DNA from: Hyphomicrobium sp.
GTDB lineage: Bacteria > Pseudomonadota > Alphaproteobacteria > Rhizobiales > Hyphomicrobiaceae
DNA length: 64,000 nt
Assembly (NCBI GenBank): GCA_022843145.1
Contig: JALHOF010000002.1
Location: 186,001-250,000, forward strand
Direction: 5' to 3'
The number at the start of each line of letters is the position of its first letter. Position 1 is the stretch's first letter. Positions 1 to 64,000 of the stretch are shown here, in pieces. The notes beneath the pieces were generated by a model that saw nothing but the letters and a program-made list of their open reading frames with translations, had not been told where the DNA came from and ran no database searches. Position numbers and translations under genes: made by a program.

Positions 1-992
1 CCCTTCGCCACCCAGTCGCAGCGATTGATTCCGGCGAACACGTTGACCAGCAGCGCCTTGACGTTCTTGTCCTTCAGCACCGCGCGGAACGACTTCGCCA
101 CGCGCTCGGGGCTGGCGCCGCCGCCGATGTCGAGGAAGTTGGCGGGTTCGCCGCCGGCCAGCTTGATCATGTCGAGGGTGGCCATAGCGAGGCCGGCGCC
201 ATTCACGACGCAGCCGATGTCACCATCGAGCCCGACATAGGACAGGCCGCGATCGGAGGCGTAGGTCTCGCGCGGGTCTTCCTGGCTCTTGTCACGCAGC
301 TCGGAGATCTGCGGGCGGCGGAACAGGGCATTCTCGTCGAAGCTCATCTTGGCATCGAGAGCGATGATGCCCTTGGTCTTGGTGACGACGAGCGGGTTGA
401 TCTCGACCATCGTGGCGTCGAGATCGCGGAACGCGCGATAGGCGCCGAGGATCGTGCGCTCGAGCTTCGACACGAGGTCGGGCTCGACGCCGAGGCCGAA
501 TGCCACCTCGCGGGCCTGAAACGCCTGCATGCCGACCGCGGGGTCGACGGTGACGCGGATGATGGTCTCGGGCTGGTTGTGCGCGATCTCCTCGATGTCC
601 ATGCCACCGGCGGCGGAGGCCACGACCACGATGCGCTCGGCGGCGCGGTCCATGACGTAGGAGAGGTAGAACTCCTTGTCGATGTCGGACGCCTCTTCGA
701 TATAGAGGCGCGAAACCAGCTTACCCTGCGGGCCGGTCTGGACGGTGGCGAGACGCTTGCCGAGAAGCGCGTCGGCGGCATCCCACACTTCGCCGTCGTT
801 GCGGCAGACCTTGATGCCGCCGGCCTTGCCGCGCGCACCAGAGTGGATCTGCGCCTTGACGACCCACTTGTTGCCGCCGATCTCGCTGGCTCGATAGGTC
901 GCCTGCTCGGGGCTGTAGGCGAGACCGCCGCGCGGGATGGCGACGCCGAATTTAGAGAGCAGTTCCTTGGCTTGATACTCGTGAATGTCCAT
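1..992 (-). CDS. mtkA: Malate thiokinase (malate-CoA ligase) beta subunit, 3' end cut by window
   Basis: Forms malyl-CoA from malate, CoA and ATP together with an alpha subunit (mtkB, presumably beyond the left edge). The reading frame begins [12 protein letters not shown], the classic ATP-grasp start of the succinyl-CoA synthetase beta family, and about 330 of roughly 390 residues are present. The ATG at 990-992 has a strong AAGGAGG six bases upstream, which fixes the start. By sequence alone it could be sucC. The preceding malyl-CoA lyase and serine-glyoxylate aminotransferase genes on the same strand favour the serine-cycle enzyme. The 55-bp gap to mcl suggests one operon. Confidence 0.85.
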
Positions 993-1047
993 TACGGACC
1001 TCCTTGGAATGCCGGATGAGGGGCTCGGTCTTTCGGGGGAAAGCGGA

Positions 1048-1998
1048 CTACTTGCCGCCCGAGGCCTTGGCGATGGCTTCGGCAACGACGAGGACGTTGT
1101 TGGCCATCTTTTCGGATGCGGCGTCGATCATCTTGCCGTCGAGAGATGCGGCGCCCTTGCCCTGCGCTTCGGCTTCCTTCAGCGCGACCAGGATGCGCTT
1201 GGCGCGCTCGATCTCGGCCGGGAGCGGAGAAAACACGGCGTTGGCCAGCTCGATCTGCGACGGATGGATGGCCCACTTGCCTTCGATGCCGAGAGCAGCG
1301 GCGCGCTTGGCGGCGGCCGTATAGCCGGCCGGATCGGAGAAGTCGCCGAACGGCCCGTCGATCGGGCGCAGGCCGTAAGCGCGGCAGGCCACGGTCATGC
1401 GCGACAGCGCGAAGTGCCACTGGTCTCCCGGATAGTCGGGGTTCAAGCCGCCGATGACAACCGTGCGCGCCTTGTTGAAGGCGGCGTAGTCGGCGACGCC
1501 GAAATGCATCGACTCGAGCCGGCTCGGCGCTGCGGCGACGGCCTCCACGTTCGCCATGCCGAGCGGCGTCTCGATGAGCGCCTCGGTGCCGACCTTGTTC
1601 TTGAGGCCCTTGGCGACTTCGATCTGGCTGACGATGCATTCGACGGTATAGACGTCGGCCGGCACGCCGACCTTGGGGATCAGGATGGTGTCGAGCTTGG
1701 CGCCGGCCTGCTCCATGATGTCGACGACGTCGCGATACATGTAGTGCGTGTCGAGGCCGTTGATGCGAACCGAGACGGTCTTGCCTGCCGCCTTCCAGTC
1801 GAGATCGTTCAGCGCCTGGATGATGTTCTTCCGCGCCTGCTCCTTGTCGGGCGGCGCAACCGCGTCCTCGCAATCGAGGAACACGTAGTCGGCGGCGCTC
1901 TTCAGGGCGCGGTCGATCATGGTCGGGTTCGAGCCCGGCACGGCCAGGTACGATCGCTGCAAGCGCTGCTTACGGACGGGGTAGAGGGTGTAGCTCAT
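1048..1998 (-). CDS. mcl: Malyl-CoA lyase (CitE-like family)
   Basis: Splits malyl-CoA into glyoxylate and acetyl-CoA, the step that regenerates glyoxylate in the serine cycle. The 316-residue protein has the HpcH/HpaI aldolase (CitE-like) fold signatures: [15 protein letters not shown] near the N-terminus, [10 protein letters not shown] (Mg-binding acidic residues) around residues 40-49, the Arg motif [10 protein letters not shown] near 75, and [10 protein letters not shown] in the C-terminal half. The length matches methylotroph Mcl. The ATG follows an AGGAG. It lies between sga (130 bp upstream) and mtkA (55 bp downstream) on the same strand, so co-transcription is likely. Confidence 0.92.
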
Positions 1999-2128
1999 CG
2001 GGCGCGTCTCCTCGGAGGGTTCGGATCGTTTGTTGTTGTGGGGACGAAACGCGCAAGCATCACGCGGACACGTCCAAGGGTGCCGGCGGCGCGAAAACAG
2101 CGCCGCCGGGTCAGTCGTCGTCGAAGGA

Positions 2129-3352
2129 TTAGGCGGCCTTGCGGCCAGTCGCCTCGTCGCGGCTCGTCGCAGAGCGCGTCGCGGTCTTGGAGAAGTACTC
2201 GGCGGCGGCGCCAGTGCCGGAGCCCATGCGGATCTGAACGCCGCAGTCCTTGAGCGCCATCTCGACGCCGAACAGCGCGCCGCCGACCATGACCTCGTCG
2301 AGTGCGCCGAGGTGACCGATGCGGAACACCTTGCCCATGACCTTGTTGAGGCCGACGCCGAGCGAGACGTTGTAGCGGTAGTAGGCGGTCTTCACGACGT
2401 TGGCGCTGTCGATGCCCTCGGGGACAAAGATCGCCGACACGGTGTCGGAGTGCCACTTGGCCTCTTTCGCGCAGAGCTTGAGACCCCAGGCGTCAACGGC
2501 GGCGCGGACGCCCATCGCGAGACGGTGATGACGGGCGAAGATGTTCTCGAGGCCCTCGGCGGCGATCAGGTCGAGCGAGGCGCGCAAGCCGCGAATGAGC
2601 TGCGTGGCGGGCGTATACGGGAAGTAGCCGAGGTCGTTGGTCTTGATCATGTCCTCAAACGAGAAGAAGCAGCGGTTCATGCGGCCGTTCTGGTTCTTGT
2701 TGTGATCGAGCGCCTTCTGGCTGACGGCGAGGATGCCGAGGCCGGTCGGCAGCATGAAGCCCTTCTGCGAGCCCGACACGCAGCAGTCGACGCCCCATTC
2801 GCCCATCCGCATGTCGAGCGAGCCGACCGACGACACACCATCGACCATCAGAAGCGCGGGATGCTTGGCGGCGTCGAGCGCTTTGCGGACGCCGGCGATG
2901 TCGCTGGTGACGCCGGTGGCGGTTTCGTTGTGGGTGGCGAAGACGGCCTTGATCTCGTGCGCTTTGTCCTTGGCAAGGATGTCGGCGTACTTCTCAAGCG
3001 GCACGCCGGTGCCCCACTCTTCATCGCAGAGAATGACCTTGAGGCCCATGCGCTCGGCCATGTCGACCCAGAGCAGCGAGAACTGGCCGAAGCGGCTCAT
3101 CAGCACGGTATCGCCGATGGCGAGGGTGTTCTGGATCGCCGATTCCCAAGCGCCGGTACCCGACGACGGGAAGATGAAGACGCGGCCGTCCTTCATCTTG
3201 AACACCTTCTTCAGGTCCTCGAAGATCGGCAGCGTGAATTTCGGAAACTCGGGGCTGCGCATGTCCTCCATCGGGAGGTTCATCGCCATGCGGACGGCCT
3301 CGGGGATATTCGTCGGGCCGGGAATGAACAAGTGGGGCTGAACGATCTGCAT
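2129..3352 (-). CDS. sgaA: Serine-glyoxylate aminotransferase
   Basis: PLP enzyme that converts serine and glyoxylate to hydroxypyruvate and glycine, the entry of the serine cycle for C1 assimilation. The 407-residue class V aminotransferase starts with HLFIPGPTNIPEAVR, carries the active-site lysine in CVSGSQKGFMLP (about residue 197) and the cofactor Asp in LLMVDGVSSVGS. GGAG sits just upstream of the ATG. It appears to be the first gene of a sga-mcl-mtkA transcription unit. The 288 bp separating it from the regulator gene at 3641 should contain its promoter, though I cannot pick convincing -35/-10 boxes there. Confidence 0.93.
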   Translation of the reverse strand: MQIVQPHLFIPGPTNIPEAVRMAMNLPMEDMRSPEFPKFTLPIFEDLKKVFKMKDGRVFIFPSSGTGAWESAIQNTLAIGDTVLMSRFGQFSLLWVDMAERMGLKVILCDEEWGTGVPLEKYADILAKDKAHEIKAVFATHNETATGVTSDIAGVRKALDAAKHPALLMVDGVSSVGSLDMRMGEWGVDCCVSGSQKGFMLPTGLGILAVSQKALDHNKNQNGRMNRCFFSFEDMIKTNDLGYFPYTPATQLIRGLRASLDLIAAEGLENIFARHHRLAMGVRAAVDAWGLKLCAKEAKWHSDTVSAIFVPEGIDSANVVKTAYYRYNVSLGVGLNKVMGKVFRIGHLGALDEVMVGGALFGVEMALKDCGVQIRMGSGTGAAAEYFSKTATRSATSRDEATGRKAA

Positions 3353-3640
3353 AGGCTTCTCCTCCGATGCGTTTCTGGCGGTGCGTGTTTTGGTTTATCG
3401 ATCGCGGTGCGGGACTTGGTTTCCGAACCGTTGCGAACTTGGGCGTTGAATGCGCTCTCCAACTAAAGTCCACAACACTCGTTGGGCGAAGGAACCGTCG
3501 CATTCGAGTGGCAATTCACCTACCCGAACGGGTGGGGTCCGAGCGTGCGCCGCAACAGCCGCAGCGCAGCATTATCAGTGTCAATGGAGATGGCGGCAGC
3601 GAGAGGACGCGCAGCGCCGGCCACAGCGCCTGCGCGGAGG

Positions 3641-4294
3641 TCAGCGGTTGTCGCGCGTGCTCGTCATGTACAGAGCGACGGCCATCGCGCGGTTGCGCAC
3701 GCCGAGTTTGTCGTAGAGATTCTTGAGGTGATATTTGACGGTGTTCTGCGAGATTCCGATGCGCGCGGAAATCTGCAGATTGGTCCAGCCGTTGGCCAGC
3801 GCGCCGAGCAATTCACGCTCGCGCGTCGTCAGGAGATCGAGCGGATCGGCGTTGATCGACCTGATGTCGACATACGGCAGGCAGAGCCGGCCGCGCGATA
3901 CGGTCGAGATCGTATCGAGCAACACGGCCGGGTCGTCGCTCTTTGAGATAAACCCCCACGCGCCGTCGCGGACGGCCTGGCGGAGAACCGTCGGGCCTTG
4001 CTCGCCGGTGTAGACGATGACGCGGGTGGACGAGAGCCGCCGTTTCAAGGTGGCGAGCACGTCGCCGCCGCTCATGTCGGGCAGCGACCAGCCGATGACC
4101 CCGATCTCGATCGGCCGCTCGAGGCAGTGCGCGATGAAGGCGCCGCCATCGGCCACGATCGCGACGACGTCGAAGCGGCCATCGCGCGAGAGGAAATCGG
4201 CCAATCCCGCGCGGACGACGGGATTTTTATCCGCGATAACCACCTTGGGCCGGGAGGTGCTGGAGGCCACGATGCTGGTCGCGATTTCGGTCAC
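3641..4294 (-). CDS. LuxR/NarL-type response regulator with degenerate receiver
   Basis: DNA-binding regulator of 217 residues. Residues 16-135 align with a receiver domain and the C-terminal 65 with a LuxR-type HTH (LTTRERELLGALANGWTNLQISARIGISQNTVKYHLKNLYDKLG). The receiver is atypical. The phosphoacceptor Asp position reads VIGWSLPDMSG, giving Gly68 instead of Asp, and the acidic pocket is ADKN rather than DD. The conserved Thr96 and Lys118 remain. Phosphorylation by a kinase is therefore unlikely. It lies directly upstream of sga on the same strand, so regulation of the serine-cycle operon is a reasonable inference but not shown. Confidence 0.85.
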   Translation of the reverse strand: MTEIATSIVASSTSRPKVVIADKNPVVRAGLADFLSRDGRFDVVAIVADGGAFIAHCLERPIEIGVIGWSLPDMSGGDVLATLKRRLSSTRVIVYTGEQGPTVLRQAVRDGAWGFISKSDDPAVLLDTISTVSRGRLCLPYVDIRSINADPLDLLTTRERELLGALANGWTNLQISARIGISQNTVKYHLKNLYDKLGVRNRAMAVALYMTSTRDNR

Positions 4295-4346
4295 GTCAGT
4301 GTGTCGCCCGCTGCTTACGGCTTCTTCTGGTTCCGGAACTGCTTGG

Positions 4347-4420
4347 CGATCCCGGCAGGGCTCGAACCTGCGACCCTCAGTTTAGGAAACTGATGCTCTA
4401 TCCAGCTGAGCTACGGGACC
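4347..4420 (-). tRNA. tRNA-Arg(CCT)
   Basis: On the minus strand a full cloverleaf can be drawn: acceptor GGTCCCG paired with CGGGATC, D-arm GCTC/GAGC, anticodon stem TCAGT/ACTGA with loop TTCCTAA (anticodon CCT), and T-arm GCAGG TTCGAGC CCTGC. CCA is not encoded. It decodes AGG arginine codons. No integration scar is visible beside this copy, unlike the tRNA-Arg(ACG) at 34.3 kb. Confidence 0.97.
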
Positions 4421-4881
4421 GATCGTGAGCGACAATTTTGTCAACGTCCTCGCCCTGTCGACGGCAGTCCGACGGGCGTGAGTCTTCCGGATCAGCGGCA
4501 CGGATGGCGAACAGCCCGCCGCCGATGGTCGAACTCAGACGTCAGTCTATGAAACGCCCCTCCATCACCGTCAAGCACGGACACCCCCTGCCGGGCGATG
4601 CGTGCGGCGAGAGCCGGGCCGATGGCGCGAGCGGCCGCTCCAAATGCCGATTTGCATCAACAATGACACCGTGCCGGCGCGGGCAACGCGGAGTAAGGGT
4701 ATTTGAGACATGTGGACAGATCGCGGAGATGTGCGGTTTTTGCGGAAACCGCGATACGAGCGACGAACTGACGCTCTTGTGCGATGCGGTAAACACGCCA
4801 TTGTTCAGTCAGCCGGATATTCAGAAGATCGAATATATGAATACTCGACCGAGGATGTCGGTGACGAGGAGCGAGGACAAG
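4421..4881. other. Gene-free stretch upstream of the RND operon
   Basis: An open frame continues upstream of the efflux adaptor but has no signal-peptide logic or family match. I see no RNA gene here. It probably holds the promoter of the adaptor-pump operon. An AT-rich patch around 4815-4850 (ATATTCAGAAGATCG, then ATATATGAATAC) is the likeliest promoter area. Confidence 0.4.
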
Positions 4882-6018
4882 ATGCGAGTGGCGGTACATG
4901 GTCTGTCTCAGCGCATGACGCGCAAGCCGGCCCGGGTCTGGGGTTTGGCGCTGGCTGCGGCGACCGGAACGATGGTTGCGGCGGGTCTTGCCGTCGCTGG
5001 CCAGAAGACCGGAAACGTCGAGATCGCATTCGCCAAGCCGCCGGCTGAAACGGTGAAGCCCGCCGCCGCCGCAGCAGCACCTGCTCTGGAACAATTCGAA
5101 GTCCAGGTGCAGCAGATCGACGACTTGAAGTCGGTGTTCGCAACAGTTCGCAGTCGCGACCTTATCGAGGCACGCGCCCGGACGCCGGGTACGGTCGCGA
5201 CGTTGAAGGTCGACGAAGGCGCGGACGTCAAGGCCGGGCAGCTTCTGGCGATCGTCGCCGACGACAAGATCGCGATCAAGATCCGCTCACTCGACGCGCA
5301 GATCCTGGGCATCGAGTCGCGGTTGCGTAACGCAAAGACGGAACTGGAACGCTCGGAAGAGTTGAAGAAGCGCGGCGTCAGCCCGCAATCACGCGTCGAT
5401 CAGGCACGCACAGCGTTCGACGTCGCAACGAACGAAGCGAAATCGGCCAAGGCCGAGCGCGCCGTGCTCGAAGAGCAGATCAAGGAGGGCCAGGTGCTGT
5501 CGCCCGCGGAGGGCCGCGTATTGCGCGTGCCGTTCACCGCGGGCAGCGTCATCGCATCGGGCGAGAGCCTCGCCACCATCGCCGCCAACGAATATCTGCT
5601 GCGCATCGAAATGCCGGAGCGGCACGCGCGCTACACCAAGTCCGGCGACCTCGTGAAGATCGGCGCGCGCGGACAGGGGGCGAAAGGCGGAATCGTCGGC
5701 GAGGGCCGCATCGTCCAGGTCTATCCGGAACTGCGCAATGGCCGCGTGGTGGCCGACGCGGAGGTCTCGGGCCTCGGCGATTATTTCATCGGCGAGCGGG
5801 CATTGGCATGGGTTTCGGCGGGACAGCGCCGCGCCTTCGTCATCCCGCGCAAGTACGTCACGCAGAAATTCGGCCAGGATTTCGTGCGCGTGAAGCGCGG
5901 CAGCGGAGCCGCCGACATCATCGTGCAGCTCGGCCGCGAAACGCCGCTGCTCGGGCATAGCGATGGCGTGGAAGTGCTGAGCGGCGTCGATGGTTCGGAC
6001 GTGCTGGTGCGGCCATGA
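4882..6018 (+). CDS. RND efflux periplasmic adaptor (membrane fusion protein)
   Basis: Periplasmic adaptor that links an inner-membrane RND pump to an outer-membrane channel. The 378-residue product has an N-terminal hydrophobic anchor (VWGLALAAATGTMVAAGLAVAG), a biotinyl-lipoyl half-motif (ARTPGTVATLKVDEGADVKAG), a coiled hairpin (about residues 140-200, rich in E/K/R) and the returning lipoyl half plus beta-barrel (SPAEGRVLRVPFTAGSVI). I chose the ATG at 4882, preceded by GAGGAC. ATG 4837 is the alternative. Its stop overlaps the pump start by four bases (ATGA), so the two are translationally coupled. No outer-membrane channel gene is adjacent. Confidence 0.85.
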   Translation: MRVAVHGLSQRMTRKPARVWGLALAAATGTMVAAGLAVAGQKTGNVEIAFAKPPAETVKPAAAAAAPALEQFEVQVQQIDDLKSVFATVRSRDLIEARARTPGTVATLKVDEGADVKAGQLLAIVADDKIAIKIRSLDAQILGIESRLRNAKTELERSEELKKRGVSPQSRVDQARTAFDVATNEAKSAKAERAVLEEQIKEGQVLSPAEGRVLRVPFTAGSVIASGESLATIAANEYLLRIEMPERHARYTKSGDLVKIGARGQGAKGGIVGEGRIVQVYPELRNGRVVADAEVSGLGDYFIGERALAWVSAGQRRAFVIPRKYVTQKFGQDFVRVKRGSGAADIIVQLGRETPLLGHSDGVEVLSGVDGSDVLVRP

Positions 6019-9000
6019 GCGAGCCCCCCATCGAAGGCCACGCCGCGGCGAACCTCGGCGTCTCCGGACGCTTGACGGCCGCGTTCATCAAGTCGCCGTT
6101 GACACCGCTGTTTCTGCTCGCCGCGTTCGCGCTCGGGCTGCTGGCGTTGTTTGCGCTTCCCCGCGAGGAAGAGCCGCAGATCTCCGTGCCGCTGGTCGAT
6201 ATTTCGGTGCGCACCGACGGCCTCAAGGCCGAAGACGCCGTGCGGCTCGTCACCGAACCGCTCGAGGTCATCGTCAAGGCGATCAACGGCGTCGAGCACG
6301 TTTATTCGCGCACGGAGGACGACCGCGCGCTGATCACCGCGCGCTTCCTGGTCGGGACGCGCGCCGACGACGCGATCCTGCGCGTCCATGAAAAAATCCG
6401 CGCCAACCTCAATCGTATTCCCGTCGGCATTCCGGAGCCGCTGATCGTCGGCCGCGGCATCGACGACGTGGCGATCGTGGTGCTGACGCTCGCGCCGAAG
6501 CCTGATGTGGCGTCGCGCTGGCAGGATACGGGGCTGTTCCGGCTGGCTCAGGATCTGCTGGTCGAGATCGCGAAGCTCGACGACGTCGGCTTGTCGTACA
6601 TCGTGGGCGGGCGTCCGGATCAATTCCGCATCGAGCCCGATCCCGAGCGGCTGACGATGTACGGCATCACCATGTCGCAGCTCGTCGGCAAGGTGAAGGA
6701 AGCCAACCGGTCGTTCCTCGCGGGACGCATCCGCGAGGCCAACCGCAGCTATCCGGTGGTCGCAGGGCAAACGCTGTCGGGCATTCCCGACATCGGGCTC
6801 CTGGTCATCGGCTCGCGCGACGGCCGCCCGGTCTACGTGCGCGACGTGGCCGAGGTGGTGGCGGATTCAAAGCCGCTCGAGCATTACACCTGGCATTACG
6901 CCAAGGCGAAGGACGGAACGCTCGAACGCGTGCCGGCGGTATCGATCGCGGTTGCGAAACGCGCCGGCGCCAATGCCGTCGAGATCTCCGAGCGCATCCG
7001 CCATCGCGTCGAGACGCTGAAGGGCGCTCTGGTGCCCGCCGAAATCGATGTGATCGTGACGCGGGACTATGGCGAGACGGCCAACGAGAAGGCCAACGAG
7101 CTGCTGTTCCATCTCGCGCTGGCGACGATCTCGATCGTGCTGCTGATGGGCTTCGTGATCGGCTGGCGCGAAAGCATCGTGGTGGCGATCGTCATCCCGA
7201 CGACGATCCTTCTCACGTTGTTCGCATCCTGGCTGATGGGCTATACCATCAACCGCGTCAGTCTCTTCGCCCTCATCTTCTCGATCGGCATCCTGGTCGA
7301 CGACGCCATCGTGGTGATCGAGAACATCGCGCGGCATTGGGCGATGAAGGACGGGCGCTCGCGCGTGCAGGCGGCGACGGAAGCGGTGGCGGAAGTCGGC
7401 AATCCGACCATCGTGGCGACGCTGACCGTCGTCGCGGCGCTGCTGCCGATGCTGTTCGTATCGGGTCTGATGGGCCCGTACATGAGCCCGATCCCGGCCA
7501 ACGCCTCGGCGGCGATGATGCTGTCGTTCTTCGTCGCCGTGATCGTGACGCCGTGGCTGATGATCAAGGTCGGCCAGCCGAGCGCGGCGGGACATGGCCA
7601 TGGCCACGACGCACACGCGGAGGGATGGCTTGGACGCACGTTCCGTGCGTGGGCGAGGCCGATCATCCGGACGCGGCGCTCGGCGTGGCGGTTCCTCGGG
7701 CTCGTCGCGCTGGCGACCGTCGTGTCGATGACACTGCCCGCGCTGAAGCTCGTGACCGTCAAGCTGCTGCCGTTCGACAACAAGTCGGAATTGCAGGTCG
7801 TGCTCGACATGCCGCGCGGCACGTCGCTCGAATCGACGGACGGGCTGCTGCAGGCGGCAGCGGAACGCATCAAGGACGTGAAGGAGCTGGCGTCGGTGCA
7901 GTCGCATGCCGGCACAGCGGCGCCGTTCAACTTCAACGGCCTCGTCCGGCATTCCTATCTGCGCGCCGATCCCGAACACGGCGACCTGCAGGTCAACCTC
8001 GTCGAGAAGGATCATCGCAGCCGCACCAGCCACGAGATCGCACTCGACATCAGAAAGCGGTTGCAGGGACTGACGCTGCCGATCGGCGCATCGCTGAAGG
8101 TCGTGGAGGTTCCGCCCGGCCCGCCGGTGATCTCGACGCTATTGGCCGAAATCTATGGTCCGGACGCGGAAACGCGGCGGGATACCGCGCGCAAGGTGCG
8201 GGAAGCGTTTCGATCGGTGCCGTTCATCGTCGACGACGACGACAGCTTCGGCATCGCCGCGACGCGCAAGCGCCTGAACATCGACCAGGACCAGCTCGAA
8301 TACTTCAAGGTCGAGGAGCGCGACGTCTACGACACCATCCAATCGGCGTTGGGCGGCATCGTCGTCGGTTACTCGCATCGCGGCGGCGGACGCCACCCGA
8401 TCGAGATCGCGGTGCAACTGCCGAAGAGCGATCTCGTGGTGACCGAGCGCGGCCTCGCGATCCCGGTGCCGGCGAACGCGCTGCCCGGCGAGCGGGCGAT
8501 CGTGGAACTCGGCGACGTGATCCGCATCTCGGAAGAGGCCGCGTCGTTCCCGATCTTCCGCCACAACGGCCGCGCCGCCGAAATGGTGATGGGCGAACTC
8601 GCGGGCGCCTACGAAGCGCCGGTCTACGGCATGCTGGCGGTGGCAGACGCCATCGCCGCGCGCAAGGACTGGGGTCCGGCGGGGCCGCCGACGATCTCGT
8701 ACCACGGCCAGCCGGAAGACGAATCGAAGCCGGTGCTGCTGTGGGACGGCGAGTGGGAGGTGACGTACGTCACGTTCCGCGACATGGGCGCGGCGTTCGG
8801 TGTCGCACTGCTCGGCATCTACATTCTGGTCGTGGCGCAGTTCCGTTCGTTCGTGCTGCCGCTGGTCATCCTGACGCCGGTGCCGCTGACGCTGATCGGC
8901 ATCATGATCGGGCATTGGCTGTTCGGCGCGCCGTTCTCAGCGACGTCGATGATCGGCTTCATCGCGCTCGCGGGCATCATCGTGCGCAATTCGATCCTGC

Positions 9001-9287
9001 TCGTCGATTTCATCCGGCACGCGAAGACGCCGGACCGCTCGCTGCGCGACGTGCTGCTCGAGGCCGGTGCCATCCGCTTCAAGCCGATCCTGCTGACGGC
9101 GGTGGCGGCGATGATCGGCGCGGCGGTGATCCTGTTCGACCCGATCTTCCAGGGTCTGGCGATCTCGCTGCTGTTCGGGCTCGTGTCGTCGACACTGCTG
9201 ACGGTGCTGGTCATCCCGGCGATCTACGTCATCATGCGCGACGACGGACGCCTGTTCGACGAAGATCGGGACGCGAAGGGAGCTTAG
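6015..9287 (+). CDS. RND family efflux pump, inner-membrane permease
   Basis: Proton-driven trimeric exporter of the AcrB/hydrophobe-amphiphile type, 1090 residues, which is the usual size. It shows the first transmembrane helix (LTPLFLLAAFALGLLALFALP), a porter domain with PREEEPQISVP, the TM4 motif SIGILVDDAIVVIENI with the two proton-relay Asp residues, a second repeat after a His-rich loop (GHGHGHDAHAEG, about residue 530) and a C-terminal TM bundle with GIIVRNSILLVDFI. The His-rich cytosolic loop and the acidic relay are directly visible. The substrate cannot be told, and a metal is only a guess from the His stretch. It is coupled to the adaptor upstream. Confidence 0.92.
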   Translation: MSEPPIEGHAAANLGVSGRLTAAFIKSPLTPLFLLAAFALGLLALFALPREEEPQISVPLVDISVRTDGLKAEDAVRLVTEPLEVIVKAINGVEHVYSRTEDDRALITARFLVGTRADDAILRVHEKIRANLNRIPVGIPEPLIVGRGIDDVAIVVLTLAPKPDVASRWQDTGLFRLAQDLLVEIAKLDDVGLSYIVGGRPDQFRIEPDPERLTMYGITMSQLVGKVKEANRSFLAGRIREANRSYPVVAGQTLSGIPDIGLLVIGSRDGRPVYVRDVAEVVADSKPLEHYTWHYAKAKDGTLERVPAVSIAVAKRAGANAVEISERIRHRVETLKGALVPAEIDVIVTRDYGETANEKANELLFHLALATISIVLLMGFVIGWRESIVVAIVIPTTILLTLFASWLMGYTINRVSLFALIFSIGILVDDAIVVIENIARHWAMKDGRSRVQAATEAVAEVGNPTIVATLTVVAALLPMLFVSGLMGPYMSPIPANASAAMMLSFFVAVIVTPWLMIKVGQPSAAGHGHGHDAHAEGWLGRTFRAWARPIIRTRRSAWRFLGLVALATVVSMTLPALKLVTVKLLPFDNKSELQVVLDMPRGTSLESTDGLLQAAAERIKDVKELASVQSHAGTAAPFNFNGLVRHSYLRADPEHGDLQVNLVEKDHRSRTSHEIALDIRKRLQGLTLPIGASLKVVEVPPGPPVISTLLAEIYGPDAETRRDTARKVREAFRSVPFIVDDDDSFGIAATRKRLNIDQDQLEYFKVEERDVYDTIQSALGGIVVGYSHRGGGRHPIEIAVQLPKSDLVVTERGLAIPVPANALPGERAIVELGDVIRISEEAASFPIFRHNGRAAEMVMGELAGAYEAPVYGMLAVADAIAARKDWGPAGPPTISYHGQPEDESKPVLLWDGEWEVTYVTFRDMGAAFGVALLGIYILVVAQFRSFVLPLVILTPVPLTLIGIMIGHWLFGAPFSATSMIGFIALAGIIVRNSILLVDFIRHAKTPDRSLRDVLLEAGAIRFKPILLTAVAAMIGAAVILFDPIFQGLAISLLFGLVSSTLLTVLVIPAIYVIMRDDGRLFDEDRDAKGA

Positions 9288-9289
9288 TT

Positions 9290-9492
9290 GCGCCTTCAGT
9301 TGCCCAATGCCAACCGGCGCGGGCGCCTTCGGTTGCCCAGTGCTTAACGCAGGAAAGCCCGCCTTTGGCGGGACGCACCCGCGAGTTCTTGCTCGGCGCT
9401 TCGGGTGCCGACATTTCTTAGTGGCCCTTCGGTTGCCCACCAGCAACCGGGCCCGCACCCGCGAGTTCTTGCTCGGCGCTTCGGGTGCCGAC
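9290..9492. repeat. Extragenic repeat cluster (GGTTGCCC...GCAACC units plus 39-bp direct repeat)
   Basis: Units of about 33 bp built around GGTTGCCCACCAGCAACC (6-bp stem) begin at 9290, 9323 and about 9424. A second, longer repeat of 39 bp is present as two identical copies at 9374-9412 and 9454-9492. The second copy runs up to the stop codon of rsmI. The same 33-bp unit recurs at 31764-31898, so this is a dispersed family. It separates two convergent genes (RND pump and rsmI) and might act as a bidirectional terminator. Confidence 0.85.
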
Positions 9493-10466
9493 TACGCACC
9501 CGCGCCGTGGAGACCAAGTTCGTAGACGCGCGAGCGGGACACGCCGAGAGCTTCGGCTACGGACTTCGACGCATCGCGCAGGCTCATCGTGGCGCGCGCC
9601 TCGGCGAGCCGCGCACGGATCAGGTCGTCGCTGACGTCGATGTCGAGCGGCGGCCCGACCAACAGCACGACCTCGCCCTTGAGGTCGCGACTGGCGGCGA
9701 GAACGGCGAGGTCGGGGAGAAGGCCGCGCAGTGTTTCCTCATGCATCTTGGTCAGCTCGCGCGCGATGACCGCCGGGCGCGGGCCGAGGATGGCGGCGAG
9801 ATCGGCCAGCGTTTCAGCCACCCGCTGCGGGGCTTCATAGAACACCAGCGTTGCCGGGATAGCGGCAAGCGCGGTGATGCGGGTGCCGCGCGCCGCCGAC
9901 CGCGGTGGCAGGAAGCCCGCGAAATGGAACGCGTCGGTCGGCAACCCGGACGGCCCGAGCGCGGCGATGGCGGCACACGGCCCGGGGACGCTCTCGACGA
10001 TATGCCCGGCAGCGAGCACATCGCGCACGAGCTTGAAGCCCGGATCGGAGACGAGCGGCGTGCCGGCATCGGAGACCAGCGCAATGCGCTTGCCCTCGGC
10101 AAGCATCGCGAGCACGCGCGGGCGCATTTCGTCGGCGTTATGCTCATGGTAGGGCTCGGCGCGGGCGCGGATGCCGAAGTGGGACAGCAGGGTGCGCGAA
10201 TGGCGGGTGTCCTCGCAAAGCACGACGTCGGCGCGGGAAAGGACGGCGAGCGCGCGCAAGGTGATGTCGGCAAGATTGCCGATCGGCGTGGCGACGAGGT
10301 GTAGACCGGGGGCGAGCGGGGACGCGAGTTGCCGCTCCACTTCGCGGGCGGCATGGGCGGGGGTTTCGCTGGCGGGCAGCCCGGTCGCTGGGGCATCCGC
10401 CGGTCCGGTCTGATCGACGGGCTTGGGAGTGCGGAGAGGCTGGTGCTTCGGCCGATGGCGCTTCAT
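9492..10466 (-). CDS. rsmI: 16S rRNA 2'-O-ribose C1402 methyltransferase
   Basis: SAM-dependent tetrapyrrole-methylase-fold enzyme that modifies C1402 of 16S rRNA. The 324-residue product has all family blocks: LHLVATPIGNLADITLRAL, VLCEDTRHSRTLL, ALVSDAGTPLVSDPGF, VPGPCAAIAAL and VFYEAPQRV, ARELTKMHEE, then a C-terminal RsmI HTH-like tail (MSLRDASKSVAEALGVSRSRVYELGL). The first 50 residues are a basic, Pro-rich extension absent from the core family. ATG 10466 was chosen and the frame stays open further upstream. It is divergent from the LpoA-like lipoprotein gene, the same neighbourhood as E. coli yraL-yraM. Confidence 0.93.
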   Translation of the reverse strand: MKRHRPKHQPLRTPKPVDQTGPADAPATGLPASETPAHAAREVERQLASPLAPGLHLVATPIGNLADITLRALAVLSRADVVLCEDTRHSRTLLSHFGIRARAEPYHEHNADEMRPRVLAMLAEGKRIALVSDAGTPLVSDPGFKLVRDVLAAGHIVESVPGPCAAIAALGPSGLPTDAFHFAGFLPPRSAARGTRITALAAIPATLVFYEAPQRVAETLADLAAILGPRPAVIARELTKMHEETLRGLLPDLAVLAASRDLKGEVVLLVGPPLDIDVSDDLIRARLAEARATMSLRDASKSVAEALGVSRSRVYELGLHGAGA

Positions 10467-10795
10467 GGGATCCCGATTGACGTCGAAGGCGAGCAACCCG
10501 CTGCGTTTTCCAGCGTTCTCCGTGGAAGTCTTGTCCGAGAGTAGACCAACTCGGGAGCTGAGAATCTGCTCGAATGTGACAGTTGGGTCCTTCTCGCACA
10601 CGTTGCGAGGCGCTATCAATTGCAAGCGTCTACCGCGAAGCAGAGCGTTCCGATGTCGTGCGGACGTCACGCGCGGCATTATTGGCGCAAATTGGCTTAG
10701 GATGGCAGACTGGCGTTCGCGGCCAGACTGGGGTAGGCCGAAAGTACGAGTCTCGAGTGCTTTTCTGATCAACTCACCTTCGGGACACGTCCTCC
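10467..10795. promoter_or_regulatory. Divergent intergenic region between rsmI and the LpoA-like gene
   Basis: About 330 bp without a credible gene. It must carry the promoters for the two divergent genes. I cannot identify hexamers with confidence. Nothing resembling an RNA gene is seen. Confidence 0.4.
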
Positions 10796-12034
10796 ATGCG
10801 CTATTTTCTCGCAACCACAAAATCCGCTCTGACGTGCGCGGTTGCCGCCGTTGGACTGCTTGCCGGTTGCGCGACGAACGTCGGCCCTACCGCCGATACG
10901 ACCGCCGCGATCAAGCCGGCGGATCCAGCCAATGCAGCGCCGAGCCAGCGGCAGCGCCCTGTCAAAATCGCCATGCTGCTGCCGCTCGCGGGCTTCGACC
11001 AAACCGCGGTCGTCGCCAAAGCAATGAAACAGGCGGCCGAACTGGCGTTGTTCGAGATCGACAACCCAGCGGTGCAATTGGTGGTCAAGGACGACAAGGG
11101 CAGTGCCGAGGGCGCGCGGGCGGCCGCCGACGAAGCGATCAAGGAGGGGGCGGAAATCATTCTCGGGCCGCTGCTGTCGAGCGCAGTGTCGGGAGCAGCG
11201 AGCGTCGCGAAACCCGCGGGCGTGCCGGTCATCGCATTCTCGAACGACAAGCAAGTTGCCGGGCAGGGTGTGTATCTGCTGAGCTTCCTCGCCGAGCCGG
11301 AGGTCGACCGCGTGGTCAGCTTTGCGGCGTCGCAGGGCAAACGCAATTTCGCGGCCCTCGTTCCCGACGACGCCTACGGCCGCGCGGTGGAGCCTGCATT
11401 CCGCAACGCAGTACAGCGGGCCGGTGGTACGGTCGGCAGCGTAGAGCTTTATCCGGTGCAGGCGAACGGCATGCTCGAACCGGCCAAGCGGGTGATGGAG
11501 GCGATCAAGGCGGGCGACGCCACGGGGCAGACGGTCGACGCGCTGTTCGTGCCCGGCGGTCCGGACCAGTTGCCGCAACTCGGACCGCTGATCGCGTATT
11601 CGGGGATCGACAAGAGCCGCGTCAAGTTGATCGGAACCGGCACCTGGGAGTTCCCCAACATCGGCCGCGACGAGGCGTTCGTCGGCGGCTGGTATCCGGG
11701 TCCAGACCCGCGCGGCTTCAGCGACTTCTCGCAGCGCTTCGCCAAGACGTTCGGCTCGGCCCCGCCGCGCGTTGCGAGCCTCGCGCACGATGCCGTCACG
11801 ATCGCGGTGGGCCTCTCGTCGAACCCGCCCGGCGCGCGCTTCACGCCAGGCAACCTGACGCGGCCGGCGGGCTTCAGCGGCGTCGACGGCACCGTGCGAT
11901 TTACGTCCAGCGGTTTGTCGGAGCGCGGGCTGGCCATCCTCGAGGTGCAGTCGTTCGGATCGAGCATTGCCGATCCGGCCCCGAGCCAGCTCGGCAACGG
12001 CCAGCTGTCGCAGGCATCCGCCCGGGTGCAATAG
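10796..12034 (+). CDS. LpoA-like penicillin-binding protein activator lipoprotein
   Basis: Periplasmic lipoprotein of 412 residues. The N-terminus MRYFLATTKSALTCAVAAVGLLAGC has a lipobox (LLAGC, Cys 25). The remainder is a type I periplasmic-binding-protein fold (KIAMLLPLAGFDQTAVVAKAMKQAAELALFEID; GAEIILGPLLSSAVSGAA; FAALVPDDAYGRAVEPAF). It resembles the C-terminal domain of LpoA, which stimulates PBP1A, and related ABC substrate-binding proteins. The position divergent to rsmI matches the yraL-yraM arrangement of gammaproteobacteria and supports the LpoA reading. No transporter genes are nearby, which argues against a nutrient-binding role. Confidence 0.8.
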   Translation: MRYFLATTKSALTCAVAAVGLLAGCATNVGPTADTTAAIKPADPANAAPSQRQRPVKIAMLLPLAGFDQTAVVAKAMKQAAELALFEIDNPAVQLVVKDDKGSAEGARAAADEAIKEGAEIILGPLLSSAVSGAASVAKPAGVPVIAFSNDKQVAGQGVYLLSFLAEPEVDRVVSFAASQGKRNFAALVPDDAYGRAVEPAFRNAVQRAGGTVGSVELYPVQANGMLEPAKRVMEAIKAGDATGQTVDALFVPGGPDQLPQLGPLIAYSGIDKSRVKLIGTGTWEFPNIGRDEAFVGGWYPGPDPRGFSDFSQRFAKTFGSAPPRVASLAHDAVTIAVGLSSNPPGARFTPGNLTRPAGFSGVDGTVRFTSSGLSERGLAILEVQSFGSSIADPAPSQLGNGQLSQASARVQ

Positions 12035-12207
12035 CCAGCCGCGCCTATATCAATCGCCGGGACCTGCTCGTTGGCCTCGTCAGCATTGCGAGAATGGCGT
12101 GGGCAAGCGGCACACGGTTGCGCTAGGCTTCGTGCTACGGCTTCAGCGCGCGTAACGCGACGCGTCTAGGCCGGACACTCGTCACGCGCGCGCGGATCCT
12201 GCTCCCG

Positions 12208-13149
12208 ATGATCGTCGTTCTTACCATCGTCGCGCCGGTCTTCGGGCTGATCGTGATCGGATACCTCTCGGCAAAGTACAAGCTGCTCGACGAGAGCGCC
12301 GGGCGTGGGTTGAGCGAGTTTGCTTTCAAGCTCGGCATCCCGGCGCTTCTGTGCCGGACCGTCGCAACGGCGAAGCTGTCGGATCTCTCGTTGTTGCAGG
12401 TGTGGGGCGCGTTCTATGGCGCGGCGGCATTGACGTGGATCGCGGCCACGCTGATCACGCGGTTCGTCCTGGGACGTCCCGCGATCGACGGACCGGCCAT
12501 CGCCATGTCCTCGGTGTTCGGCAACACGGCGATGCTCGGACTGCCGTTGTCGATCGCAACGTTCGGCCCGGAGGCCGCAGCGCCGATCGCGCTGATCCTG
12601 TCGATCCATGCGCCGACGCTGTGGCTGACCGGGCTCGTGCATTCGACGGCGATCAGCGAACAGCGCAGTACGTCGATATGGGACATGCTGGCAGGTGTGG
12701 CGCGCGACCTTTCGCGCAATGCGATCATCATCGGCATCGTGATCGGCGCCTTGTGGCGGCTCACGGGCCTGGAACTGCCGGTTCCGGTCGATCGCATCCT
12801 CGAGCTTTTGGCGCGGGCGGGCGTGCCGGCGTCGCTGGTCGCGCTCGGCCTGACGCTGGTGGCGTTCGAGATCAAGGGGCAGACGACATCGCTGGCATCG
12901 ATCATCGTGCTGAAGCTGCTGTTCATGCCGCTGGTCGCGTGGGCGATTGCTCACCTCGGCTTCGGCTTGGGCGGCGTGACGCTCGGCGTGATCGTCATTA
13001 TGGCCGCGATGCCGGCCGGCGCCAACGCGTTCATCTTCGCAATGAAGGAAGGCAGAGCTGTGAACTCGGCGTCGGGCGCGGTGGCGCTCGGCAGCATCCT
13101 GGCCGCGGCGACGACGGCCGTGCTGATCTCGCTACTGACAGGCGGGTGA
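12208..13149 (+). CDS. AEC family transporter (auxin efflux carrier-like)
   Basis: Integral membrane carrier of 313 residues with about ten hydrophobic helices in two five-helix halves, beginning MIVVLTIVAPVFGLIVIGYLSAKYKLLDE. Family hallmarks are FKLGIPALLCRTVATAKL, SVFGNTAMLGLPLSIATFGPEA and the C-terminal half GVPASLVALGLTLVAFEI followed by MAAMPAGANAFIFA. Bacterial members move dicarboxylates such as malonate or malate. The substrate here is unknown. It stands alone, 173 bp after the lipoprotein gene. Confidence 0.88.
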   Translation: MIVVLTIVAPVFGLIVIGYLSAKYKLLDESAGRGLSEFAFKLGIPALLCRTVATAKLSDLSLLQVWGAFYGAAALTWIAATLITRFVLGRPAIDGPAIAMSSVFGNTAMLGLPLSIATFGPEAAAPIALILSIHAPTLWLTGLVHSTAISEQRSTSIWDMLAGVARDLSRNAIIIGIVIGALWRLTGLELPVPVDRILELLARAGVPASLVALGLTLVAFEIKGQTTSLASIIVLKLLFMPLVAWAIAHLGFGLGGVTLGVIVIMAAMPAGANAFIFAMKEGRAVNSASGAVALGSILAAATTAVLISLLTGG

Positions 13150-13165
13150 CGGCGCGGCGGCGAAA

Positions 13166-13633
13166 TCAGGCCGCGATGGCTTCGGCGGCATCACGACGCG
13201 GTGCAACGGGCGTGAACGGGTGGACGACCTGTCCCGTAGCGGCCTCGTGGACCGGCGCGCCGGGCTGAACCGTCATGATGCTCGACAATTCGTCGAACAG
13301 GCGCTGGATTGCGTAGGTCGCGGCGTCGAGCTGCTGTTCGGCCGAGCGCTGAAGCTCATGCACCGTCGCGATCCGCGCAATCGATTGCGTGATGACGTCG
13401 GAAGCGCGATCCCATTGCACGTCGCGCGAAAGCCGCTCGGGAAGCGCGGCGCTGACGGCCGGTTTGACGCCCGCGCCGTGCTCGGGATAGCGCAGCGCGG
13501 CGAAACGGCTGGCAAGTTCGATGCGCGGCAACCGCAATCGCGACAAAGCCGGCCACGCCAGAACCGCAAGTCCTGTCGAGACAAGAATGACTGCCAATAC
13601 TGTCGCTGTGACTTGCACGGGCAAGACGTCCAT
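13166..13633 (-). CDS. Hypothetical membrane-anchored protein
   Basis: 155 residues from ATG 13633; a TTG 51 bases upstream is the alternative start. One N-terminal hydrophobic segment (VQVTATVLAVILVSTGLAVLAWPAL) is followed by a soluble, helical-looking region (residues 60-120) and a Pro/Ala-rich tail. No family is recognised. It is convergent with the AEC transporter. GC and codon use look like the neighbouring chromosome. Confidence 0.55.
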   Translation of the reverse strand: MDVLPVQVTATVLAVILVSTGLAVLAWPALSRLRLPRIELASRFAALRYPEHGAGVKPAVSAALPERLSRDVQWDRASDVITQSIARIATVHELQRSAEQQLDAATYAIQRLFDELSSIMTVQPGAPVHEAATGQVVHPFTPVAPRRDAAEAIAA

Positions 13634-13800
13634 GAAAAGCTGTGTATAGGAGCCGATATTGTGCCTGTTCGCACAACAAAACAAGTCGCCATATCAAATT
13701 TTGCGAGCAAATTCCGCCAGTTGCTCGCGCAACGTGATTAGTTGTTAAATCATGACGGCGTAGGGTTAACGATTGATGACCTTTTCCAGATTTCTCGGAA

Positions 13801-15276
13801 TCAGGGAGTCGCGGCGTTCGCGCGAATAGCCGCCGTATTGCCGAGGCCGGCGCGACGGGCGCCGTTTTGGGCGCCATTTTGGGCGGCAGTCGGTTTGGCG
13901 GGGCTGCGCGGCGGCGTGGCAACGGGCGCGGAGCGGAGCCCGGTGAACCGGTAGTGGCCGGTCAACTGATCGACGAACAATCCGTCCTCGAGCTGCGGGC
14001 CCCAGCCACGATTGTGGATGATCATGGGCCGGCCGGACGGCCCGATCTCGTTCGCGACGATGGCGATATGCGTGCGCGAATGGCGATTCTGCGGACGCCA
14101 GTAGCTGACGATGTCGCCCGGGCGATAATCCTCGGCGTGTTCGGAGATCGGGATCGATTGCCCGTGCGCGGCGAAGAAGCGGCGCAACGTGTCGACGCGG
14201 CGGTGGTCGATGTTGGGGTCGCCGCTGCCGCTGCGGGTTTGCTGGACGAGCGCCTGCAGGTCGATCGACAAGGCACGGAAGGCGCGGATCAGCACGTCGG
14301 TGCAAACGCCGTAGAACGACGGAACGTCGCCCATCGGGTAGGCGATGCGGCGGTATTTGTCATTGTAGACGACGAATTCGCGGGTTTGCGATAGCGCTGC
14401 GGCGGCAAGGGCCACACCGAATTCGGCCGGATCGCGCGGTGGGGCGATGGCGGGCGGAGCGATGGATTTGGCGAGGTCACGCGGCGGGGCAACGCAGACG
14501 TTGGCCGCGATGGCGGGAGCGGGGTCCGGAGCAAGGGTGCCGCCAGGAGCGACCGACGCCGGATCGGGAACCAGCACAGCGGCGATTTCGACAGCGGGCG
14601 GCTGAGGACCGACGAACGTGCCATCCGGAGCCGTCGCAGGCACATCGACGTGCGGAGGCGTGGCGGCGGCCACAGCGATCCCTGAATCGACCGGCGCGAG
14701 GACGGCGGAGGCGAGCGGCTCGGATTTCAGAAGCGCGGGCGGGTCAGGCCGGGAGGCGGTATCGGGTTGATCGACGACTCGCTGAACCACGGGTGCGAGT
14801 TCGGTGACGCGCGGCAGGCTCGCGGGGGGAACCGCCGACGGCGCGATGGCGACGGATGGCGGTATTGCGGGCTTCGTCGGCTGGACGACCGGCGCCGGCG
14901 AAGGCGAACGGGCGTGGTCGAGAGGCCGCGCGCCGGGTCGCAACGACTGGCTGAATCCGGCGGCGAATGCGACCAGAACGAACGGCAACAGCAACATCGC
15001 CAGAACTCGGCGATCATCGGCGCCATAGGCACTTTGGCGGACGGGAGCGGCGCTGCGCGGGCGGCGGGACGGGCTCGTCGACGCGGATCGCGCGGCGCGG
15101 GACGGCGAAGAATGCTTGGCGGATTTTACCTTGGTGGGCGCAGGCCGAGCGGGCGGTTGACCGGCCGGGACGGGAGACGCCGCAACCACGCGCGGCGCGG
15201 CGGCAGCCTGCTGCTTACGGCTGCGCGACGCCTTCGGTCGACGTTTGGATGACTTCTTCACGCCCGGATCCCGCAA
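13801..15276 (-). CDS. DUF1287 protein with basic Pro/Ala-rich N-terminus
   Basis: 491 residues; the start is uncertain (TTG 15276 or GTG 15261). The first ~100 residues are Arg/Lys/Ser/Pro-rich, then comes one membrane helix (VLAMLLLPFVLVAFAAGFSQSL, ~115-135), a ~170-residue Pro/Ala-rich linker and a C-terminal DUF1287 domain from about residue 295. The domain includes VYNDKYRRIAYPMGDVPSFYGVCTDVLIRAFR, with the conserved Cys, and SRTHIAIVANEIG, with His. DUF1287 belongs to the NlpC/P60-like papain fold, so a cell-wall peptidase or amidase role is plausible. The topology implies a cytoplasmic basic tail and a periplasmic catalytic domain. Confidence 0.8.
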   Translation of the reverse strand: MRDPGVKKSSKRRPKASRSRKQQAAAAPRVVAASPVPAGQPPARPAPTKVKSAKHSSPSRAARSASTSPSRRPRSAAPVRQSAYGADDRRVLAMLLLPFVLVAFAAGFSQSLRPGARPLDHARSPSPAPVVQPTKPAIPPSVAIAPSAVPPASLPRVTELAPVVQRVVDQPDTASRPDPPALLKSEPLASAVLAPVDSGIAVAAATPPHVDVPATAPDGTFVGPQPPAVEIAAVLVPDPASVAPGGTLAPDPAPAIAANVCVAPPRDLAKSIAPPAIAPPRDPAEFGVALAAAALSQTREFVVYNDKYRRIAYPMGDVPSFYGVCTDVLIRAFRALSIDLQALVQQTRSGSGDPNIDHRRVDTLRRFFAAHGQSIPISEHAEDYRPGDIVSYWRPQNRHSRTHIAIVANEIGPSGRPMIIHNRGWGPQLEDGLFVDQLTGHYRFTGLRSAPVATPPRSPAKPTAAQNGAQNGARRAGLGNTAAIRANAATP

Positions 15277-15390
15277 ATGCCCGCCACCGCGAACACTTCA
15301 ATATTAACCGATAACCACCTCAAAACAAAACGGAAAAACAATCCAGCAGACGACTGATGAGCGCGCCGAGGCACGGCGGTCGCGCGGCTG

Positions 15391-16359
15391 TCACGAGACG
15401 GGGCCCCGGTACGCCAGCGCGGCGGCGAGGCGCGGATCGACGATCGGCATCATCTTTTCACGCAGCGCATCGGCTGTCAGCCCCGCCCGCCGGAGATTGT
15501 GGAGGGATGTGTCGCCGGCACTCTTCGACAGTTTGCGCCCGCCGTCCGCCTCGATCAGACGATGATGGTGGTAGATCGGCTCGGGAAGTCCGAGCAGAAC
15601 CTGCAGCAGCCGGTGCAAACCCGTAGCGGCAAAAAGATCGCGGCCACGCGTGACGTGGGTAATGTGCTGCCGCGCATCATCCGTGACGACGGCGAGATGA
15701 TAGCTCGCAGGCACGTCCTTGCGGACGATGACGGCGTCACCCCAGCGTGCGGGGTCGGCGGCATGAACGACAGGTGTGCCGTCGGCGGTGAGCTCGGTGA
15801 ATGTGAGCGGCTTGCCATTGAGCAAGGCGCGGGTCCGGTCGAGCGCACGCGGCATGTCGATACGCAACGCGAAAGGCTCGCCACGCACCTGCCGTGCCGA
15901 GACGTCGGCCGCAGCGAGCGACTTGTGCAGGCCCGGGTAGAGCGGCGCGCCGTCTGGGTCGAGGCGCTGAGACCCATCGGGATTGGAAGGGGCGCTGGCC
16001 GCTGCGGCGGCAATGTCCGAGCGCGTGGCGAAGCAGGGATAAAGCAGTCCGTCGCCGAGCAGCCGCGCGGCCGCGGCGCGATAGTCGTCGAAGTGCTGCG
16101 ACTGCACGCGCACGGGACCGTCCCATGTAACGCCGAGCCAACCGAGATCGTCTTCGATCGCGGCGGCGAACTCGGGACGCGCGCGCGCCGTATCGATGTC
16201 CTCGATGCGCAAGATGAAGCGCCCGCCGGTGAGGCGCGCGAGTTCGTACCCGGTCAGCGCGGAGAGAGCATGACCGATATGCAAACGCCCATTCGGGCTC
16301 GGCGCGAAACGCAAGACGGGTTGCGCGGCAGGCGACGCGCGCTCACTCACACGCGCCAT
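15391..16359 (-). CDS. gluQ: Glutamyl-Q tRNA(Asp) synthetase
   Basis: Attaches glutamate to the queuosine base of tRNA-Asp. The 322-residue protein is a truncated GluRS catalytic core with RFAPSPNGRLHIGHALSAL (HIGH motif, about residue 25) and KLSKSAGD (KMSKS motif). It lacks the anticodon-binding domain of real GluRS, which distinguishes GluQ. The start at 16359 lies inside the end of the upstream gene (17-base overlap), suggesting translational coupling. Confidence 0.92.
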   Translation of the reverse strand: MARVSERASPAAQPVLRFAPSPNGRLHIGHALSALTGYELARLTGGRFILRIEDIDTARARPEFAAAIEDDLGWLGVTWDGPVRVQSQHFDDYRAAAARLLGDGLLYPCFATRSDIAAAAASAPSNPDGSQRLDPDGAPLYPGLHKSLAAADVSARQVRGEPFALRIDMPRALDRTRALLNGKPLTFTELTADGTPVVHAADPARWGDAVIVRKDVPASYHLAVVTDDARQHITHVTRGRDLFAATGLHRLLQVLLGLPEPIYHHHRLIEADGGRKLSKSAGDTSLHNLRRAGLTADALREKMMPIVDPRLAAALAYRGPVS

Positions 16360-16873
16360 TGCGCCCGGCTCCGGCGGAATAGGTGCGCGCGATGCGCTCG
16401 AGCACGGGATCCCAGGTCCGGCGCTGCTCGGCCGGATAGAGGAGCGCCCAACTGTTGATGAACTTGCCGCCGCAGGTGAAGCTGACACGCTCGTAGAACA
16501 TGGTCCCATCGCGCGTGCCGGACAAGACGAACCACTTGGCGCGTACCGGCGCGTAGTCGATCTGAGCGCCGACGTAGTTCTTTTCCAACAGATAGGTTCG
16601 GTATTCGGCGAGTGACGTGTTCTCGCCATTGTCGAAGGCGCCGACCAGGAGCCGCGCGGCGCCGTCCTTGGAAACCAGCAAACGGCCGTCTTCGCTTTCG
16701 TTGGCCGGATCCTCGGGGAAGCGCGCGGTTGGATAAGCGATCGTGAAGCCATGCCGCGCGTTGCGATAGGTGGTCCAGTCCCCCATCGCGGCACCGGCTG
16801 ACATGGCCGACGTCAATCCGGCCAGCGAGGCCGCGACGACAACGGGTACGAGATACCGAACAGACCGCAGCAT
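16343..16873 (-). CDS. Hypothetical secreted protein
   Basis: 176 residues with a Sec signal peptide (MLRSVRYLVPVVVAASLAGLTSAMSAGAA, cleavage near residue 29). The mature part starts DWTTYRNARHGFTIAYPTARFPE, a pattern typical of small periplasmic proteins of Hyphomicrobiales with a single beta-rich domain. One Cys pair may form a disulfide (FTCGG near residue 133 and NGACE at the end). No function is recognised. Its end overlaps gluQ, so they may share a transcript. Confidence 0.75.
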   Translation of the reverse strand: MLRSVRYLVPVVVAASLAGLTSAMSAGAAMGDWTTYRNARHGFTIAYPTARFPEDPANESEDGRLLVSKDGAARLLVGAFDNGENTSLAEYRTYLLEKNYVGAQIDYAPVRAKWFVLSGTRDGTMFYERVSFTCGGKFINSWALLYPAEQRRTWDPVLERIARTYSAGAGRNGACE

Positions 16874-17076
16874 AGCCGTCCTCCTCTGACGATGGCCGCC
16901 GAACTCAACACATGTGCATTGCGGCCGAGCTGGGACTAGCTGAGCGAAACCTGCTGAGCAAAGCCATGGGACGCGTCACCGTATCGAGGCCGTGGTAGTG
17001 TACTCCCGCTCGTCGTCGCGCGGAAGCGCGCGGAGACCGATCAAGCTTTGAGCACGCGATCAATCGGTGATCGATC

Positions 17077-17748
17077 ATGTCGAAGTTACGAAGCGGAACC
17101 ACGGCGGGTTTCATCGACACGACCGATGATTTGAAGCGCGGCATCCGGGCATTGCGCCGCGCGTGCCCGGACATGCGGCGCGTCCACGACATCACCGGCG
17201 ATCCACCGCTGCGGCGATACGCACCCGGCTTCGAGGGACTATCGCGGATCGTCGTCGGTCAGCAGCTGTCGATCGCGAGCGCGGAAGCGATCTGGACCCG
17301 CACGCGAGTGACGGTTGCACCGTTCGACGCGACGACGCTGTTGATGCTCGACGATGAAAGCCTGCAAGCGGCGGGGCTGTCACGCGGCAAGATCCGCACT
17401 TTGCGCGCGCTCGCGGAGCGGATTGCGTCAGGCAGGCTCGCTGTCGAAACTTTGGCTGCAGCGAACGAGGCTGACGCGCACGCGGCGCTGACGGATGTTC
17501 CGGGGATCGGCCCGTGGACGGCGGATATCTTTTTGATGTTCTGCGCCGGACGCGCCGACGCGTGGGCGCCGGGTGACCTCGCATTGCAGGTGGCTGCGCA
17601 ATGGCTGCTTGTGCTCGACGACCGGCCGCGCGCCGACGAATTGACGGCGATCGCGGAACGCTGGCGGCCGCATCGCGCGACGGCGGCGCGGCTGCTTTGG
17701 GCGTATTACAAGGTGGCCAAGGATAGCCGCTCGGGCGCGCCGATCTAG
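17077..17748 (+). CDS. DNA-3-methyladenine glycosylase II (AlkA-like, HhH-GPD)
   Basis: Base-excision repair enzyme that removes alkylated purines. The 223-residue product contains the HhH-GPD core: IVVGQQLSIASAEAIW, GLSRGKIRTLRALAERI, and the helix-hairpin-helix LTDVPGIGPWTADIFLMF followed by the catalytic Asp in WAPGDLALQVA (about residue 168). It lacks the N-terminal AlkA domain of E. coli (282 residues) and is typical of the short alphaproteobacterial form. It is monocistronic. Confidence 0.9.
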   Translation: MSKLRSGTTAGFIDTTDDLKRGIRALRRACPDMRRVHDITGDPPLRRYAPGFEGLSRIVVGQQLSIASAEAIWTRTRVTVAPFDATTLLMLDDESLQAAGLSRGKIRTLRALAERIASGRLAVETLAAANEADAHAALTDVPGIGPWTADIFLMFCAGRADAWAPGDLALQVAAQWLLVLDDRPRADELTAIAERWRPHRATAARLLWAYYKVAKDSRSGAPI

Positions 17749-17874
17749 GCCGGAAATCGCCTTTACACGCGGTGGTGGCAGTTGAATTAGGGCCACACCT
17801 GCAAGAGCTTCACAGAGCGGACATGCGCCGCTAGTATCCCGGCGTTCGACGCGGGGAGACCCGATTCGCGTGCA

Positions 17875-18462
17875 ATGCAGAAACCGTCAGGACGCAGCCT
17901 CGTGAACGCTCACGCTGCCATGCCGGAACACTGTCCGGCCCTGGTCTTGAATGCCGACTTCCGGCCTCTGAGCTACTATCCGTTGTCGCTCTGGAGCTGG
18001 CAGGAGACGGTGAAAGCCGTGTTTCTCGATCGCGTGAATATCGTATCCGAATACGATCGCTTCGTGCGCAGCCCCAACGTCGAGATGCGGCTGCCGAGCG
18101 TCGTCTCGCTCAAGACCTATGTGAAGCCCGCGCTCTATCCGGCGTTCACGCGGTTCAACGTGTTCCTGCGCGACCGCTTCACCTGCCAATATTGCGGCAC
18201 GAAATCCGAGCTGACGTTCGACCATCTGATCCCGCGCTCGCGCGGCGGCCAAACGCGGTGGGACAACGTCGTGACGGCGTGCTCGCCGTGCAATCTGGCG
18301 AAGGGCGGAGCGATGCCCGAAGTCATCAAGATGTGGCCGATGCAGATGCCGTATCGACCGACGGTGTTCGAACTGCACCGCAACGGCCGGCTGTTCCCGC
18401 CGAACTACCTGCACGACAGTTGGCTCGACTATCTCTATTGGGACACCGAACTCGATCCGTGA
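17875..18462 (+). CDS. HNH endonuclease
   Basis: 195-residue protein with a central HNH/zinc site: CQYCGTKSELTFDHLIPRSRGG, then NVVTACSPCNLAKG, with four Cys in two CxxC pairs plus the His-Asn active residues. The N-terminus (ALVLNADFRPLSYYPLSLWSWQETVKAVFLDRV) matches a family very widely conserved in alphaproteobacterial chromosomes, which argues for a housekeeping role rather than a mobile one. The natural substrate is unknown. The start at ATG 17875 is tentative; Met 15 is the alternative. Confidence 0.88.
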   Translation: MQKPSGRSLVNAHAAMPEHCPALVLNADFRPLSYYPLSLWSWQETVKAVFLDRVNIVSEYDRFVRSPNVEMRLPSVVSLKTYVKPALYPAFTRFNVFLRDRFTCQYCGTKSELTFDHLIPRSRGGQTRWDNVVTACSPCNLAKGGAMPEVIKMWPMQMPYRPTVFELHRNGRLFPPNYLHDSWLDYLYWDTELDP

Positions 18463-18550
18463 ATTGCCGACGAAAAAAGGCGGTCCGGGCTTGCCCCAAG
18501 ACCGCCGAGTCGGATCGTCCAATGGAAAGACGAATTGGGGTGCGATGCAC

Positions 18551-18766
18551 TCAGGCGGCGCGGCGCATCGGCTGGCTGCACAGCGACTGCGCGATGATGT
18601 CGACGGCGCGGCTCCAATCGAGATCCGCCGTCGCCGCCGATTTCAGACCGAAAGCGACGAGGGCATCGACTGGCATTCCGCCGTCGCGGAAAACGCGCGC
18701 GCACGACTGCCGGGCAATACCGAGCGACTGATGCCACTCCAAGGGATTGATGTGATCGGGGTTCAT
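18551..18766 (-). CDS. Small conserved-looking hypothetical protein
   Basis: 71 residues from ATG 18766, which has GGAGG eight bases upstream (GAGGAGGCAGAAGAG before the ATG), so I prefer it to the longer open frame reaching 18973. The product (MNPDHINPLEWHQSLGIARQ...) is soluble and mostly helical, with DLDWSRAVDIIAQSLC near the C-terminus. No family is recognised. Confidence 0.6.
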   Translation of the reverse strand: MNPDHINPLEWHQSLGIARQSCARVFRDGGMPVDALVAFGLKSAATADLDWSRAVDIIAQSLCSQPMRRAA

Positions 18767-19986
18767 CTCTTCTGCCTCCTCAAACAAATACTGATCCGGA
18801 ACAGGCTGCATCTCTGGCGGGGACGATGGCCGGGGGGAGGCAAGCACACCCAATGCTCTGGCATCACGACGCGAAACCGTGAACTGTGATGCCTTGAGGG
18901 GACTGTTGTCGCACATCAAGTGTGCTTGCCAACTGGAGGGAGCGACAGGCAGCCGCTCCGATGGAATGATCATGCGTCAGCCTCGAGGTTTCAGCCCCTG
19001 ATGCTTGCCGACAGGGGATCCGGAACTCTCAACGCGAACCGAGGTCAGTACGGTACTCACGACCTCGCTCAAGGAACGCCACGAACTGGATGGGGACGCC
19101 ACGCGATACTCCTGACATGGTGAATAGAGGGGATGACAACGCGGCACGAAGGCGGATGGGACGCAACTCGGCACCGCCGTACTGGGACGCAACGAGCAGT
19201 ACGCAACGAACGCGGAACAGATACCGGGGACGCAGGAAACGACGGCGACGCGGGACGCGGACAAACGCTACGAATGCAACTGACGCGATCGAAGCGAACC
19301 GGCTTCGGCGGGGTACGCAACGGACGCAAAACAATCCGGCACATTCGTGCGACGAGAACTCACGGAACCCGGCGAGGTTCCGGTACGAAGGGCGGCGAGC
19401 CGCTCGAGGACACGCTTTGACTTATTCCTTAGAGCGGCTCGCTTGAATTTCGAGAGCGAGCCTTTCAGCACGCTCTTAGGAGCCACCAGGCTCGACGCGG
19501 ACACAACGGGACGCAACGAACGCTTACAGGACGCAACAACGCAACTGACGCGACGCTTACTAAAACCAACACGCGGAACCGAACTCGGGATCGGCGAAGA
19601 TGCTGCAGGCGAGACGCCTTCCGTCGAACTCTCCGCTACGCCGGCGTGACGCAAACGCGACAACAACACACACCGCGGGGACATCCGACCGAGAGGCGAC
19701 ACTTCGGGGCGGGGAACCGACGCAAACACCAGCAACCCCTGCCTCCGTACTCGTTACGCCAACGCGACACTCGACTTGGGCAACCCGAACCGCTTTCGCG
19801 ATCACCGGTTCGCTTTGTGTTCCGCGAACGAGTGAGACTTAACAGCCACATCAAGGCAAGAAATTGACGTGCGGGTGTTCCGGCGGAGGTTTTTGGCTAA
19901 AGGGGAGATGAATGCGCCACAGGCTGTGGACAGCCGCTTCGGCGTCAAGTCGATGATGTGGATCAAAACATTGAAATAAATAGATT
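18767..19986. other. Gene-free tract of about 1.2 kb
   Basis: Open frames occur on both strands but none has a ribosome site plus a believable protein. The plus strand between about 19130 and 19780 is T-poor and studded with ACGCAA. A 7-bp inverted repeat (GGCTCGC at 19436 and GCGAGCC ending 19462) could form a stem-loop. The dsbB gene ends at its right edge on the minus strand. Confidence 0.6.
19161..19725 (+). repeat. Cluster of ten ACGCAA motifs
   Basis: ACGCAA, mostly as GACGCAAC, occurs on the plus strand at 19161, 19187, 19201, 19315, 19324, 19511, 19531, 19539, 19649 and 19720. Ten same-strand copies of a hexamer in 565 bp is far above chance. The spacing is irregular, so it is not a tandem array or CRISPR. 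Confidence 0.65.
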
Positions 19987-20517
19987 TTACTGGGCAGTTT
20001 CTGCGGAGGAAAATGCTGCTTTCAAGCTGGTGACAAAAAGTATGAGGGAGGTGACGGCGTTCCAGCCGGCCAGGGAGAGGCCCAGCACGACCAACGCCGG
20101 CTCGTCACAGCGGACAACCTTTGCCTTGGCCAGTTCACCCAGCAGATTACCAGCTTGGCCGGTGATCGCCGTGGCGGCTCCCGCGCAGGTGTCGGGCCCA
20201 GGCCAGAATTTCCACTCCGCGCCGGCATGATAGACGCCGAGGCCCGCATTCAACAGGAATGCGAGACCGACCGTGAAGAACAGCAGCGCCGCGAGGCGAC
20301 CGTGATCGGCGCTGACCAGCACGAGTGCAAGGAACAGAAGCGGGATTGCCACATAGTAGGCGGTGCGCTGCTCGAGGCAGAGCGGACAGGGTGCAATGCC
20401 GCCAATGTACTGGATCGCGAGAGCGGCGCCGATGGCGACGAGCGCGACGGCGAGCGTCAAGCCGCCGAGCTTATACGCGGTCGATGCGGTCGCGTTTCGA
20501 ATGCCGACGACGCTCAT
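19987..20517 (-). CDS. dsbB: Disulfide bond formation protein B
   Basis: Inner-membrane quinone reductase that reoxidises DsbA. The 176-residue product has four transmembrane helices. The first periplasmic Cys pair is in IGGIAPCPLCLEQRTAYY (CPLC) and the second pair (DTCAGAA and VVRCDEP) is in the second periplasmic loop, as in DsbB/DsbI. No dsbA is adjacent. It is followed on the same strand by yqaA 64 bp upstream. Confidence 0.92.
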   Translation of the reverse strand: MSVVGIRNATASTAYKLGGLTLAVALVAIGAALAIQYIGGIAPCPLCLEQRTAYYVAIPLLFLALVLVSADHGRLAALLFFTVGLAFLLNAGLGVYHAGAEWKFWPGPDTCAGAATAITGQAGNLLGELAKAKVVRCDEPALVVLGLSLAGWNAVTSLILFVTSLKAAFSSAETAQ

Positions 20518-20581
20518 GGCACTTTCCTCTCACGCAAACACCGTTCTGGCCGCCAGGTATCGCGGCAGCGAGCATATCCAA

Positions 20582-21193
20582 TCAACACAGCGATAGAGCA
20601 CCCGAATTCGAGAGCATCTTGGCGCCGAAGTAGAGTGCGACCAGCACGACGGCAACGGCGCCCGCGACCAGCGCGAGGCGGCGCTCGACAAAGTCCTTGA
20701 TCGCCTCTCCATACGTCTTGAGCGCCCAGGCCAAGGCGAAGAAGCGCGCGCCGCGCGCGACGATGCAGGAAACGATGAAGAACACGAGGCCGACATTGAC
20801 CACGCCAGCCAGGATGGTCACGACCTTGATCGGCGGCAGATGCGACAGCCCCGACGTGACGAGCATGAGCATCGTCGTTTCGCGTCCGGCGCAGACTTTC
20901 AGTCGCTCGAAGTCGTCGAGCTTACCGTACATTTCGAGCACGGGCGCGGCCAACGCCTCGAAGGCATACGCCCCGAGCAAATACCCGGCGATGCCGCCGA
21001 GCGTGGAGGCAACGGTGGCCACGAGAGCATAGCGGTAGGCGCGGTCTGGACGCGACAGCACCATCGGCGCGAACAAAACGTCGGCCGGGATTAAGAACAC
21101 CGAGCTTTCGATGAACGCGATGACGGCGAGCCAGACCTCCGCGGATTTGCGGCCGGCCAGCGACAGGGTCCAATCGTAGAGGCGCTTGATCAT
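20582..21193 (-). CDS. yqaA: DedA/SNARE-associated family membrane protein YqaA
   Basis: 203-residue integral membrane protein of the VTT/DedA superfamily. It shows WLAVIAFIESSVFLIPADVLFAPMVL, GGIAGYLLGAYAFEALAAPVLEMYG and LSHLPPIKVVTILAGVVNVGLVFFIV, then a C-terminal helix. Members contribute to membrane homeostasis and lipid movement. The exact role of YqaA is not established. Confidence 0.85.
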   Translation of the reverse strand: MIKRLYDWTLSLAGRKSAEVWLAVIAFIESSVFLIPADVLFAPMVLSRPDRAYRYALVATVASTLGGIAGYLLGAYAFEALAAPVLEMYGKLDDFERLKVCAGRETTMLMLVTSGLSHLPPIKVVTILAGVVNVGLVFFIVSCIVARGARFFALAWALKTYGEAIKDFVERRLALVAGAVAVVLVALYFGAKMLSNSGALSLC

Positions 21194-21309
21194 GGCGAGG
21201 GAATAAGGGGGGGACGGTTAAAAGTCCATGGACAGGGCGGCGCAGGACTGTTGCGGGCTTGAGGAAAGCGGCGCGGCGAGAACAATTGGATGACTGGGGC
21301 GCGCTCGGA

Positions 21310-22731
21310 TCAACTGTGCTTTTGAAGGATCTCGCCGGGTTCGAACGATTTCGACAGCCGGCGCACGATCTCGTTCAACACGAAGCGGCCGCCTGCGGTC
21401 GCGCGGATGATGGAAGAGCCAGAGGCCGGCGCCGAGTTCGATGTCACGTCGGACCACTCGCCGCCCGCAACGCTTGCGGGGCCGATGCCGGGAGCGAGAC
21501 ACGCGGCGATCTCATCGGTGACAATTGGCGCGGGCGCCGCACGATCGACGAACTCGACAAAACCCATGCCGACGAGATCGGAGATTTCGGCGGAGGACGG
21601 ACGGACACCGCCGACCGCGGCAAGACGGTCGAGATCGAGCCCCTCGGTAAGCCGCAGCCCCATCAGCAGCATCTCGTCGGCTTCCTCGGTCCGCGAGAGC
21701 GGGGTCGTCTCGACGCGGCCGTGGCCCTGTCGCTCGACGAGTTCGGCCCAGCGCTCGGGATTTTTCTCCGCGACGGTGGCGTGCCGCGTGCCGTCGAGGA
21801 AGATCCGGCCGTGCGCGCCGGGACCGACGCCGACGTAGCCGCCATAACGCCAATAAATCAGGTTGTGGCGGCTCTCCTGACCGGGCCGGGCATGGTTGGA
21901 GATTTCATAGGCGGGCAACCCGGCCGCTGACGTCATCTCCTGCGTCAGGGCATAGAGCGCGAGTGCCGCGTCTGGATCGGGAATGACGAGCTTGCCCGCG
22001 GCGTGGAGCGCAGCGAACGGCGTCTCGGGCTCTATCGTGAGCTGATAGAGCGAGAGATGATCGCCGGCGAGCTCGAGCGCGGCCCGCAGCTCGGCTTCCC
22101 ATGCCGGCGGCGTCTGGCCAGGACGCGCATAGATGAGATCGAAGGTGTAACGATCGAAGTTGCGGCGCGCGATGTCGATTGCGGTGCGGGCCTCGGCGGC
22201 GGAGTGCAAGCGGCCGAGGCGGCGCAGCTCGTCGTCGTGGAGAGACTGCACGCCGAGCGAGACGCGATTGACGCCAGCGGAGCGATAACCGCGGAAGCGC
22301 TTGGCTTCGACACTCGACGGATTGGCTTCGAGCGTGATTTCGGCGTCGAGCGCGAGCGGCCACAGCGCGGAAATGCGATCGAGGATGGCTGCGACCGTGC
22401 GCGGCGCCATCAACGACGGCGTACCGCCGCCGAAGAACACGGACGTGACGATGCGGCGGGTATCACGATGCAGCGGCGAGCCGACGCGCGCGGCGGTGTC
22501 GTCGAGCTCGGCGAGGAAGGCGCGGAGGAACCGGTCCTCGTCGACGCCGCCGTGCCGGACATGGGAATTGAAATCGCAATAGGGGCACTTCTGGGCGCAG
22601 AAGGGCCAGTGCACGTAAATGCCGAAGCCCGGCTCCGACGCACCTTTGAAAGGCCTGTCGCCGGGACGACCGCCTGCGAGACGACGATCTCCGGAACGAC
22701 GGTCTCCGGGAGTTTGTGCGATTGCTGACAT
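21310..22731 (-). CDS. hemW: Radical SAM heme chaperone HemW
   Basis: Radical SAM protein related to oxygen-independent coproporphyrinogen oxidase but acting as a heme-transfer chaperone. The 473-residue product has the cluster motif CAQKCPYCDFNSH (CxxxCxxC, about residues 45-55), FFGGGTPSLM, ITLEANPSS and the GVNRVSLGVQSL block. It carries a Pro/Gly/Arg-rich 35-residue N-terminal extension. It starts four bases after the rdgB stop, so it belongs to the rph-VOC-rdgB-hemW run. The C-terminus after residue 400 is longer than usual (family about 380-400). Confidence 0.9.
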   Translation of the reverse strand: MSAIAQTPGDRRSGDRRLAGGRPGDRPFKGASEPGFGIYVHWPFCAQKCPYCDFNSHVRHGGVDEDRFLRAFLAELDDTAARVGSPLHRDTRRIVTSVFFGGGTPSLMAPRTVAAILDRISALWPLALDAEITLEANPSSVEAKRFRGYRSAGVNRVSLGVQSLHDDELRRLGRLHSAAEARTAIDIARRNFDRYTFDLIYARPGQTPPAWEAELRAALELAGDHLSLYQLTIEPETPFAALHAAGKLVIPDPDAALALYALTQEMTSAAGLPAYEISNHARPGQESRHNLIYWRYGGYVGVGPGAHGRIFLDGTRHATVAEKNPERWAELVERQGHGRVETTPLSRTEEADEMLLMGLRLTEGLDLDRLAAVGGVRPSSAEISDLVGMGFVEFVDRAAPAPIVTDEIAACLAPGIGPASVAGGEWSDVTSNSAPASGSSIIRATAGGRFVLNEIVRRLSKSFEPGEILQKHS

Positions 22732-22735
22732 GCCT

Positions 22736-23635
22736 CTACTTGTACAGTCTCGCGGCAAGAAGCGCCTTGGCGATCGTTCGCCAGACCGGCCCATTGTCGA
22801 AATGGGTGTCGCGCGTGACGGTTTCCAGGGCCTCGAGAAAGCGCGGCAGCGTTGCGCCGGAGCCGTCTGCCGGATGCGCGGCAACGTCGTCGCGGAGACT
22901 TGAGACGAACGCGGCGAGTTCAGCCTGCGTCGAGATGTTGGCGGCAGCGGCGGCGAGGCCTGCCTTGTCGCGCACGGCATTGGGCGGCGCGTCGATGACC
23001 TCGAGCCCATCGAGGCAGCCGGCTTTGAAGGCGGCGAAAGCGCGCGTGCGATGCGAGTCGGCGTACTTTTTTCTAGGCTCCATCTCGCCATAGGTCTCGG
23101 AAGCGCCGTCAGGCTGGAACATCGGATCGTAGCCGAAACCGTTGCCGCCGCGCGCGGGCCAGACGAGCTGGCCGTGCACCTTGCCTTCGAAGAGCTGCGT
23201 TTCGCCGTCGGGCCAGGCGAGGCAAAGGACGGAGATGAAGTTGGCGCGCGGACCGCCGACGGACGGGTCGGTCGCGGTCCAGCCGTCGCGGCGGCCGATC
23301 TCCTCGGCGACTTTCTCCATCGCCAGTCCGAAATCCTTGGTCGGTCCCGCCCAGCGCGCGGAGAAAATTCCGGGCGCGCCGCCCAGGCAATCGACTTCCA
23401 GGCCGGAGTCGTCGGCGAGCGCGGGGAGGCCCGACGCGGTCGCGGCGGCGAGCGCCTTCAGACGGGCATTGCCGGCGAAGGTCGACTCGGTTTCGTCGGG
23501 CTCGGGAAGGCCCAGATCAGCGGCGGACACGGCGTCGAGACCATGCGGCGCGATGAGCTGGTGGATTTCCCAGACCTTGCCCTTGTTGTGGCTGGCGACG
23601 ACGAGCCGCGTGCCGGGCTGCAACCTTTGCGTCAT
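22736..23635 (-). CDS. rdgB: XTP/dITP pyrophosphatase with C-terminal extension
   Basis: House-cleaning nucleotidase (Ham1 family) that hydrolyses non-canonical purine NTPs. Core motifs are [60 protein letters not shown] and HRTRAFAAF. The family is about 200 residues and ends soon after the last motif, but this product has 299. The extra ~85 residues (from about 215) form an Ala-rich helical domain ending [14 protein letters not shown]. The start ATG overlaps the VOC stop by four bases (ATGA). Confidence 0.9.
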
Positions 23636-24075
23636 GTCGTGATCCCCCAGATGCGCGGCTCGGCGAACTCGAGCAAGTTGCCGGCGGGATCGCGGAAGTA
23701 GATTGAACGGCCTCCAGGCGCGCCATCGGGGGCACCATCGGCGACGGGCCAGCGGATATCGGCCTCGATGGCCACACTCCAGCGGGCAAGCCGGGCGGCC
23801 CAGGCGTCGATCTCTTCGGCCGTTGCGGCAAAGCAGGCATGACCCGCGCCGTGCGCGCCGTGCGGGGGGACCGGCAGCCGGGCATCGGGCGATGGCGACA
23901 CGGCCGTCTCGTCCGGATTGAAGATGAGCAGCATCTGCGATCCGATCCTGTAGAACACATGACGGCCGGGCGCGCGCGTCTGCGGCTCAAGGCCGAGGAC
24001 GTCGCGATAGAACGCTTCGGCGGCGTCGAGGTCGGCCGCGTAGAGGATCGTTTCGAGGATTCGATCCGGACGCAT
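23632..24075 (-). CDS. VOC (glyoxalase/bleomycin-resistance fold) protein
   Basis: 147 residues with paired beta-alpha-beta-beta-beta units: [27 protein letters not shown] at the N-terminus and [17 protein letters not shown] at the C-terminus, the usual metal-binding Glu. The reaction cannot be assigned. It is translationally coupled to rdgB and sits 10 bp downstream of rph. Confidence 0.85.
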
Positions 24076-24085
24076 GCCGCGTGAC

Positions 24086-24799
<714 letters not shown>

Positions 24800-24987
24800 G
24801 GGCCGTCTGTGTCCTGATATCGGAGGCGGGTGAAAGGCTTGGTCTGGCGACCATCGAAGCGTATGTGAGAGGTCAGGCGTCGGCAACCGGGCTGCGGCGC
24901 CTGGATAGGCCGGGGCCCGTTTGACGCCATGGGGCGGTATTTCCTACTTTTCCAGCAACGGCAAGTGCAAAGGGCGGCGCATCGACG

Positions 24988-26043
24988 ATGAGGGATCTCA
25001 CAGACCTCGCCAAGCTCAACGAGCGGTCGCGGACCATTCTGCGGCAGATCGTGGAAAGCTACCTCGCGACGGGAGAGCCGGTCGGATCGCGCAATCTGGC
25101 GCGCGTGCTGCCGATGTCGCTGTCGCCGGCGTCGATCCGCAACGTGATGTCGGACCTCGAATTGCTCGGGTTGATCCATGCGCCGCACACCTCCGCCGGG
25201 CGGCTGCCGACGCAGCAGGGACTGCGGCTATTCGTCGATGGCCTGTTGGAGGTGGGCGATCTCGCCGACGACGAGCGCCGCCAGATCGAGGCACAGATCG
25301 GGATCAAACGCGAGAAGACCGTCGATCAGGTGCTGGCGGAAGCGGGTGAGATGATTTCGGGCCTGTCGCACTGCGCGGGCGTGGTGCTGGCGGAGAAGCA
25401 GGTCGCGCGGCTGAAGCACATCGAGTTCGTGCGGCTCGATCCGCAGCGCGCGCTGGCGGTGCTCGTCGGCGAAGACGGCAGCGTCGAGAACCGTGTCATC
25501 GCCCTGCCCGCGGGTCTGCCGGCGAACGCACTCGTCGAGGCCGCGAACTATCTGAACGCGACGATCGGCGGCTTGACGATCGCAGAGGCGCGAGCGCGCA
25601 TCGAGACAGAATTGACGAGCGCCAAGGCGGAACTCGACGGGTTGACCAAAAAGGTGGTCGAAGCCGGGCTCGCGGAATGGTCGGGCGCACAGGACGACCG
25701 CAAGAGCCTGATCGTGCGGGGACAGGCCAACCTGCTGAAGGATGTGACGGTGGCCGAGGATCTCGACCGCATTCGTCAGCTGTTCGGCGACCTGGAGGAA
25801 AAGCGCGAATTGGTGCAGCTATTGGGCGCATCGGAAAACGCGCAGGGCGTCCGCATTTTCATCGGCTCGGAGAACAAGCTGTTCTCGTTGTCCGGCTCGT
25901 CGCTGATCGTGTCGCCGTTCCACGACCAGAGCCGGAAGGTGGTCGGCGTGCTCGGCGTGATCGGTCCGACGCGGCTGAATTATGCGCGCATCATTCCGAT
26001 GGTCGACTATACCGCGAAGCTGGTCGGCCGACTGCTGACTTGA
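24988..26043 (+). CDS. hrcA: Heat-inducible transcription repressor
   Basis: Repressor that binds CIRCE operators (classically in front of groESL) and is stabilised by GroEL. The 351-residue product has the N-terminal winged helix ([54 protein letters not shown]) and the C-terminal block [29 protein letters not shown] see no CIRCE inverted repeat (TTAGCACTC-N9-GAGTGCTAA) in front of it or of dnaK in this window. The target is therefore probably elsewhere. First gene of the hrcA-grpE-dnaK-dnaJ series. Confidence 0.95.
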
Positions 26044-26131
26044 TTTTTCGACATCTTCGGCCGATATCGGCCGCATTGCCCTTGCCCAATGGCCGGAGCC
26101 ACGGCGAGCTGATTGCCAACCGTCTGGAGAC

Positions 26132-26935
26132 ATGATGAACGACGAGAAGAAGGGTCCGGACGCAGACGCCGAGGCCGCGGCGGCTGCCGCCGGGAGAAAG
26201 ACGAGTGCGGGCGAGCCGCGTCCGGCCAACGGAGCCGGAGACACACCCCAAGGCACCACGGGCCAAGGCACGACGGGCCAAAGCACGACTGGCGCCGAGC
26301 CGCGGCCAGATGCCGCGCAGCTCGAGGCGATCATCAAGGCCCTGCAGGACGAGATCGGCACGCACGCCGACGCCAATCTCCGGATGCGCGCCGAAATGGA
26401 AAACCTGCGCAAAAGGTTCGAACGCGAGAAGGCGGATACCGCGAAGTACGCGATCACCAAGTTCGCCCAGGACGTGGTCAACGTCGGCGACAACTTCCAG
26501 CGCGCGATCTCGGCGGTGCCGCCGGGCGCGGCTGACCAGGATCAGGCGCTTCGGAGCTTCCTCGACGGCATCCTCCTGGCCGAGCGCGAGTTTATCAATG
26601 TGCTCGAACGGCATGGCGTCGTCAGGCTCGACCCCAAGGGCGAGCCGTTCAATCCCAAAATTCATAACGCCGTCATGGAGCAGGAGAACCGCGACGTCGC
26701 GGCGGGGACCGTGCTGCAGGTCTTCCAGGCCGGCTATATGATCGAGGATCGGTGCCTCAAACCGGCGCTGGTCGTCGTCTCGCGCGGCGGCGTAAAGCCC
26801 GCCAAGCCGATGGCGGACGCCGGGGCAGATCGACCGAAGGCGGCCGATCAGTCCGACGCGACCGGAGCAGGCGACAAACCGTCCAACGAAAACGGCGGCA
26901 GCCGGCGCGAAGAGGGGCCGTCCGAAGGGCTGTGA
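26132..26935 (+). CDS. grpE: Nucleotide exchange factor GrpE
   Basis: Releases ADP from DnaK. 267 residues, longer than the usual ~200. There is a ~60-residue low-complexity N-terminus with repeats of GTTGQ, then the coiled coil (LEAIIKALQDEIGTHADANLRMRAEMENLRKRFEREK), then the beta-domain (GVVRLDPKGEPFNPKIHNAVMEQ, GYMIEDRCLKPALVVVSRG). It ends in a polar Asp/Lys-rich tail. GGAG precedes the start. It follows hrcA by 88 bp and precedes dnaK by 195 bp. Confidence 0.95.
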   Translation: MMNDEKKGPDADAEAAAAAAGRKTSAGEPRPANGAGDTPQGTTGQGTTGQSTTGAEPRPDAAQLEAIIKALQDEIGTHADANLRMRAEMENLRKRFEREKADTAKYAITKFAQDVVNVGDNFQRAISAVPPGAADQDQALRSFLDGILLAEREFINVLERHGVVRLDPKGEPFNPKIHNAVMEQENRDVAAGTVLQVFQAGYMIEDRCLKPALVVVSRGGVKPAKPMADAGADRPKAADQSDATGAGDKPSNENGGSRREEGPSEGL

Positions 26936-26979
26936 CGACCAGCCGCCAAAATTGATAACAATCCGGTGATCCACGCCCG

Positions 26980-27008
26980 TTGCGACGGGACGACCCGGAC
27001 CTATATAA
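26980..27008 (+). promoter_or_regulatory. Candidate heat-shock (RpoH) promoter of dnaK
   Basis: TTGCGAC at 26980-26986 and CCTATATAA at 27000-27008, separated by 13 bases, resemble the alphaproteobacterial sigma-32 pattern (CTTG ... CCTATAT). It lies about 120 bp upstream of the dnaK ATG, after grpE. The leader that follows contains a small hairpin (GAACCC ATGAC GGGTTC). Confidence 0.5.
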
Positions 27009-27130
27009 CCGTCGGTAACACCACCAACGACTGGGGACCGCAGCGAGCCCCGAACCCATGACGGGTTCGAACTCACCGGGCGCCGAGTATCGGGCCTGAG
27101 CGGTCCGCCGCAACCAAAGGATTGAAAAAT

Positions 27131-29053
<1,923 letters not shown>

Positions 29054-29078
29054 GCTTGATTTATCGAGGTCGCATGTT

Positions 29079-29144
29079 GACCCCCGCCGGACACCAACGG
29101 AACGCGCGCTGAAAAGCGCCGTCCGCAACATCCGAGCGGGGGTC
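29079..29144 (+). promoter_or_regulatory. Nested RNA stem-loop between dnaK and dnaJ
   Basis: Complementary blocks nest in order: GACCCCCGC (29079-29087) with GCGGGGGTC (29136-29144), CGGAC (29088) with GTCCG (ending 29125), and GCGCT-GAAA-AGCGC (29106-29119) at the tip. Such a structure could stabilise the dnaK mRNA 3' end or partly terminate transcription before dnaJ. There is no U tract after it, so it is not a classic terminator. Confidence 0.65.
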
Positions 29145-29211
29145 ACGTGCGTCCGAAGCAGGCGCAGCAGGCCGCCCGTGGCGGCGGTCGAGTGAAACGG
29201 GTTTCCGTCAA

Positions 29212-30357
29212 ATGGCCAAACGAGATTACTACGAGGTCCTCGGTGTTCCGCGGAACGCCAGCGAGCAGGACCTGAAGAACGCCTTCAGGCGGCTCGCAAA
29301 AGATTTTCATCCCGACAAGAACCCCGGCGACACGGCCGCCGAGCAGAAGTTCAAGGAACTCGGAGAGGCGTATGAGGCGCTGAAGGATCCGCAGAAGCGG
29401 GCGGCCTACGACCAGTTCGGCCACGCCGCCTTCGAAGGCGGGCGCGGCGGCGGACAAGGCGGCTTCGGCCCCGACTTCGCGTCTTCCATGTCGGATATTT
29501 TCGACGACCTTTTCGGCGAGTTCATGGGCGGGCGCCGGGGTGGCGGGCAACGCCGCGGTAACGGCCGCGAGCGCGGCGCCGACCTGCGCTACAACATGGA
29601 TGTGACGCTGGCCGACGCCTACGCCGGCAAGAATGCACAGATCCGCGTGCCGACGAGCGTCTCGTGCGAAACTTGCACCGGCAGCGGCGCCAAGGCCGGC
29701 ACAAAGCCAAAGTCGTGTCCGACCTGCGGCGGCATGGGCAAGGTGCGCGCGAGCCAGGGCTTCTTCACGATCGAGCGCGCATGTCCGGCGTGCCAGGGAC
29801 GCGGCGAAGTCATCGACGATCCGTGCCAGTCATGTCAGGGCCAAGGCCGGGTGATGAAGGAGCGGACGCTGTCGGTGAACATTCCGGCCGGCGTCGAGGA
29901 CGGCACCCGCATCCGGCTCGCGGGCGAAGGCGAGGCCGGACATCGCGGCGGACCGGCGGGCGATCTCTACATCTTCCTCTCGGTGAAGCCGCACGAGTTC
30001 TTCCAGCGCGACGGCGCCGACATCTTCTGCAAAGTGCCGATCTCGATGATCACGGCGGCGCTCGGCGGCCAGATCGAGGTGCCGGCGGTCGACGGCAGCG
30101 TCACGCGCGTGCGGGTGCCCGAAGGCACGGAGACTGGCAAACAGTTCCGCCTCAAGGGCAAGGGCATGCCCGTACTGCGCGCCAAGGTGACGGGCGACAT
30201 GTACATCCAGGTCGAAGTCGAAACGCCGAAGAACCTCACCCGCAAGCAGCGCGAACTGCTCGAAGAGTTCGAGAAGGAAAGCCGCAAGGAGACGTCTCCT
30301 GAAAGCCACGGATTCTTCGCGCGCGTAAAGGACTTCTTCGACGGCAAGGGAGGGTGA
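29212..30357 (+). CDS. dnaJ: Chaperone protein DnaJ (Hsp40)
   Basis: Co-chaperone that delivers substrates to DnaK and stimulates its ATPase. 381 residues: J domain with the HPD motif ([10 protein letters not shown], about residue 35), a Gly-rich linker ([11 protein letters not shown]), four zinc repeats ([32 protein letters not shown]), and the C-terminal substrate domains ([23 protein letters not shown]). The length is standard. Confidence 0.97.
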
Positions 30358-30364
30358 CGGCGAC

Positions 30365-30955
30365 ATGACCAGCACAGCTCCGCGCATTCTGTTCTTTGCC
30401 GGGTCCGCACGAGAGGGGTCGCACAACAAGCGGCTGGCAAAGCTTGGCGAGCGCATTGCGGACGCCAACGGCATTCCGGCGACGTTCGCCGACCTCGGCG
30501 ATTATCCGATGCCACTCTATGACGGTGACGACGAGGAGCGTTCGGGTCCGCCGGACAATGCCCGCAAGTTCGAAGCGCTGATGCGGGTCCACACCGGTAT
30601 CTTCATCGCGTGCCCCGAATACAATGCGTCGATCACGCCGCTGCTCAAGAACACGCTCGACTGGATCAGCCGCATCCGCAGCCCCGACGGTCAAAAGACC
30701 GACGTCTACAAGACCCGCGTGTTCGCGCTCGGATCGTCGTCGCCCGGCGGCATGGGCGGGCTCAGGTCGTTGAACGCGGTCAGGCCGGTGCTGGAACTCG
30801 GCTTGGGCGCGCTCGTCCTTCCCGACCAATTCGCGGTGCCACGCGCGCACGACGCCTACGACGATCACGGGCACCTCAAGAACAAGGACGCCCAGGAGAG
30901 CTTCAAGGCGCTGATCCAGAAGCTGGCGCGCGCCGCCCACGTGCTGCACGGCTGA
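30365..30955 (+). CDS. NAD(P)H-dependent FMN reductase family protein
   Basis: Flavodoxin-fold reductase of 196 residues. The FMN-phosphate loop is FFAGSAREGSHNKRLAK (GSxRxxSxN) near residue 10 and the second flavin loop is ACPEYNASITPLLKNTLDWISR. The physiological substrate (quinone, azo compound or chromate) cannot be inferred. It starts 7 bp after dnaJ, so it may be co-transcribed with the chaperones. Confidence 0.9.
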   Translation: MTSTAPRILFFAGSAREGSHNKRLAKLGERIADANGIPATFADLGDYPMPLYDGDDEERSGPPDNARKFEALMRVHTGIFIACPEYNASITPLLKNTLDWISRIRSPDGQKTDVYKTRVFALGSSSPGGMGGLRSLNAVRPVLELGLGALVLPDQFAVPRAHDAYDDHGHLKNKDAQESFKALIQKLARAAHVLHG

Positions 30956-30959
30956 AAGT

Positions 30960-31039
30960 AGGTTACAGGAATAAGGTGACAGGTTAGAGGTTTGTCTCCG
31001 CGCACGTCCCTGTCACCCGTCCCTTGCAACATGTAACCT
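30960..31039. repeat. Interrupted palindromic element upstream of pyrF
   Basis: Two pairs of complementary arms nest: AGGTTACA (30960-30967) with TGTAACCT (31032-31039), and GGTGACAGG (30975-30983) with CCTGTCACC (31009-31017). The 80-bp unit fills the FMN reductase-pyrF gap and ends nine bases before the pyrF ATG. It could be an extragenic palindrome or a miniature transposable unit. Only one copy is in this window. Confidence 0.7.
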
Positions 31040-31047
31040 GCCCCGCC

Positions 31048-31752
31048 ATGCCCCACGCCGCCGCCCGAGACCGCCTGATCGTCGCGCTCGACACGCCGTC
31101 GATCGAAGAAGCGCAGCGCCTCGTCGCCGGGCTCGACGCCAGCGTCTCGTTCTACAAGGTCGGGCTCGAGCTCGTGTTTACGGGCGGGCTGGATCTGGCG
31201 CGCGCGCTCAAAGCCAATGGCAAGCGCGTGTTCCTCGATATGAAGCTCTTGGACATCGGCAACACCGTCGAGCGCGCGGTGGCGAATGCAAGTGAACTGG
31301 GGCTCGATTTCCTGACCGTGCACGGACATGACCTGAAGACCATGCGTGCCGCCGTCGCCGGACGCGGATCGAGCCGGTTGAAACTCCTAGCCGTAACCGT
31401 TCTGACAAATTTGACCGAGGATGACCTGCGCCAGCAGGGCTGCCAGATGAATCCCGCCGATCTCGTCCTGTCGCGGGCGCGGATGGCGCAGGAATCGGGC
31501 TTCGACGGGGTGATCGCATCAGGCCAGGAGGCAGAGCGTATCCGCGCCCAGGCCGGTCCCGGCTTTCTCATCGTCACGCCCGGCATCCGGCTTCCAGGCA
31601 GCACGACCGACGACCAGGAGCGCATCACCACGCCCGAGAGCGCGATCCGTGGTGGCGCCGACCACATCGTCGTCGGCCGCCCGATCACCCAGGCCGACGA
31701 TCCCAAAGCGGCGGCGGAAACGTTCCTGCACCACATCCGCGAGGCGCTGTAG
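31048..31752 (+). CDS. pyrF: Orotidine-5'-phosphate decarboxylase
   Basis: Last step of UMP synthesis. The 234-residue TIM barrel has DRLIVALDTPSIEEA at the N-terminus, the catalytic Lys-Asp array VFLDMKLLDIGNTV (about residue 60-73), TVHG, and the phosphate-binding end GGADHIVVGRPITQADDP. ATG 31048 gives the canonical start. A frame extension to 31024 would lie inside the palindromic element and was rejected. Confidence 0.96.
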   Translation: MPHAAARDRLIVALDTPSIEEAQRLVAGLDASVSFYKVGLELVFTGGLDLARALKANGKRVFLDMKLLDIGNTVERAVANASELGLDFLTVHGHDLKTMRAAVAGRGSSRLKLLAVTVLTNLTEDDLRQQGCQMNPADLVLSRARMAQESGFDGVIASGQEAERIRAQAGPGFLIVTPGIRLPGSTTDDQERITTPESAIRGGADHIVVGRPITQADDPKAAAETFLHHIREAL

Positions 31753-31763
31753 AGTCTTCAGTT

Positions 31764-31898
31764 GCGCCTTCGGTTGCCCACCAGCAACCGGCGCGGGCGC
31801 TTCGGTTGCCCACCAGCAACCGGCGCGGGCGCTTCGGTTGCCCACCAGCAACCGGCGCGGGCGCCTTCGGTTGCCCACTAGCAACTGGCACGCGCGGG
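31764..31898. repeat. Tandem array of 32-33-bp GGTTGCCC repeats
   Basis: Four consecutive units start at 31764, 31797, 31829 and 31861. The first three differ by a single base in length and the fourth is degenerate. Each contains GGTTGCCCACCAGCAACC, a 6-bp stem with a six-base loop. The same unit family is found at 9290-9454. It follows the pyrF stop by 11 bases. Confidence 0.9.
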
Positions 31899-31967
31899 CG
31901 TTTCCGTGACCTTGCGCTCAGGATATAGGACACACGACAAACAATCCGCCAATCGAGGAGACGACCG

Positions 31968-32255
31968 ATGCCCAAAGGTTACGTGATCGCGCATGCCGTG
32001 GTGACGGACGCGGAGAAGTGGGGCCAGTACGTCGCGAAATCAAAGATCGCGATCGACAAGTTCGAAGGCAAGCCGATCGTTCGCGGCGGCAAGTGCGAGA
32101 CGATCGAGGGCAACGGCGTCGCGCGGAACGTGGTGCTCGAGTTCCCGAGCTACGAGCACGCGATCGGTTACGCGAAGTCGCCCGAGTATGCGGCGGCCAA
32201 AGCCTTGCGCCAGGGCGCGGGCACGATCGACATCGTGGTGGTCGAGGGAGTTTGA
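31968..32255 (+). CDS. DUF1330 domain protein
   Basis: 95-residue small alpha-beta barrel protein (dimeric ferredoxin-like fold): MPKGYVIAHAVVTDAEKWGQYVAKSKIAIDKFEGKPIVRGG, then VVLEFPSYEHAIGYAKSPEYAAAKALRQGAG. These match the whole-length DUF1330 pattern. The function is unknown for the family. GAGGAGA precedes the ATG. Confidence 0.92.
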   Translation: MPKGYVIAHAVVTDAEKWGQYVAKSKIAIDKFEGKPIVRGGKCETIEGNGVARNVVLEFPSYEHAIGYAKSPEYAAAKALRQGAGTIDIVVVEGV

Positions 32256-32258
32256 ACC

Positions 32259-32348
32259 TGTCATCCCCGGGCTTGTCCCCGGGATCCAACTTTCCGCTGA
32301 GACCGAGCAGGCGGAGAAATGGATCCCGGCAATGAATGCCGGGATGAC
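32259..32348. repeat. Extragenic palindrome (TGTCATCCCCGGG ... CCGGGATGACA)
   Basis: The left arm starts TGTCATCCCCGGGCTTGTCC and the right arm ends AATGCCGGGATGACA. Inner GGATCCA/TGGATCC also pair, giving a 90-bp imperfect hairpin between DUF1330 and trmD. Elements of this type are common between genes in Hyphomicrobiales genomes. It ends 21 bp upstream of the chosen trmD start. Confidence 0.8.
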
Positions 32349-32369
32349 ATGCGTTGGGTGGATCTGCAG

Positions 32370-33122
32370 ATGCCCCACATCCCAATCAGCGACGGACGCC
32401 TCCCGTGGCGCGCGACGGTGCTGACGCTGTTCCCGGAAATGTTTCCGGGGCCGCTCGGCACCTCGCTCGTCGGCACCGCGCTTGCGTCCGGGCTGTGGTC
32501 GCTCGACGCGCAGCAGATTCGCGCGTTCGGTATCGGCCGGCACAAGGCGGTCGACGACACGCCGGCGGGCGGCGGGGCGGGCATGGTGATGCGCGCCGAC
32601 GTCCTCGCTGCCGCCATCGACCATGCGCGCGGAAGCAACGCGGATGCGCCGCTGATCTATCTGTCGCCGCGTGGCGAACCGCTCCGTCAACCGCTGGTGC
32701 GGGAGCTTGCGGCGGGGCCTGGCGTGCTGATGCTGGCCGGCCGGTTCGAAGGCGTCGACGAACGGCTGCTGGAGGGACGCGGCGCGCGCGAGATCTCGAT
32801 CGGCGACTATGTGCTGTCGGGGGGCGAGATCGCTGCGATGGTGCTGATCGACGCCTGCGTGCGGCTCTTGCCGGGGGTGCTGGGTGCGGCGGACAGCCTC
32901 ACCCACGAGAGCTTCGAGAACGGGCTGCTTGAATATCCGCAGTATACGAAGCCGCGCGACTGGGAAGGTCGCCCGATCCCCGATGTGCTGTTGTCGGGCG
33001 ACCATAAGAGGATCGCCGACTGGCGGCGCGCCGAGGCCGAGCGGATCACAAGGGAGCGACGACCGGATTTAGGCTTTGAAGACGATCAGCACGACACAGC
33101 CGCCAAACCCCGCCGACGCTGA
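32370..33122 (+). CDS. trmD: tRNA (guanosine-37-N1)-methyltransferase
   Basis: SPOUT methyltransferase of 250 residues that makes m1G37. Visible blocks are [66 protein letters not shown] and the knot [20 protein letters not shown], then [19 protein letters not shown] 32370 is preferred. ATG 32349 lies immediately after the palindromic repeat and is possible. Followed by rplS, the usual trmD-rplS order. Confidence 0.95.
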
Positions 33123-33309
33123 AGCCCTGCGTCACCGCCGCGCGATACCAGGCATCTGGCGTATCGACAAATCCCGCCAATTGGGCTATTCGACCCCACC
33201 ATTACCCACAAGCTTGGGTCGCACGAGCTGTGCTCGTCCTGGTTCGGGTCGTTTCCGGATCGGCGGCGCCGCTCCTCTGCTTTGATGTCTAAGCATAGGA
33301 CAAACAAAA

Positions 33310-34008
33310 ATGAACATCATTCAACAGCTCGAACTCGAGCAGATGAACGCCATCCTGGCAAAGCGCGGCGTGCCGGAATTCAGCCCTGGCGATACCGTCA
33401 AGGTCATGGTCAAGGTGGTCGAGCTGGTCGAAGCCGACCCGAAGGACAAGAAGAAGAAGCCGGTCCAGAAGGGCCCGACCGAGCGCCTGCAGGCCTTCGA
33501 GGGCGTGGTCATCGCGCGTTCGGGCGCAGGGCTCAACGAGAGCTTCACGGTGCGCAAGATTTCCTATGGTGAGGGCGTGGAGCGTGTGTTCCCGACCTAT
33601 TCGCCGTACATCGCCGAGATCGAGGTTCTGCGTCGCGGCAAGGTCCGCCGCGCGAAGCTTTATTATCTGCGCGGCCGCCGCGGCAAGGCTGCTCGCATCG
33701 TCGAGCGCACCGACGCCCGCGCGCGTCGCCTGAACGCCGCCTGGAAGGGCTTCAAGAAGCCGAAGGGCGAGGCCGAGGATCTGACGCAGATCCGGGGCAT
33801 CGACGCCGAGCTGGCGGCGCGCCTGAAGCAGCTCAACTGCTACAAGATCGAGCAGATCGCCACGCTGTCGGACGACGATATGGCGAACATCGACGACGCG
33901 CTGAACCTCAATGGCCGCATTGAGAAGCAGGATTGGATTGGCCAGGCGCGGAAGCTGATGGCCGAGCTGACCGCCGGCGAAGCCGTCGAGGAAGCCGCGA
34001 AGGGCTGA
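33310..34008 (+). CDS. rplS: 50S ribosomal protein L19 with C-terminal helix-hairpin-helix-like extension
   Basis: The first ~145 residues are L19: [58 protein letters not shown] and [24 protein letters not shown] Lys-rich insert ([11 protein letters not shown]) interrupts the usual loop. The last ~75 residues are not L19. They read [38 protein letters not shown], a helix-hairpin-helix type domain of the sort fused to other Hyphomicrobiales ribosomal proteins such as L21. Normal L19 is about 115-130 residues, this one 232. The role of the tail is unknown. Confidence 0.93.
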
Positions 34009-34311
34009 CGCGACCACCGACGCAGCTTGCGGGCCGCATCGGGATGATCGAATAACGAAATGCGACGACGTCGATGCGGCGGCCCTGGTGGCCGCCGCTG
34101 TCGTTTCGGCAAGGCGGCAAGCCGTTTGATCTCGCGAGCTATTTTGAGCCGCGGTGAGCTGAGCGCACGGCCGTCGCGCTGCACGCGAACGTCATGCCGC
34201 ATGAGGCGTGGAAGGCTCTTGCGCTCTCGTCGCGCAGCGATTAGAGATTGCGGCTTGTTGCGAACGGCCTCCGGGCCGGAGCCCGCCTCCTGGCGGTGCC
34301 GCAACCGGCAA
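34009..34311. other. Intergenic stretch between rplS and tRNA-Arg
   Basis: About 300 bp with no plausible gene. It presumably contains the rplS terminator and the tRNA promoter, but I cannot point to either with confidence. Confidence 0.4.
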
Positions 34312-34388
34312 GCGCCCGTAGCTCAGCTGGATAGAGCACCAGACTACGAATCTGGGGGTCGGAGGTTCGAATCCTTCCGGGCGCGCCA
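34312..34388 (+). tRNA. tRNA-Arg(ACG), integration target
   Basis: Complete cloverleaf with acceptor GCGCCCG/CGGGCGC, D-arm GCTC/GAGC, anticodon arm CCAGA-CTACGAA-TCTGG (anticodon ACG), T-arm GGAGG-TTCGAAT-CCTTC and encoded CCA at 34386-34388. ACG is read as ICG after deamination. The 3' part is duplicated at 57577, showing that an element integrated here and left the gene intact. Confidence 0.97.
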
Positions 34389-34391
34389 GTG
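34343..34391 (+). other. attL: Left attachment site, 49-bp core
   Basis: From the anticodon loop to three bases past CCA, 49 bases are identical to 57577-57625 in the same orientation. After one mismatch, six more bases also match. This is the classic tRNA 3'-end attachment repeat of tyrosine-recombinase elements. Confidence 0.95.
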
Positions 34392-34436
34392 ATTTCAGCA
34401 AGTTAAGGCATCTCACTCACGCAGTCGAGTTTTGCC

Positions 34437-34468
34437 TGTCACGCCCTGGTCACGCCCAAGGGTGTCGC
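34437..34468 (+). repeat. Left copy of terminal direct repeat (possible integrase arm site)
   Basis: 32 bp, 29 identical to 57415-57446 in the same orientation. Each copy contains GTCACGCC twice, 11 bp apart, which is the layout of tandem recombinase arm-binding sites. It lies 45 bp inside the left att core. Confidence 0.75.
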
Positions 34469-34508
34469 CAGTTGACCATGCAGGCCAAATCACGGCAGCC
34501 TGCGCGAC

Positions 34509-35129
34509 ATGCAGAAAGCCCTGTCAGATCGCGGTGTTCAGCGCTTCGTCGGTCGCCGCGAAGTGGCCGAGGCATTGGGCGTTTCCACCAAGACAGTCGA
34601 CCGCATGGTGGCCGACGGCAAGTTCCCCCGTGCAGTGCGGCTGTCGCCCAATCGCGTGGGCTGGGCGGTCGAGACGGTGCGCGGACACTTGCAGTCACGC
34701 ATCGAGGGCGTGACCAGACTGGCCGTGTCCGACCCCGACAAGCTCGCCCCTGAGGACATTGAGCCGACCATGCGCGAGCTGGGCGCCCGCCTCGTGGCCG
34801 AGCGCATCGGTGAGGCCGTCTCGCCAGATCAGATCCAGCTCGTTTTCGACCACCCGGCGCCGGGCTCCGACATCTCGTCGAGCCGGGCGGAACTGTTTCA
34901 GCAGGTCGAGACGCTGTGCGGGCACTTCCGCTACGACCGCGCCATTGTCATCGCCGCCAGCCTGTTCCCCGCCATCCGCGAGCGGCTTGTCGAGGAGTTC
35001 GGCCTCAAGTGGGCGCGCGACCCCGAGCAGCTCCGCCGCTTCGCCGTCGGCTGCCTTGACGACGACGCCTGGGCCGAGTTCGAGGAGGCTTTGGCGCGGA
35101 CGGCGGACACCAGGCCGGGGGCGGCGTAA
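34509..35129 (+). CDS. AlpA-like DNA-binding regulator/excisionase with C-terminal extension
   Basis: 206 residues. The N-terminal third is a MerR-like winged helix of the AlpA/excisionase type: FVGRREVAEALGVSTKTVDRMVADGKFPRAVRLSPNRVGWAVETVRGHLQSR. AlpA proteins activate integrase genes and excision of P4-like islands. The remaining 130 residues are unfamiliar, with no second known domain. The position 118 bp inside the left att site fits a directionality or control factor. AlpA alone is about 70 residues, so the tail is unusual. Confidence 0.75.
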   Translation: MQKALSDRGVQRFVGRREVAEALGVSTKTVDRMVADGKFPRAVRLSPNRVGWAVETVRGHLQSRIEGVTRLAVSDPDKLAPEDIEPTMRELGARLVAERIGEAVSPDQIQLVFDHPAPGSDISSSRAELFQQVETLCGHFRYDRAIVIAASLFPAIRERLVEEFGLKWARDPEQLRRFAVGCLDDDAWAEFEEALARTADTRPGAA

Positions 35130-35286
35130 GAGGGAAGCGACCAAGAGTTCGCGAGGTCGTCGCTTGTTCCGCTGCTGCATGTCCGATAGTTGTCGAGCGC
35201 TCGACGCACAACAGGGCTTCGCCGAGGCAGCGCTCGCCTTTCAGTCTACTAGATCATCCAGATTTACAGAAGGCACCACCAGCAAG

Positions 35287-36384
35287 ATGGCAGCCAGAGC
35301 TCAGCAGACAGCACTCATAGCCGAAATTGACTCAAAGATTGGCGAGGTTCGCACCGAGGCTATCGATCTCTCGTTCGGTGAAATTGTAAATCTTAAAAAG
35401 ACTAAGGAGGTCATTATTGACCCAGAATACCAACGATTGTTTCGATGGTCGGACCAGCAAAAGTCCCGCTTTATAGAATCTGTTCTGTTGCGGCTGCCAA
35501 TACCACCTATCTTTTTTATGGAAAATGAAGATGGCACCCTCGAACTCATCGATGGCTTGCAGCGCATAAGTTCGATGATGCAGTTGATCGAAGCGGATCT
35601 AATTGAGCGCGCGCCTCTCCGGCTCGATGGATGCGACATTATCCAAACATTGGATGGTTACACATTTGAGGACCTCCCGGTAGCACTACGGCTTCAGTTA
35701 AAGCGTTCAACAGTCCGTGCCGTTGTTATTAAGCGGCAAAGCAAGTCATTTCTGAGATATGAGATGTTTAAGCGCTTGAACACTGGCGGCTCGCAATTGA
35801 GTCCGCAAGAAATTAGAAACTGCTCTGCCCGCCTACTCGGCGAGGGCGGCACAAAATTCTACGACTTTGTTTCCGAATTAGCTCGGAATTCGTCTTTTGT
35901 TAATGCGACTGAAGCGTTGGCCGATGCTGATATCGAGAAGAGAGGTCGTGAGGAATTGGTTCTCCGATTTTTTGCTGCTAAAAATGGCTCAGGCTTCTAT
36001 GCGGGGCACGTTGCGGATTGGTTGGACAAATATATGGAGGAAGTCCTTCTTGAAAGGGCGGAATTTGACATGAAGAAGGAGCGCAAGATCTTCCAGCGAG
36101 TGTTTGATTGCATTGATAGCTCCTTGGGTGGAACTGCCTTCTGCAAATACCAAAACGATCTTCCTGTGGGCGGACTAGCTCCGGCACACTACGAGGCTGT
36201 TGCAATTGCATACTGCGAGAAGATCGGTAAATGCGAAGCCGCTGATCCCGAAAAACTTAGAATCGCTGTTATCAAAGCGAAGCAGGGCAAAAACTTTCGC
36301 GAAAACGTCGGGCCTGGCGCCAACAACAAAACAAAGCTCCGTGGACGCATCGAGGCCATAGAGTTGGCGATTGAAAACATCTAG
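35287..36384 (+). CDS. DUF262 (GmrS/ParB-like nuclease fold) protein
   Basis: 365 residues from ATG 35287. A longer frame upstream overlaps the previous gene and was rejected. Core DUF262 motifs are IIDPEYQRLFRWSDQQKSRFIESVLLRLPIPPIFF (residues 43-77), ELIDGLQRISSM (86-97, the DGxQR active motif) and FKRLNTGGSQLSPQEIRNC. DUF262 is the NTPase/DNase-like domain of type IV restriction protein GmrSD and of many defence genes. The usual C-terminal HNH domain (DUF1524) is absent. The adjacent HEPN gene probably supplies the effector. AT-richer than its surroundings. Confidence 0.88.
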   Translation: MAARAQQTALIAEIDSKIGEVRTEAIDLSFGEIVNLKKTKEVIIDPEYQRLFRWSDQQKSRFIESVLLRLPIPPIFFMENEDGTLELIDGLQRISSMMQLIEADLIERAPLRLDGCDIIQTLDGYTFEDLPVALRLQLKRSTVRAVVIKRQSKSFLRYEMFKRLNTGGSQLSPQEIRNCSARLLGEGGTKFYDFVSELARNSSFVNATEALADADIEKRGREELVLRFFAAKNGSGFYAGHVADWLDKYMEEVLLERAEFDMKKERKIFQRVFDCIDSSLGGTAFCKYQNDLPVGGLAPAHYEAVAIAYCEKIGKCEAADPEKLRIAVIKAKQGKNFRENVGPGANNKTKLRGRIEAIELAIENI

Positions 36385-36388
36385 CGCC

Positions 36389-37048
36389 ATGAATACATGC
36401 ACGCTCGAGAATCTAATTAATGACGAATTGCGCTGGAGGGAGGTTGAGCTTTCCTTGTTGAAGGTTCAGCTTCTTCGTGACATAGGAAATGTTGAGCATT
36501 TTCCTGTATCGTATCGGAGCTTTGTGGCGATTACCTATGCTCACTACGAGGGTTTCACAAAGATTTGTCTCGCGCAGGCTGTATCTGATATATTTCAAAG
36601 CGGCGTTCTTCCGTCAGAATGCGCGGAGGCGTTGCAGAACTACTATTTTGCACGCGCTTCAAGGCAGCGCTTGTCATCGCTGTCAAATCCCCAGCTCGTG
36701 AGAGCGTTGATTGAGCCCAGAGTCTTTTTTGATCAGGCTCCAAGGCCGACGGGCGAGGAGTTGCTTGCGATAAGCAATATGAATGTCCAGACATTCATAG
36801 AAGCTACTGGCTCCATTGGACTTTGTATTCCTGCTTTCGAGGATTATCGCCGTTCTGTTGGTCGCTTGGTTGATTTGAGGCACCGATGCGCTCATGGTGA
36901 AAGACTAACATTCGATTCATCGAAGTCGAATGCCGAGCTAGCGCACGACGTCTTTGAGCTGCAGGCAAACATCATCTTGCTTATGCATGCGACTGCTCTC
37001 GCTCTTCTGGAGCACTGCGAAAATAAACAGTTTCTTGGTCGGCCCTAA
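36389..37048 (+). CDS. HEPN-like nuclease (MAE_28990/MAE_18760 type)
   Basis: 219 residues, helical throughout. The signature is GRLVDLRHRCAHGERLTF, where Arg164 and His169 form the RxxxxH catalytic motif of HEPN ribonucleases. The N-terminus (LINDELRWREVELSLLKVQL) and SYRSFVAITYAHYEGFTK match the MAE_28990/MAE_18760 group. It begins four bases after the DUF262 stop, so the two are one operon. A TTG 18 bases upstream would overlap that stop. The pair is a recurrent but poorly characterised toxin-like or antiphage association. Confidence 0.8.
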   Translation: MNTCTLENLINDELRWREVELSLLKVQLLRDIGNVEHFPVSYRSFVAITYAHYEGFTKICLAQAVSDIFQSGVLPSECAEALQNYYFARASRQRLSSLSNPQLVRALIEPRVFFDQAPRPTGEELLAISNMNVQTFIEATGSIGLCIPAFEDYRRSVGRLVDLRHRCAHGERLTFDSSKSNAELAHDVFELQANIILLMHATALALLEHCENKQFLGRP

Positions 37049-37263
37049 AAGTAGTGCCAAGCCGCCTCCCGCCAAATTTGTATGGTTGCTCCCCGGCTTT
37101 GTTTAAATTCCCATGCGGACATCTGGCTTCCGAGGCTCACATCGGGAGTTGGCCAGAAGCTGGCCACCGGCTCCGAGCTGATCGCAACTGCCTTATGCGG
37201 TTTGGACAATGCCAGCACCAATCGTGTTTTCTGTTGCTCAGCCCCCTTGCAAGCTTCAACCCA

Positions 37264-38373
37264 TCAATTCTCACCCGCGACCACCGCGTCCCCACTTCTC
37301 GTCCGCACCATGAAAAGCGGCAACTCGGCGGCGTCCGTCGCAGCCTGATCGAAGCTCGACATTGTGACGCCGAGCAACCTGATGCCCTTCGCCGTCGGCA
37401 GGATCGTGCGCACGAGCGCGATGCTCGCCCGCTTCAACTGATCTTGGCACGCGATGGCCGAGGCGAAGCTGTGGCTGCGGGTGATCTGGTGGAAGTCGGC
37501 GAACTTCACCTTCACCGTCAGCGTCCGGCCGTAGGTGCCCGTCTTTTCGCACCAGCCCCAGACCTTGGCGGCCATGCTCTCGACACCGGCTTCGATGGCC
37601 GCCGGATCGGTGAGGTCGTTCGCGAACGTCGTCTCGGCGCCAGAGGACTTGCGCTGGCGATCAGCGACCACCGGCCGGTGGTCCTGGCCGTTGGCGATGC
37701 CGAGATACCAGGCCGCCGACTTGCCGAAATGGCGCTGCAAGACCTCCAGCGGCATCGCCTTCAGATCGGCGCCGGTGCTGATCCCGAGCCGCTGCATCTT
37801 GTCGGCGGTGACCGGCCCCACCCCGTGAAACTTCGAAACTGGCAACTGCGCTATGAACTCGGCTCCAGCGTCGGGCGGGATGACGAACTGGCCGTTCGGC
37901 TTGCGGTGGCCGGAGGCCAGCTTGGCGAGGAACTTGTTGTAGGACACGCCCGCCGATGCGGTGAGGCCGGTCTCCTCGAAGATTCGGGCCCGAATCTCTT
38001 TCGCCGTCGCCGAGGCGGTCGGCAGTCCGCGGCGGTTCTCGGTGACTTCGAGATAGGCCTCGTCGAGCGCCAGCGGCTCGATCAGGTCGGTGTAGTCGGC
38101 GAAGATGCCGTGGATCTGGCGCGAGACCGCGCGGTAGACGTCAAACCGAGGCCGCACGAAGACCAGGTGGGGGCAGTTGCGGAGCGCGGTCGTCGAGGGA
38201 ATGGCGGATCGCACGCCGAACGACCGGGCCTCATAGCTGGCCGCCGCGACGACACCCCGGTTCGCCCCATGCCCGACGGCCACCGGCCGCCCGCGTAGCT
38301 CCGGGTCGTCGCGCTGTTCGACCGACGCATAGAACGCGTCCATGTCGACGTGGATGATCTTGCGCACGGTCAT
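37264..38373 (-). CDS. dinB: DNA polymerase IV (Y family)
   Basis: Error-prone translesion polymerase, 369 residues. Catalytic acids are Asp10 in IIHVDMDAFYASVEQ and Asp104/Glu105 in LALDEAYLEVT. The HhH motif is FHGVGPVTADKMQRLGI and the little-finger domain follows. The length fits DinB (about 350-430). Inside an island it may serve the element or be a second copy. I see no LexA box upstream. Transcribed opposite to its neighbours. Confidence 0.95.
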   Translation of the reverse strand: MTVRKIIHVDMDAFYASVEQRDDPELRGRPVAVGHGANRGVVAAASYEARSFGVRSAIPSTTALRNCPHLVFVRPRFDVYRAVSRQIHGIFADYTDLIEPLALDEAYLEVTENRRGLPTASATAKEIRARIFEETGLTASAGVSYNKFLAKLASGHRKPNGQFVIPPDAGAEFIAQLPVSKFHGVGPVTADKMQRLGISTGADLKAMPLEVLQRHFGKSAAWYLGIANGQDHRPVVADRQRKSSGAETTFANDLTDPAAIEAGVESMAAKVWGWCEKTGTYGRTLTVKVKFADFHQITRSHSFASAIACQDQLKRASIALVRTILPTAKGIRLLGVTMSSFDQAATDAAELPLFMVRTRSGDAVVAGEN

Positions 38374-38925
38374 TCGGCAACGATACCCGATTCAGAACAG
38401 AAAGTGAACAACAGGAGTGGGCCATGAGGGTGCCCCCCCCCCCCCCCGCTCTCGACCCCGCAAAAATTAACCATTTTCGCCTAGGGGCGACATTTTGGGG
38501 CCGACGCAGGCGAGGGCTCAGGGCGGCCCAAACCGGCGAGCGCCACCACCCTAGCTACCGCCTACTGAATGGCCGTCAGCGGTCAAATCTGGCCCGCCGA
38601 GCGCCATTCTGGCCGCCGACGAAGGGGCTGCACCCCTGCAAACCGGCGTTCAGTCATCGTGAACATCGTTCATATTGGTTGGCGGGGCCGGTTCGGCCGC
38701 TGAGCGATAGGCGAATCAACCCGTTGAAAACAGGACGCTATTTGACCGTCGCGGCGTTGCCCTGCTAGCTTGATTCGGCCTCGACCTGCCGTCAACGCCG
38801 TTTGACGGGTTCAGGCAATTCCCACCCCAGCACAGACCTCCCAAGGCGCAGGCGCACCATCGCCCCGGCGGGAGCCGTCGTGCGCGTTTGAAGCAGGAGG
38901 TTTCGATGTTCGAAATACCGACGCC
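38374..38925. other. Gene-poor stretch with a C15 homopolymer
   Basis: No credible gene on either strand. A run of 15 C occupies 38433-38447. AAACCGGCG appears twice (about 38532 and 38640). The region separates divergent dinB and the cysteine-protein gene and should contain both promoters. Confidence 0.5.
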
Positions 38926-39501
38926 ATGACCAAGGTTCTGAAGCGAAAGCGGTTCGTCCGGCGTCGATCACCCAAGCCATTCCGCCAGAGCGACCTAGAC
39001 GGACTGTGTGGCATATACAGCACGATCAACGCGATCCGCCACTTGGCCCCGGAACTCGACCGCGCCGCCGCGACCTCGCTCTTCGGCCACCTGATGAGCG
39101 AACTGCCGAAAATCGGCGCCCGGCCAGAGGCGGTCATCACCGAAGGGCTTTGGCGGCGCGCACTCGAACGGCTCCTGCGATGCGCCGCCCGACAGATGGC
39201 CGACGAATACGGCGTCGTGCTGAAGGTCGCCCGCATGCCGAAGCCGCTGCGGCACACCACGCGGCTCGACGCACTGTGGACCTGGTTGTCGAATAACCTG
39301 TCCCCCACCAGCGTCGTCATCTTGGCGCTCAGCGGGCGGCATTCTCACTGGACGGTCGCCGTCGAAATCAGTGGGCAGCAGATCTACCTGCTCGACAGCG
39401 GCGACCTGCGCGTGCTGCGCCGCTGCAATTGCACCGTCGGCCACGCCAAGAAGCGGCATTCGATCTCGCCGGAGTGGGTGTTCGTGGTGAGGAGGCAGTG
39501 A
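38926..39501 (+). CDS. Papain-like (C39-type fold) cysteine protein
   Basis: 191 residues. A catalytic-looking triad is visible: Cys28 in DLDGLCGIYSTINAIRHL, His141 in SGRHSHWTVAVEI and Asp157 in IYLLDSGD, which is the order and spacing of the C39/papain-like superfamily. The N-terminus is Lys/Arg-rich (MTKVLKRKRFVRRRSPKPF) with no signal peptide, so it probably acts in the cytoplasm. Partners and substrate are unknown. No ABC exporter or bacteriocin precursor is adjacent, which argues against a leader peptidase role. Confidence 0.65.
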   Translation: MTKVLKRKRFVRRRSPKPFRQSDLDGLCGIYSTINAIRHLAPELDRAAATSLFGHLMSELPKIGARPEAVITEGLWRRALERLLRCAARQMADEYGVVLKVARMPKPLRHTTRLDALWTWLSNNLSPTSVVILALSGRHSHWTVAVEISGQQIYLLDSGDLRVLRRCNCTVGHAKKRHSISPEWVFVVRRQ

Positions 39502-39625
39502 GGCCCGGGACGCCTTGCGGAGTACCGACGAAGTCGCAGCACGCCAAGCAGACAGCAGGCTTCGCTCGTTGAGTTGAAACCGACGAGATCGTCCTTGTTC
39601 GGATGCTAGTGGTTGGTTAACAGTG

Positions 39626-40495
39626 ATGTCCACAACTCTCAGTAATGCGTCGGGGGCGGGGATGAACGCGACTGTTTTGGAGTGGGCAAACTACATCCGT
39701 GCGCTCCCGTGGAGCACCATCAAAGAAGCGCTAGAACTGGGTCTCTACTATCTCGCCGCCATCGCGGCCATCGGCGCGCTACTTCGATTGAAGACCATCT
39801 CTCAGATCCTGCGCGACTTTCTACAGGCTCGCGGTCCGCTCTGGGAACTGCAAAAGACCGTCGACCAGCTCAAGGAGTTGGAGCCGTCAATCATGAACCT
39901 GCAGGCTCAGGTTGCCCTGATGGACGAACGGCTCGAAGCCGCAGCAAAGCAAGTGACCGAGCTCCAGGCCGAAACCATCAGCTCGCGATCCGATGGCGAC
40001 GACGTGGACCCGGGTGCTGACGTCATTCCTACGAACGCCACGCCGGTGGCGACGGTCGAACAAGACCACAACTGGAATCTACTGCGCGACTATTGGCAAC
40101 GGAACCGCAGGCGCATCGAGTACGTCATCGACCAAATTGGCGATGGGCGCACGCGCCTAGCCTACGACCGGCTGCCGCGCACGAGTTACGTGCGCATCAT
40201 CCACAAGCTGCAAGGGCAGAAGTTGATCACGGCGGCCGCAGCTACGGCTTCTAAGGAGCTGATCGACATTTTCAATCGCTACCGACCCCGGAACAAATCG
40301 ATACCTGACGAGGTGATCGGCGGCCTGGTGGTGCTCGACGCACAACTCGAAAAGGAGTTAGTGCCCTACGCCCGCGTCGTCGCGGCGGAAGAGGCCGAAG
40401 ACAGCGCTCCACCATCTCGTCCCCAGCAATCAATCAGCCCAAGAATTCCTCCCCCGGAGCGGCCCGGTCAGGGTCCACAGATGACTGCGCACTGA
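39626..40495 (+). CDS. Unknown membrane-anchored coiled-coil protein
   Basis: 289 residues (ATG 39626; a GTG sits one codon before, and ATG 39662 is possible). One hydrophobic segment (LGLYYLAAIAAIGALLRL) is near residue 45-62. A coiled coil follows (about 70-115: ELQKTVDQLKELEPSIMNLQ). Then comes a charged linker and a soluble helical domain (residues 150-240) with WNLLRDYWQRNRRRIEYVIDQI. The C-terminus is Pro-rich. I recognise no family. The layout resembles membrane sensors or scaffolds. Confidence 0.65.
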   Translation: MSTTLSNASGAGMNATVLEWANYIRALPWSTIKEALELGLYYLAAIAAIGALLRLKTISQILRDFLQARGPLWELQKTVDQLKELEPSIMNLQAQVALMDERLEAAAKQVTELQAETISSRSDGDDVDPGADVIPTNATPVATVEQDHNWNLLRDYWQRNRRRIEYVIDQIGDGRTRLAYDRLPRTSYVRIIHKLQGQKLITAAAATASKELIDIFNRYRPRNKSIPDEVIGGLVVLDAQLEKELVPYARVVAAEEAEDSAPPSRPQQSISPRIPPPERPGQGPQMTAH

Positions 40496-40563
40496 ACAGC
40501 GGCCGTTCTGTCTCTCACCATGCGAATCGCCTAACCAACTTCTGATAGAGGCTGGAGGCGCTA

Positions 40564-40764
40564 ATGGCTCGCAAGAGGCACGCGGAGCATGCCCGCGTAA
40601 CCGCAATCTGCGTAAACCTCGCACTCGACGGGGTCGAGGCAGATATCAGAACCGAACTCGGTCACTCGGCAGGTGTGGAAGCCGCGGCCCTCCAGCGTGT
40701 TCTTGACAAACTAAAACACCGCCGCCTGAAAGACGACGTTATCCAGCACTTGGGTCAGTGCTGA
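40564..40764 (+). CDS. Small hypothetical protein
   Basis: 66 residues (MARKRHAEHARVTAICVN...), starting eight bases after GGAGG, which is the main argument that it is real. Two amphipathic helices are likely (residues 20-35 and 40-60). It ends QHLGQC. No family is recognised. It lies between the coiled-coil membrane gene and the ABC-3C operon. Confidence 0.4.
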   Translation: MARKRHAEHARVTAICVNLALDGVEADIRTELGHSAGVEAAALQRVLDKLKHRRLKDDVIQHLGQC

Positions 40765-40912
40765 TAACTAGCTCGATCCCAACAGCAGACATCGAGGGTT
40801 AGCGGCAACGCCCTGCCGAAAGGCTCGGTAGCGTGTCAGTTCTCGGACAAACCCGTGGATAGCAAAGTATTTCCGCCGGACAGACCTCGTCGAATCGTTT
40901 GTGATATTCGGC

Positions 40913-42100
40913 ATGTCAAGCGCGGAAACTAAATCGCCGTTCAGGGGCGCTGGCGCGGCACCGGGGCAATACCTCGGTTACGGTCTCCAGCCCGTACGCA
41001 TGTGCGTGCGCCTTCTGCAGGCCCACGGTAGCGAAAATGTCTCGATCGAGCATCTCGACGACATTGCCGTGCGCCGGGCCAATGGCCGTTTTATCCTGGA
41101 GCAGAGCAAGAGCGCGCTCACGCAAAACCCTGTAGCCGACTGGTCGCCCGACCTATGGAAGACGTTTGCCAACTGGCTCGACACGACCACGCGCCTCGGC
41201 ATCGATCCCGAGCTGACGGATTATGTGCTCTACGTCAGCCCGGCCAAATCGGGCAGCCGCGTGGCGGCCCTACATGGCGCGCGGACCGACGAGCATGTTC
41301 TGGCGATCCTGTCGTCGATCCGCGAGACCCTCTCGTCCCGCAAGCAGCCAGCCTGCCACGACGATCTCATTCAAGTGCTCGACGCTAATCCCGCGACCGT
41401 CTGCGCCATGTTCAGAAACTTCTCTCTGATCGGCTGCCCTGGCGATCCCGTCGATACGATGCGCCAGCATCTCGCGCCGACCGTTCCGGCGGCCGTCATG
41501 AACGTCATTTGCGACGCGGCGATCGGCTGGGTCAAGCTTACCAGTGACGAATTGATCCGTGCCAAAGCTGTTCCCGAAATCGCCGCGTCGACGTTTCACG
41601 CCAAGCTGCTCGGTCTCATCAGGCGGCACGACCGCGACGAGGTGCTACACAGCTTCGCCCCGCGGCCCGACCACGCCGCTCTCCAGAAGGAAATGCAGTC
41701 CCGCTATATCCGTCAGCTCGACGCCATCGAAATCGACAGCGACGAGAAGCTGCGTGCCGCCACCGACTACCTGTGCGCCAGCGCCGACCGCACCAAATGG
41801 GCCGATCTCGGTTTGGTGCACGAGGTTTCGCTAGACGAGTTTGACGACGGCCTGACCCGCAAGTGGTCGCATCGCCAGCGCACCGTCGCCATCACCGCCC
41901 ACACGGCAAGCGACGTCGAGCGCGGCAAACTGCTCTACTCGGAATCGATGCTGGAATCCGAGCGCCTCCAGGGCAAAGAGGTGCCGCCACACTTCACCCC
42001 GGGATCGTACCACTCGCTCGCCGACCGCCAGATCGTATGTTGGCATCTGCACTTCAAGGATCACTCCGCGACTCCCGCCACGGAGGACGGCGATGCCTGA
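40913..42100 (+). CDS. ABC-3C system nuclease-like component
   Basis: 395 residues from ATG 40913; a GTG at 40901 is the alternative. The N-terminal 110 residues look like a PD-(D/E)xK nuclease of the DUF4297/Cap4 kind: GQYLGYGLQPVRMCVRLLQ, then VSIEHLDDIAVRR with acidic residues, then FILEQSKSAL with the Q-x-K catalytic pattern. The rest is helical and unfamiliar. It overlaps the middle-component gene by eight bases. I infer the DNA-cleaving effector of the three-gene system. Confidence 0.68.
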   Translation: MSSAETKSPFRGAGAAPGQYLGYGLQPVRMCVRLLQAHGSENVSIEHLDDIAVRRANGRFILEQSKSALTQNPVADWSPDLWKTFANWLDTTTRLGIDPELTDYVLYVSPAKSGSRVAALHGARTDEHVLAILSSIRETLSSRKQPACHDDLIQVLDANPATVCAMFRNFSLIGCPGDPVDTMRQHLAPTVPAAVMNVICDAAIGWVKLTSDELIRAKAVPEIAASTFHAKLLGLIRRHDRDEVLHSFAPRPDHAALQKEMQSRYIRQLDAIEIDSDEKLRAATDYLCASADRTKWADLGLVHEVSLDEFDDGLTRKWSHRQRTVAITAHTASDVERGKLLYSESMLESERLQGKEVPPHFTPGSYHSLADRQIVCWHLHFKDHSATPATEDGDA

Positions 42101-42614
42101 CATTGTAGCGGCACGCCCTGAGCTGCCGCGCTTCTTCAATGAGGCCCAACTCGTCCAGAATGTCGCGCTCGGCGCCACGCTGATCTGGAGATTCGTCGCA
42201 ACCCACGATCAGGCATCCAAATCGACCTGTCCGCTGCCGCTCTGCTTCGTCGTACTGCCGATCCTGTTCCATCATGTGACGCGCGCCGCCGCCATCTCGA
42301 CATTGCCGAGCTCCCCCTTGGCCAAGTTCATCGAGAAGTTCGACCAGCGGCGTGAGGATCTGCTCGCCCTCCACGATCGCATGCTGGTCATGAAAGCCTT
42401 GTCGCTCCGCTCGATCCAGCTTGCCACCGAGCGTGGATTGATCGTCGTCGTCCCGGTCGATGGGATCGTCGTGGCATCGCTGAAGATCAAGCTTCCCGCG
42501 GCTTGCCAACCGGAAGCCCTGCGCCCGATGCTGCGCGCTGCGGACAAGCTCGGCGGCTGGTGCGCGCCGCACGATCTCGCCCACATATCCAACCAATTGA
42601 GATTGTTCTTCTGA
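42093..42614 (+). CDS. ABC-3C system middle component
   Basis: 173 residues matching the middle component that connects effector and ATPase in ABC three-component systems. There is an N-terminal FFNEAQLVQNVALGATLIWRFV, then the characteristic LPLCFVVLPILFHHVTRAAA block (about residues 47-67), and the helical LSLRSIQLATERGLIVVV. The function is structural by family knowledge. It has eight-base and one-base overlaps with its neighbours, giving a tight operon. Confidence 0.78.
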   Translation: MPDIVAARPELPRFFNEAQLVQNVALGATLIWRFVATHDQASKSTCPLPLCFVVLPILFHHVTRAAAISTLPSSPLAKFIEKFDQRREDLLALHDRMLVMKALSLRSIQLATERGLIVVVPVDGIVVASLKIKLPAACQPEALRPMLRAADKLGGWCAPHDLAHISNQLRLFF

Positions 42615-44572
42615 TGTATTTCCAGATCCGCGAGTTGATCCTCTGGCCGAAAGGCGACTTCCCCCCGCGCCGTGTGATCTTTGCGCCCGGCAAGGTCAAT
42701 GTCATCAGTGGCGCCTCGAAGACCGGCAAGTCGGCGATCATCCCAATCATCGATTACTGCCTGGGCTCCGGCAAATGTGCCATCCCCACGGGCACCATCC
42801 GCAATGCCTGCTCCTGGTTCGGGCTCATCGTCGACACCGACGAGGGCCAGAAGCTCATCGCCCGCGCCGAACCCGGCAACAAGCAACAATCGGAGCAGAT
42901 GCTGCTGCTCGAAGGCGCGCCGATCATGGTGCCGGAACGCATCGACGAGCGAACATCCAATGCCGGGCAGGTGCGCGCCATGCTCAATCGCTTGTCCGGC
43001 ACCTCGAACCTGCCCTTCGATCCGGACAAGGCAAGCGGGTTCGGCGCTCGGGCCAGTATTCGCGACTTCATGGCCTTCGTCTTCCAGCCTCAGAACGTGG
43101 TGGCCAACCCGGACATCATGTTCTTCAAGGCCGACACCAACGAGCATCGCGAAAAGCTCAAGACCATATTTCCGTATGTCCTCGGCGCCGTGACGCCACA
43201 AATCCTGATGGACAGATGGGAACTCGACGGCCTCTTGAAGACCTTGCGGCGCAAGGAACGCGAGATGCTCAACATCCGCGCCGTCTCCCTTCGATGGCAG
43301 GGTGAGGCGCGATCATGGCTCGACCGCGCCCGCGAACTCGGCCTGTTTCCCAAGGATCGCATCATACCGGCCAACGACTGGCCGCAGCTGATCGACGCGC
43401 TGCGCGCCATTGCGGCAACCGACTACACAGCCGCCAAGCCCGACGCCGCGCAGATCGACGATGCACTCGCCGAGACGTTGCGCCTCATCGAGGCCGAACG
43501 TGACCTGTCGACAGAACTGTTCGCCATCCGCTCGCGCTTGGCCGAACTCAAGGCGCTCAAAGAGGGGACCACGTCGTTCAGTGCTGCCCTCCGCATTCAA
43601 AAGGAGCGTCTGTCGCTCTCGTCGTGGCTCAAGACGTTGGCGGTTACCGACATCGGCTCGACCGCACCTGTTCCCGTCATCAACCCCGGCGCGGAACTGG
43701 ACATGCTCTGCACCGCGCTCGCCCGCATCGAGGCGGAGGCCGCGCGCCACCCCACGTCGACCGAGACGATCGACCGGGAGCTGGCCCGACTCACCGACGC
43801 ATTGCGTGACAAGACCGAGGCTTTGAACGCGCTGCGCGTGCGCATCAAGGGCCACCCCGGATTGGAGCGGCAGCCGACCACCAAGCAATTCTCGATCCCT
43901 GATATCGAGCGTTACCTTGGCCGGTTGGAGCAGGCGCTCACCTCCTATGAGACGATCGGCTCCGACAATGATCTCGCGGACGAGGTGCAGCAGTTGCGCG
44001 ACCAGGTGCGCGAGTTGGAACGGCGCATCTCTGCGCGCAACATCCAATCCCGCATCGAGCGGGCTCTGAAGCAGATCCACGCCATGGCCGCGACTATCAT
44101 CCCGAACCTCGATGCGGAGTTCCCCACCTATCCGATCGAATTGTCGATCAAGGACCTGTCCATCCAGGTCATCGGTCCCGAGCGTGCCGACTGGTTGTGG
44201 GAAATCGGCAGTGGCGCCAACTGGCTTACCTATCACATCGCCGTATCGGCAGCACTACAGCGCTTCTTCATGCAGTCAAAATCCCACCCCGTGCCGCATC
44301 TGCTGGTCTACGATCAGCCCAGTCAAGTATACTTCCCGCGCAGCGTGACCGGCGATCAACCGGAGCCCGAATGGAAGGACCAAGACATCAACGCCGTGCG
44401 CAAAGTGTTTGCGACACTCGCGAAGGAGGTGGGCGATAGCAAAGGCCGATTGCAGGTCATCGTGCTCGATCATGCGAGCCACGATGTGTGGGGCGGCATC
44501 GAGCACATTCACGCACTTCCGGAGTGGCGAGGTTCAGAAAAGTTGGTTCCACTGGCGTGGACCACAGAATAA
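42614..44572 (+). CDS. DUF3732 SMC/RecN-like ATPase of an ABC-3C system
   Basis: 652 residues from ATG 42614, whose A is the last base of the upstream TGA. Walker A is GASKTGKS at residues 33-40. A long helical/coiled-coil middle (about 210-500) is followed by the ABC signature region GSGANWLTYHIAVSAALQRFF (about 520-540), Walker B and D-loop VPHLLVYDQPSQVYFP (Asp567), and the switch His in VIVLDHASH. These features define DUF3732 proteins. By analogy with SMC-like defence ATPases it probably senses or remodels foreign DNA and triggers the effector. Confidence 0.87.
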   Translation: MYFQIRELILWPKGDFPPRRVIFAPGKVNVISGASKTGKSAIIPIIDYCLGSGKCAIPTGTIRNACSWFGLIVDTDEGQKLIARAEPGNKQQSEQMLLLEGAPIMVPERIDERTSNAGQVRAMLNRLSGTSNLPFDPDKASGFGARASIRDFMAFVFQPQNVVANPDIMFFKADTNEHREKLKTIFPYVLGAVTPQILMDRWELDGLLKTLRRKEREMLNIRAVSLRWQGEARSWLDRARELGLFPKDRIIPANDWPQLIDALRAIAATDYTAAKPDAAQIDDALAETLRLIEAERDLSTELFAIRSRLAELKALKEGTTSFSAALRIQKERLSLSSWLKTLAVTDIGSTAPVPVINPGAELDMLCTALARIEAEAARHPTSTETIDRELARLTDALRDKTEALNALRVRIKGHPGLERQPTTKQFSIPDIERYLGRLEQALTSYETIGSDNDLADEVQQLRDQVRELERRISARNIQSRIERALKQIHAMAATIIPNLDAEFPTYPIELSIKDLSIQVIGPERADWLWEIGSGANWLTYHIAVSAALQRFFMQSKSHPVPHLLVYDQPSQVYFPRSVTGDQPEPEWKDQDINAVRKVFATLAKEVGDSKGRLQVIVLDHASHDVWGGIEHIHALPEWRGSEKLVPLAWTTE

Positions 44573-44626
44573 GCGGGCTAATGTTGGCATATTTTCCAGC
44601 GTAGACCCGCGCCGGCCCTCGACTGC

Positions 44627-44932
44627 TTGAGCAATATCATCAAGGCATTCAACGAGAGTTTTGGAACGCTGTTCAACGATGGCGACCGTGTCATCAAGCG
44701 CATTCGCGAGGATATCGCGCCGAAAGTCGCCGCCGACGCCGCTTACGTGAATGCCAAAGAGAACACGCCCCACACGGCCCGCATGGCCCACGACCAGGCG
44801 CTCGGCAAGGTCATGCAGTCGCTGCTGAAGGACGACACCCAGGTTTACAAGCGGTTCGTCGAGAACGAGTCGTTCCGCCGGTTTGTAACGGATATGGTAT
44901 TCGGCCTTACTCAGGAACAGCCACTAAGTTGA
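44627..44932 (+). pseudogene. C-terminal remnant of a type I restriction subunit (hsdR)
   Basis: The ~101 residues starting at a TTG read LSNIIKAFNESFG, then IREDIAPKVAADAAYVNAKENT, HDQALGKVMQSLLKDDTQVYKRFVENESFRRFVTDMVF. This is the extreme C-terminal helical segment of one HsdR family. No motor, nuclease, hsdM or hsdS lies upstream. The sequence directly before is the end of the DUF3732 gene. I read it as a fragment left after replacement of a type I system. Expression as a small protein cannot be excluded. Confidence 0.7.
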
Positions 44933-45035
44933 AGTTCAGAGGCGCGTTCCATCGGAACCTGTCATCGGCACTGCAGCATGTCCGAACAGCGACCAGGAGA
45001 GTCGATGCTGACGCCCCTGGTCGCGTGTCTATCCG

Positions 45036-46700
45036 TCAGGCCTCAGGTGCACCCAGCGTGGTCGCCGGGGTGTGAGCCGACCTGACCATCTTCGTGAAGG
45101 TGGCCTTGATCTCCGCGATTACGGTTTCCGTGCTTTCGCGCGACCGCCCCTGGAAGACACGCACCGCATTGTAGTCGCCCGCCTCATGGGCCTTGGCCAA
45201 CCGGTGTCGATCCTCGTCACTCAAGTCCCAAACGAACGTCTGGTTGTAGAAGGCATCGTAGGCCCGTAGTGGCACGTCAGGGTCGAGGCCGAGCGAGAGC
45301 AACTTCTGGCGTGCGGCGCGAGCGATGGGGCGGGTCACTCTTGCCTTCGCGTGTTCCGCCAAAAACTGCTCGAAGCTGACGCTGCGCTTGGTCCCACTGG
45401 ATTCGCTAAAGTGCTCGAACCCCTTCTCCACCCACTCGTTAAGCCCGCGAAAGACGTCCGAGTTGTAGTTCTTTAATAAATCTCGCGCGCTTTTGAGTTT
45501 GCTCGGTTTGTATTCTAGCAATAGCCATAGCCGCATGAGCTGCCCGAATATCAAATCGAGTAGCCATTGGCTGAAGCGCTTTCCGCTGATCCCCTCTCCA
45601 TTATCCATTATCTCTATAGCGCGAGTGTAATTCGCGGCAGTTACATTAGCGGCCTCCAATTGCTCGATGATTTTCGCCTCGCGTTGCATCTGGCGTTGGC
45701 CTTCGTCGTGGATGGTGACGTCAACGCGGACGGTTCGGCTCAAAAATCTCTGGACTTTTTCATCTCCAATCTCGAGCTTTATCGATTCCGCATCAGCTTT
45801 CGCCTTGGCATGCTTGTCATACAGGTTCACCGACCAGGCGAGGCGCTTATCCTTGCGGAAGAGGAACGTGAGCGTCTCAACGCCATCTGGCGTGACCTTG
45901 GTCATCATCTCGAAGCCGAGATCGTCGCACAAGAGCCTGTGAATGTGACCGTCCGAGTAGCTGACCGAGAAGACGGCTCGCAAGAAGCCGAGCCATTGAT
46001 GAGGGGTCTTTGGAGCGGGGTTTACATAGGTGAAGACCTGCGAAGGGCAGTTTCGGAAGGACAACGTCTTGATCCGGTCCTTAGTATCAGCGTGCCAATC
46101 GAAGTTCTTGCTCTGCGACCTGACAATGCGCCGAAGAACTCCGAAGGGTACGCGCATCATGATGCGACGCTCGGTGCGGTGGGATTTCCCTCGCATCGCG
46201 ACGGCGAATGCGTTGTATCCGAGGATGAGAGACGTCGGGTTGGCAAGTATACTGAGCCAATAGCTCCCGTTGCCGTCGCGATTTATCGTAACGATCATTT
46301 CGCTGTGGCGACCATGTCGGTGTTTGACCAAGATCATGTATTTCAGCAAGTCGCCGTGATGCAGGAAGGCATCGGCATTCCTCTCGTTGCTCCCGCCGAC
46401 CGCCGGGCCGCGCACCTTCTTCGTGTCGATCTCATAAGCGATACGCAACGAAAGAGTGTGATGGGCCACTAGCTCCGGCTGTCCCCCGGCACACCGGACT
46501 GCAATCGCATCTAGCGCCTCGGCTACTTGGCGAGCATCGTTGGGGCATAACTTGATTCTGTATTTCGTCTTCGGCTCGGTACCAGGGAGCTTGCCGAGTG
46601 CATTGTTGATCGTATCGAAGCCGATGTCTCTCTTCGCATCACTTGCTGCAATTAGAGCGGTTGGCGAAGTTGTGGCATTCAGATCGTCTAACCAGTTCAT
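45036..46700 (-). CDS. Possible replication initiator (phage gene II/CRI-like)
   Basis: 554 residues from ATG 46700 (MNWLDDLN). The segments SILANPTSLILGYNAFAV, WSVNLYDKHAKAK and RTVRVDVTIHDEGQRQM recall the NP-x-K-x-x-Q-G-x-N, YxK and R-x-E blocks of filamentous-phage gene II and related plasmid replication proteins. The match is partial. The C-terminal half (FSQWLLDLIFGQLMRLWLLL) is unfamiliar. Transcribed opposite to the ABC-3C operon and downstream of the ParB-like gene. If correct, the excised element could replicate. Confidence 0.4.
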   Translation of the reverse strand: MNWLDDLNATTSPTALIAASDAKRDIGFDTINNALGKLPGTEPKTKYRIKLCPNDARQVAEALDAIAVRCAGGQPELVAHHTLSLRIAYEIDTKKVRGPAVGGSNERNADAFLHHGDLLKYMILVKHRHGRHSEMIVTINRDGNGSYWLSILANPTSLILGYNAFAVAMRGKSHRTERRIMMRVPFGVLRRIVRSQSKNFDWHADTKDRIKTLSFRNCPSQVFTYVNPAPKTPHQWLGFLRAVFSVSYSDGHIHRLLCDDLGFEMMTKVTPDGVETLTFLFRKDKRLAWSVNLYDKHAKAKADAESIKLEIGDEKVQRFLSRTVRVDVTIHDEGQRQMQREAKIIEQLEAANVTAANYTRAIEIMDNGEGISGKRFSQWLLDLIFGQLMRLWLLLEYKPSKLKSARDLLKNYNSDVFRGLNEWVEKGFEHFSESSGTKRSVSFEQFLAEHAKARVTRPIARAARQKLLSLGLDPDVPLRAYDAFYNQTFVWDLSDEDRHRLAKAHEAGDYNAVRVFQGRSRESTETVIAEIKATFTKMVRSAHTPATTLGAPEA

Positions 46701-47042
46701 AGTGTGGTCCCTATTTTGAACGCAGACGTGCGACACCAAATGCAGAGCATCTGATTTTACACCCCTGATTGTTTGGAAGATCTCAGAACGCCAATGCCTA
46801 CACCTAACCTGGGGCAAATGGCGCTATTCAGAATGGTGTTCTTAGAAGCGTATTCAATGCGGGGTTTAAGCAGTCACCGCAATTGACAGGCAGTTGCGGC
46901 TTGTTGCAGTCATGGTTATTGGGGCTGTGCTAAGTGATTCTATATCTATCTGTTAGTACCCCCTCTTCATCCAGGGCTTCGATAGCCGCCAAAAGCCCCA
47001 TCTGATCTGTGGTGATTGGCGACTTGCGTCGAGAAAGTTTGC
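46701..47042. other. Intergenic region upstream of the Rep-like gene
   Basis: About 340 bp, AT-richer than the chromosome, with no gene. It should contain the promoter of the Rep-like gene and might hold an origin. I see no clear iterons, only a short repeated GTTGCGGCTTGTTGCAG patch near 46893. Confidence 0.4.
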
Positions 47043-47651
47043 TTAGGCGAGGCGCTGGCGAGCGTTGCGGATCTCGCTCACGCTTGCACCCGATGCGATC
47101 TCTGCGAGTATACGCCGTTGCTGCAATTCACTTCCGCACCTCGCAATCTCGTCGATTAACCCAAGGCTCAAATCCGTTCGCAACTTGAGAATTGCGTGCT
47201 TAATTTCGAGTGGCAGGCGGTTAGCGCGGAGTAGCTGCCTCACGGCCGTAATGCTAACTTCCGCGAGGATTGACAAGCCAAATGCATTGAAGCGGTCGAG
47301 TTCGTCCAACATGCCGAGCCAGTGGGCGCGGTCGAGATCCGATAGATCATAACGCTTCAACTGCTCAATCATGCTGAAGACTCGGTCGTCGCAACTTTTG
47401 TGGACAATTACTTCGGCAGTCGTGCAGCCGCGCTGCTTCGCGTTTTTGAGGCGCCCAAGTCCATCTACGAGTTCGTAAAGATCATAGGCTCCGTGTGGCT
47501 GTGTGACCTCGATCCATCCGGGCCTGAAGTTTCCAGGCTGGCCAATAGATTGAGGATGCTGCTCGCCAAGCTGCTGCTTCAACTTTTTTGAGATTTGGAT
47601 GCGGGATATTCCGGTGGTCACTCGCCGAGTGACGGCTTTGGACGTTGTCAT
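47043..47651 (-). CDS. ParB-like (ParB/Srx N-domain) protein
   Basis: 202 residues from ATG 47651. The pattern ISKKLKQQLGEQHPQSIG, YDLYELVDGLGRLKNAKQRGCTTAEVIVHKS, then MIEQLKRYDLSDLDRAHWLGML follows the ParB N-terminal nuclease-like domain and the start of its HTH linker. The canonical GExR becomes VDGLGRL. It is short compared with chromosomal ParB (about 290) and has no ParA partner. It could be a regulator or DNA-binding accessory for the Rep-like gene downstream. Confidence 0.7.
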   Translation of the reverse strand: MTTSKAVTRRVTTGISRIQISKKLKQQLGEQHPQSIGQPGNFRPGWIEVTQPHGAYDLYELVDGLGRLKNAKQRGCTTAEVIVHKSCDDRVFSMIEQLKRYDLSDLDRAHWLGMLDELDRFNAFGLSILAEVSITAVRQLLRANRLPLEIKHAILKLRTDLSLGLIDEIARCGSELQQRRILAEIASGASVSEIRNARQRLA

Positions 47652-48057
47652 GTTTCGATGCTCGTGAGACGGCGAGGCACTGCTTGACTCCGCGGGAGCC
47701 AAGTCTTCACCTCGTGTTGTTGGGCACTTAGGTGCCAGGGTGCCGCAAAGGCGACCTGGCTTCGATCAGGCGCTGGTTCGTGGGCTCGGTGCTCGGTCCG
47801 TACTCCTTGTATTGCCGCCAAAGACCCCTCTTGAGGTGGGGTGGTTGGCCGTTCGCGACTGTTCAAAGCATACGCGAGTTAGCCGCGGCCCCCAACGGAG
47901 CCGCTAGTGATTGCCATGAAAACGTCGTTTGGGACCAAAGGCTTACCGTGCGCCGGCGCGCACTTTAGGAGTATTGAAGAGCTCTTGTGCCGCGAGGAGA
48001 GGACGACCGCGCAACTACTGATGCGAAGCTGAGATCACTTTGAGCCGTGCCAAGCAG
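47652..48057. other. Gene-free interval in the element
   Basis: About 400 bp between two minus-strand genes. I see no gene, RNA or clear repeat. Confidence 0.4.
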
Positions 48058-48933
48058 TCAGTTCATGAGGTCAATCAATTGTCGTTCTAAGGGGCGTAGG
48101 GGTAATGAAATGCCTTCAACATCGTTCTGCAGGCCGAGTGGCGAGCATTTGTACCCGCGTTCCTTGAGGCGAGAGCAGACGAAGTCGTAGGTCGTCGCAA
48201 GTCTACGCAATTCGTGGGTGCGGCTTGCCTGTGAAAGCAGCGTTTTTGCAAACGACTTCTTGTGAATGGCAGGGGGGGTGAGGATATCGCCGGACTCACG
48301 CCCAATCCATATAAGAGGAATCACGGGTTCAAAACGTTTGCAATAGTCTAGGATCGAATCAAACTTCCGCTCAACATCTGGGTAAATTGGGGTTTGGTTG
48401 AGGGTTTTTGTTCGTCCGTCGCCTCTGTCTTCTAGTATAACCTGGGCTGCTGCGGTGCGCCCTCCCTTCTCTTTTTTGCCCTTCACTCGCTCGAACCGAA
48501 TTGAGAAGTCAGCAACTGCGCGAACACACGTTGCGTGAATAATTAGCTCCCGCTGGCGCTTGGAAAACTGCCTCGGCCGCATGGCGTAGCGAATGCGTTC
48601 CAAGCCAACGCGATGAAATATAAGGTCATCTAACAACTCCCTCGCTGCGTCGTCTTGGATCAGTGCTCGAAGGCGCGCTTTCGAGGTTTCTTTTTTGTGA
48701 GATCGCCCGGCTGCGTGCTGAAGCAACTTTAACGTTGCTAGTGCGCGTGCCGATACGTGAAGACCTCGTTTGACCGTGATGCGGAGGCGGTTTGGGTGCT
48801 CAGATGATGAGTCGGCAGGGCCGCGGCAGGCAAGGATAGCGCACTGCAATTCATAAAGATTGAGCGCGCGCCGGTATAGGGGAGTATTCGGATCGATTAG
48901 TCTGTCGATGCGCCTGCTTATGTCGAACTTCAT
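48058..48933 (-). CDS. Unknown protein, 291 residues
   Basis: ATG 48933 follows GAGGAAAC. The product is basic and helical (MKFDISRRIDRLIDPNTPLYRRALNLYELQCAILACRG). A stretch ELIIHATCVRAVADFSIRFERVKGKKEKGG lies near residue 150, and a C-terminal ELRRLATTYDFVCSRLKERGY near 245. No known motif or family is recognised. It is AT-rich relative to the chromosome. Neighbours are the ParB-like gene and the serine recombinase. Confidence 0.6.
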   Translation of the reverse strand: MKFDISRRIDRLIDPNTPLYRRALNLYELQCAILACRGPADSSSEHPNRLRITVKRGLHVSARALATLKLLQHAAGRSHKKETSKARLRALIQDDAARELLDDLIFHRVGLERIRYAMRPRQFSKRQRELIIHATCVRAVADFSIRFERVKGKKEKGGRTAAAQVILEDRGDGRTKTLNQTPIYPDVERKFDSILDYCKRFEPVIPLIWIGRESGDILTPPAIHKKSFAKTLLSQASRTHELRRLATTYDFVCSRLKERGYKCSPLGLQNDVEGISLPLRPLERQLIDLMN

Positions 48934-49367
48934 GTTTCCTCGTGGATGAAGATCTCGCAGCAAGGGTTCTGAGCCGATGGTTAGATCCCTGACATGTGCA
49001 CTGTTGTAACCGGTTCCGGCGCAGAGCGCAGCGCGCCCTCGGCGTAGGGACGCTTAGGCACTTGGGCCCCGTCGATCAGGTCAAGGTTCCGTGGCCATGA
49101 AGCGCTCGTCGTGCCCGCCGCATTTATTCTCGGGTCTGCCGACGCTCGTGCGGGCCAGGTAGGCGGCCAAGGTCGTGGCGGTGGCGCTCGCCGACGAAAT
49201 TGCGCATCGCGTGGGCAGAGGTTCGGCATGCGTGAGCGTTTTGCCGGGTACACCCAAGCAAGACACGATAGGTGAGACGCCCGACTACGCTTTCTGGGTC
49301 GCATTTTGACTTATGAGACGCATCGGTGCTAGGGTCTAGACCCATAAACAACACTTCGGGCCAGACC
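48934..49367. other. Divergent intergenic region before the serine recombinase
   Basis: About 430 bp without a believable gene. The right end contains the promoter/palindrome described at 49306-49343. A res-type recombination site could be here, but I cannot define its subsites. Confidence 0.45.
49306..49343 (+). promoter_or_regulatory. Promoter and operator-like palindrome of the recombinase gene
   Basis: TTGACT (49306-49311), an 18-bp spacer and TAGGGT (49330-49335) form a plausible promoter. The perfect 12-bp palindrome GGGTCTAGACCC (49332-49343) overlaps the -10 box, the usual place for autorepression. The recombinase ATG is 24 bp further on. Confidence 0.5.
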
Positions 49368-49916
49368 ATGTCAGCGATCTACGGTTACGCACGCGTCAGC
49401 ACGACCGACCAAGACCTCACCATCCAGAGAGCCGCACTTGAGGCGGCTGGCTGCTCAGTCATCAGGGCAGAGAAGGCTTCGGGCACAACGAGGCAGGGTC
49501 GTACCGAACTGGCCAGCATGCTGGAATTCATCAGGCCCGGGGATACGATGGTGGTGACGCGCATCGACCGCCTCGCCCGCAGCCTTCGCGACCTCCAGAA
49601 CATAGTGCATGAGCTGCGCGCCAAAGGTGCGCACCTTAAAGCGACCGAGCAGCCTATCGACACGGCGACGGCGGCGGGCAAAGCGTTCCTCGACATGCTA
49701 GGTGTTTTCGCGGAGTTCGAAACCAATCTTCGACGTGAACGCCAGCTTGAAGGGATCGAAGCCGCGAAGTCGCGCGGCGTCTACAAAGGGCGCCCCAGGA
49801 GCATCAAAGCGGAGGAGGTCAAGAAGCTGCTCGCAGACGGCATGGGAGCGACGGAAATCGCGAAGCAGCTCGGCATCAGCCGCGCCAGCGTCTATCGGCT
49901 GGCGCGCATGCCGTGA
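49368..49916 (+). CDS. Serine recombinase (resolvase/invertase family)
   Basis: 182 residues. The catalytic domain starts MSAIYGYARVSTTDQDLTIQ with nucleophile Ser11. The arginine motifs include MVVTRIDRLARSLRDLQ and AEFETNLRRERQLEGI. The C-terminal HTH is MGATEIAKQLGISRASVYRL. The length is that of Tn3-type resolvases. No transposase is adjacent, so it may be a remnant of a transposon or resolve multimers of the excised element. It marks the border between the two cargo halves. Confidence 0.93.
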   Translation: MSAIYGYARVSTTDQDLTIQRAALEAAGCSVIRAEKASGTTRQGRTELASMLEFIRPGDTMVVTRIDRLARSLRDLQNIVHELRAKGAHLKATEQPIDTATAAGKAFLDMLGVFAEFETNLRRERQLEGIEAAKSRGVYKGRPRSIKAEEVKKLLADGMGATEIAKQLGISRASVYRLARMP

Positions 49917-50281
49917 ATGGCCGCTACTGAGGGTGGAGCCGACGCAATCTGGTGATCGCCGTTCGTCGATTCTGACCCAAGGCGGTCATCGTGCCGGTGC
50001 GCAACACTTGTGTTGCAGGATTGCCGGACGGACGTGTGATGACCGCGTGCGCCGCAGCAGTCGCAGTAGGTCTCTAAAGTGGCAGGCTTGGTAGCGAATG
50101 TGCACGAGACCGCACCCGTTCTCAACGGCGGTCTTGGCGACAGGATGCCGAGGAACTTTAGGACGTCCGCTCGTGCAACGCGACCTGCAACCTCGTCCAG
50201 TTGGTGCTAGTTGGTGGACTTGCGCGCCCTGGTCGTCGGGGATAGGTCCTCGGGATGTAACACTCTCCGACGCAGGCTCAG
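49917..50281. other. Gene-free interval before the two-component genes
   Basis: About 365 bp. No gene or RNA is seen. It should contain the promoter of the sensor kinase operon. This marks the boundary to the second cargo block. Confidence 0.4.
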
Positions 50282-51904
50282 ATGATTGAGGACCGCCAAA
50301 AGCGTTTGCCGGCCGTTTCGACGGTCGTCGTGGCGATCGGATTCGTCCTTCTCTACGTCGGGGTGTCTCTCGCCGCACGGGCGCACGGCGCCGATTTCCA
50401 GTTCCTGCCCTGGGATGCAGGTATTGCACTGAGCTTTGCCCTTCTAGCCCGGATGGGGGCCCGGTGGGCGCCCCTCGTCGTTGCGGCGTCCCTGGCTGCA
50501 GCTTTTGCCCGCGCGGGCTCTGGTGGTCTATCGCCTCCGGCCGTCTGGTCGGCATGCGCGGAGGCGCTGGCGTGTTCGGCGGCAGCATTGGTGCTGCGTT
50601 CTCCCGAGGCAACCATCCCCGATCTCAATCGGGTACGGCCAGTCGTTCGGCTGTTCTTCTCGGTCGCGACCGCTTCGGCTTTGAATGGACTAGCCTCCGC
50701 CGTGGCGATGGTGACAGGCGGGGAGCCGTCGGAGTGGGAGATCGCGTTGACGAGCGGACGCAGTTTTCTCTCTTCGGCGACGGCGCTCATCATGGTGGCG
50801 CCAGTCCTGCTGATGCCGGCACTGGGTCGGCAGGAGCCTATGCGACGGCCACTGATCTCCGCAGAGACGTTCTTGCAGAGTCTCGCCCTGGCCGTTGTCT
50901 CATGGGAAGTCTTTGGCCGCTTCGTGAACGAGGAGATCCATTTCTTTTACGTGCTCTTCCTTCCGCTCGGCTGGATCGCGACCCGGCATGGGCAATCCGG
51001 TGCGGTTGTTGCGATCGCCGTCGTCTATCTCGCCCCACTCGTATCTGATTGGTTCGTGCCGCATCGGGAGCAGGCCATCATAGAACTGCAGATCCGGCTA
51101 TGCGTCCTCGGTGTCACGGCCCTGCTGATCGGCGCCATGGGCAGCGAGCGGCGGCTGACGCAGGAACGCATGTTGGCCAGGCAAGCGGAACTCGCGCATG
51201 TGCAGAGGCTGAACGTGGGATGGGAGATGGCATCGGCGCTGGCGCACGAGATCAACCAGCCGGTGACGGCGGCGATGAACTATACCCAGGCCGCACTGCG
51301 GATGATCTCGGCGCCCGCTCCGGACCTCGAACGAGTCTCCGCCGTGATGCGCAAGGGCCTCGATCAGGTCGAGCGCGTTGGACAGATCGTGCATGGCCTC
51401 AGGGATTTCATGAACAAGGGCGAGCTGCGGCTTGCGCGCACCGACATTTCGGAGACGGTGGACGACGCAATCCGGCTGGTGTCGGCGGAGGCGAGCGCAA
51501 CGGGCGTGAAGCTCGACGTAGGCGGGCTCGCGCCGCTGCCTTCGGTAATGGCCGACAAGACCCAGCTCGTGCAGATCCTGGTCAATCTGATCCGTAATGC
51601 CATTCAGGCCCTGGCGGCGGCCAGACCCGGATCGGGCGCGGTGACCGTCACCGGCCGGGTTGGGGGCAATAACGTCGAGATCATCGTCGCCGACAACGGA
51701 CCGGGCATCGCTCCCGAGATCCGTGACCGCTTGTTCACGCCGTTCGTCACGACCAAAACCAGCGGCATGGGCCTTGGGCTCTCGATCAGCCGCTCGATCG
51801 CGGAAGCGCATCACGGGCAACTCACCGTCGAAAGCCTCGCCAGCGGTGGCACGGCGTTCCATATTGTATTGCCTGCCGCAGTTCCGGAACCGCGAGATGC
51901 CTGA
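50282..51904 (+). CDS. Membrane sensor histidine kinase (MASE1-like sensor, FixL-type core)
   Basis: 540 residues. The first ~290 form about eight transmembrane helices resembling a MASE1 sensory domain (VVAIGFVLLYVGVSLAA, FLPWDAGIALSFALL, then repeated hydrophobic blocks). A short coiled linker leads to the DHp helix with phosphorylated His322 in ALAHEINQPVTAAMNYTQAAL. The ATPase follows with N-box LVNLIRNAIQAL, G1 VADNGPGIAPEI, F-box LFTPFVTTK and G2 GMGLGLSISRSI. HE-I-N-Q-P is typical of FixL-like kinases. The signal is unknown, as there is no PAS/heme domain. It overlaps the regulator by eight bases. Confidence 0.9.
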   Translation: MIEDRQKRLPAVSTVVVAIGFVLLYVGVSLAARAHGADFQFLPWDAGIALSFALLARMGARWAPLVVAASLAAAFARAGSGGLSPPAVWSACAEALACSAAALVLRSPEATIPDLNRVRPVVRLFFSVATASALNGLASAVAMVTGGEPSEWEIALTSGRSFLSSATALIMVAPVLLMPALGRQEPMRRPLISAETFLQSLALAVVSWEVFGRFVNEEIHFFYVLFLPLGWIATRHGQSGAVVAIAVVYLAPLVSDWFVPHREQAIIELQIRLCVLGVTALLIGAMGSERRLTQERMLARQAELAHVQRLNVGWEMASALAHEINQPVTAAMNYTQAALRMISAPAPDLERVSAVMRKGLDQVERVGQIVHGLRDFMNKGELRLARTDISETVDDAIRLVSAEASATGVKLDVGGLAPLPSVMADKTQLVQILVNLIRNAIQALAAARPGSGAVTVTGRVGGNNVEIIVADNGPGIAPEIRDRLFTPFVTTKTSGMGLGLSISRSIAEAHHGQLTVESLASGGTAFHIVLPAAVPEPRDA

Positions 51905-52529
51905 CCAATCCATCTACATCATCGACGACAGCGAAGAGGTGCGGGACTCGCTCGCCGTGCTGCTCGAGTCGGCCGGCTATCGCACCCGGACGTTCGCTTC
52001 GGCCCTCGAATTCCTCGGGGTGGTGCGGCTGGGATGGTTGGGATGCGTAATTGCCGATGTGCGGATGCCGGGGATGACCGGCATCGAGTTGCTGAAGGAA
52101 CTGACATTGCGCGGCATTCGCCTGCCCGTCGTCATTATCACGGCGCACGCCGACGTGCCGATGGCCGTGGCCGCGCTCAAGGCTGGTGCCGTTGACTTTA
52201 TCGAGAAGCCGTTCCGCGACGACGTGCTGCTGGCGAGCCTCAAGCCCGCGCTGGCGACACCGCCCGGTGAGGTGGGGCGCCCCGGCGGGGCCGGCCCGCA
52301 GGCCCGCCTGCGCACGCTTTCCGACCGGGAGCGCGAGGTCATGCTGCTCTTGGTCGCAGGTCACACCAACAAGGTCGTCGCCGACCGCCTCGGCATCAGC
52401 ACCCGCACGGTCGAGGTGCACCGGGCGCACATCATGGAAAAGACAGGTGCGACAAGCCTTGCCGACATGGTCCGGCTGGCTTGCCTCTATGAGGAGCCGG
52501 CATCGCCGGGCACGAAAGAACAAAGGTAG
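51897..52529 (+). CDS. FixJ-family response regulator
   Basis: 210 residues. The receiver is complete: Asp10-Asp11, phosphoacceptor Asp54 in VIADVRMPGMTG, and Lys104 in VDFIEKPF. The LuxR-type HTH is at about 140-200 (LSDREREVMLLLVAGHTNKVVADRLGISTRTVEVHRAHIMEK). It is translationally coupled to the sensor kinase. The likely targets are the Usp/TauE genes that follow, since inverted repeats lie between them. Confidence 0.93.
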   Translation: MPDQSIYIIDDSEEVRDSLAVLLESAGYRTRTFASALEFLGVVRLGWLGCVIADVRMPGMTGIELLKELTLRGIRLPVVIITAHADVPMAVAALKAGAVDFIEKPFRDDVLLASLKPALATPPGEVGRPGGAGPQARLRTLSDREREVMLLLVAGHTNKVVADRLGISTRTVEVHRAHIMEKTGATSLADMVRLACLYEEPASPGTKEQR

Positions 52530-52538
52530 GCTAGCTGT

Positions 52539-52596
52539 CTACGTAGTCTCCACAATAGCGGCGACTCTCATATTCAACTACCCGCATATGTGTAGT
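52539..52596 (+). promoter_or_regulatory. Inverted-repeat operator candidates upstream of the Usp-TauE genes
   Basis: CTACGTAG (52539-52546, perfect palindrome) and ACTAC-N10-GTAGT (52577-52596) share the CTAC/GTAG half-site. They sit 80-140 bp upstream of the first Usp gene, and the FixJ-type regulator gene is immediately before. Half-site sharing is visible. Binding is inferred. Confidence 0.5.
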
Positions 52597-52678
52597 CCCA
52601 GACGGGACGCCACGCCACCCGCTTCCCTGTCGTCGCTCTTCGCAGCGCGCTTCGGTCCGGTTGGCCGGAGGGAAGCCG

Positions 52679-53128
52679 ATGTCCTCCTATCATCGTGTGC
52701 TGTCCGTCGTGGATTCGTCCGACGGGGCCTCTCATGTCATTCGCCGCGCGGCGCTAATGGCGCGACTGTGCGGCGCCACGCTCGCGGTTGCGAGTGTGGC
52801 CGATGCTCCGCCGGGCGGCGACGACTCCATCCATTCGCGCCTCGCCTTTATCGGAGAGGCGACACGCCGCGCCGAGAAGCTGGCCGGCAAGGCCGGCGCC
52901 AGCGATTTCGAGGTGCTCATCAGCGAGCGTGATCGGCATGCGCTGTCTGCCGTGGTCGGCTCTTGGCTGCCGGATCTGGTGGTGGTTTCAGCCAGCGATC
53001 CGCGTGGCCTCACGGGATGGCTCGATAGCCTGCGCGGGGGCTCTTCTTCTATCGACGTCCTGAAGGTCGAGCCGGAAGGACCGGGCATCGGCCGTCGCAT
53101 GGCCAACGCGCTGGCGGGATTGTTCTGA
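52679..53128 (+). CDS. Universal stress protein, single domain, degenerate nucleotide loop
   Basis: 149 residues from ATG 52679, preceded by GGAGGGAAG. The N-terminal strand-loop YHRVLSVVDSSDGASHVIRRAALMARLCGATLAVASV is typical of UspA. The C-terminal glycine loop reads VVSASDPRGLTGWLDSLRGGSSSIDVL instead of the G-x2-G-x9-G(S/T) ATP loop, so it probably does not bind ATP. Its stop shares a base with the TauE start, so they are coupled. Confidence 0.8.
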   Translation: MSSYHRVLSVVDSSDGASHVIRRAALMARLCGATLAVASVADAPPGGDDSIHSRLAFIGEATRRAEKLAGKAGASDFEVLISERDRHALSAVVGSWLPDLVVVSASDPRGLTGWLDSLRGGSSSIDVLKVEPEGPGIGRRMANALAGLF

Positions 53129-54282
53129 TGGCCGAGATCAGTAGCGGCCATCGCGCCAGGTCAGGGGAGGTGGTCGACATGGCCGTCAGTGCGGAACCAA
53201 CTATGGCTGCGGACAGCAGGCCTTCGCTCGCATCGGCTGCGCGGCAGTCCGGCGGCTACAGGCATCTCTTTGTTGCGGTCGAGCGGCTCGACACCTGGGC
53301 TCAGCGTGATCCGCGACGTGCCAGATCGATCTTCCTCGGCAGCCTGCTGCTCAACGTCGTGCTGCTGCTGGCGCTGGCGCACGCCGCAGGCCTAGTACCG
53401 AAACTCTCGCATTGGCTCGCTCTCGATAGCGGGCCGCTGCCGTGGTGGGTCTGGTCGCTGCTGCTGTTCATCGCCACCTTCACGTTGGGAACCGTTGCGG
53501 TGCTCGGCGGCATCGGCGGCGGCGTGCTGTTCGTGCCCATCGTCGGCGGATTCTTCCCGTTCCATATCGACTTCGTGCGCGGCGCCGGCCTGCTTGTCGC
53601 GCTCGCAGGCGCACTGGCTGCGGGCCCCGCTCTGTTGCGCTCGGGCATGGCCAGCCTGAGGCTGGCGCTGCCGATGGCGCTGCTCGGCTCCGCAGCGGCC
53701 ATCGCCGGGGCCACGGTGGGCCTCGCCTTGCCGACCAACGTCGTGCAGACCTCGCTCGGCATCTGCATCCTCAGCGTCGTCGTGCTGATGTCGGTGTCCA
53801 AGAAGTCGGAGTTTCCGCAGGTCTCCAAGGCCGACGCTCTGTCATCGATGCTCGGCATCAACGGCATTTATCACGATCTCGGCTCTGGACGTGACATTCC
53901 CTGGCAGGTTCACCGGACGCCGCAGGCGTTGGTGCTCTTCATCGCGATCGGCTTTATGGCCGGCATGTTCGGGCTCGGCGCAGGATGGGCCAATGTGCCG
54001 GTGCTCAACCTCGTTCTCGGCGCGCCGCTCAAGGTCTCGGTAGCCACCTCGAGCTTCTTGCTGTCCGTTGTCGATAGCTCGGCGGCCTGGGTCTACATCA
54101 ACCGTGGCGCGGTGTTGCCGATCATCGTCGTGCCGTCGCTCGTCGGCATGATGCTTGGCGCCTTCGTTGGCGTTCGGCTCCTGCAGGTGGTCAAGGCATC
54201 GGTGATCCGTTCTTTGCTGATTGGCCTGCTGACGGTGGCGGGCTCGCGCGCGCTGCTCAAGGGCCTCGGCATCTGGGGTTGA
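53128..54282 (+). CDS. TauE/SafE family exporter
   Basis: 384 residues with eight or nine membrane helices after a ~65-residue soluble N-terminus. Two halves carry the family glycine motifs: GTVAVLGGIGGGVLFVPIVGGFF and GFMAGMFGLGAGWANVPVLNLVLGAPLKVSVATS. TauE/SafE proteins export sulfite, sulfoacetate or related organosulfonates. The substrate is unproven here. It is coupled to the Usp gene upstream and followed by a small membrane protein, which may be a partner. Confidence 0.9.
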   Translation: MAEISSGHRARSGEVVDMAVSAEPTMAADSRPSLASAARQSGGYRHLFVAVERLDTWAQRDPRRARSIFLGSLLLNVVLLLALAHAAGLVPKLSHWLALDSGPLPWWVWSLLLFIATFTLGTVAVLGGIGGGVLFVPIVGGFFPFHIDFVRGAGLLVALAGALAAGPALLRSGMASLRLALPMALLGSAAAIAGATVGLALPTNVVQTSLGICILSVVVLMSVSKKSEFPQVSKADALSSMLGINGIYHDLGSGRDIPWQVHRTPQALVLFIAIGFMAGMFGLGAGWANVPVLNLVLGAPLKVSVATSSFLLSVVDSSAAWVYINRGAVLPIIVVPSLVGMMLGAFVGVRLLQVVKASVIRSLLIGLLTVAGSRALLKGLGIWG

Positions 54283-54299
54283 GCGAGGGGAATCACGCA

Positions 54300-54821
54300 A
54301 TGGCAAATGACGAACACTCGTCCGGCCCGCCGAGCTTCGGCTCACGAGGACGTCAGCTCGGCAGCGCCGCGCGGCGGCAATTCACGGCATTCTTCAGCGG
54401 CGAGAAATACTCGTCGGACGGTCGCGCAAGTCGTGAACAGATGGCCTACGCGGAGCTGCTCGACCTCGGGATGAAGGCGGGTCTCGTCGGGATGATCGTC
54501 TGCTTCCTGCTGTACGTCAGCGGAATTGTGCCACCACACGTTCCACTGGACGAGATGCCGCGCTACTGGTCGATGCCGGTACACGAGTATCTAGAGGCGA
54601 CCAAAGTGCCGACCGGCTGGGGCTGGCTGAAGCTCGCCGGGAAGGGCGACTACCTCAATTTCTTGCCGGTTGCCTTCCTGGCGACAATCACCATAGCCTG
54701 CTACCTGCGCATCCTGCCGATGCTGAGTGCCAGGGGTGAGCGCATTTTTTCGGCCATCGTCGTTGCCGAGGTCGCCGTTCTGCTGCTTGCCGTCTCGGGC
54801 TATCTGGCCGGCGGCCATTGA
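54300..54821 (+). CDS. Small three-helix membrane protein of the TauE cassette
   Basis: 173 residues from ATG 54300, after a GAGGGGAA site. A polar ~60-residue N-terminus is followed by three hydrophobic helices: GLVGMIVCFLLYVSGIVPP, NFLPVAFLATITIACYLRIL and IFSAIVVAEVAVLLLAVSGYL. An intervening loop has conserved-looking PRYWSMPVHEYLEATKVPTG. Many TauE genes have a DUF1634 membrane partner of similar topology, but I cannot confirm that this is DUF1634. It starts 17 bp after tauE and ends 16 bp before the tandem Usp. Confidence 0.65.
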   Translation: MANDEHSSGPPSFGSRGRQLGSAARRQFTAFFSGEKYSSDGRASREQMAYAELLDLGMKAGLVGMIVCFLLYVSGIVPPHVPLDEMPRYWSMPVHEYLEATKVPTGWGWLKLAGKGDYLNFLPVAFLATITIACYLRILPMLSARGERIFSAIVVAEVAVLLLAVSGYLAGGH

Positions 54822-54837
54822 GTCGGAGCAATGCGCT

Positions 54838-55689
54838 ATGAGTGAGACGACATCCGCTGCACGCATGCAGCGCATCCTGCTTCCGACCGACGGCTCCGAG
54901 CATTCCGAAGGTGCAGTGCGAGTCGCGATCGAGGCTGCGGCCAAGTGCTCCAGCCAGCTTTTCGCGCTGACGATGGTGATTTCCAATCCCGAGGTCGAGG
55001 CGCTGGCGCCGGAGATCGTCGCCAAGGGCGAGCGTCGCGCACGCGAAATCCTCGACGGTGTCGAGGCCAAGGCCAAGGCGCGCGGAGTCACCGTCGAACG
55101 GCTCGTTCGTCACGGCCAGGACCCGGCGCATCAGATCGTCGGCCAAGCCGAGAAGCGCAACGCGGACATCATCATCATGGGGCGGCGCGGCGTGCGCGGG
55201 TTAGCGCGGATGATGGTCGGCGAGGCGACGGTCAGGGTATGCGGCCGGGCACCCTGCAGCGTCATGGTGGTGCCGCGCGACGGCCAGCTTCCGAAAAGCC
55301 GTATCCTGCTCGCGACCGATGGATCGTCGCACTCGGAGGCCGCCAGCGCACTCGCTGGTCGCTTGGCCGTGCTCTGCGGGCTTCCTGTGACGATCGTGTC
55401 GGTCATCCTGCCGAACCAGAGCGATGCCCGACGCGCGGAAGCCACGGCTGCCGTCGAGCGGATCCGATCGTCGCTGTCGAACCACGGCATCACAGCCGAG
55501 GCCACGACCGTCGAAGCTGTGCGCCCAGAAACCGGCATCATCACCACCGCCGCCGCCAAGGGCGCCGATCTCATCATCGTCGGCAGCCATGGCCGCAGCG
55601 GGCTCCTGGAGAAGGTCTTGATCGGCTCGGTCTCCGAGCGCGTGCTCGGCGATGCCTCGTGCCCGGTGCTCGTGGTTAGGTCAGCTTAG
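54838..55689 (+). CDS. Tandem universal stress protein (two UspA domains)
   Basis: 283 residues with two UspA domains. Domain 1 is RILLPTDGSEHSEGAVRVAIEAA to GRRGVRGLARMMVGEATVRV. Domain 2 (from about residue 155) is RILLATDGSSHSEAASALAG to GSHGRSGLLEKVLIGSVSERVLGDASCPVLVV. Domain 2 keeps the G-x2-G-x9-G-S ATP loop; domain 1 ends the loop in GE. Last gene of the Usp-TauE-membrane-Usp cassette. Confidence 0.92.
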   Translation: MSETTSAARMQRILLPTDGSEHSEGAVRVAIEAAAKCSSQLFALTMVISNPEVEALAPEIVAKGERRAREILDGVEAKAKARGVTVERLVRHGQDPAHQIVGQAEKRNADIIIMGRRGVRGLARMMVGEATVRVCGRAPCSVMVVPRDGQLPKSRILLATDGSSHSEAASALAGRLAVLCGLPVTIVSVILPNQSDARRAEATAAVERIRSSLSNHGITAEATTVEAVRPETGIITTAAAKGADLIIVGSHGRSGLLEKVLIGSVSERVLGDASCPVLVVRSA

Positions 55690-56078
55690 CCGGTCAGCAT
55701 GCGCCGCCGCCATCGTAAATCCGGTCGAGCCAACCGCATCTCTTGGCCTCGACAATTGCTGACGTTACAGATCACTCGGCAGTCTCTGCGTTGGTGCAAA
55801 TTCACCCAACGGCGCTAGAAATCGAGACGCTCGGCGGGCAACTGGACCCGGCCGCATGTCGCCCAGAACAGTGCTCTTCCGATTGCATCGCAGCAAACAC
55901 ACCCCAAATTCTGCCGGGACGGCTGCACACAAGAAGCACATGCCGTCTGATCATCCGTGTCTCGGGACGGCAGGAAGTGGCCCTATGCAGAAAGTCACCT
56001 GACGGAAGCTACTGAGCGCATTGCGTCGGCGTTCTCGATCCGGATCGATGAGGGTACAGCGCTCGCGCAGCCTGGCGA
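55690..56078. other. Intergenic between Usp cassette and integrase
   Basis: About 390 bp with convergent gene ends. No gene, RNA or terminator hairpin that I can support. Confidence 0.4.
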
Positions 56079-57401
56079 CTACCAGCGTAGCCCGCTGGCC
56101 GAGCGACCCTCGACGATCTCGAGCAGACGCCGTTCCCAAAGCTCAAGCGCCCGACGCTTCTCTGCCATGTGGTCGAAAGTCGAGCGGGTCTTGTAGACGC
56201 GGTCACCGAGCGTGGCTCGCATGTCGCTCGTGTGCTGAAGAACGTGACTGCGATATTCGCTTGGGACGCCGAGAGCTGCCAGCTGGTCGACGATCAGCGA
56301 CCGCATGTCGTGGAAGCGCACTTCGTCGCCCATACCTAGACGGCGCCTCATGTCCGTGAATGCGTGCGACGGAGTTCCACGGTCGACGTGCTGATTGGGC
56401 AGGCCGTCTGCGGGGAACAGGAAAGGCGAATCTTGCGCGTCGGCCGCCGCTTCTTTCAGGATCGATAGTGCCAGCGGCGGCAAAGGCACCCGCTGGTCCT
56501 CACGGGACTTGTTGCCCTCGCGCGTGCCGGGGATGAACAGATTTGCTTCAGGGCCGTCGTCCAACTCATTCTGGCGAGCGGCAATCAGTTCGCTTACGCG
56601 CTTTCCCAGCAAGATGGCGAGCTGCAGTAGACGGCGATTAGTTTTGCTGAGTTGCCTGTGCGCTTCGCTCCACATGGCGCGAAGCTCGTCGTTCGTTGGC
56701 GCGCGATGTTGCTTGCCCTCCGGATTCCCTTCCGGGACTGGATTGTCGACGCCGCGCGTCGGGTCACGCTGAATGTAGTCTTTGTCGGCTGCATGGCCGC
56801 AAACACTTCGAATGAGTTTGAGTGCCTTGGTCGCCTGCAGCCCACGGTGGCCCTTGGTTTCGTCAGTGGTGGCGCGTCGAACCTTTTCAAGGACTGTGGC
56901 TATCTTCGCCTTCTCGAGCTGGCCGATCGGCGCGGCGCCGATGTAGGGCTCGACGTGGAGCTTGTAGATGCGCTCGTATTCCTCGCGCGTGCGCGGGCGC
57001 AGTGACTTGGGACGCGCGGGGTTGTCGAGCCATTCGGCGTAGACCTCCGCAAAAGTGGCAACGGCCTTACGCGGATCGACACCATCGACCTTGACCAAAC
57101 GCCGCCGTTCGGCGGCAAGCTCAGTCGCCCTGGCCAGGGGAATGTAGCCCTCGCGATCGTTCTCATTGAACGTGCCGAGCGTGTCGATCTTTTCGGTATC
57201 CCCGACATAGTAGCGCACCCGCCAGATGCGTTTGCCCAGTGCAGTATTGTCGGGAATGCAATCGAGCTGGAGCCCCTTGATGCCGGTGAAGGTGTATCGG
57301 GTTCGCTTGCCGCCGAGCGGCGCGAGCTTGGCAACTACACGTGGGTGCGGGGCGACTTGGGGCATGGAGGCTCTCTGCATTGCGAGCTGATCGTCTGCCA
57401 C
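56079..57401 (-). CDS. int: Tyrosine recombinase (site-specific integrase of the element)
   Basis: 440 residues (GTG 57401; ATG 57380 or 57365 are alternatives). An N-terminal arm-binding region (GKRTRYTFTGIKGLQLDCIPDNTALGKRIWRVRYYVGD, like the DUF4102 type) is followed by a core-binding SAM-like domain (ATFAEVYAEWLDNPARPKSLRPRTREEYERI). The catalytic domain shows Arg in LGKRVSELIAAR, HDMR, LQHT and the nucleophile Tyr in DRVYKTRSTF. Located 176 bp inside the right att site and reading inward, as expected for the integrase of this element. Confidence 0.93.
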   Translation of the reverse strand: MADDQLAMQRASMPQVAPHPRVVAKLAPLGGKRTRYTFTGIKGLQLDCIPDNTALGKRIWRVRYYVGDTEKIDTLGTFNENDREGYIPLARATELAAERRRLVKVDGVDPRKAVATFAEVYAEWLDNPARPKSLRPRTREEYERIYKLHVEPYIGAAPIGQLEKAKIATVLEKVRRATTDETKGHRGLQATKALKLIRSVCGHAADKDYIQRDPTRGVDNPVPEGNPEGKQHRAPTNDELRAMWSEAHRQLSKTNRRLLQLAILLGKRVSELIAARQNELDDGPEANLFIPGTREGNKSREDQRVPLPPLALSILKEAAADAQDSPFLFPADGLPNQHVDRGTPSHAFTDMRRRLGMGDEVRFHDMRSLIVDQLAALGVPSEYRSHVLQHTSDMRATLGDRVYKTRSTFDHMAEKRRALELWERRLLEIVEGRSASGLRW

Positions 57402-57414
57402 TGTTCGCGAGTTC

Positions 57415-57446
57415 TGTCACGCCCTGGTCACGCCTAAGTCTGTCGC
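57415..57446 (+). repeat. Right copy of terminal direct repeat (possible integrase arm site)
   Basis: Matches 34437-34468 at 29 of 32 positions, with GTCACGCC twice. It sits 13 bp upstream of the integrase start and 131 bp from the right att core, so integrase binding could also repress its own gene. Confidence 0.75.
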
Positions 57447-57576
57447 ATAGAGAAGTCTGGTGTCCTCCAAAGTCCCTGAGCTTCGAGCTTCAACATGCTG
57501 CTTTTACATCGTTTTGCGTGGACTCGGAGGGACAAGTGGGGTCACTGAGATTCATCAGCGATCTCGGCTGCGCCGA

Positions 57577-57625
57577 ACTACGAATCTGGGGGTCGGAGGT
57601 TCGAATCCTTCCGGGCGCGCCAGTG
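57577..57625 (+). other. attR: Right attachment site, 49-bp core
   Basis: Identical to the anticodon loop-to-3'-end part of tRNA-Arg(ACG) at 34343-34391. No 5' half of a tRNA is present, so this is the scar copy, not a second tRNA gene. Confidence 0.95.
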
Positions 57626-57689
57626 TTTTCAGTGGGTTTTCGGCTGCAAAAGCCAGTGACGAAACCCTACGGGCCTCGATTTACAAAGA

Positions 57690-58030
57690 CCGTCCGACCA
57701 CCAATGCGCTCATCGCATGGCCACGGATCATCGGCACCTCGCGCTTCCTGATCCTCGGCTGGCTGTCGGCCATGTTCGGTCGAAGCCGATCATCCTCGCC
57801 GGTTGCGTGATCGGGGCTCTGACCGACTTCCCGCTATTCAAGCTGATGGCTCAGACGGCGAACCCTGACCTCTACGCGGCCCGGGAGAAGACAGCCGTGG
57901 TCGTCGTTTCCGATCCCGCCGACTGCTCGTTCCAGTTCAACCCGACAGGCACCGCCAAGTTCGCCAATTGAATTGCTGCGACATCGCCAAGGCGGCGCTC
58001 GCCCGGATGGCCGTGCGTTCGACGACGAAC
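57690..58030 (+). pseudogene. Frameshifted fragment of an MFS (metabolite:proton symporter type) transporter
   Basis: Three frames join to give a recognisable stretch: IIGTSRFLILGWLSAMFGR, then after a one-base loss near 57780 KPIILAGCVIGALTDFPLFK ... SDPADCSFQFNPTGTAKF, then after a stop at about 57970 CDIAKAALARMAVRSTTN. This order matches the central loop of proline/betaine-type symporters (GWLSDxxGRKP, CSFQFNP, CDIAK). Both ends are missing. It lies just outside the right att site. Confidence 0.75.
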
Positions 58031-58088
58031 CCGGGGTGCGAGGAGCGTTCCGCCTCTCGTCGTTTCGGGATGGGATTGGGCCGGCTGC

Positions 58089-59501
58089 TCAGGCCTGCAC
58101 CGCCGCCTCCGGCGCGATATCGCTGGCGCGCACGACGGTGACGGCGCACGGCGCCTCGGCCGTGATCTGCATCGTCAGCTTGTTCGCCGCCGCACCGCCC
58201 GACGTTGGAGCGCCGATGACGAGATGGTCGACCTTGTTGGATTTTGCAAAATCCAGGACGCCGTTGGCGATGTTTCGCGCCTCGATCAGATGGTAGGTGA
58301 TCTTGCTGCGCGGCAGCTGCAGCGGGCCCGCCCACACCCTGAGCTCGGCAATGCGGCTGACATGGATGCTGTCGCCGGCCTTGTCGGCGTTGTCGTCGAT
58401 GGCGATCAGCGAAGTTGGCATGACGTTGAGACATGCGAGGCGGGCGCCGGGAATATTGGCCAGGGCATTGACCGCGGCTTCGAAAAGGGCCTGCCGTAAG
58501 TGATCGAGACCTGGCCGCAGATCGACCGCCACCAGAATGATCGGCGCGCGCGGGGCCGGCTTCGTCGCCGCCGCCTCGATCGCGCGCATCGTTTTGCGCA
58601 CCCGCCGCCAGCGTCCGAAGGTGATCTTGAAATCCGATCGTTCGGCGCGGCCCGACCGCTCGGTCAGCTCGACCAGATCCAGATGCCTCAAATCGAACGC
58701 CAATTCCTCGGCTGAAGCGTAGCGCTCCGTCGGCAGGGGTTCGAGACACTTCAAGATGACCTCCTGCAGCGAAGGTTCGATGTCGGGCAGGAACTTTCGC
58801 GGCGGATAGGGATCGCGCCATACGCGCTGGCGCACCTCTTTCATGCGTCCGGGCGCACCGAACGGCAGCTCACCGGTGGCCATCTGGTACATGATGGCGC
58901 CCAAACCAAAGATGTCGCTGCGCTTGTCCGAGCGGACGCGCAGGAGCTGCTCGGGCGCCATGTACTCCGTCGTTCCCGTCGGCCGATGGTATTGTTCGTC
59001 GAGCAAATCCGGCAAGTGCTCGTGACGCGAAAGTCCGAAATCGATGATGACGGCCTCGCCGCCGGTGCGGAACAGAATGTTTGCCGGCTTCAAATCAAGG
59101 TGCAACACGTGCTGACTGTGCAGATCAGCCAGCGCATCGGCGATGGCCGTCGACAGTGTGACGACGTCGTCGAGCGGCAGACGACCGCCGGCGATGCGCT
59201 TCAGCAATGTCGGACCGCCGACGTACTCCATGACAATGTAGGGCTGCTTGGTGAACTCGCCGATCGCCACGAGCTTCGGCACTTGGAAGCCGGAAAGCTC
59301 GGCCATGATCATCTGCTCGACCTCGAACCCGACCAACTGCGAGTGATCTCCGTCGTCGAGTAACGGGACCTTCATGACGATAGGAAAGGCGATGTCAGGG
59401 TGGCTCACGCGCCAGATGGCGGCCATGCCGCCGCGATGCAGCCGCTCCTCGAGCAGGAACCCGTCGATCGTCATCCCGGTGTCGAGTTGTGCCTTGGCCA
59501 T
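58089..59501 (-). CDS. Ser/Thr protein kinase fused to a universal stress domain
   Basis: 470 residues. Hanks-type kinase (about 15-275): Gly loop LEERLHRGGMAAIWRV, Lys44 in IVMKV, catalytic loop HVLHLDLKPANIL (HLD instead of HRD), DFG in VIIDFGLSR, and activation segment GTTEYMAPEQ. After a basic linker, a UspA-like domain (about 325-465) runs from IILVAVDLRPGLDHLRQALFEAAVNAL to DHLVIGAPTSGGAAANKL. The kinase probably responds to the ligand or stress sensed by the Usp domain. It is just outside the element but shares the stress theme of its right half. Confidence 0.9.
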   Translation of the reverse strand: MAKAQLDTGMTIDGFLLEERLHRGGMAAIWRVSHPDIAFPIVMKVPLLDDGDHSQLVGFEVEQMIMAELSGFQVPKLVAIGEFTKQPYIVMEYVGGPTLLKRIAGGRLPLDDVVTLSTAIADALADLHSQHVLHLDLKPANILFRTGGEAVIIDFGLSRHEHLPDLLDEQYHRPTGTTEYMAPEQLLRVRSDKRSDIFGLGAIMYQMATGELPFGAPGRMKEVRQRVWRDPYPPRKFLPDIEPSLQEVILKCLEPLPTERYASAEELAFDLRHLDLVELTERSGRAERSDFKITFGRWRRVRKTMRAIEAAATKPAPRAPIILVAVDLRPGLDHLRQALFEAAVNALANIPGARLACLNVMPTSLIAIDDNADKAGDSIHVSRIAELRVWAGPLQLPRSKITYHLIEARNIANGVLDFAKSNKVDHLVIGAPTSGGAAANKLTMQITAEAPCAVTVVRASDIAPEAAVQA

Positions 59502-59907
59502 CTCAGGTCCCTGTTGTCAGTCGCATGGCCAACGCTCGCTGCCTGCCCCGCCGATGCGGCACATGAAAGCCGCGAGAGCTTAATGGTCAGAACGGCTATC
59601 GGCGAGAAACGGGCGATCAACATCGCTCACGCCGCAATGCTGATAAAGGGCGCAATTCGCCCTTGGGCGTTGCACCACAGCGTCAACACTCCATGGGCTG
59701 TTTCCTCCCGGCACTCGGCGCATTCCAGTCGGACAGGACGATGCGCCGAGAGACCGAGCCCCAAGCATCCGCTTCCGGTTGGAATTGTGCAAGCAAAGCA
59801 GCCACGCGGTCGAGTGCATCCTTCGTCGGAATGGGCTTTGCGGCGTACTCGTCCGTGCCCAGCGAAATCCCCTTGTCGCCAGCGAGCCTTGGCGCGCTCG
59901 CGCGCGG
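59502..59907. other. Intergenic between the DUF1513 gene and the kinase
   Basis: About 400 bp. Short open frames are present but none has a ribosome site and sensible composition. It presumably contains the kinase promoter. Confidence 0.4.
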
Positions 59908-61059
59908 TCATGCTGGTTCGACGGCGCCCTCCGAAGCCAGATGATTGTCCCAGGTCCAGGGCGTCGGCGTAGGTTCCGTGAGCGCGGCTTCCGGGGTGGG
60001 CCGGCGGCCGATACACTGAACCGCGCCGTTGCCGCCCGTCAGCAGGAATTCCGCCGCCGTCCGGGCCGGGGCGACACCGGAGACGTCGTGTGCGGCTTGG
60101 ACCCGCAGGACGCGCCCGGTATCGATGTCCAGCAGAATGGCGATACCACCGCGCGATGAGGTGATTGCAGCGATGCGGCCCGAGCGATCGACGGCGACCG
60201 AGCTGACGTAGCCGTTCAGGCGGCGCTCGATCTCGGCCGGCAACGCAAACGCGGCGAGCGGAGACTGCCGGCGGTGCCGGTAGGTCATTGCCGGGGCCGG
60301 GCCATCCATTCGCCCGTGGAATTGAGCGCCGATGATCACGGTGTCATCGCGGCCGACGTCGAGATGACGCATCGATACGGCGCCCGGGGAGCCGAGCACT
60401 TGACGCTCCAGCAGATCACCGGTCCGGCAATCGATGTAGGCGACCGAAGCGACGAATTGGTCGGGATTGAGCACGCGTCGGCCACCGCCGATGTCGGGAT
60501 GCTCGCGCAGGCCGCCGTTGGCGACGACCAGAACCGGTGCTCCATTGAGAAAAGCCATGTCGTGCGGGCCGACACCGTGAGTGGAAAACTCACCGATGCG
60601 GCGGAACTGCGCGGTTGCGTCGTAAACGCCGATCACGCCGCGACCGGCAGTGAAATCATTCTCGGTCGCATAGAGAAGGCGTCCGTCGCGCGAGAAGGCT
60701 CCGTGACCGTAGAAGTGGCGATCGTCAGGGGTCGTGAACGTGAGCGGCGGCGAGTTGCGGCCAGCGGACAACACGACGGCGAAGTTGCCTGGGCGCCGGG
60801 CGAACACCACGCACCGCCTCGTCGCGGGGCAGAACGTCGCGTCGTGCCCCCGGCCGGGAAGCACGGTGGACACGACGTCGACGCCCGCGCCGTCGATGAT
60901 CGCCGCCGAGAACCGCCCATCGGTGCCGCGACGGGCGGCGGCGAAGTGCGAAAGGGTGCCGGGCGGTCCGCGCGTTGCGGCATCGACCGGTCGAGGCCAA
61001 GCTGCAAAGGCCGCACTTCCGATCAGCAGTTTGCGCCGGTCAATCGCCATCGGAGGCAT
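59908..61059 (-). CDS. DUF1513 Tat-exported protein
   Basis: 383 residues (the start may be Met4 at 61050). The N-terminus MAIDRRKLLIGSAAFAAWPRPVDA is Tat-like, with one RR pair. The rest is a beta-propeller-like DUF1513 domain (GTDGRFSAAIIDGAGVDVVST, FYGHGAFSRDGRLLYATENDF, ISTHGVGPHDM-like FSTHGVGPHDMAFLNGAPVLVVANGG). DUF1513 genes regularly follow imelysin and DUF1111 genes in iron-regulated clusters. The last gene of that cluster here, overlapping the imelysin end. Confidence 0.85.
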   Translation of the reverse strand: MPPMAIDRRKLLIGSAAFAAWPRPVDAATRGPPGTLSHFAAARRGTDGRFSAAIIDGAGVDVVSTVLPGRGHDATFCPATRRCVVFARRPGNFAVVLSAGRNSPPLTFTTPDDRHFYGHGAFSRDGRLLYATENDFTAGRGVIGVYDATAQFRRIGEFSTHGVGPHDMAFLNGAPVLVVANGGLREHPDIGGGRRVLNPDQFVASVAYIDCRTGDLLERQVLGSPGAVSMRHLDVGRDDTVIIGAQFHGRMDGPAPAMTYRHRRQSPLAAFALPAEIERRLNGYVSSVAVDRSGRIAAITSSRGGIAILLDIDTGRVLRVQAAHDVSGVAPARTAAEFLLTGGNGAVQCIGRRPTPEAALTEPTPTPWTWDNHLASEGAVEPA

Positions 61060-62164
61060 TGAACCCCATCGTGACGCCTGCCGTCAGCGACAACATCCAG
61101 CCCGCAATGTCGTTGGCGTTTTTGAGCGGGAAGCCGACGCCGATGAAGGCTTGCGTGGCGTCGGGCCGTTGGAACGGACGGGGATGGCGTAGGGCCGAGA
61201 CAAGGCGCTCCCGCGCGGTGACAAGCTCGCGCGCCACGAGGTCGGCGTTGTCCGCAACCAGCACACGCGGATGCGTGCCGGACGTTGCTGAAATCGCCTG
61301 TTTCAAACCGCCCTCCGAGAACAACGCTTCGAGCCCCTCGATGTTTGCGGTGATTAGCGGACCGGTCGTGTCACTCCTCTCAAGGATCGGCGTCTCCTTC
61401 CGCCTGCTCGCTCCGAGGCCGAGCGGGCCCGCGATCCGCTCATCGCGCACTCGCTCCAGCCCTGTGGCGAGCGCTTTGGCCAATTCGGCTGTCGTTTCCT
61501 CCGCACGCAAATAGCGGGTGTTGCCCGATCCCGGCGCCAGCCATTGAGCCGACACACCGGACGCCAACGACCAGGCTGCGACGACGTCTTGTGCTATGCC
61601 GGCCAGACTCGAGGCAGACGCAGATGCATAACGGCAGCGGAACGCACCATCAGCGTCAAGCTTCAACAGCGCCTCTCGTCCTTCGCCGTAGAGCATGATT
61701 TCGAGCGCACCAATTCCCTGAACGGCGACGCTCTTGGTTGCGAGCTTTGCGGCATCGGTCGCCGCCTCGTCACGCGCTGACAAGATGCGCAAGACCTCCC
61801 GCGCGCCGATGCCCTGCCGGTCCGGCCAGAACAGGATTCGCTCGAGGCGATTCTCCTCGACGATCGGGCCGAAGCGAATGTGTTCGATGCGGCCCCATGC
61901 CGAGACAAAGCCCGAGAAGGCGGCCGTCGCCGCGTTCCAACTTGCCTCGCCGGGCTCTGCGCAAAGTCCTTTGATCTGCCGGTCGAGCTGGATCCCTGCC
62001 GAGCGGAGCGCGTCATACCCGGGCCGTATGTGCCGCTCGAGCGAGGTCTTGGCGAGACCTGCATGATCGAAAGCACCATCGGCTGACGCATCCGCGGCGG
62101 TGACGCACCAGATCGCGGCAGCTGCGGCCAGCAACGTTTCGGGCCGGCAACGTGCGGCTTGCAT
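61040..62164 (-). CDS. Imelysin family periplasmic protein
   Basis: 374 residues from ATG 62164, with a signal peptide (MQAARCRPETLLAAAAAIWCVTAADASA). Helical imelysin domain: HIRPGYDALRSAGIQLDRQIKGLC, FVSAWGRIEHIRFGP, GIGALEIMLYGEG. Imelysin proteins (M75-like, no longer thought to be peptidases in general) bind iron or act in iron uptake. It lies 10 bp from the DUF1111 gene, within one operon. Confidence 0.87.
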   Translation of the reverse strand: MQAARCRPETLLAAAAAIWCVTAADASADGAFDHAGLAKTSLERHIRPGYDALRSAGIQLDRQIKGLCAEPGEASWNAATAAFSGFVSAWGRIEHIRFGPIVEENRLERILFWPDRQGIGAREVLRILSARDEAATDAAKLATKSVAVQGIGALEIMLYGEGREALLKLDADGAFRCRYASASASSLAGIAQDVVAAWSLASGVSAQWLAPGSGNTRYLRAEETTAELAKALATGLERVRDERIAGPLGLGASRRKETPILERSDTTGPLITANIEGLEALFSEGGLKQAISATSGTHPRVLVADNADLVARELVTARERLVSALRHPRPFQRPDATQAFIGVGFPLKNANDIAGWMLSLTAGVTMGFNASDGD

Positions 62165-62174
62165 GCGCTTCTCC

Positions 62175-63668
62175 TCAAAGCGAGTTGACGAACGCAACGA
62201 GCCTGTCGCGGTCGGCGCGACCAAGTCCTGCGAATCCATCGCGTGCCTTCTGCGCCTCGCCGCCGTGCCACAAGATCGCTTCCGAAACCGTACGCGCGCG
62301 GCCGTCATGAAGAAAGAACGCATGGCCGTTGACGAGCCCGGTGAGGCCGATCCCCCACAGCGGCGCCGTACGCCACTCTCGCCCCGTGGCCAAACCTTCG
62401 GGACGTCCGTCCGCCAGACCGTCGCCCATGTCGTGAAGGAGGAGATCGCTATAGGGCCAGATCGTCTGGTTGTTGAGGTGGGAATCTGGCGAGCCCGCTC
62501 CCGTCTTGTGCATCGGTGTGTGGCAGCTCGCGCAACCGATCTGGTGGAACAACGCCTTGCCGGCCAGCACGTCCACGCCGCCGGGATTTCGGCGCGCAGG
62601 TACGGCTAGATTGCGGGCGTAGAAGCCGACGAGATCGAGGAGCTTGCGGCTGATCTCTTCCGCGGGCGCTTTCTCGGTGCCGCCGTGCGGGGCCGAGCGG
62701 CATGCTGCCTGCGCATCGGTGCATTCGCCCGCTGGATTCGGGGAGATCCAATTGCCGATGCCGATGTCGCCGGCGAATGCCTCGGCCGACTGCTGCAGAA
62801 CGGTCGGCTGTCCGGCCTTCCAGCCGAAGCGACCAAGCATCATGCGCTGCTGCTCGACTGACCACACCCGGTTTGCGCGGCCGGAAATGCCGTCGCCGTC
62901 ACGGTCGTCGGGATCCTCGCGCGCCAGGATATCGTTTTCGGAGATCGCCTCCAGCAGACCGAGTCCGATCATCTGCGGCGTCAGGCGAGGCGAGATCATC
63001 ACCTGGGGATGGAGCGGACCATAGCCAAGTTCGGCGATCCCGTAGCTCGGCTTGCGAAGCGTCACCTTTTCTCCATCGGCCAAGGCGATGGCCAGATCAT
63101 CGTAAGTCACGATCATGCGGCCTTCGCCGGCGTGGCCCTGGATGGCGAGCTCCTGCAATTGCCCGCCATAGGTCGGCTCGGGGATGATGCTCGCCCGCCC
63201 CTCGTCCAGCAGGGCGCGCTCGGCATCGGTGCGCGGCGGAATGGATAGCCTGAGGAACATCGAGACGGAGCGATCCTCGATCCGATCGCTCGCCGGTGGG
63301 TGTCCGCGCCCGTCCTTCAGGTGACAGCTTTGGCAGGCGCGCGCATTGTAGAGTGGGCCGAGACCATCCGATCCCTTGGTCGATGACGGAGCCGAAACCC
63401 AGAATTTGCGAAAGAGACCGTTGCCGACCTTGAAGTCGAGTTCCTTGGCGAACTCCATGTTGGATGAAAAGTGCGAAAAGATGTCGGCCGTGAGTGGCGC
63501 GGTGGTGGTCGCATTGCCGCCAGGAAGCGCCTCGCCGGAATCCAGGTCCGTCTGATCAGCGGCCGCGCCGGATCGGCCGACAAACGTCTGCGACGATACC
63601 GCGAGCAGGACACAGCCCAGGCACACGGCGCGAGCCAACGAACCGAAAGTGCGCACTGAGCTGGCCAT
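62175..63668 (-). CDS. Di-heme c-type cytochrome (DUF1111, thiol oxidoreductase-like)
   Basis: 497 residues with a signal peptide (MASSVRTFGSLARAVCLGCVLLAVSSQT). Two heme-attachment motifs are visible, CQSCH in YNARACQSCHLKDGRG (about 112-116) and CASCH in LFHQIGCASCHTPMH (about 378-382). Family segments GLGPLYNAR and LFLHDGRARTVSEAILWHGGEA are present. It acts as a periplasmic electron-transfer protein. Association with imelysins points to iron acquisition or oxidation of an iron-binding partner. Confidence 0.9.
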   Translation of the reverse strand: MASSVRTFGSLARAVCLGCVLLAVSSQTFVGRSGAAADQTDLDSGEALPGGNATTTAPLTADIFSHFSSNMEFAKELDFKVGNGLFRKFWVSAPSSTKGSDGLGPLYNARACQSCHLKDGRGHPPASDRIEDRSVSMFLRLSIPPRTDAERALLDEGRASIIPEPTYGGQLQELAIQGHAGEGRMIVTYDDLAIALADGEKVTLRKPSYGIAELGYGPLHPQVMISPRLTPQMIGLGLLEAISENDILAREDPDDRDGDGISGRANRVWSVEQQRMMLGRFGWKAGQPTVLQQSAEAFAGDIGIGNWISPNPAGECTDAQAACRSAPHGGTEKAPAEEISRKLLDLVGFYARNLAVPARRNPGGVDVLAGKALFHQIGCASCHTPMHKTGAGSPDSHLNNQTIWPYSDLLLHDMGDGLADGRPEGLATGREWRTAPLWGIGLTGLVNGHAFFLHDGRARTVSEAILWHGGEAQKARDGFAGLGRADRDRLVAFVNSL

Positions 63669-63682
63669 GACGCCTCGACCCG

Positions 63683-64000
63683 TTATCTCTTTCCTGTCGC
63701 GCCGCTCGCGGGATTGTCGAGGCTGTCGGACCCTTCGAATTTGACCGACTGCAGGCCGAGCGCCGCGATTGCGCGTTCGAATTCCTTGGTTTGCGCGATC
63801 AGCGCTGAGATGCCGGCCTCGACCACGGCATTGCCCTCCTTGTTGCCCTCGCCGATCATCTGGTCGTAAGCCTCGATCGACTCGGCGCGGCGTTTCAAAT
63901 CGCCAAACTTCACCAGCGTATCGGCCAGAGCCTTGCGCACCCGCTCGTCCGCCTCGCCGGACTTGGCCTTGACCAGATCGGAGACGCTCGGCCCCTGCAC
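63683..64000 (-). CDS. Imelysin/IrpA family protein, C-terminal part (cut by window edge)
   Basis: The last 105 residues of a larger periplasmic protein: MQGPSVSDLVKAKSGEADERVRKALADTLVKFGDL, then SIEAYDQMIGEGNKEGNAVVEAGISALIAQTKEFERAIAALGL and FEGSDSLDNP. This is the C-terminal signature of IrpA-type imelysins, iron-regulated outer-surface or periplasmic proteins. First visible gene of the minus-strand iron cluster, 14 bp before the DUF1111 gene. Confidence 0.85.
   Translation of the reverse strand: MQGPSVSDLVKAKSGEADERVRKALADTLVKFGDLKRRAESIEAYDQMIGEGNKEGNAVVEAGISALIAQTKEFERAIAALGLQSVKFEGSDSLDNPASGATGKR

Follow-up and report, generated by a model that had tools for sequence, protein, structure and literature searches.

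A TauE-SMP-Usp cassette and adjoining sensor pair on a tRNA-Arg island of Hyphomicrobium, possibly a sulfur-oxyanion transport module

The window, meaning the whole 64,000-nt stretch of DNA analysed here, comes from a contig of Hyphomicrobium sp. A first-pass annotation had placed six genes on its + strand at 50282-55689; all six open reading frames are present, and five of them have Pfam matches. The cassette and its surroundings comprise the following features.

34312..34388, + strand: tRNA-Arg(ACG), left end of the island (ARAGORN)
34336..34398, + strand: left copy of an att-like direct repeat (63 nt, 94% identity to 57570-57632)
49326..49916, + strand: serine resolvase upstream of the cassette (Pfam Resolvase 2.6e-40)
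50282..51904, + strand: sensor histidine kinase, MASE1 + HisKA + HATPase_c (Pfam MASE1 1.1e-13, HisKA 2e-6, HATPase_c 2.9e-27)
51897..52529, + strand: FixJ/NarL-type response regulator, ATG at 51897 (Pfam Response_reg 2e-29, GerE 2.8e-19)
52530..52678, + strand: 149-nt gap with the window's sole TACGTAG site, palindrome CTACGTAG at 52539-52546
52679..53128, + strand: Usp1, a single-domain divergent universal stress protein of 149 aa (Pfam Usp 36.4 bits)
53128..54282, + strand: TauE/SafE-family transporter (Pfam TauE 2.2e-34)
54300..54821, + strand: SMP, a small membrane protein, ATG at 54300 (three long helices, without Pfam match)
54838..55689, + strand: Usp2, a tandem universal stress protein, ATG at 54838 (Pfam Usp 1.5e-50, two stretches)
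56079..57401, - strand: tyrosine integrase adjoining the right repeat (Pfam Phage_integrase 5.8e-11, N-terminal SAM-like 4.3e-9; phrog_1 integrase 6.6e-44)
57570..57632, + strand: right copy of the att-like repeat, the 3' part of the tRNA, matching the left copy

The tight spacing that had been described is also borne out. The regulator ATG lies inside the end of the kinase ORF, giving an 8-nt overlap; Usp1 and TauE share stop and start in the junction TGATG; gaps of 17 nt and 16 nt separate the TauE stop from the SMP ATG and the SMP stop from the Usp2 ATG, respectively. A further gap of 149 nt, absent from the first-pass annotation, extends from the regulator stop at 52529 to the Usp1 ATG at 52679, thereby dividing the cassette into two tight groups, kinase-regulator and Usp1-TauE-SMP-Usp2. 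Within 49900-57700, no known RNA element is detected at the gathering threshold.

The TauE domain (PF01925) spans residues 113-374 and scores 119.6 bits against a gathering cut-off of 32.6, placing the transporter in the TauE/SafE family; a sequence search at E<=0.01 finds no relative among solved structures. SMP consists of three long helices and an ordered loop. Its assignment to a known fold was rejected, as a profile search of PDB sequences returned one chance match (E 0.17) and Foldseek nothing below E 1.6. Some SMP homologs weakly resemble DUF1634 (PF07843): 27 of 59 match at E<=1, the best at 2.9e-5, and the homolog at locus L006 scores 15.5 bits against the gathering cut-off of 27.5 bits, while the window SMP has no match at E<=1. 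The SMP alignment (A4) combines the window, L006 and 57 of 79 loci picked for diversity. No paper on DUF1634 by name was found in the literature searched.

The cassette sits inside an island at the tRNA-Arg(ACG) gene, from 34.3 to 57.6 kb, which also carries Lamassu-like genes. With an integrase and the tRNA end duplicated as a direct repeat, the island has the make-up of an integrative element at a tRNA gene. The cassette TauE is present in 1 of 99 sampled genomes of the family, and none of three sampled congeners (54-98% complete) has a TauE match. In one congener, synteny breaks off where the tRNA reaches its 3' end, and the right flank of the window is not found within the next 4 kb. Horizontal acquisition, suggested at first pass, is thus well supported by the tRNA island, the integrase, the att-like repeat, the rarity of TauE in the family and the break in congener synteny. 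Other signs of mobility were considered and rejected. A search for inverted repeats across 48500-56200 yields just one internal 19-nt pair, which does not indicate a transposon; on plasmids, SMP has no match and TauE matches reach at most 36.9% identity; among viral contigs, no match is confirmed. Nor is the cassette foreign in composition, its GC of about 0.64-0.66 being like that of the flanks. The GC of the island dips outside the cassette, at 35-38 kb (0.51-0.56) and 45-49 kb (about 0.55).

Across relatives, the conserved part of the cassette is TauE-SMP-Usp. Neighbourhoods were counted at the best 80 of at least 491 confirmed TauE relatives, a set therefore biased to close relatives. L005 duplicates the DNA of L084, so that L084 alone is counted, and the more distant L007-L009 (33-36% relatives) are left out of the 80. 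SMP is present in 79 of these best 80 loci, and in 74 of the 80 it starts -60 to 200 nt from the TauE stop; it falls outside this range in L014, L015, L026, L045 and L077. The remaining locus, L069, lacks an SMP match; the TauE match there stops 131 nt before the contig end. By an ORF-based rule, 72 of the 87 TauE ORFs in the subfamily cluster have SMP no more than 600 nt downstream, against 0 of 14 TauE paralogs at the same loci. The linkage of TauE and SMP exceeds chance. A Usp gene starts -60 to 200 nt from the SMP stop in 40 of the 79 SMP-bearing loci among the best 80. The exact six-gene order is not found elsewhere: no Usp1 counterpart lies beside TauE in 85 loci, the single weak match (L026) being apart from TauE. 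The TauE-SMP-Usp core of that order is widespread, and at one locus, L074, it also occurs with a MASE1 kinase and FixJ-type regulator. In the TauE tree, bootstrap support is not settled and the window TauE belongs to no starred set.

The window protein resembles the TauE/SafE sulfite exporter family (PF01925; TSUP, DUF81) in its domain and in its sulfur-metabolism context, and differs from it in the dedicated SMP partner, an N-terminal extension, co-occurrence with DsrA, the Usp genes and the sensor pair. No description of a TauE-SMP pair was found in the literature searched, which left subscription journals mostly outside.

The TauE subfamily is associated with DsrA. In a 398-genome sample, DsrA occurs in 13 of 14 TauE-positive genomes, the Hyphomicrobium genome itself included, versus 40 of 384 TauE-negative genomes (Fisher p 1.3e-11, odds ratio 112, with genomes treated as independent and kinship ignored). 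The TauE and DsrA scans used samples requested alike, taken as one draw. Among 18 TauE genomes of nine phyla, hand-picked by the analyst for breadth, 17 have DsrA; the exception is a 1.1-Mb bin titled Euryarchaeota. By record titles, TauE and DsrA occur together in genomes of eight phyla. The subfamily TauE is missing from 40 of the 53 DsrA genomes in the 398-genome sample, which means that Dsr metabolism can do without it.

Sulfur genes also lie close to part of the loci. Among the best 80 of at least 491, a SoeABC-type Mo-oxidoreductase operon with at least two subunits stands just upstream in 18, and 18 have sat, aprA, tusA, dsrE or sqr-like genes at a distance of up to 6 kb; the union is 25, and the other 55 have no scored sulfur gene nearby, with at least 4 kb upstream available in 64 of the 80. 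In the phylum-sample neighbourhoods, a SoeABC-type operon is beside TauE in 1 of 12 (L131). The gene-cluster names are the analyst's: representatives of soeA, soeC, tusA, dsrE and aprA were checked, sat was identified via the host gene and sqr by cluster name alone, and cluster c85 ('soeB') is mixed, since its representative is DsrO. 'SoeABC-type' denotes domain make-up, SoeA having no model match above cut-off.

Through the DsrA association, a sulfur oxyanion is the likely cargo. It is improbable that the protein is a TauE/TSUP permease of the usual kind, carrying another small anion or an organosulfonate and linked to DsrA by shared anoxic, sulfidic habitats. The Pfam assignment is indeed to general TauE, and the accessible text of PMC5840216 describes TSUP functions as poorly known and functional prediction within TSUP as not feasible, but DsrA in 17 of 18 picked genomes and an odds ratio of 112 make a link stronger than a habitat effect alone would suggest, and the sulfur genes found just upstream or no more than 6 kb away in 25 of the best 80 loci (of at least 491) also argue against it.

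The oxyanion itself is most likely sulfite. Sulfate, imported by a Dsr-associated transporter in reducers and exported as the end product in oxidisers, is a less likely cargo, though by record titles the subfamily has hosts among both sulfate reducers and oxidisers, a range that sulfate suits as well as sulfite does. The sat, aprA or SoeABC-type genes near some loci favour sulfate too, as does the conserved TSUP clade B, which the accessible text of PMC5840216 reports in 25 of 44 sulfate-reducing genomes from six phyla and presents as a possible primary sulfate transporter; this clade may correspond to the window subfamily. Against sulfate, the TauE proteins whose role has been published were assigned to sulfite (Weinitschke 2007, cited by way of the consulted parts of PMC12423496 and PMC3949148).

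The host is a Dsr-type sulfur metaboliser, with dsrAB, a dsrMKLJOP run, a DsrC-family protein, sat and soxB. DsrA (560 bits), DsrK (588 bits), the DsrC/TusE-family protein (92 bits), Sat and SoxB score above their cut-offs. A second Dsr match of 104 bits, which is below the cut-off, adjoins DsrA and is taken by position as DsrB; DsrM reaches 160 bits, below its cut-off of 300; the DsrL-like flavoprotein scores 690 bits to PRK12771; DsrO and DsrP are placed by position and Pfam, and DsrJ by position alone. A SoeA-like gene (54%) has no partner subunit genes within the 20 kb read around it (L094). The DsrL-like gene and soxB suggest that Dsr would run in the oxidative direction.

The regulator, with its Response_reg and GerE domains, is of FixJ type. 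It scores 232 bits over nearly its full length to NCBIfam FixJ (NF006900, cut-off 255), and the kinase 194 bits to FixL (NF041777, cut-off 850), across residues 289-534 alone. Judged by sequence, the pair is FixJ/FixL-like, not FixLJ: it shares with FixLJ the type of regulator, the FixL-type kinase core and genes overlapping by 8 nt, and differs in the MASE1 membrane input of the kinase, which has no PAS match, and in scores below both equivalog cut-offs.

In the gap before Usp1, the palindrome CTACGTAG lies within CTACGTAGTCTCCA, which has 11 of 14 matches to a FixJ pattern that the analyst joined from two published in-vitro consensus motifs, as quoted in PMC4999443. The site was identified post hoc. 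At three mismatches the pattern has 2 matches in the window versus about 2.5 expected by chance, and L074 has none as good; the site is a hint of a candidate FixJ-like operator. A sigma-70-type scan of the gap finds no promoter-like site.

That scan, together with the gap itself, would suit two adjacent units, in which the kinase-regulator pair controls genes elsewhere and TauE-SMP-Usp2 alone, perhaps with Usp1, forms the functional module. A full-length FixJ-type regulator of at least 38% identity accompanies just 2 of 85 loci (L074 and L036), and at other loci the two-component system is of another kind or missing, so the FixJ-type pair may adjoin the transporter genes by coincidence. Such a division is possible, though not the favoured reading: in L074, from a Magnetospirillum MAG, a comparable MASE1 kinase and a FixJ-type regulator (51% identical) lie upstream of TauE-SMP-Usp, and in L130 TauE is preceded, at 33 nt, by the end of another kind of two-component pair.

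The favoured reading, held at about even confidence, is a locally regulated sulfur-oxyanion transport module, most likely for sulfite, that arrived with the island in a bacterium possessing Sox and Dsr genes. TauE would be the permease and SMP its dedicated membrane partner, the two proteins probably forming the transporter as a complex. In the cytosol the tandem Usp would accompany it, probably to tune its activity or to signal stress. The switch would consist of the MASE1 kinase and the FixJ-type regulator, responding to a sulfur species or to the redox or respiratory state. Once the signal is there, the regulator in its phosphorylated form would bind within the gap ahead of Usp1 and switch on Usp1-TauE-SMP-Usp2; activation of the Usp proteins by the module, as proposed at first pass, may be read from the gene order. 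Cytoplasmic sulfite made by DsrAB would then cross the membrane, either to relieve toxicity or to be completed by periplasmic Sox; Sox oxidation of Dsr-made sulfite would require membrane transport (PMC6397845, accessible text). Import, sulfite transfer to Sox and sulfate transport fit the data as well as the export of a toxic anion proposed at first pass.

In the portions of PMC12423496 consulted, the H. denitrificans exporters YeiH and TauE (Hden_0720) are assigned to the excretion of sulfite by a thiosulfate-oxidising alphaproteobacterium, TauE as a sulfite excretion transporter of sulfur oxidation; unlike this locus, that host uses sHdr and ArsR-type repressors. For an Archaeoglobus TauE homolog, sulfite import is proposed (PMC3949148, accessible part), which makes either direction possible for TauE.

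In conclusion, the route by which Dsr-type oxidisers and reducers move sulfite and sulfate across the membrane is not well established. Tentatively, and at somewhat less than even confidence, TauE-SMP may be an unrecognised two-subunit transporter family specific to DsrAB-type metabolism in reducers and oxidisers, and hence a missing sulfite/sulfate gate, of which the island would hold a mobile, sensor-controlled version alongside phage-defence genes. A TauE subfamily that keeps the same partner in the membrane and co-occurs with DsrA offers a concrete, testable transporter candidate, here borne on an island.

The cassette at 50282-55689 on the forward strand holds six genes at the positions, and with the spacings, proposed in the first-pass annotation, as borne out by ORF and domain searches: a kinase with an N-terminal MASE1 membrane domain, a FixJ-type regulator (receiver and GerE domains), a short divergent Usp (Usp1), a TauE/SafE-family transporter (TauE, PF01925) scoring above the Pfam cut-off, a small membrane protein (SMP) with no match in Pfam even at E 1, and a tandem Usp (Usp2). 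The kinase and regulator genes overlap by 8 nt, and a gap of 149 nt splits the cassette into two tight groups, kinase-regulator and Usp1-TauE-SMP-Usp2.

Scanning 84,980 species genomes for TauE yielded at least 491 confirmed relatives, the best 80 of which were used as loci. SMP is present in 79 of these best 80, lying -60 to 200 nt from the TauE stop in 74 of the 80, and a Usp starts -60 to 200 nt from the SMP stop in 40 of the 79 loci having SMP. As a paralog control, one ORF-based rule (SMP within 600 nt) was run on the loci of the best 80 of at least 491: of the 87 TauE ORFs in the subfamily cluster, 72 have SMP beside them, against 0 of 14 other TauE paralogs in the same loci, eight of which adjoin a Usp (loci L011, L021, L026, L029, L040, L045, L063 and L068). 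Usp is therefore a general TauE companion, whereas SMP is specific to the cassette-type TauE subfamily. The phylum sample included 13 other TauE carriers, with 12 neighbourhoods around TauE read; 11 of the 12 hold SMP, followed by Usp in 10 of these 11, and a contig end cuts the twelfth locus. The thirteenth carrier, genome G637 (locus L006), has SMP and a Usp-like ORF.

The eight paralogs with an adjoining Usp represent a second TauE type, devoid of SMP; the TauE-Usp pairing thus reaches beyond the subfamily. In genome G596 (L007), a distant TauE relative (36%) lies beside a small membrane protein and two tandem genes, presumably FolD-like from their sequence, and is perhaps tied to one-carbon metabolism.

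The AlphaFold2 model of SMP, built from 59 sequences (mean pLDDT 88), contains three long helices (45-74, 121-144 and 148-166), the first and second joined by an ordered helical loop. Nothing resembling this model was found in the PDB by Foldseek. Six columns are invariant in the 59-row alignment, W90, W107 and D117 among them. Because 27 of the 59 members weakly match DUF1634, SMP is probably a distant relative of that family.

Of the 398 Pseudomonadota genomes in one sample, 14 carry TauE at E<=1e-60, our own genome counted, and 53 carry DsrA at E<=1e-80; 13 genomes hold both, and the only TauE genome without DsrA, G819, has 8% contamination. The odds ratio is 112 (p 1.3e-11), uncorrected for kinship, several carriers sharing families. 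The link is one-way, because 40 DsrA genomes of the sample are without TauE. A set of 18 genomes, spread over nine phyla going by their record titles, was hand-picked for breadth from the TauE loci; 17 of them, from eight phyla, have DsrA above the cut-off, and the one that does not is a 1.1-Mb bin with the title Euryarchaeota. Within the best 80 of at least 491, a SoeABC-type operon (Mo-oxidoreductase/FeS/DmsC-anchor) lies just upstream of TauE in 18 of 80 loci, sat, aprA, tusA, dsrE or sqr-like genes lie <=6 kb from it in 18 of 80, and the union covers 25 of 80, these gene-cluster labels resting on single representatives. The SoeABC-type operon occurs in one of the 12 phylum-sample neighbourhoods (L131).

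The host genome encodes DsrA above the cut-off, an adjoining second Dsr match taken as DsrB, a dsrM-K-L-J-O-P gene run (K above the cut-off; M, L, J, O and P assigned from lower scores, Pfam or position), and a DsrC/TusE-family protein, ATP sulfurylase and SoxB above their cut-offs. A DsrL-like gene and soxB are signs of the oxidative direction, and their occurrence here suggests that the host Dsr pathway runs oxidatively. A SoeA-like protein, 54% to a Gallionellaceae one, is encoded ahead of sat (host contig G000:C1, near 70.9-75.9 kb, L094); SoeB/SoeC-type genes were not found around it in the 20 kb read.

TauE was found at E<=1e-30 in 1 of 99 sampled genomes of the family, with three congeners (54-98% complete) lacking the cassette type at that threshold; SMP was found in 1 of 297 genomes sampled from the order, and TauE at E<=1e-25 in 5 of 385 genomes from the class, two others (G340 and G637) being >60% identical. 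Given this rarity, the host is probably a recipient of TauE. In the TauE tree, the window TauE sits on a long branch and clusters with betaproteobacterial sequences and a few from alphaproteobacteria (support 89/86), within a wider group adding gammaproteobacteria such as Thiomargarita (93/99); none of the starred sets holds it. The horizontal acquisition suggested in the first-pass annotation is upheld by the rarity of TauE and SMP among sampled relatives together with the tRNA/integrase/repeat island.

Features of the island and its right border
34312-34388, tRNA-Arg(ACG), left island end
34436-34468 and 57414-57446, second direct-repeat pair (33 nt, 91%), just inside both island ends
34759-37048, +, GmrSD_N-type protein (PADLOC NsnA 1.9e-59, PD-T4-2_A 1.7e-37) then HEPN-domain protein
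40901-44572, +, Lamassu LmuA-LmuC-LmuB homologs (PADLOC LmuA 2.1e-40, LmuC 2.6e-11, LmuB 7.9e-117)
directly upstream of the cassette, serine resolvase (domain search)
between the island ends, AlpA-type regulator
56079-57401, tyrosine integrase gene, adjoining the right repeat
57570-57632, repeat of the tRNA-Arg(ACG) 3' part (63 nt, 94%)
58089-59501, -, Ser/Thr protein kinase with fused C-terminal Usp domain, just beyond the right repeat

TCACGCC occurs twice in each 33-nt repeat; placed as integrase arm sites would be, these repeats are possible arm or excisionase sites. The congener G1015 matches the window at 82 and 88% identity over two stretches to the left of the tRNA and across it; the likeness ends at the tRNA 3' end, and the window's right flank was not found in the next 4 kb. 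The GmrSD_N-type/HEPN genes are a second candidate defence pair of the island, and the Lamassu-like three-gene set carries the Pfam names ABC-3C CTD7 and DUF3732. The stretch 45000-49000, where GC falls to about 0.55, holds a gene that weakly resembles ParB and encodes two larger proteins that match nothing in Pfam, PHROG or PADLOC; it is perhaps a plasmid remnant.

Of 85 loci, two carry a full-length FixJ-type regulator at >=38% identity. One of the two belongs to an uncultured Magnetospirillum MAG (L074): here TauE-SMP-Usp is preceded by a MASE1-PAS kinase and a regulator of 51% identity, and a divergent LuxR-type regulator lies in between; in genome G728 (L130), a two-component pair whose regulator we take from its motifs to be NtrC-like ends 33 nt ahead of TauE. 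Differing sensor pairs therefore adjoin one transporter core. The 149-nt regulator-Usp1 gap holds the window's only TACGTAG, and CTACGTAGTCTCCA within it resembles the FixJ consensus motifs GTAMGTAG and GTAGTTTCCC, as quoted in a passage of PMC4999443; the R. palustris fixK promoter has GTACGTAG, according to an excerpt of PMC13327599. Matches of this quality should turn up 2.5 times in 64 kb and are seen twice, so this candidate FixJ-type site is no more than a hint.

TauE and SMP would most likely form a complex that most likely carries sulfite, less likely sulfate, over the membrane of a Dsr sulfur oxidiser; Usp would be a cytosolic partner, and the MASE1/FixJ-type pair would set cassette transcription. 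Sox could finish Dsr-made sulfite only once past the membrane, as a section of PMC6397845 has it, and the host encodes both dsr genes and soxB. Passages on TauE homologs propose both sulfite import (Archaeoglobus; PMC3949148) and sulfite excretion (Hyphomicrobium; PMC12423496), so transport may run in either direction. The cassette had been read as a module that senses and exports a toxic anion while activating Usp proteins, and the cargo class implied there, a sulfur anion, is probably correct; export of a toxin and activation of Usp proteins are conjectures. Beyond that earlier finding, the main interest lies in a TauE that is linked to DsrA and has an unnamed membrane protein as its constant partner.
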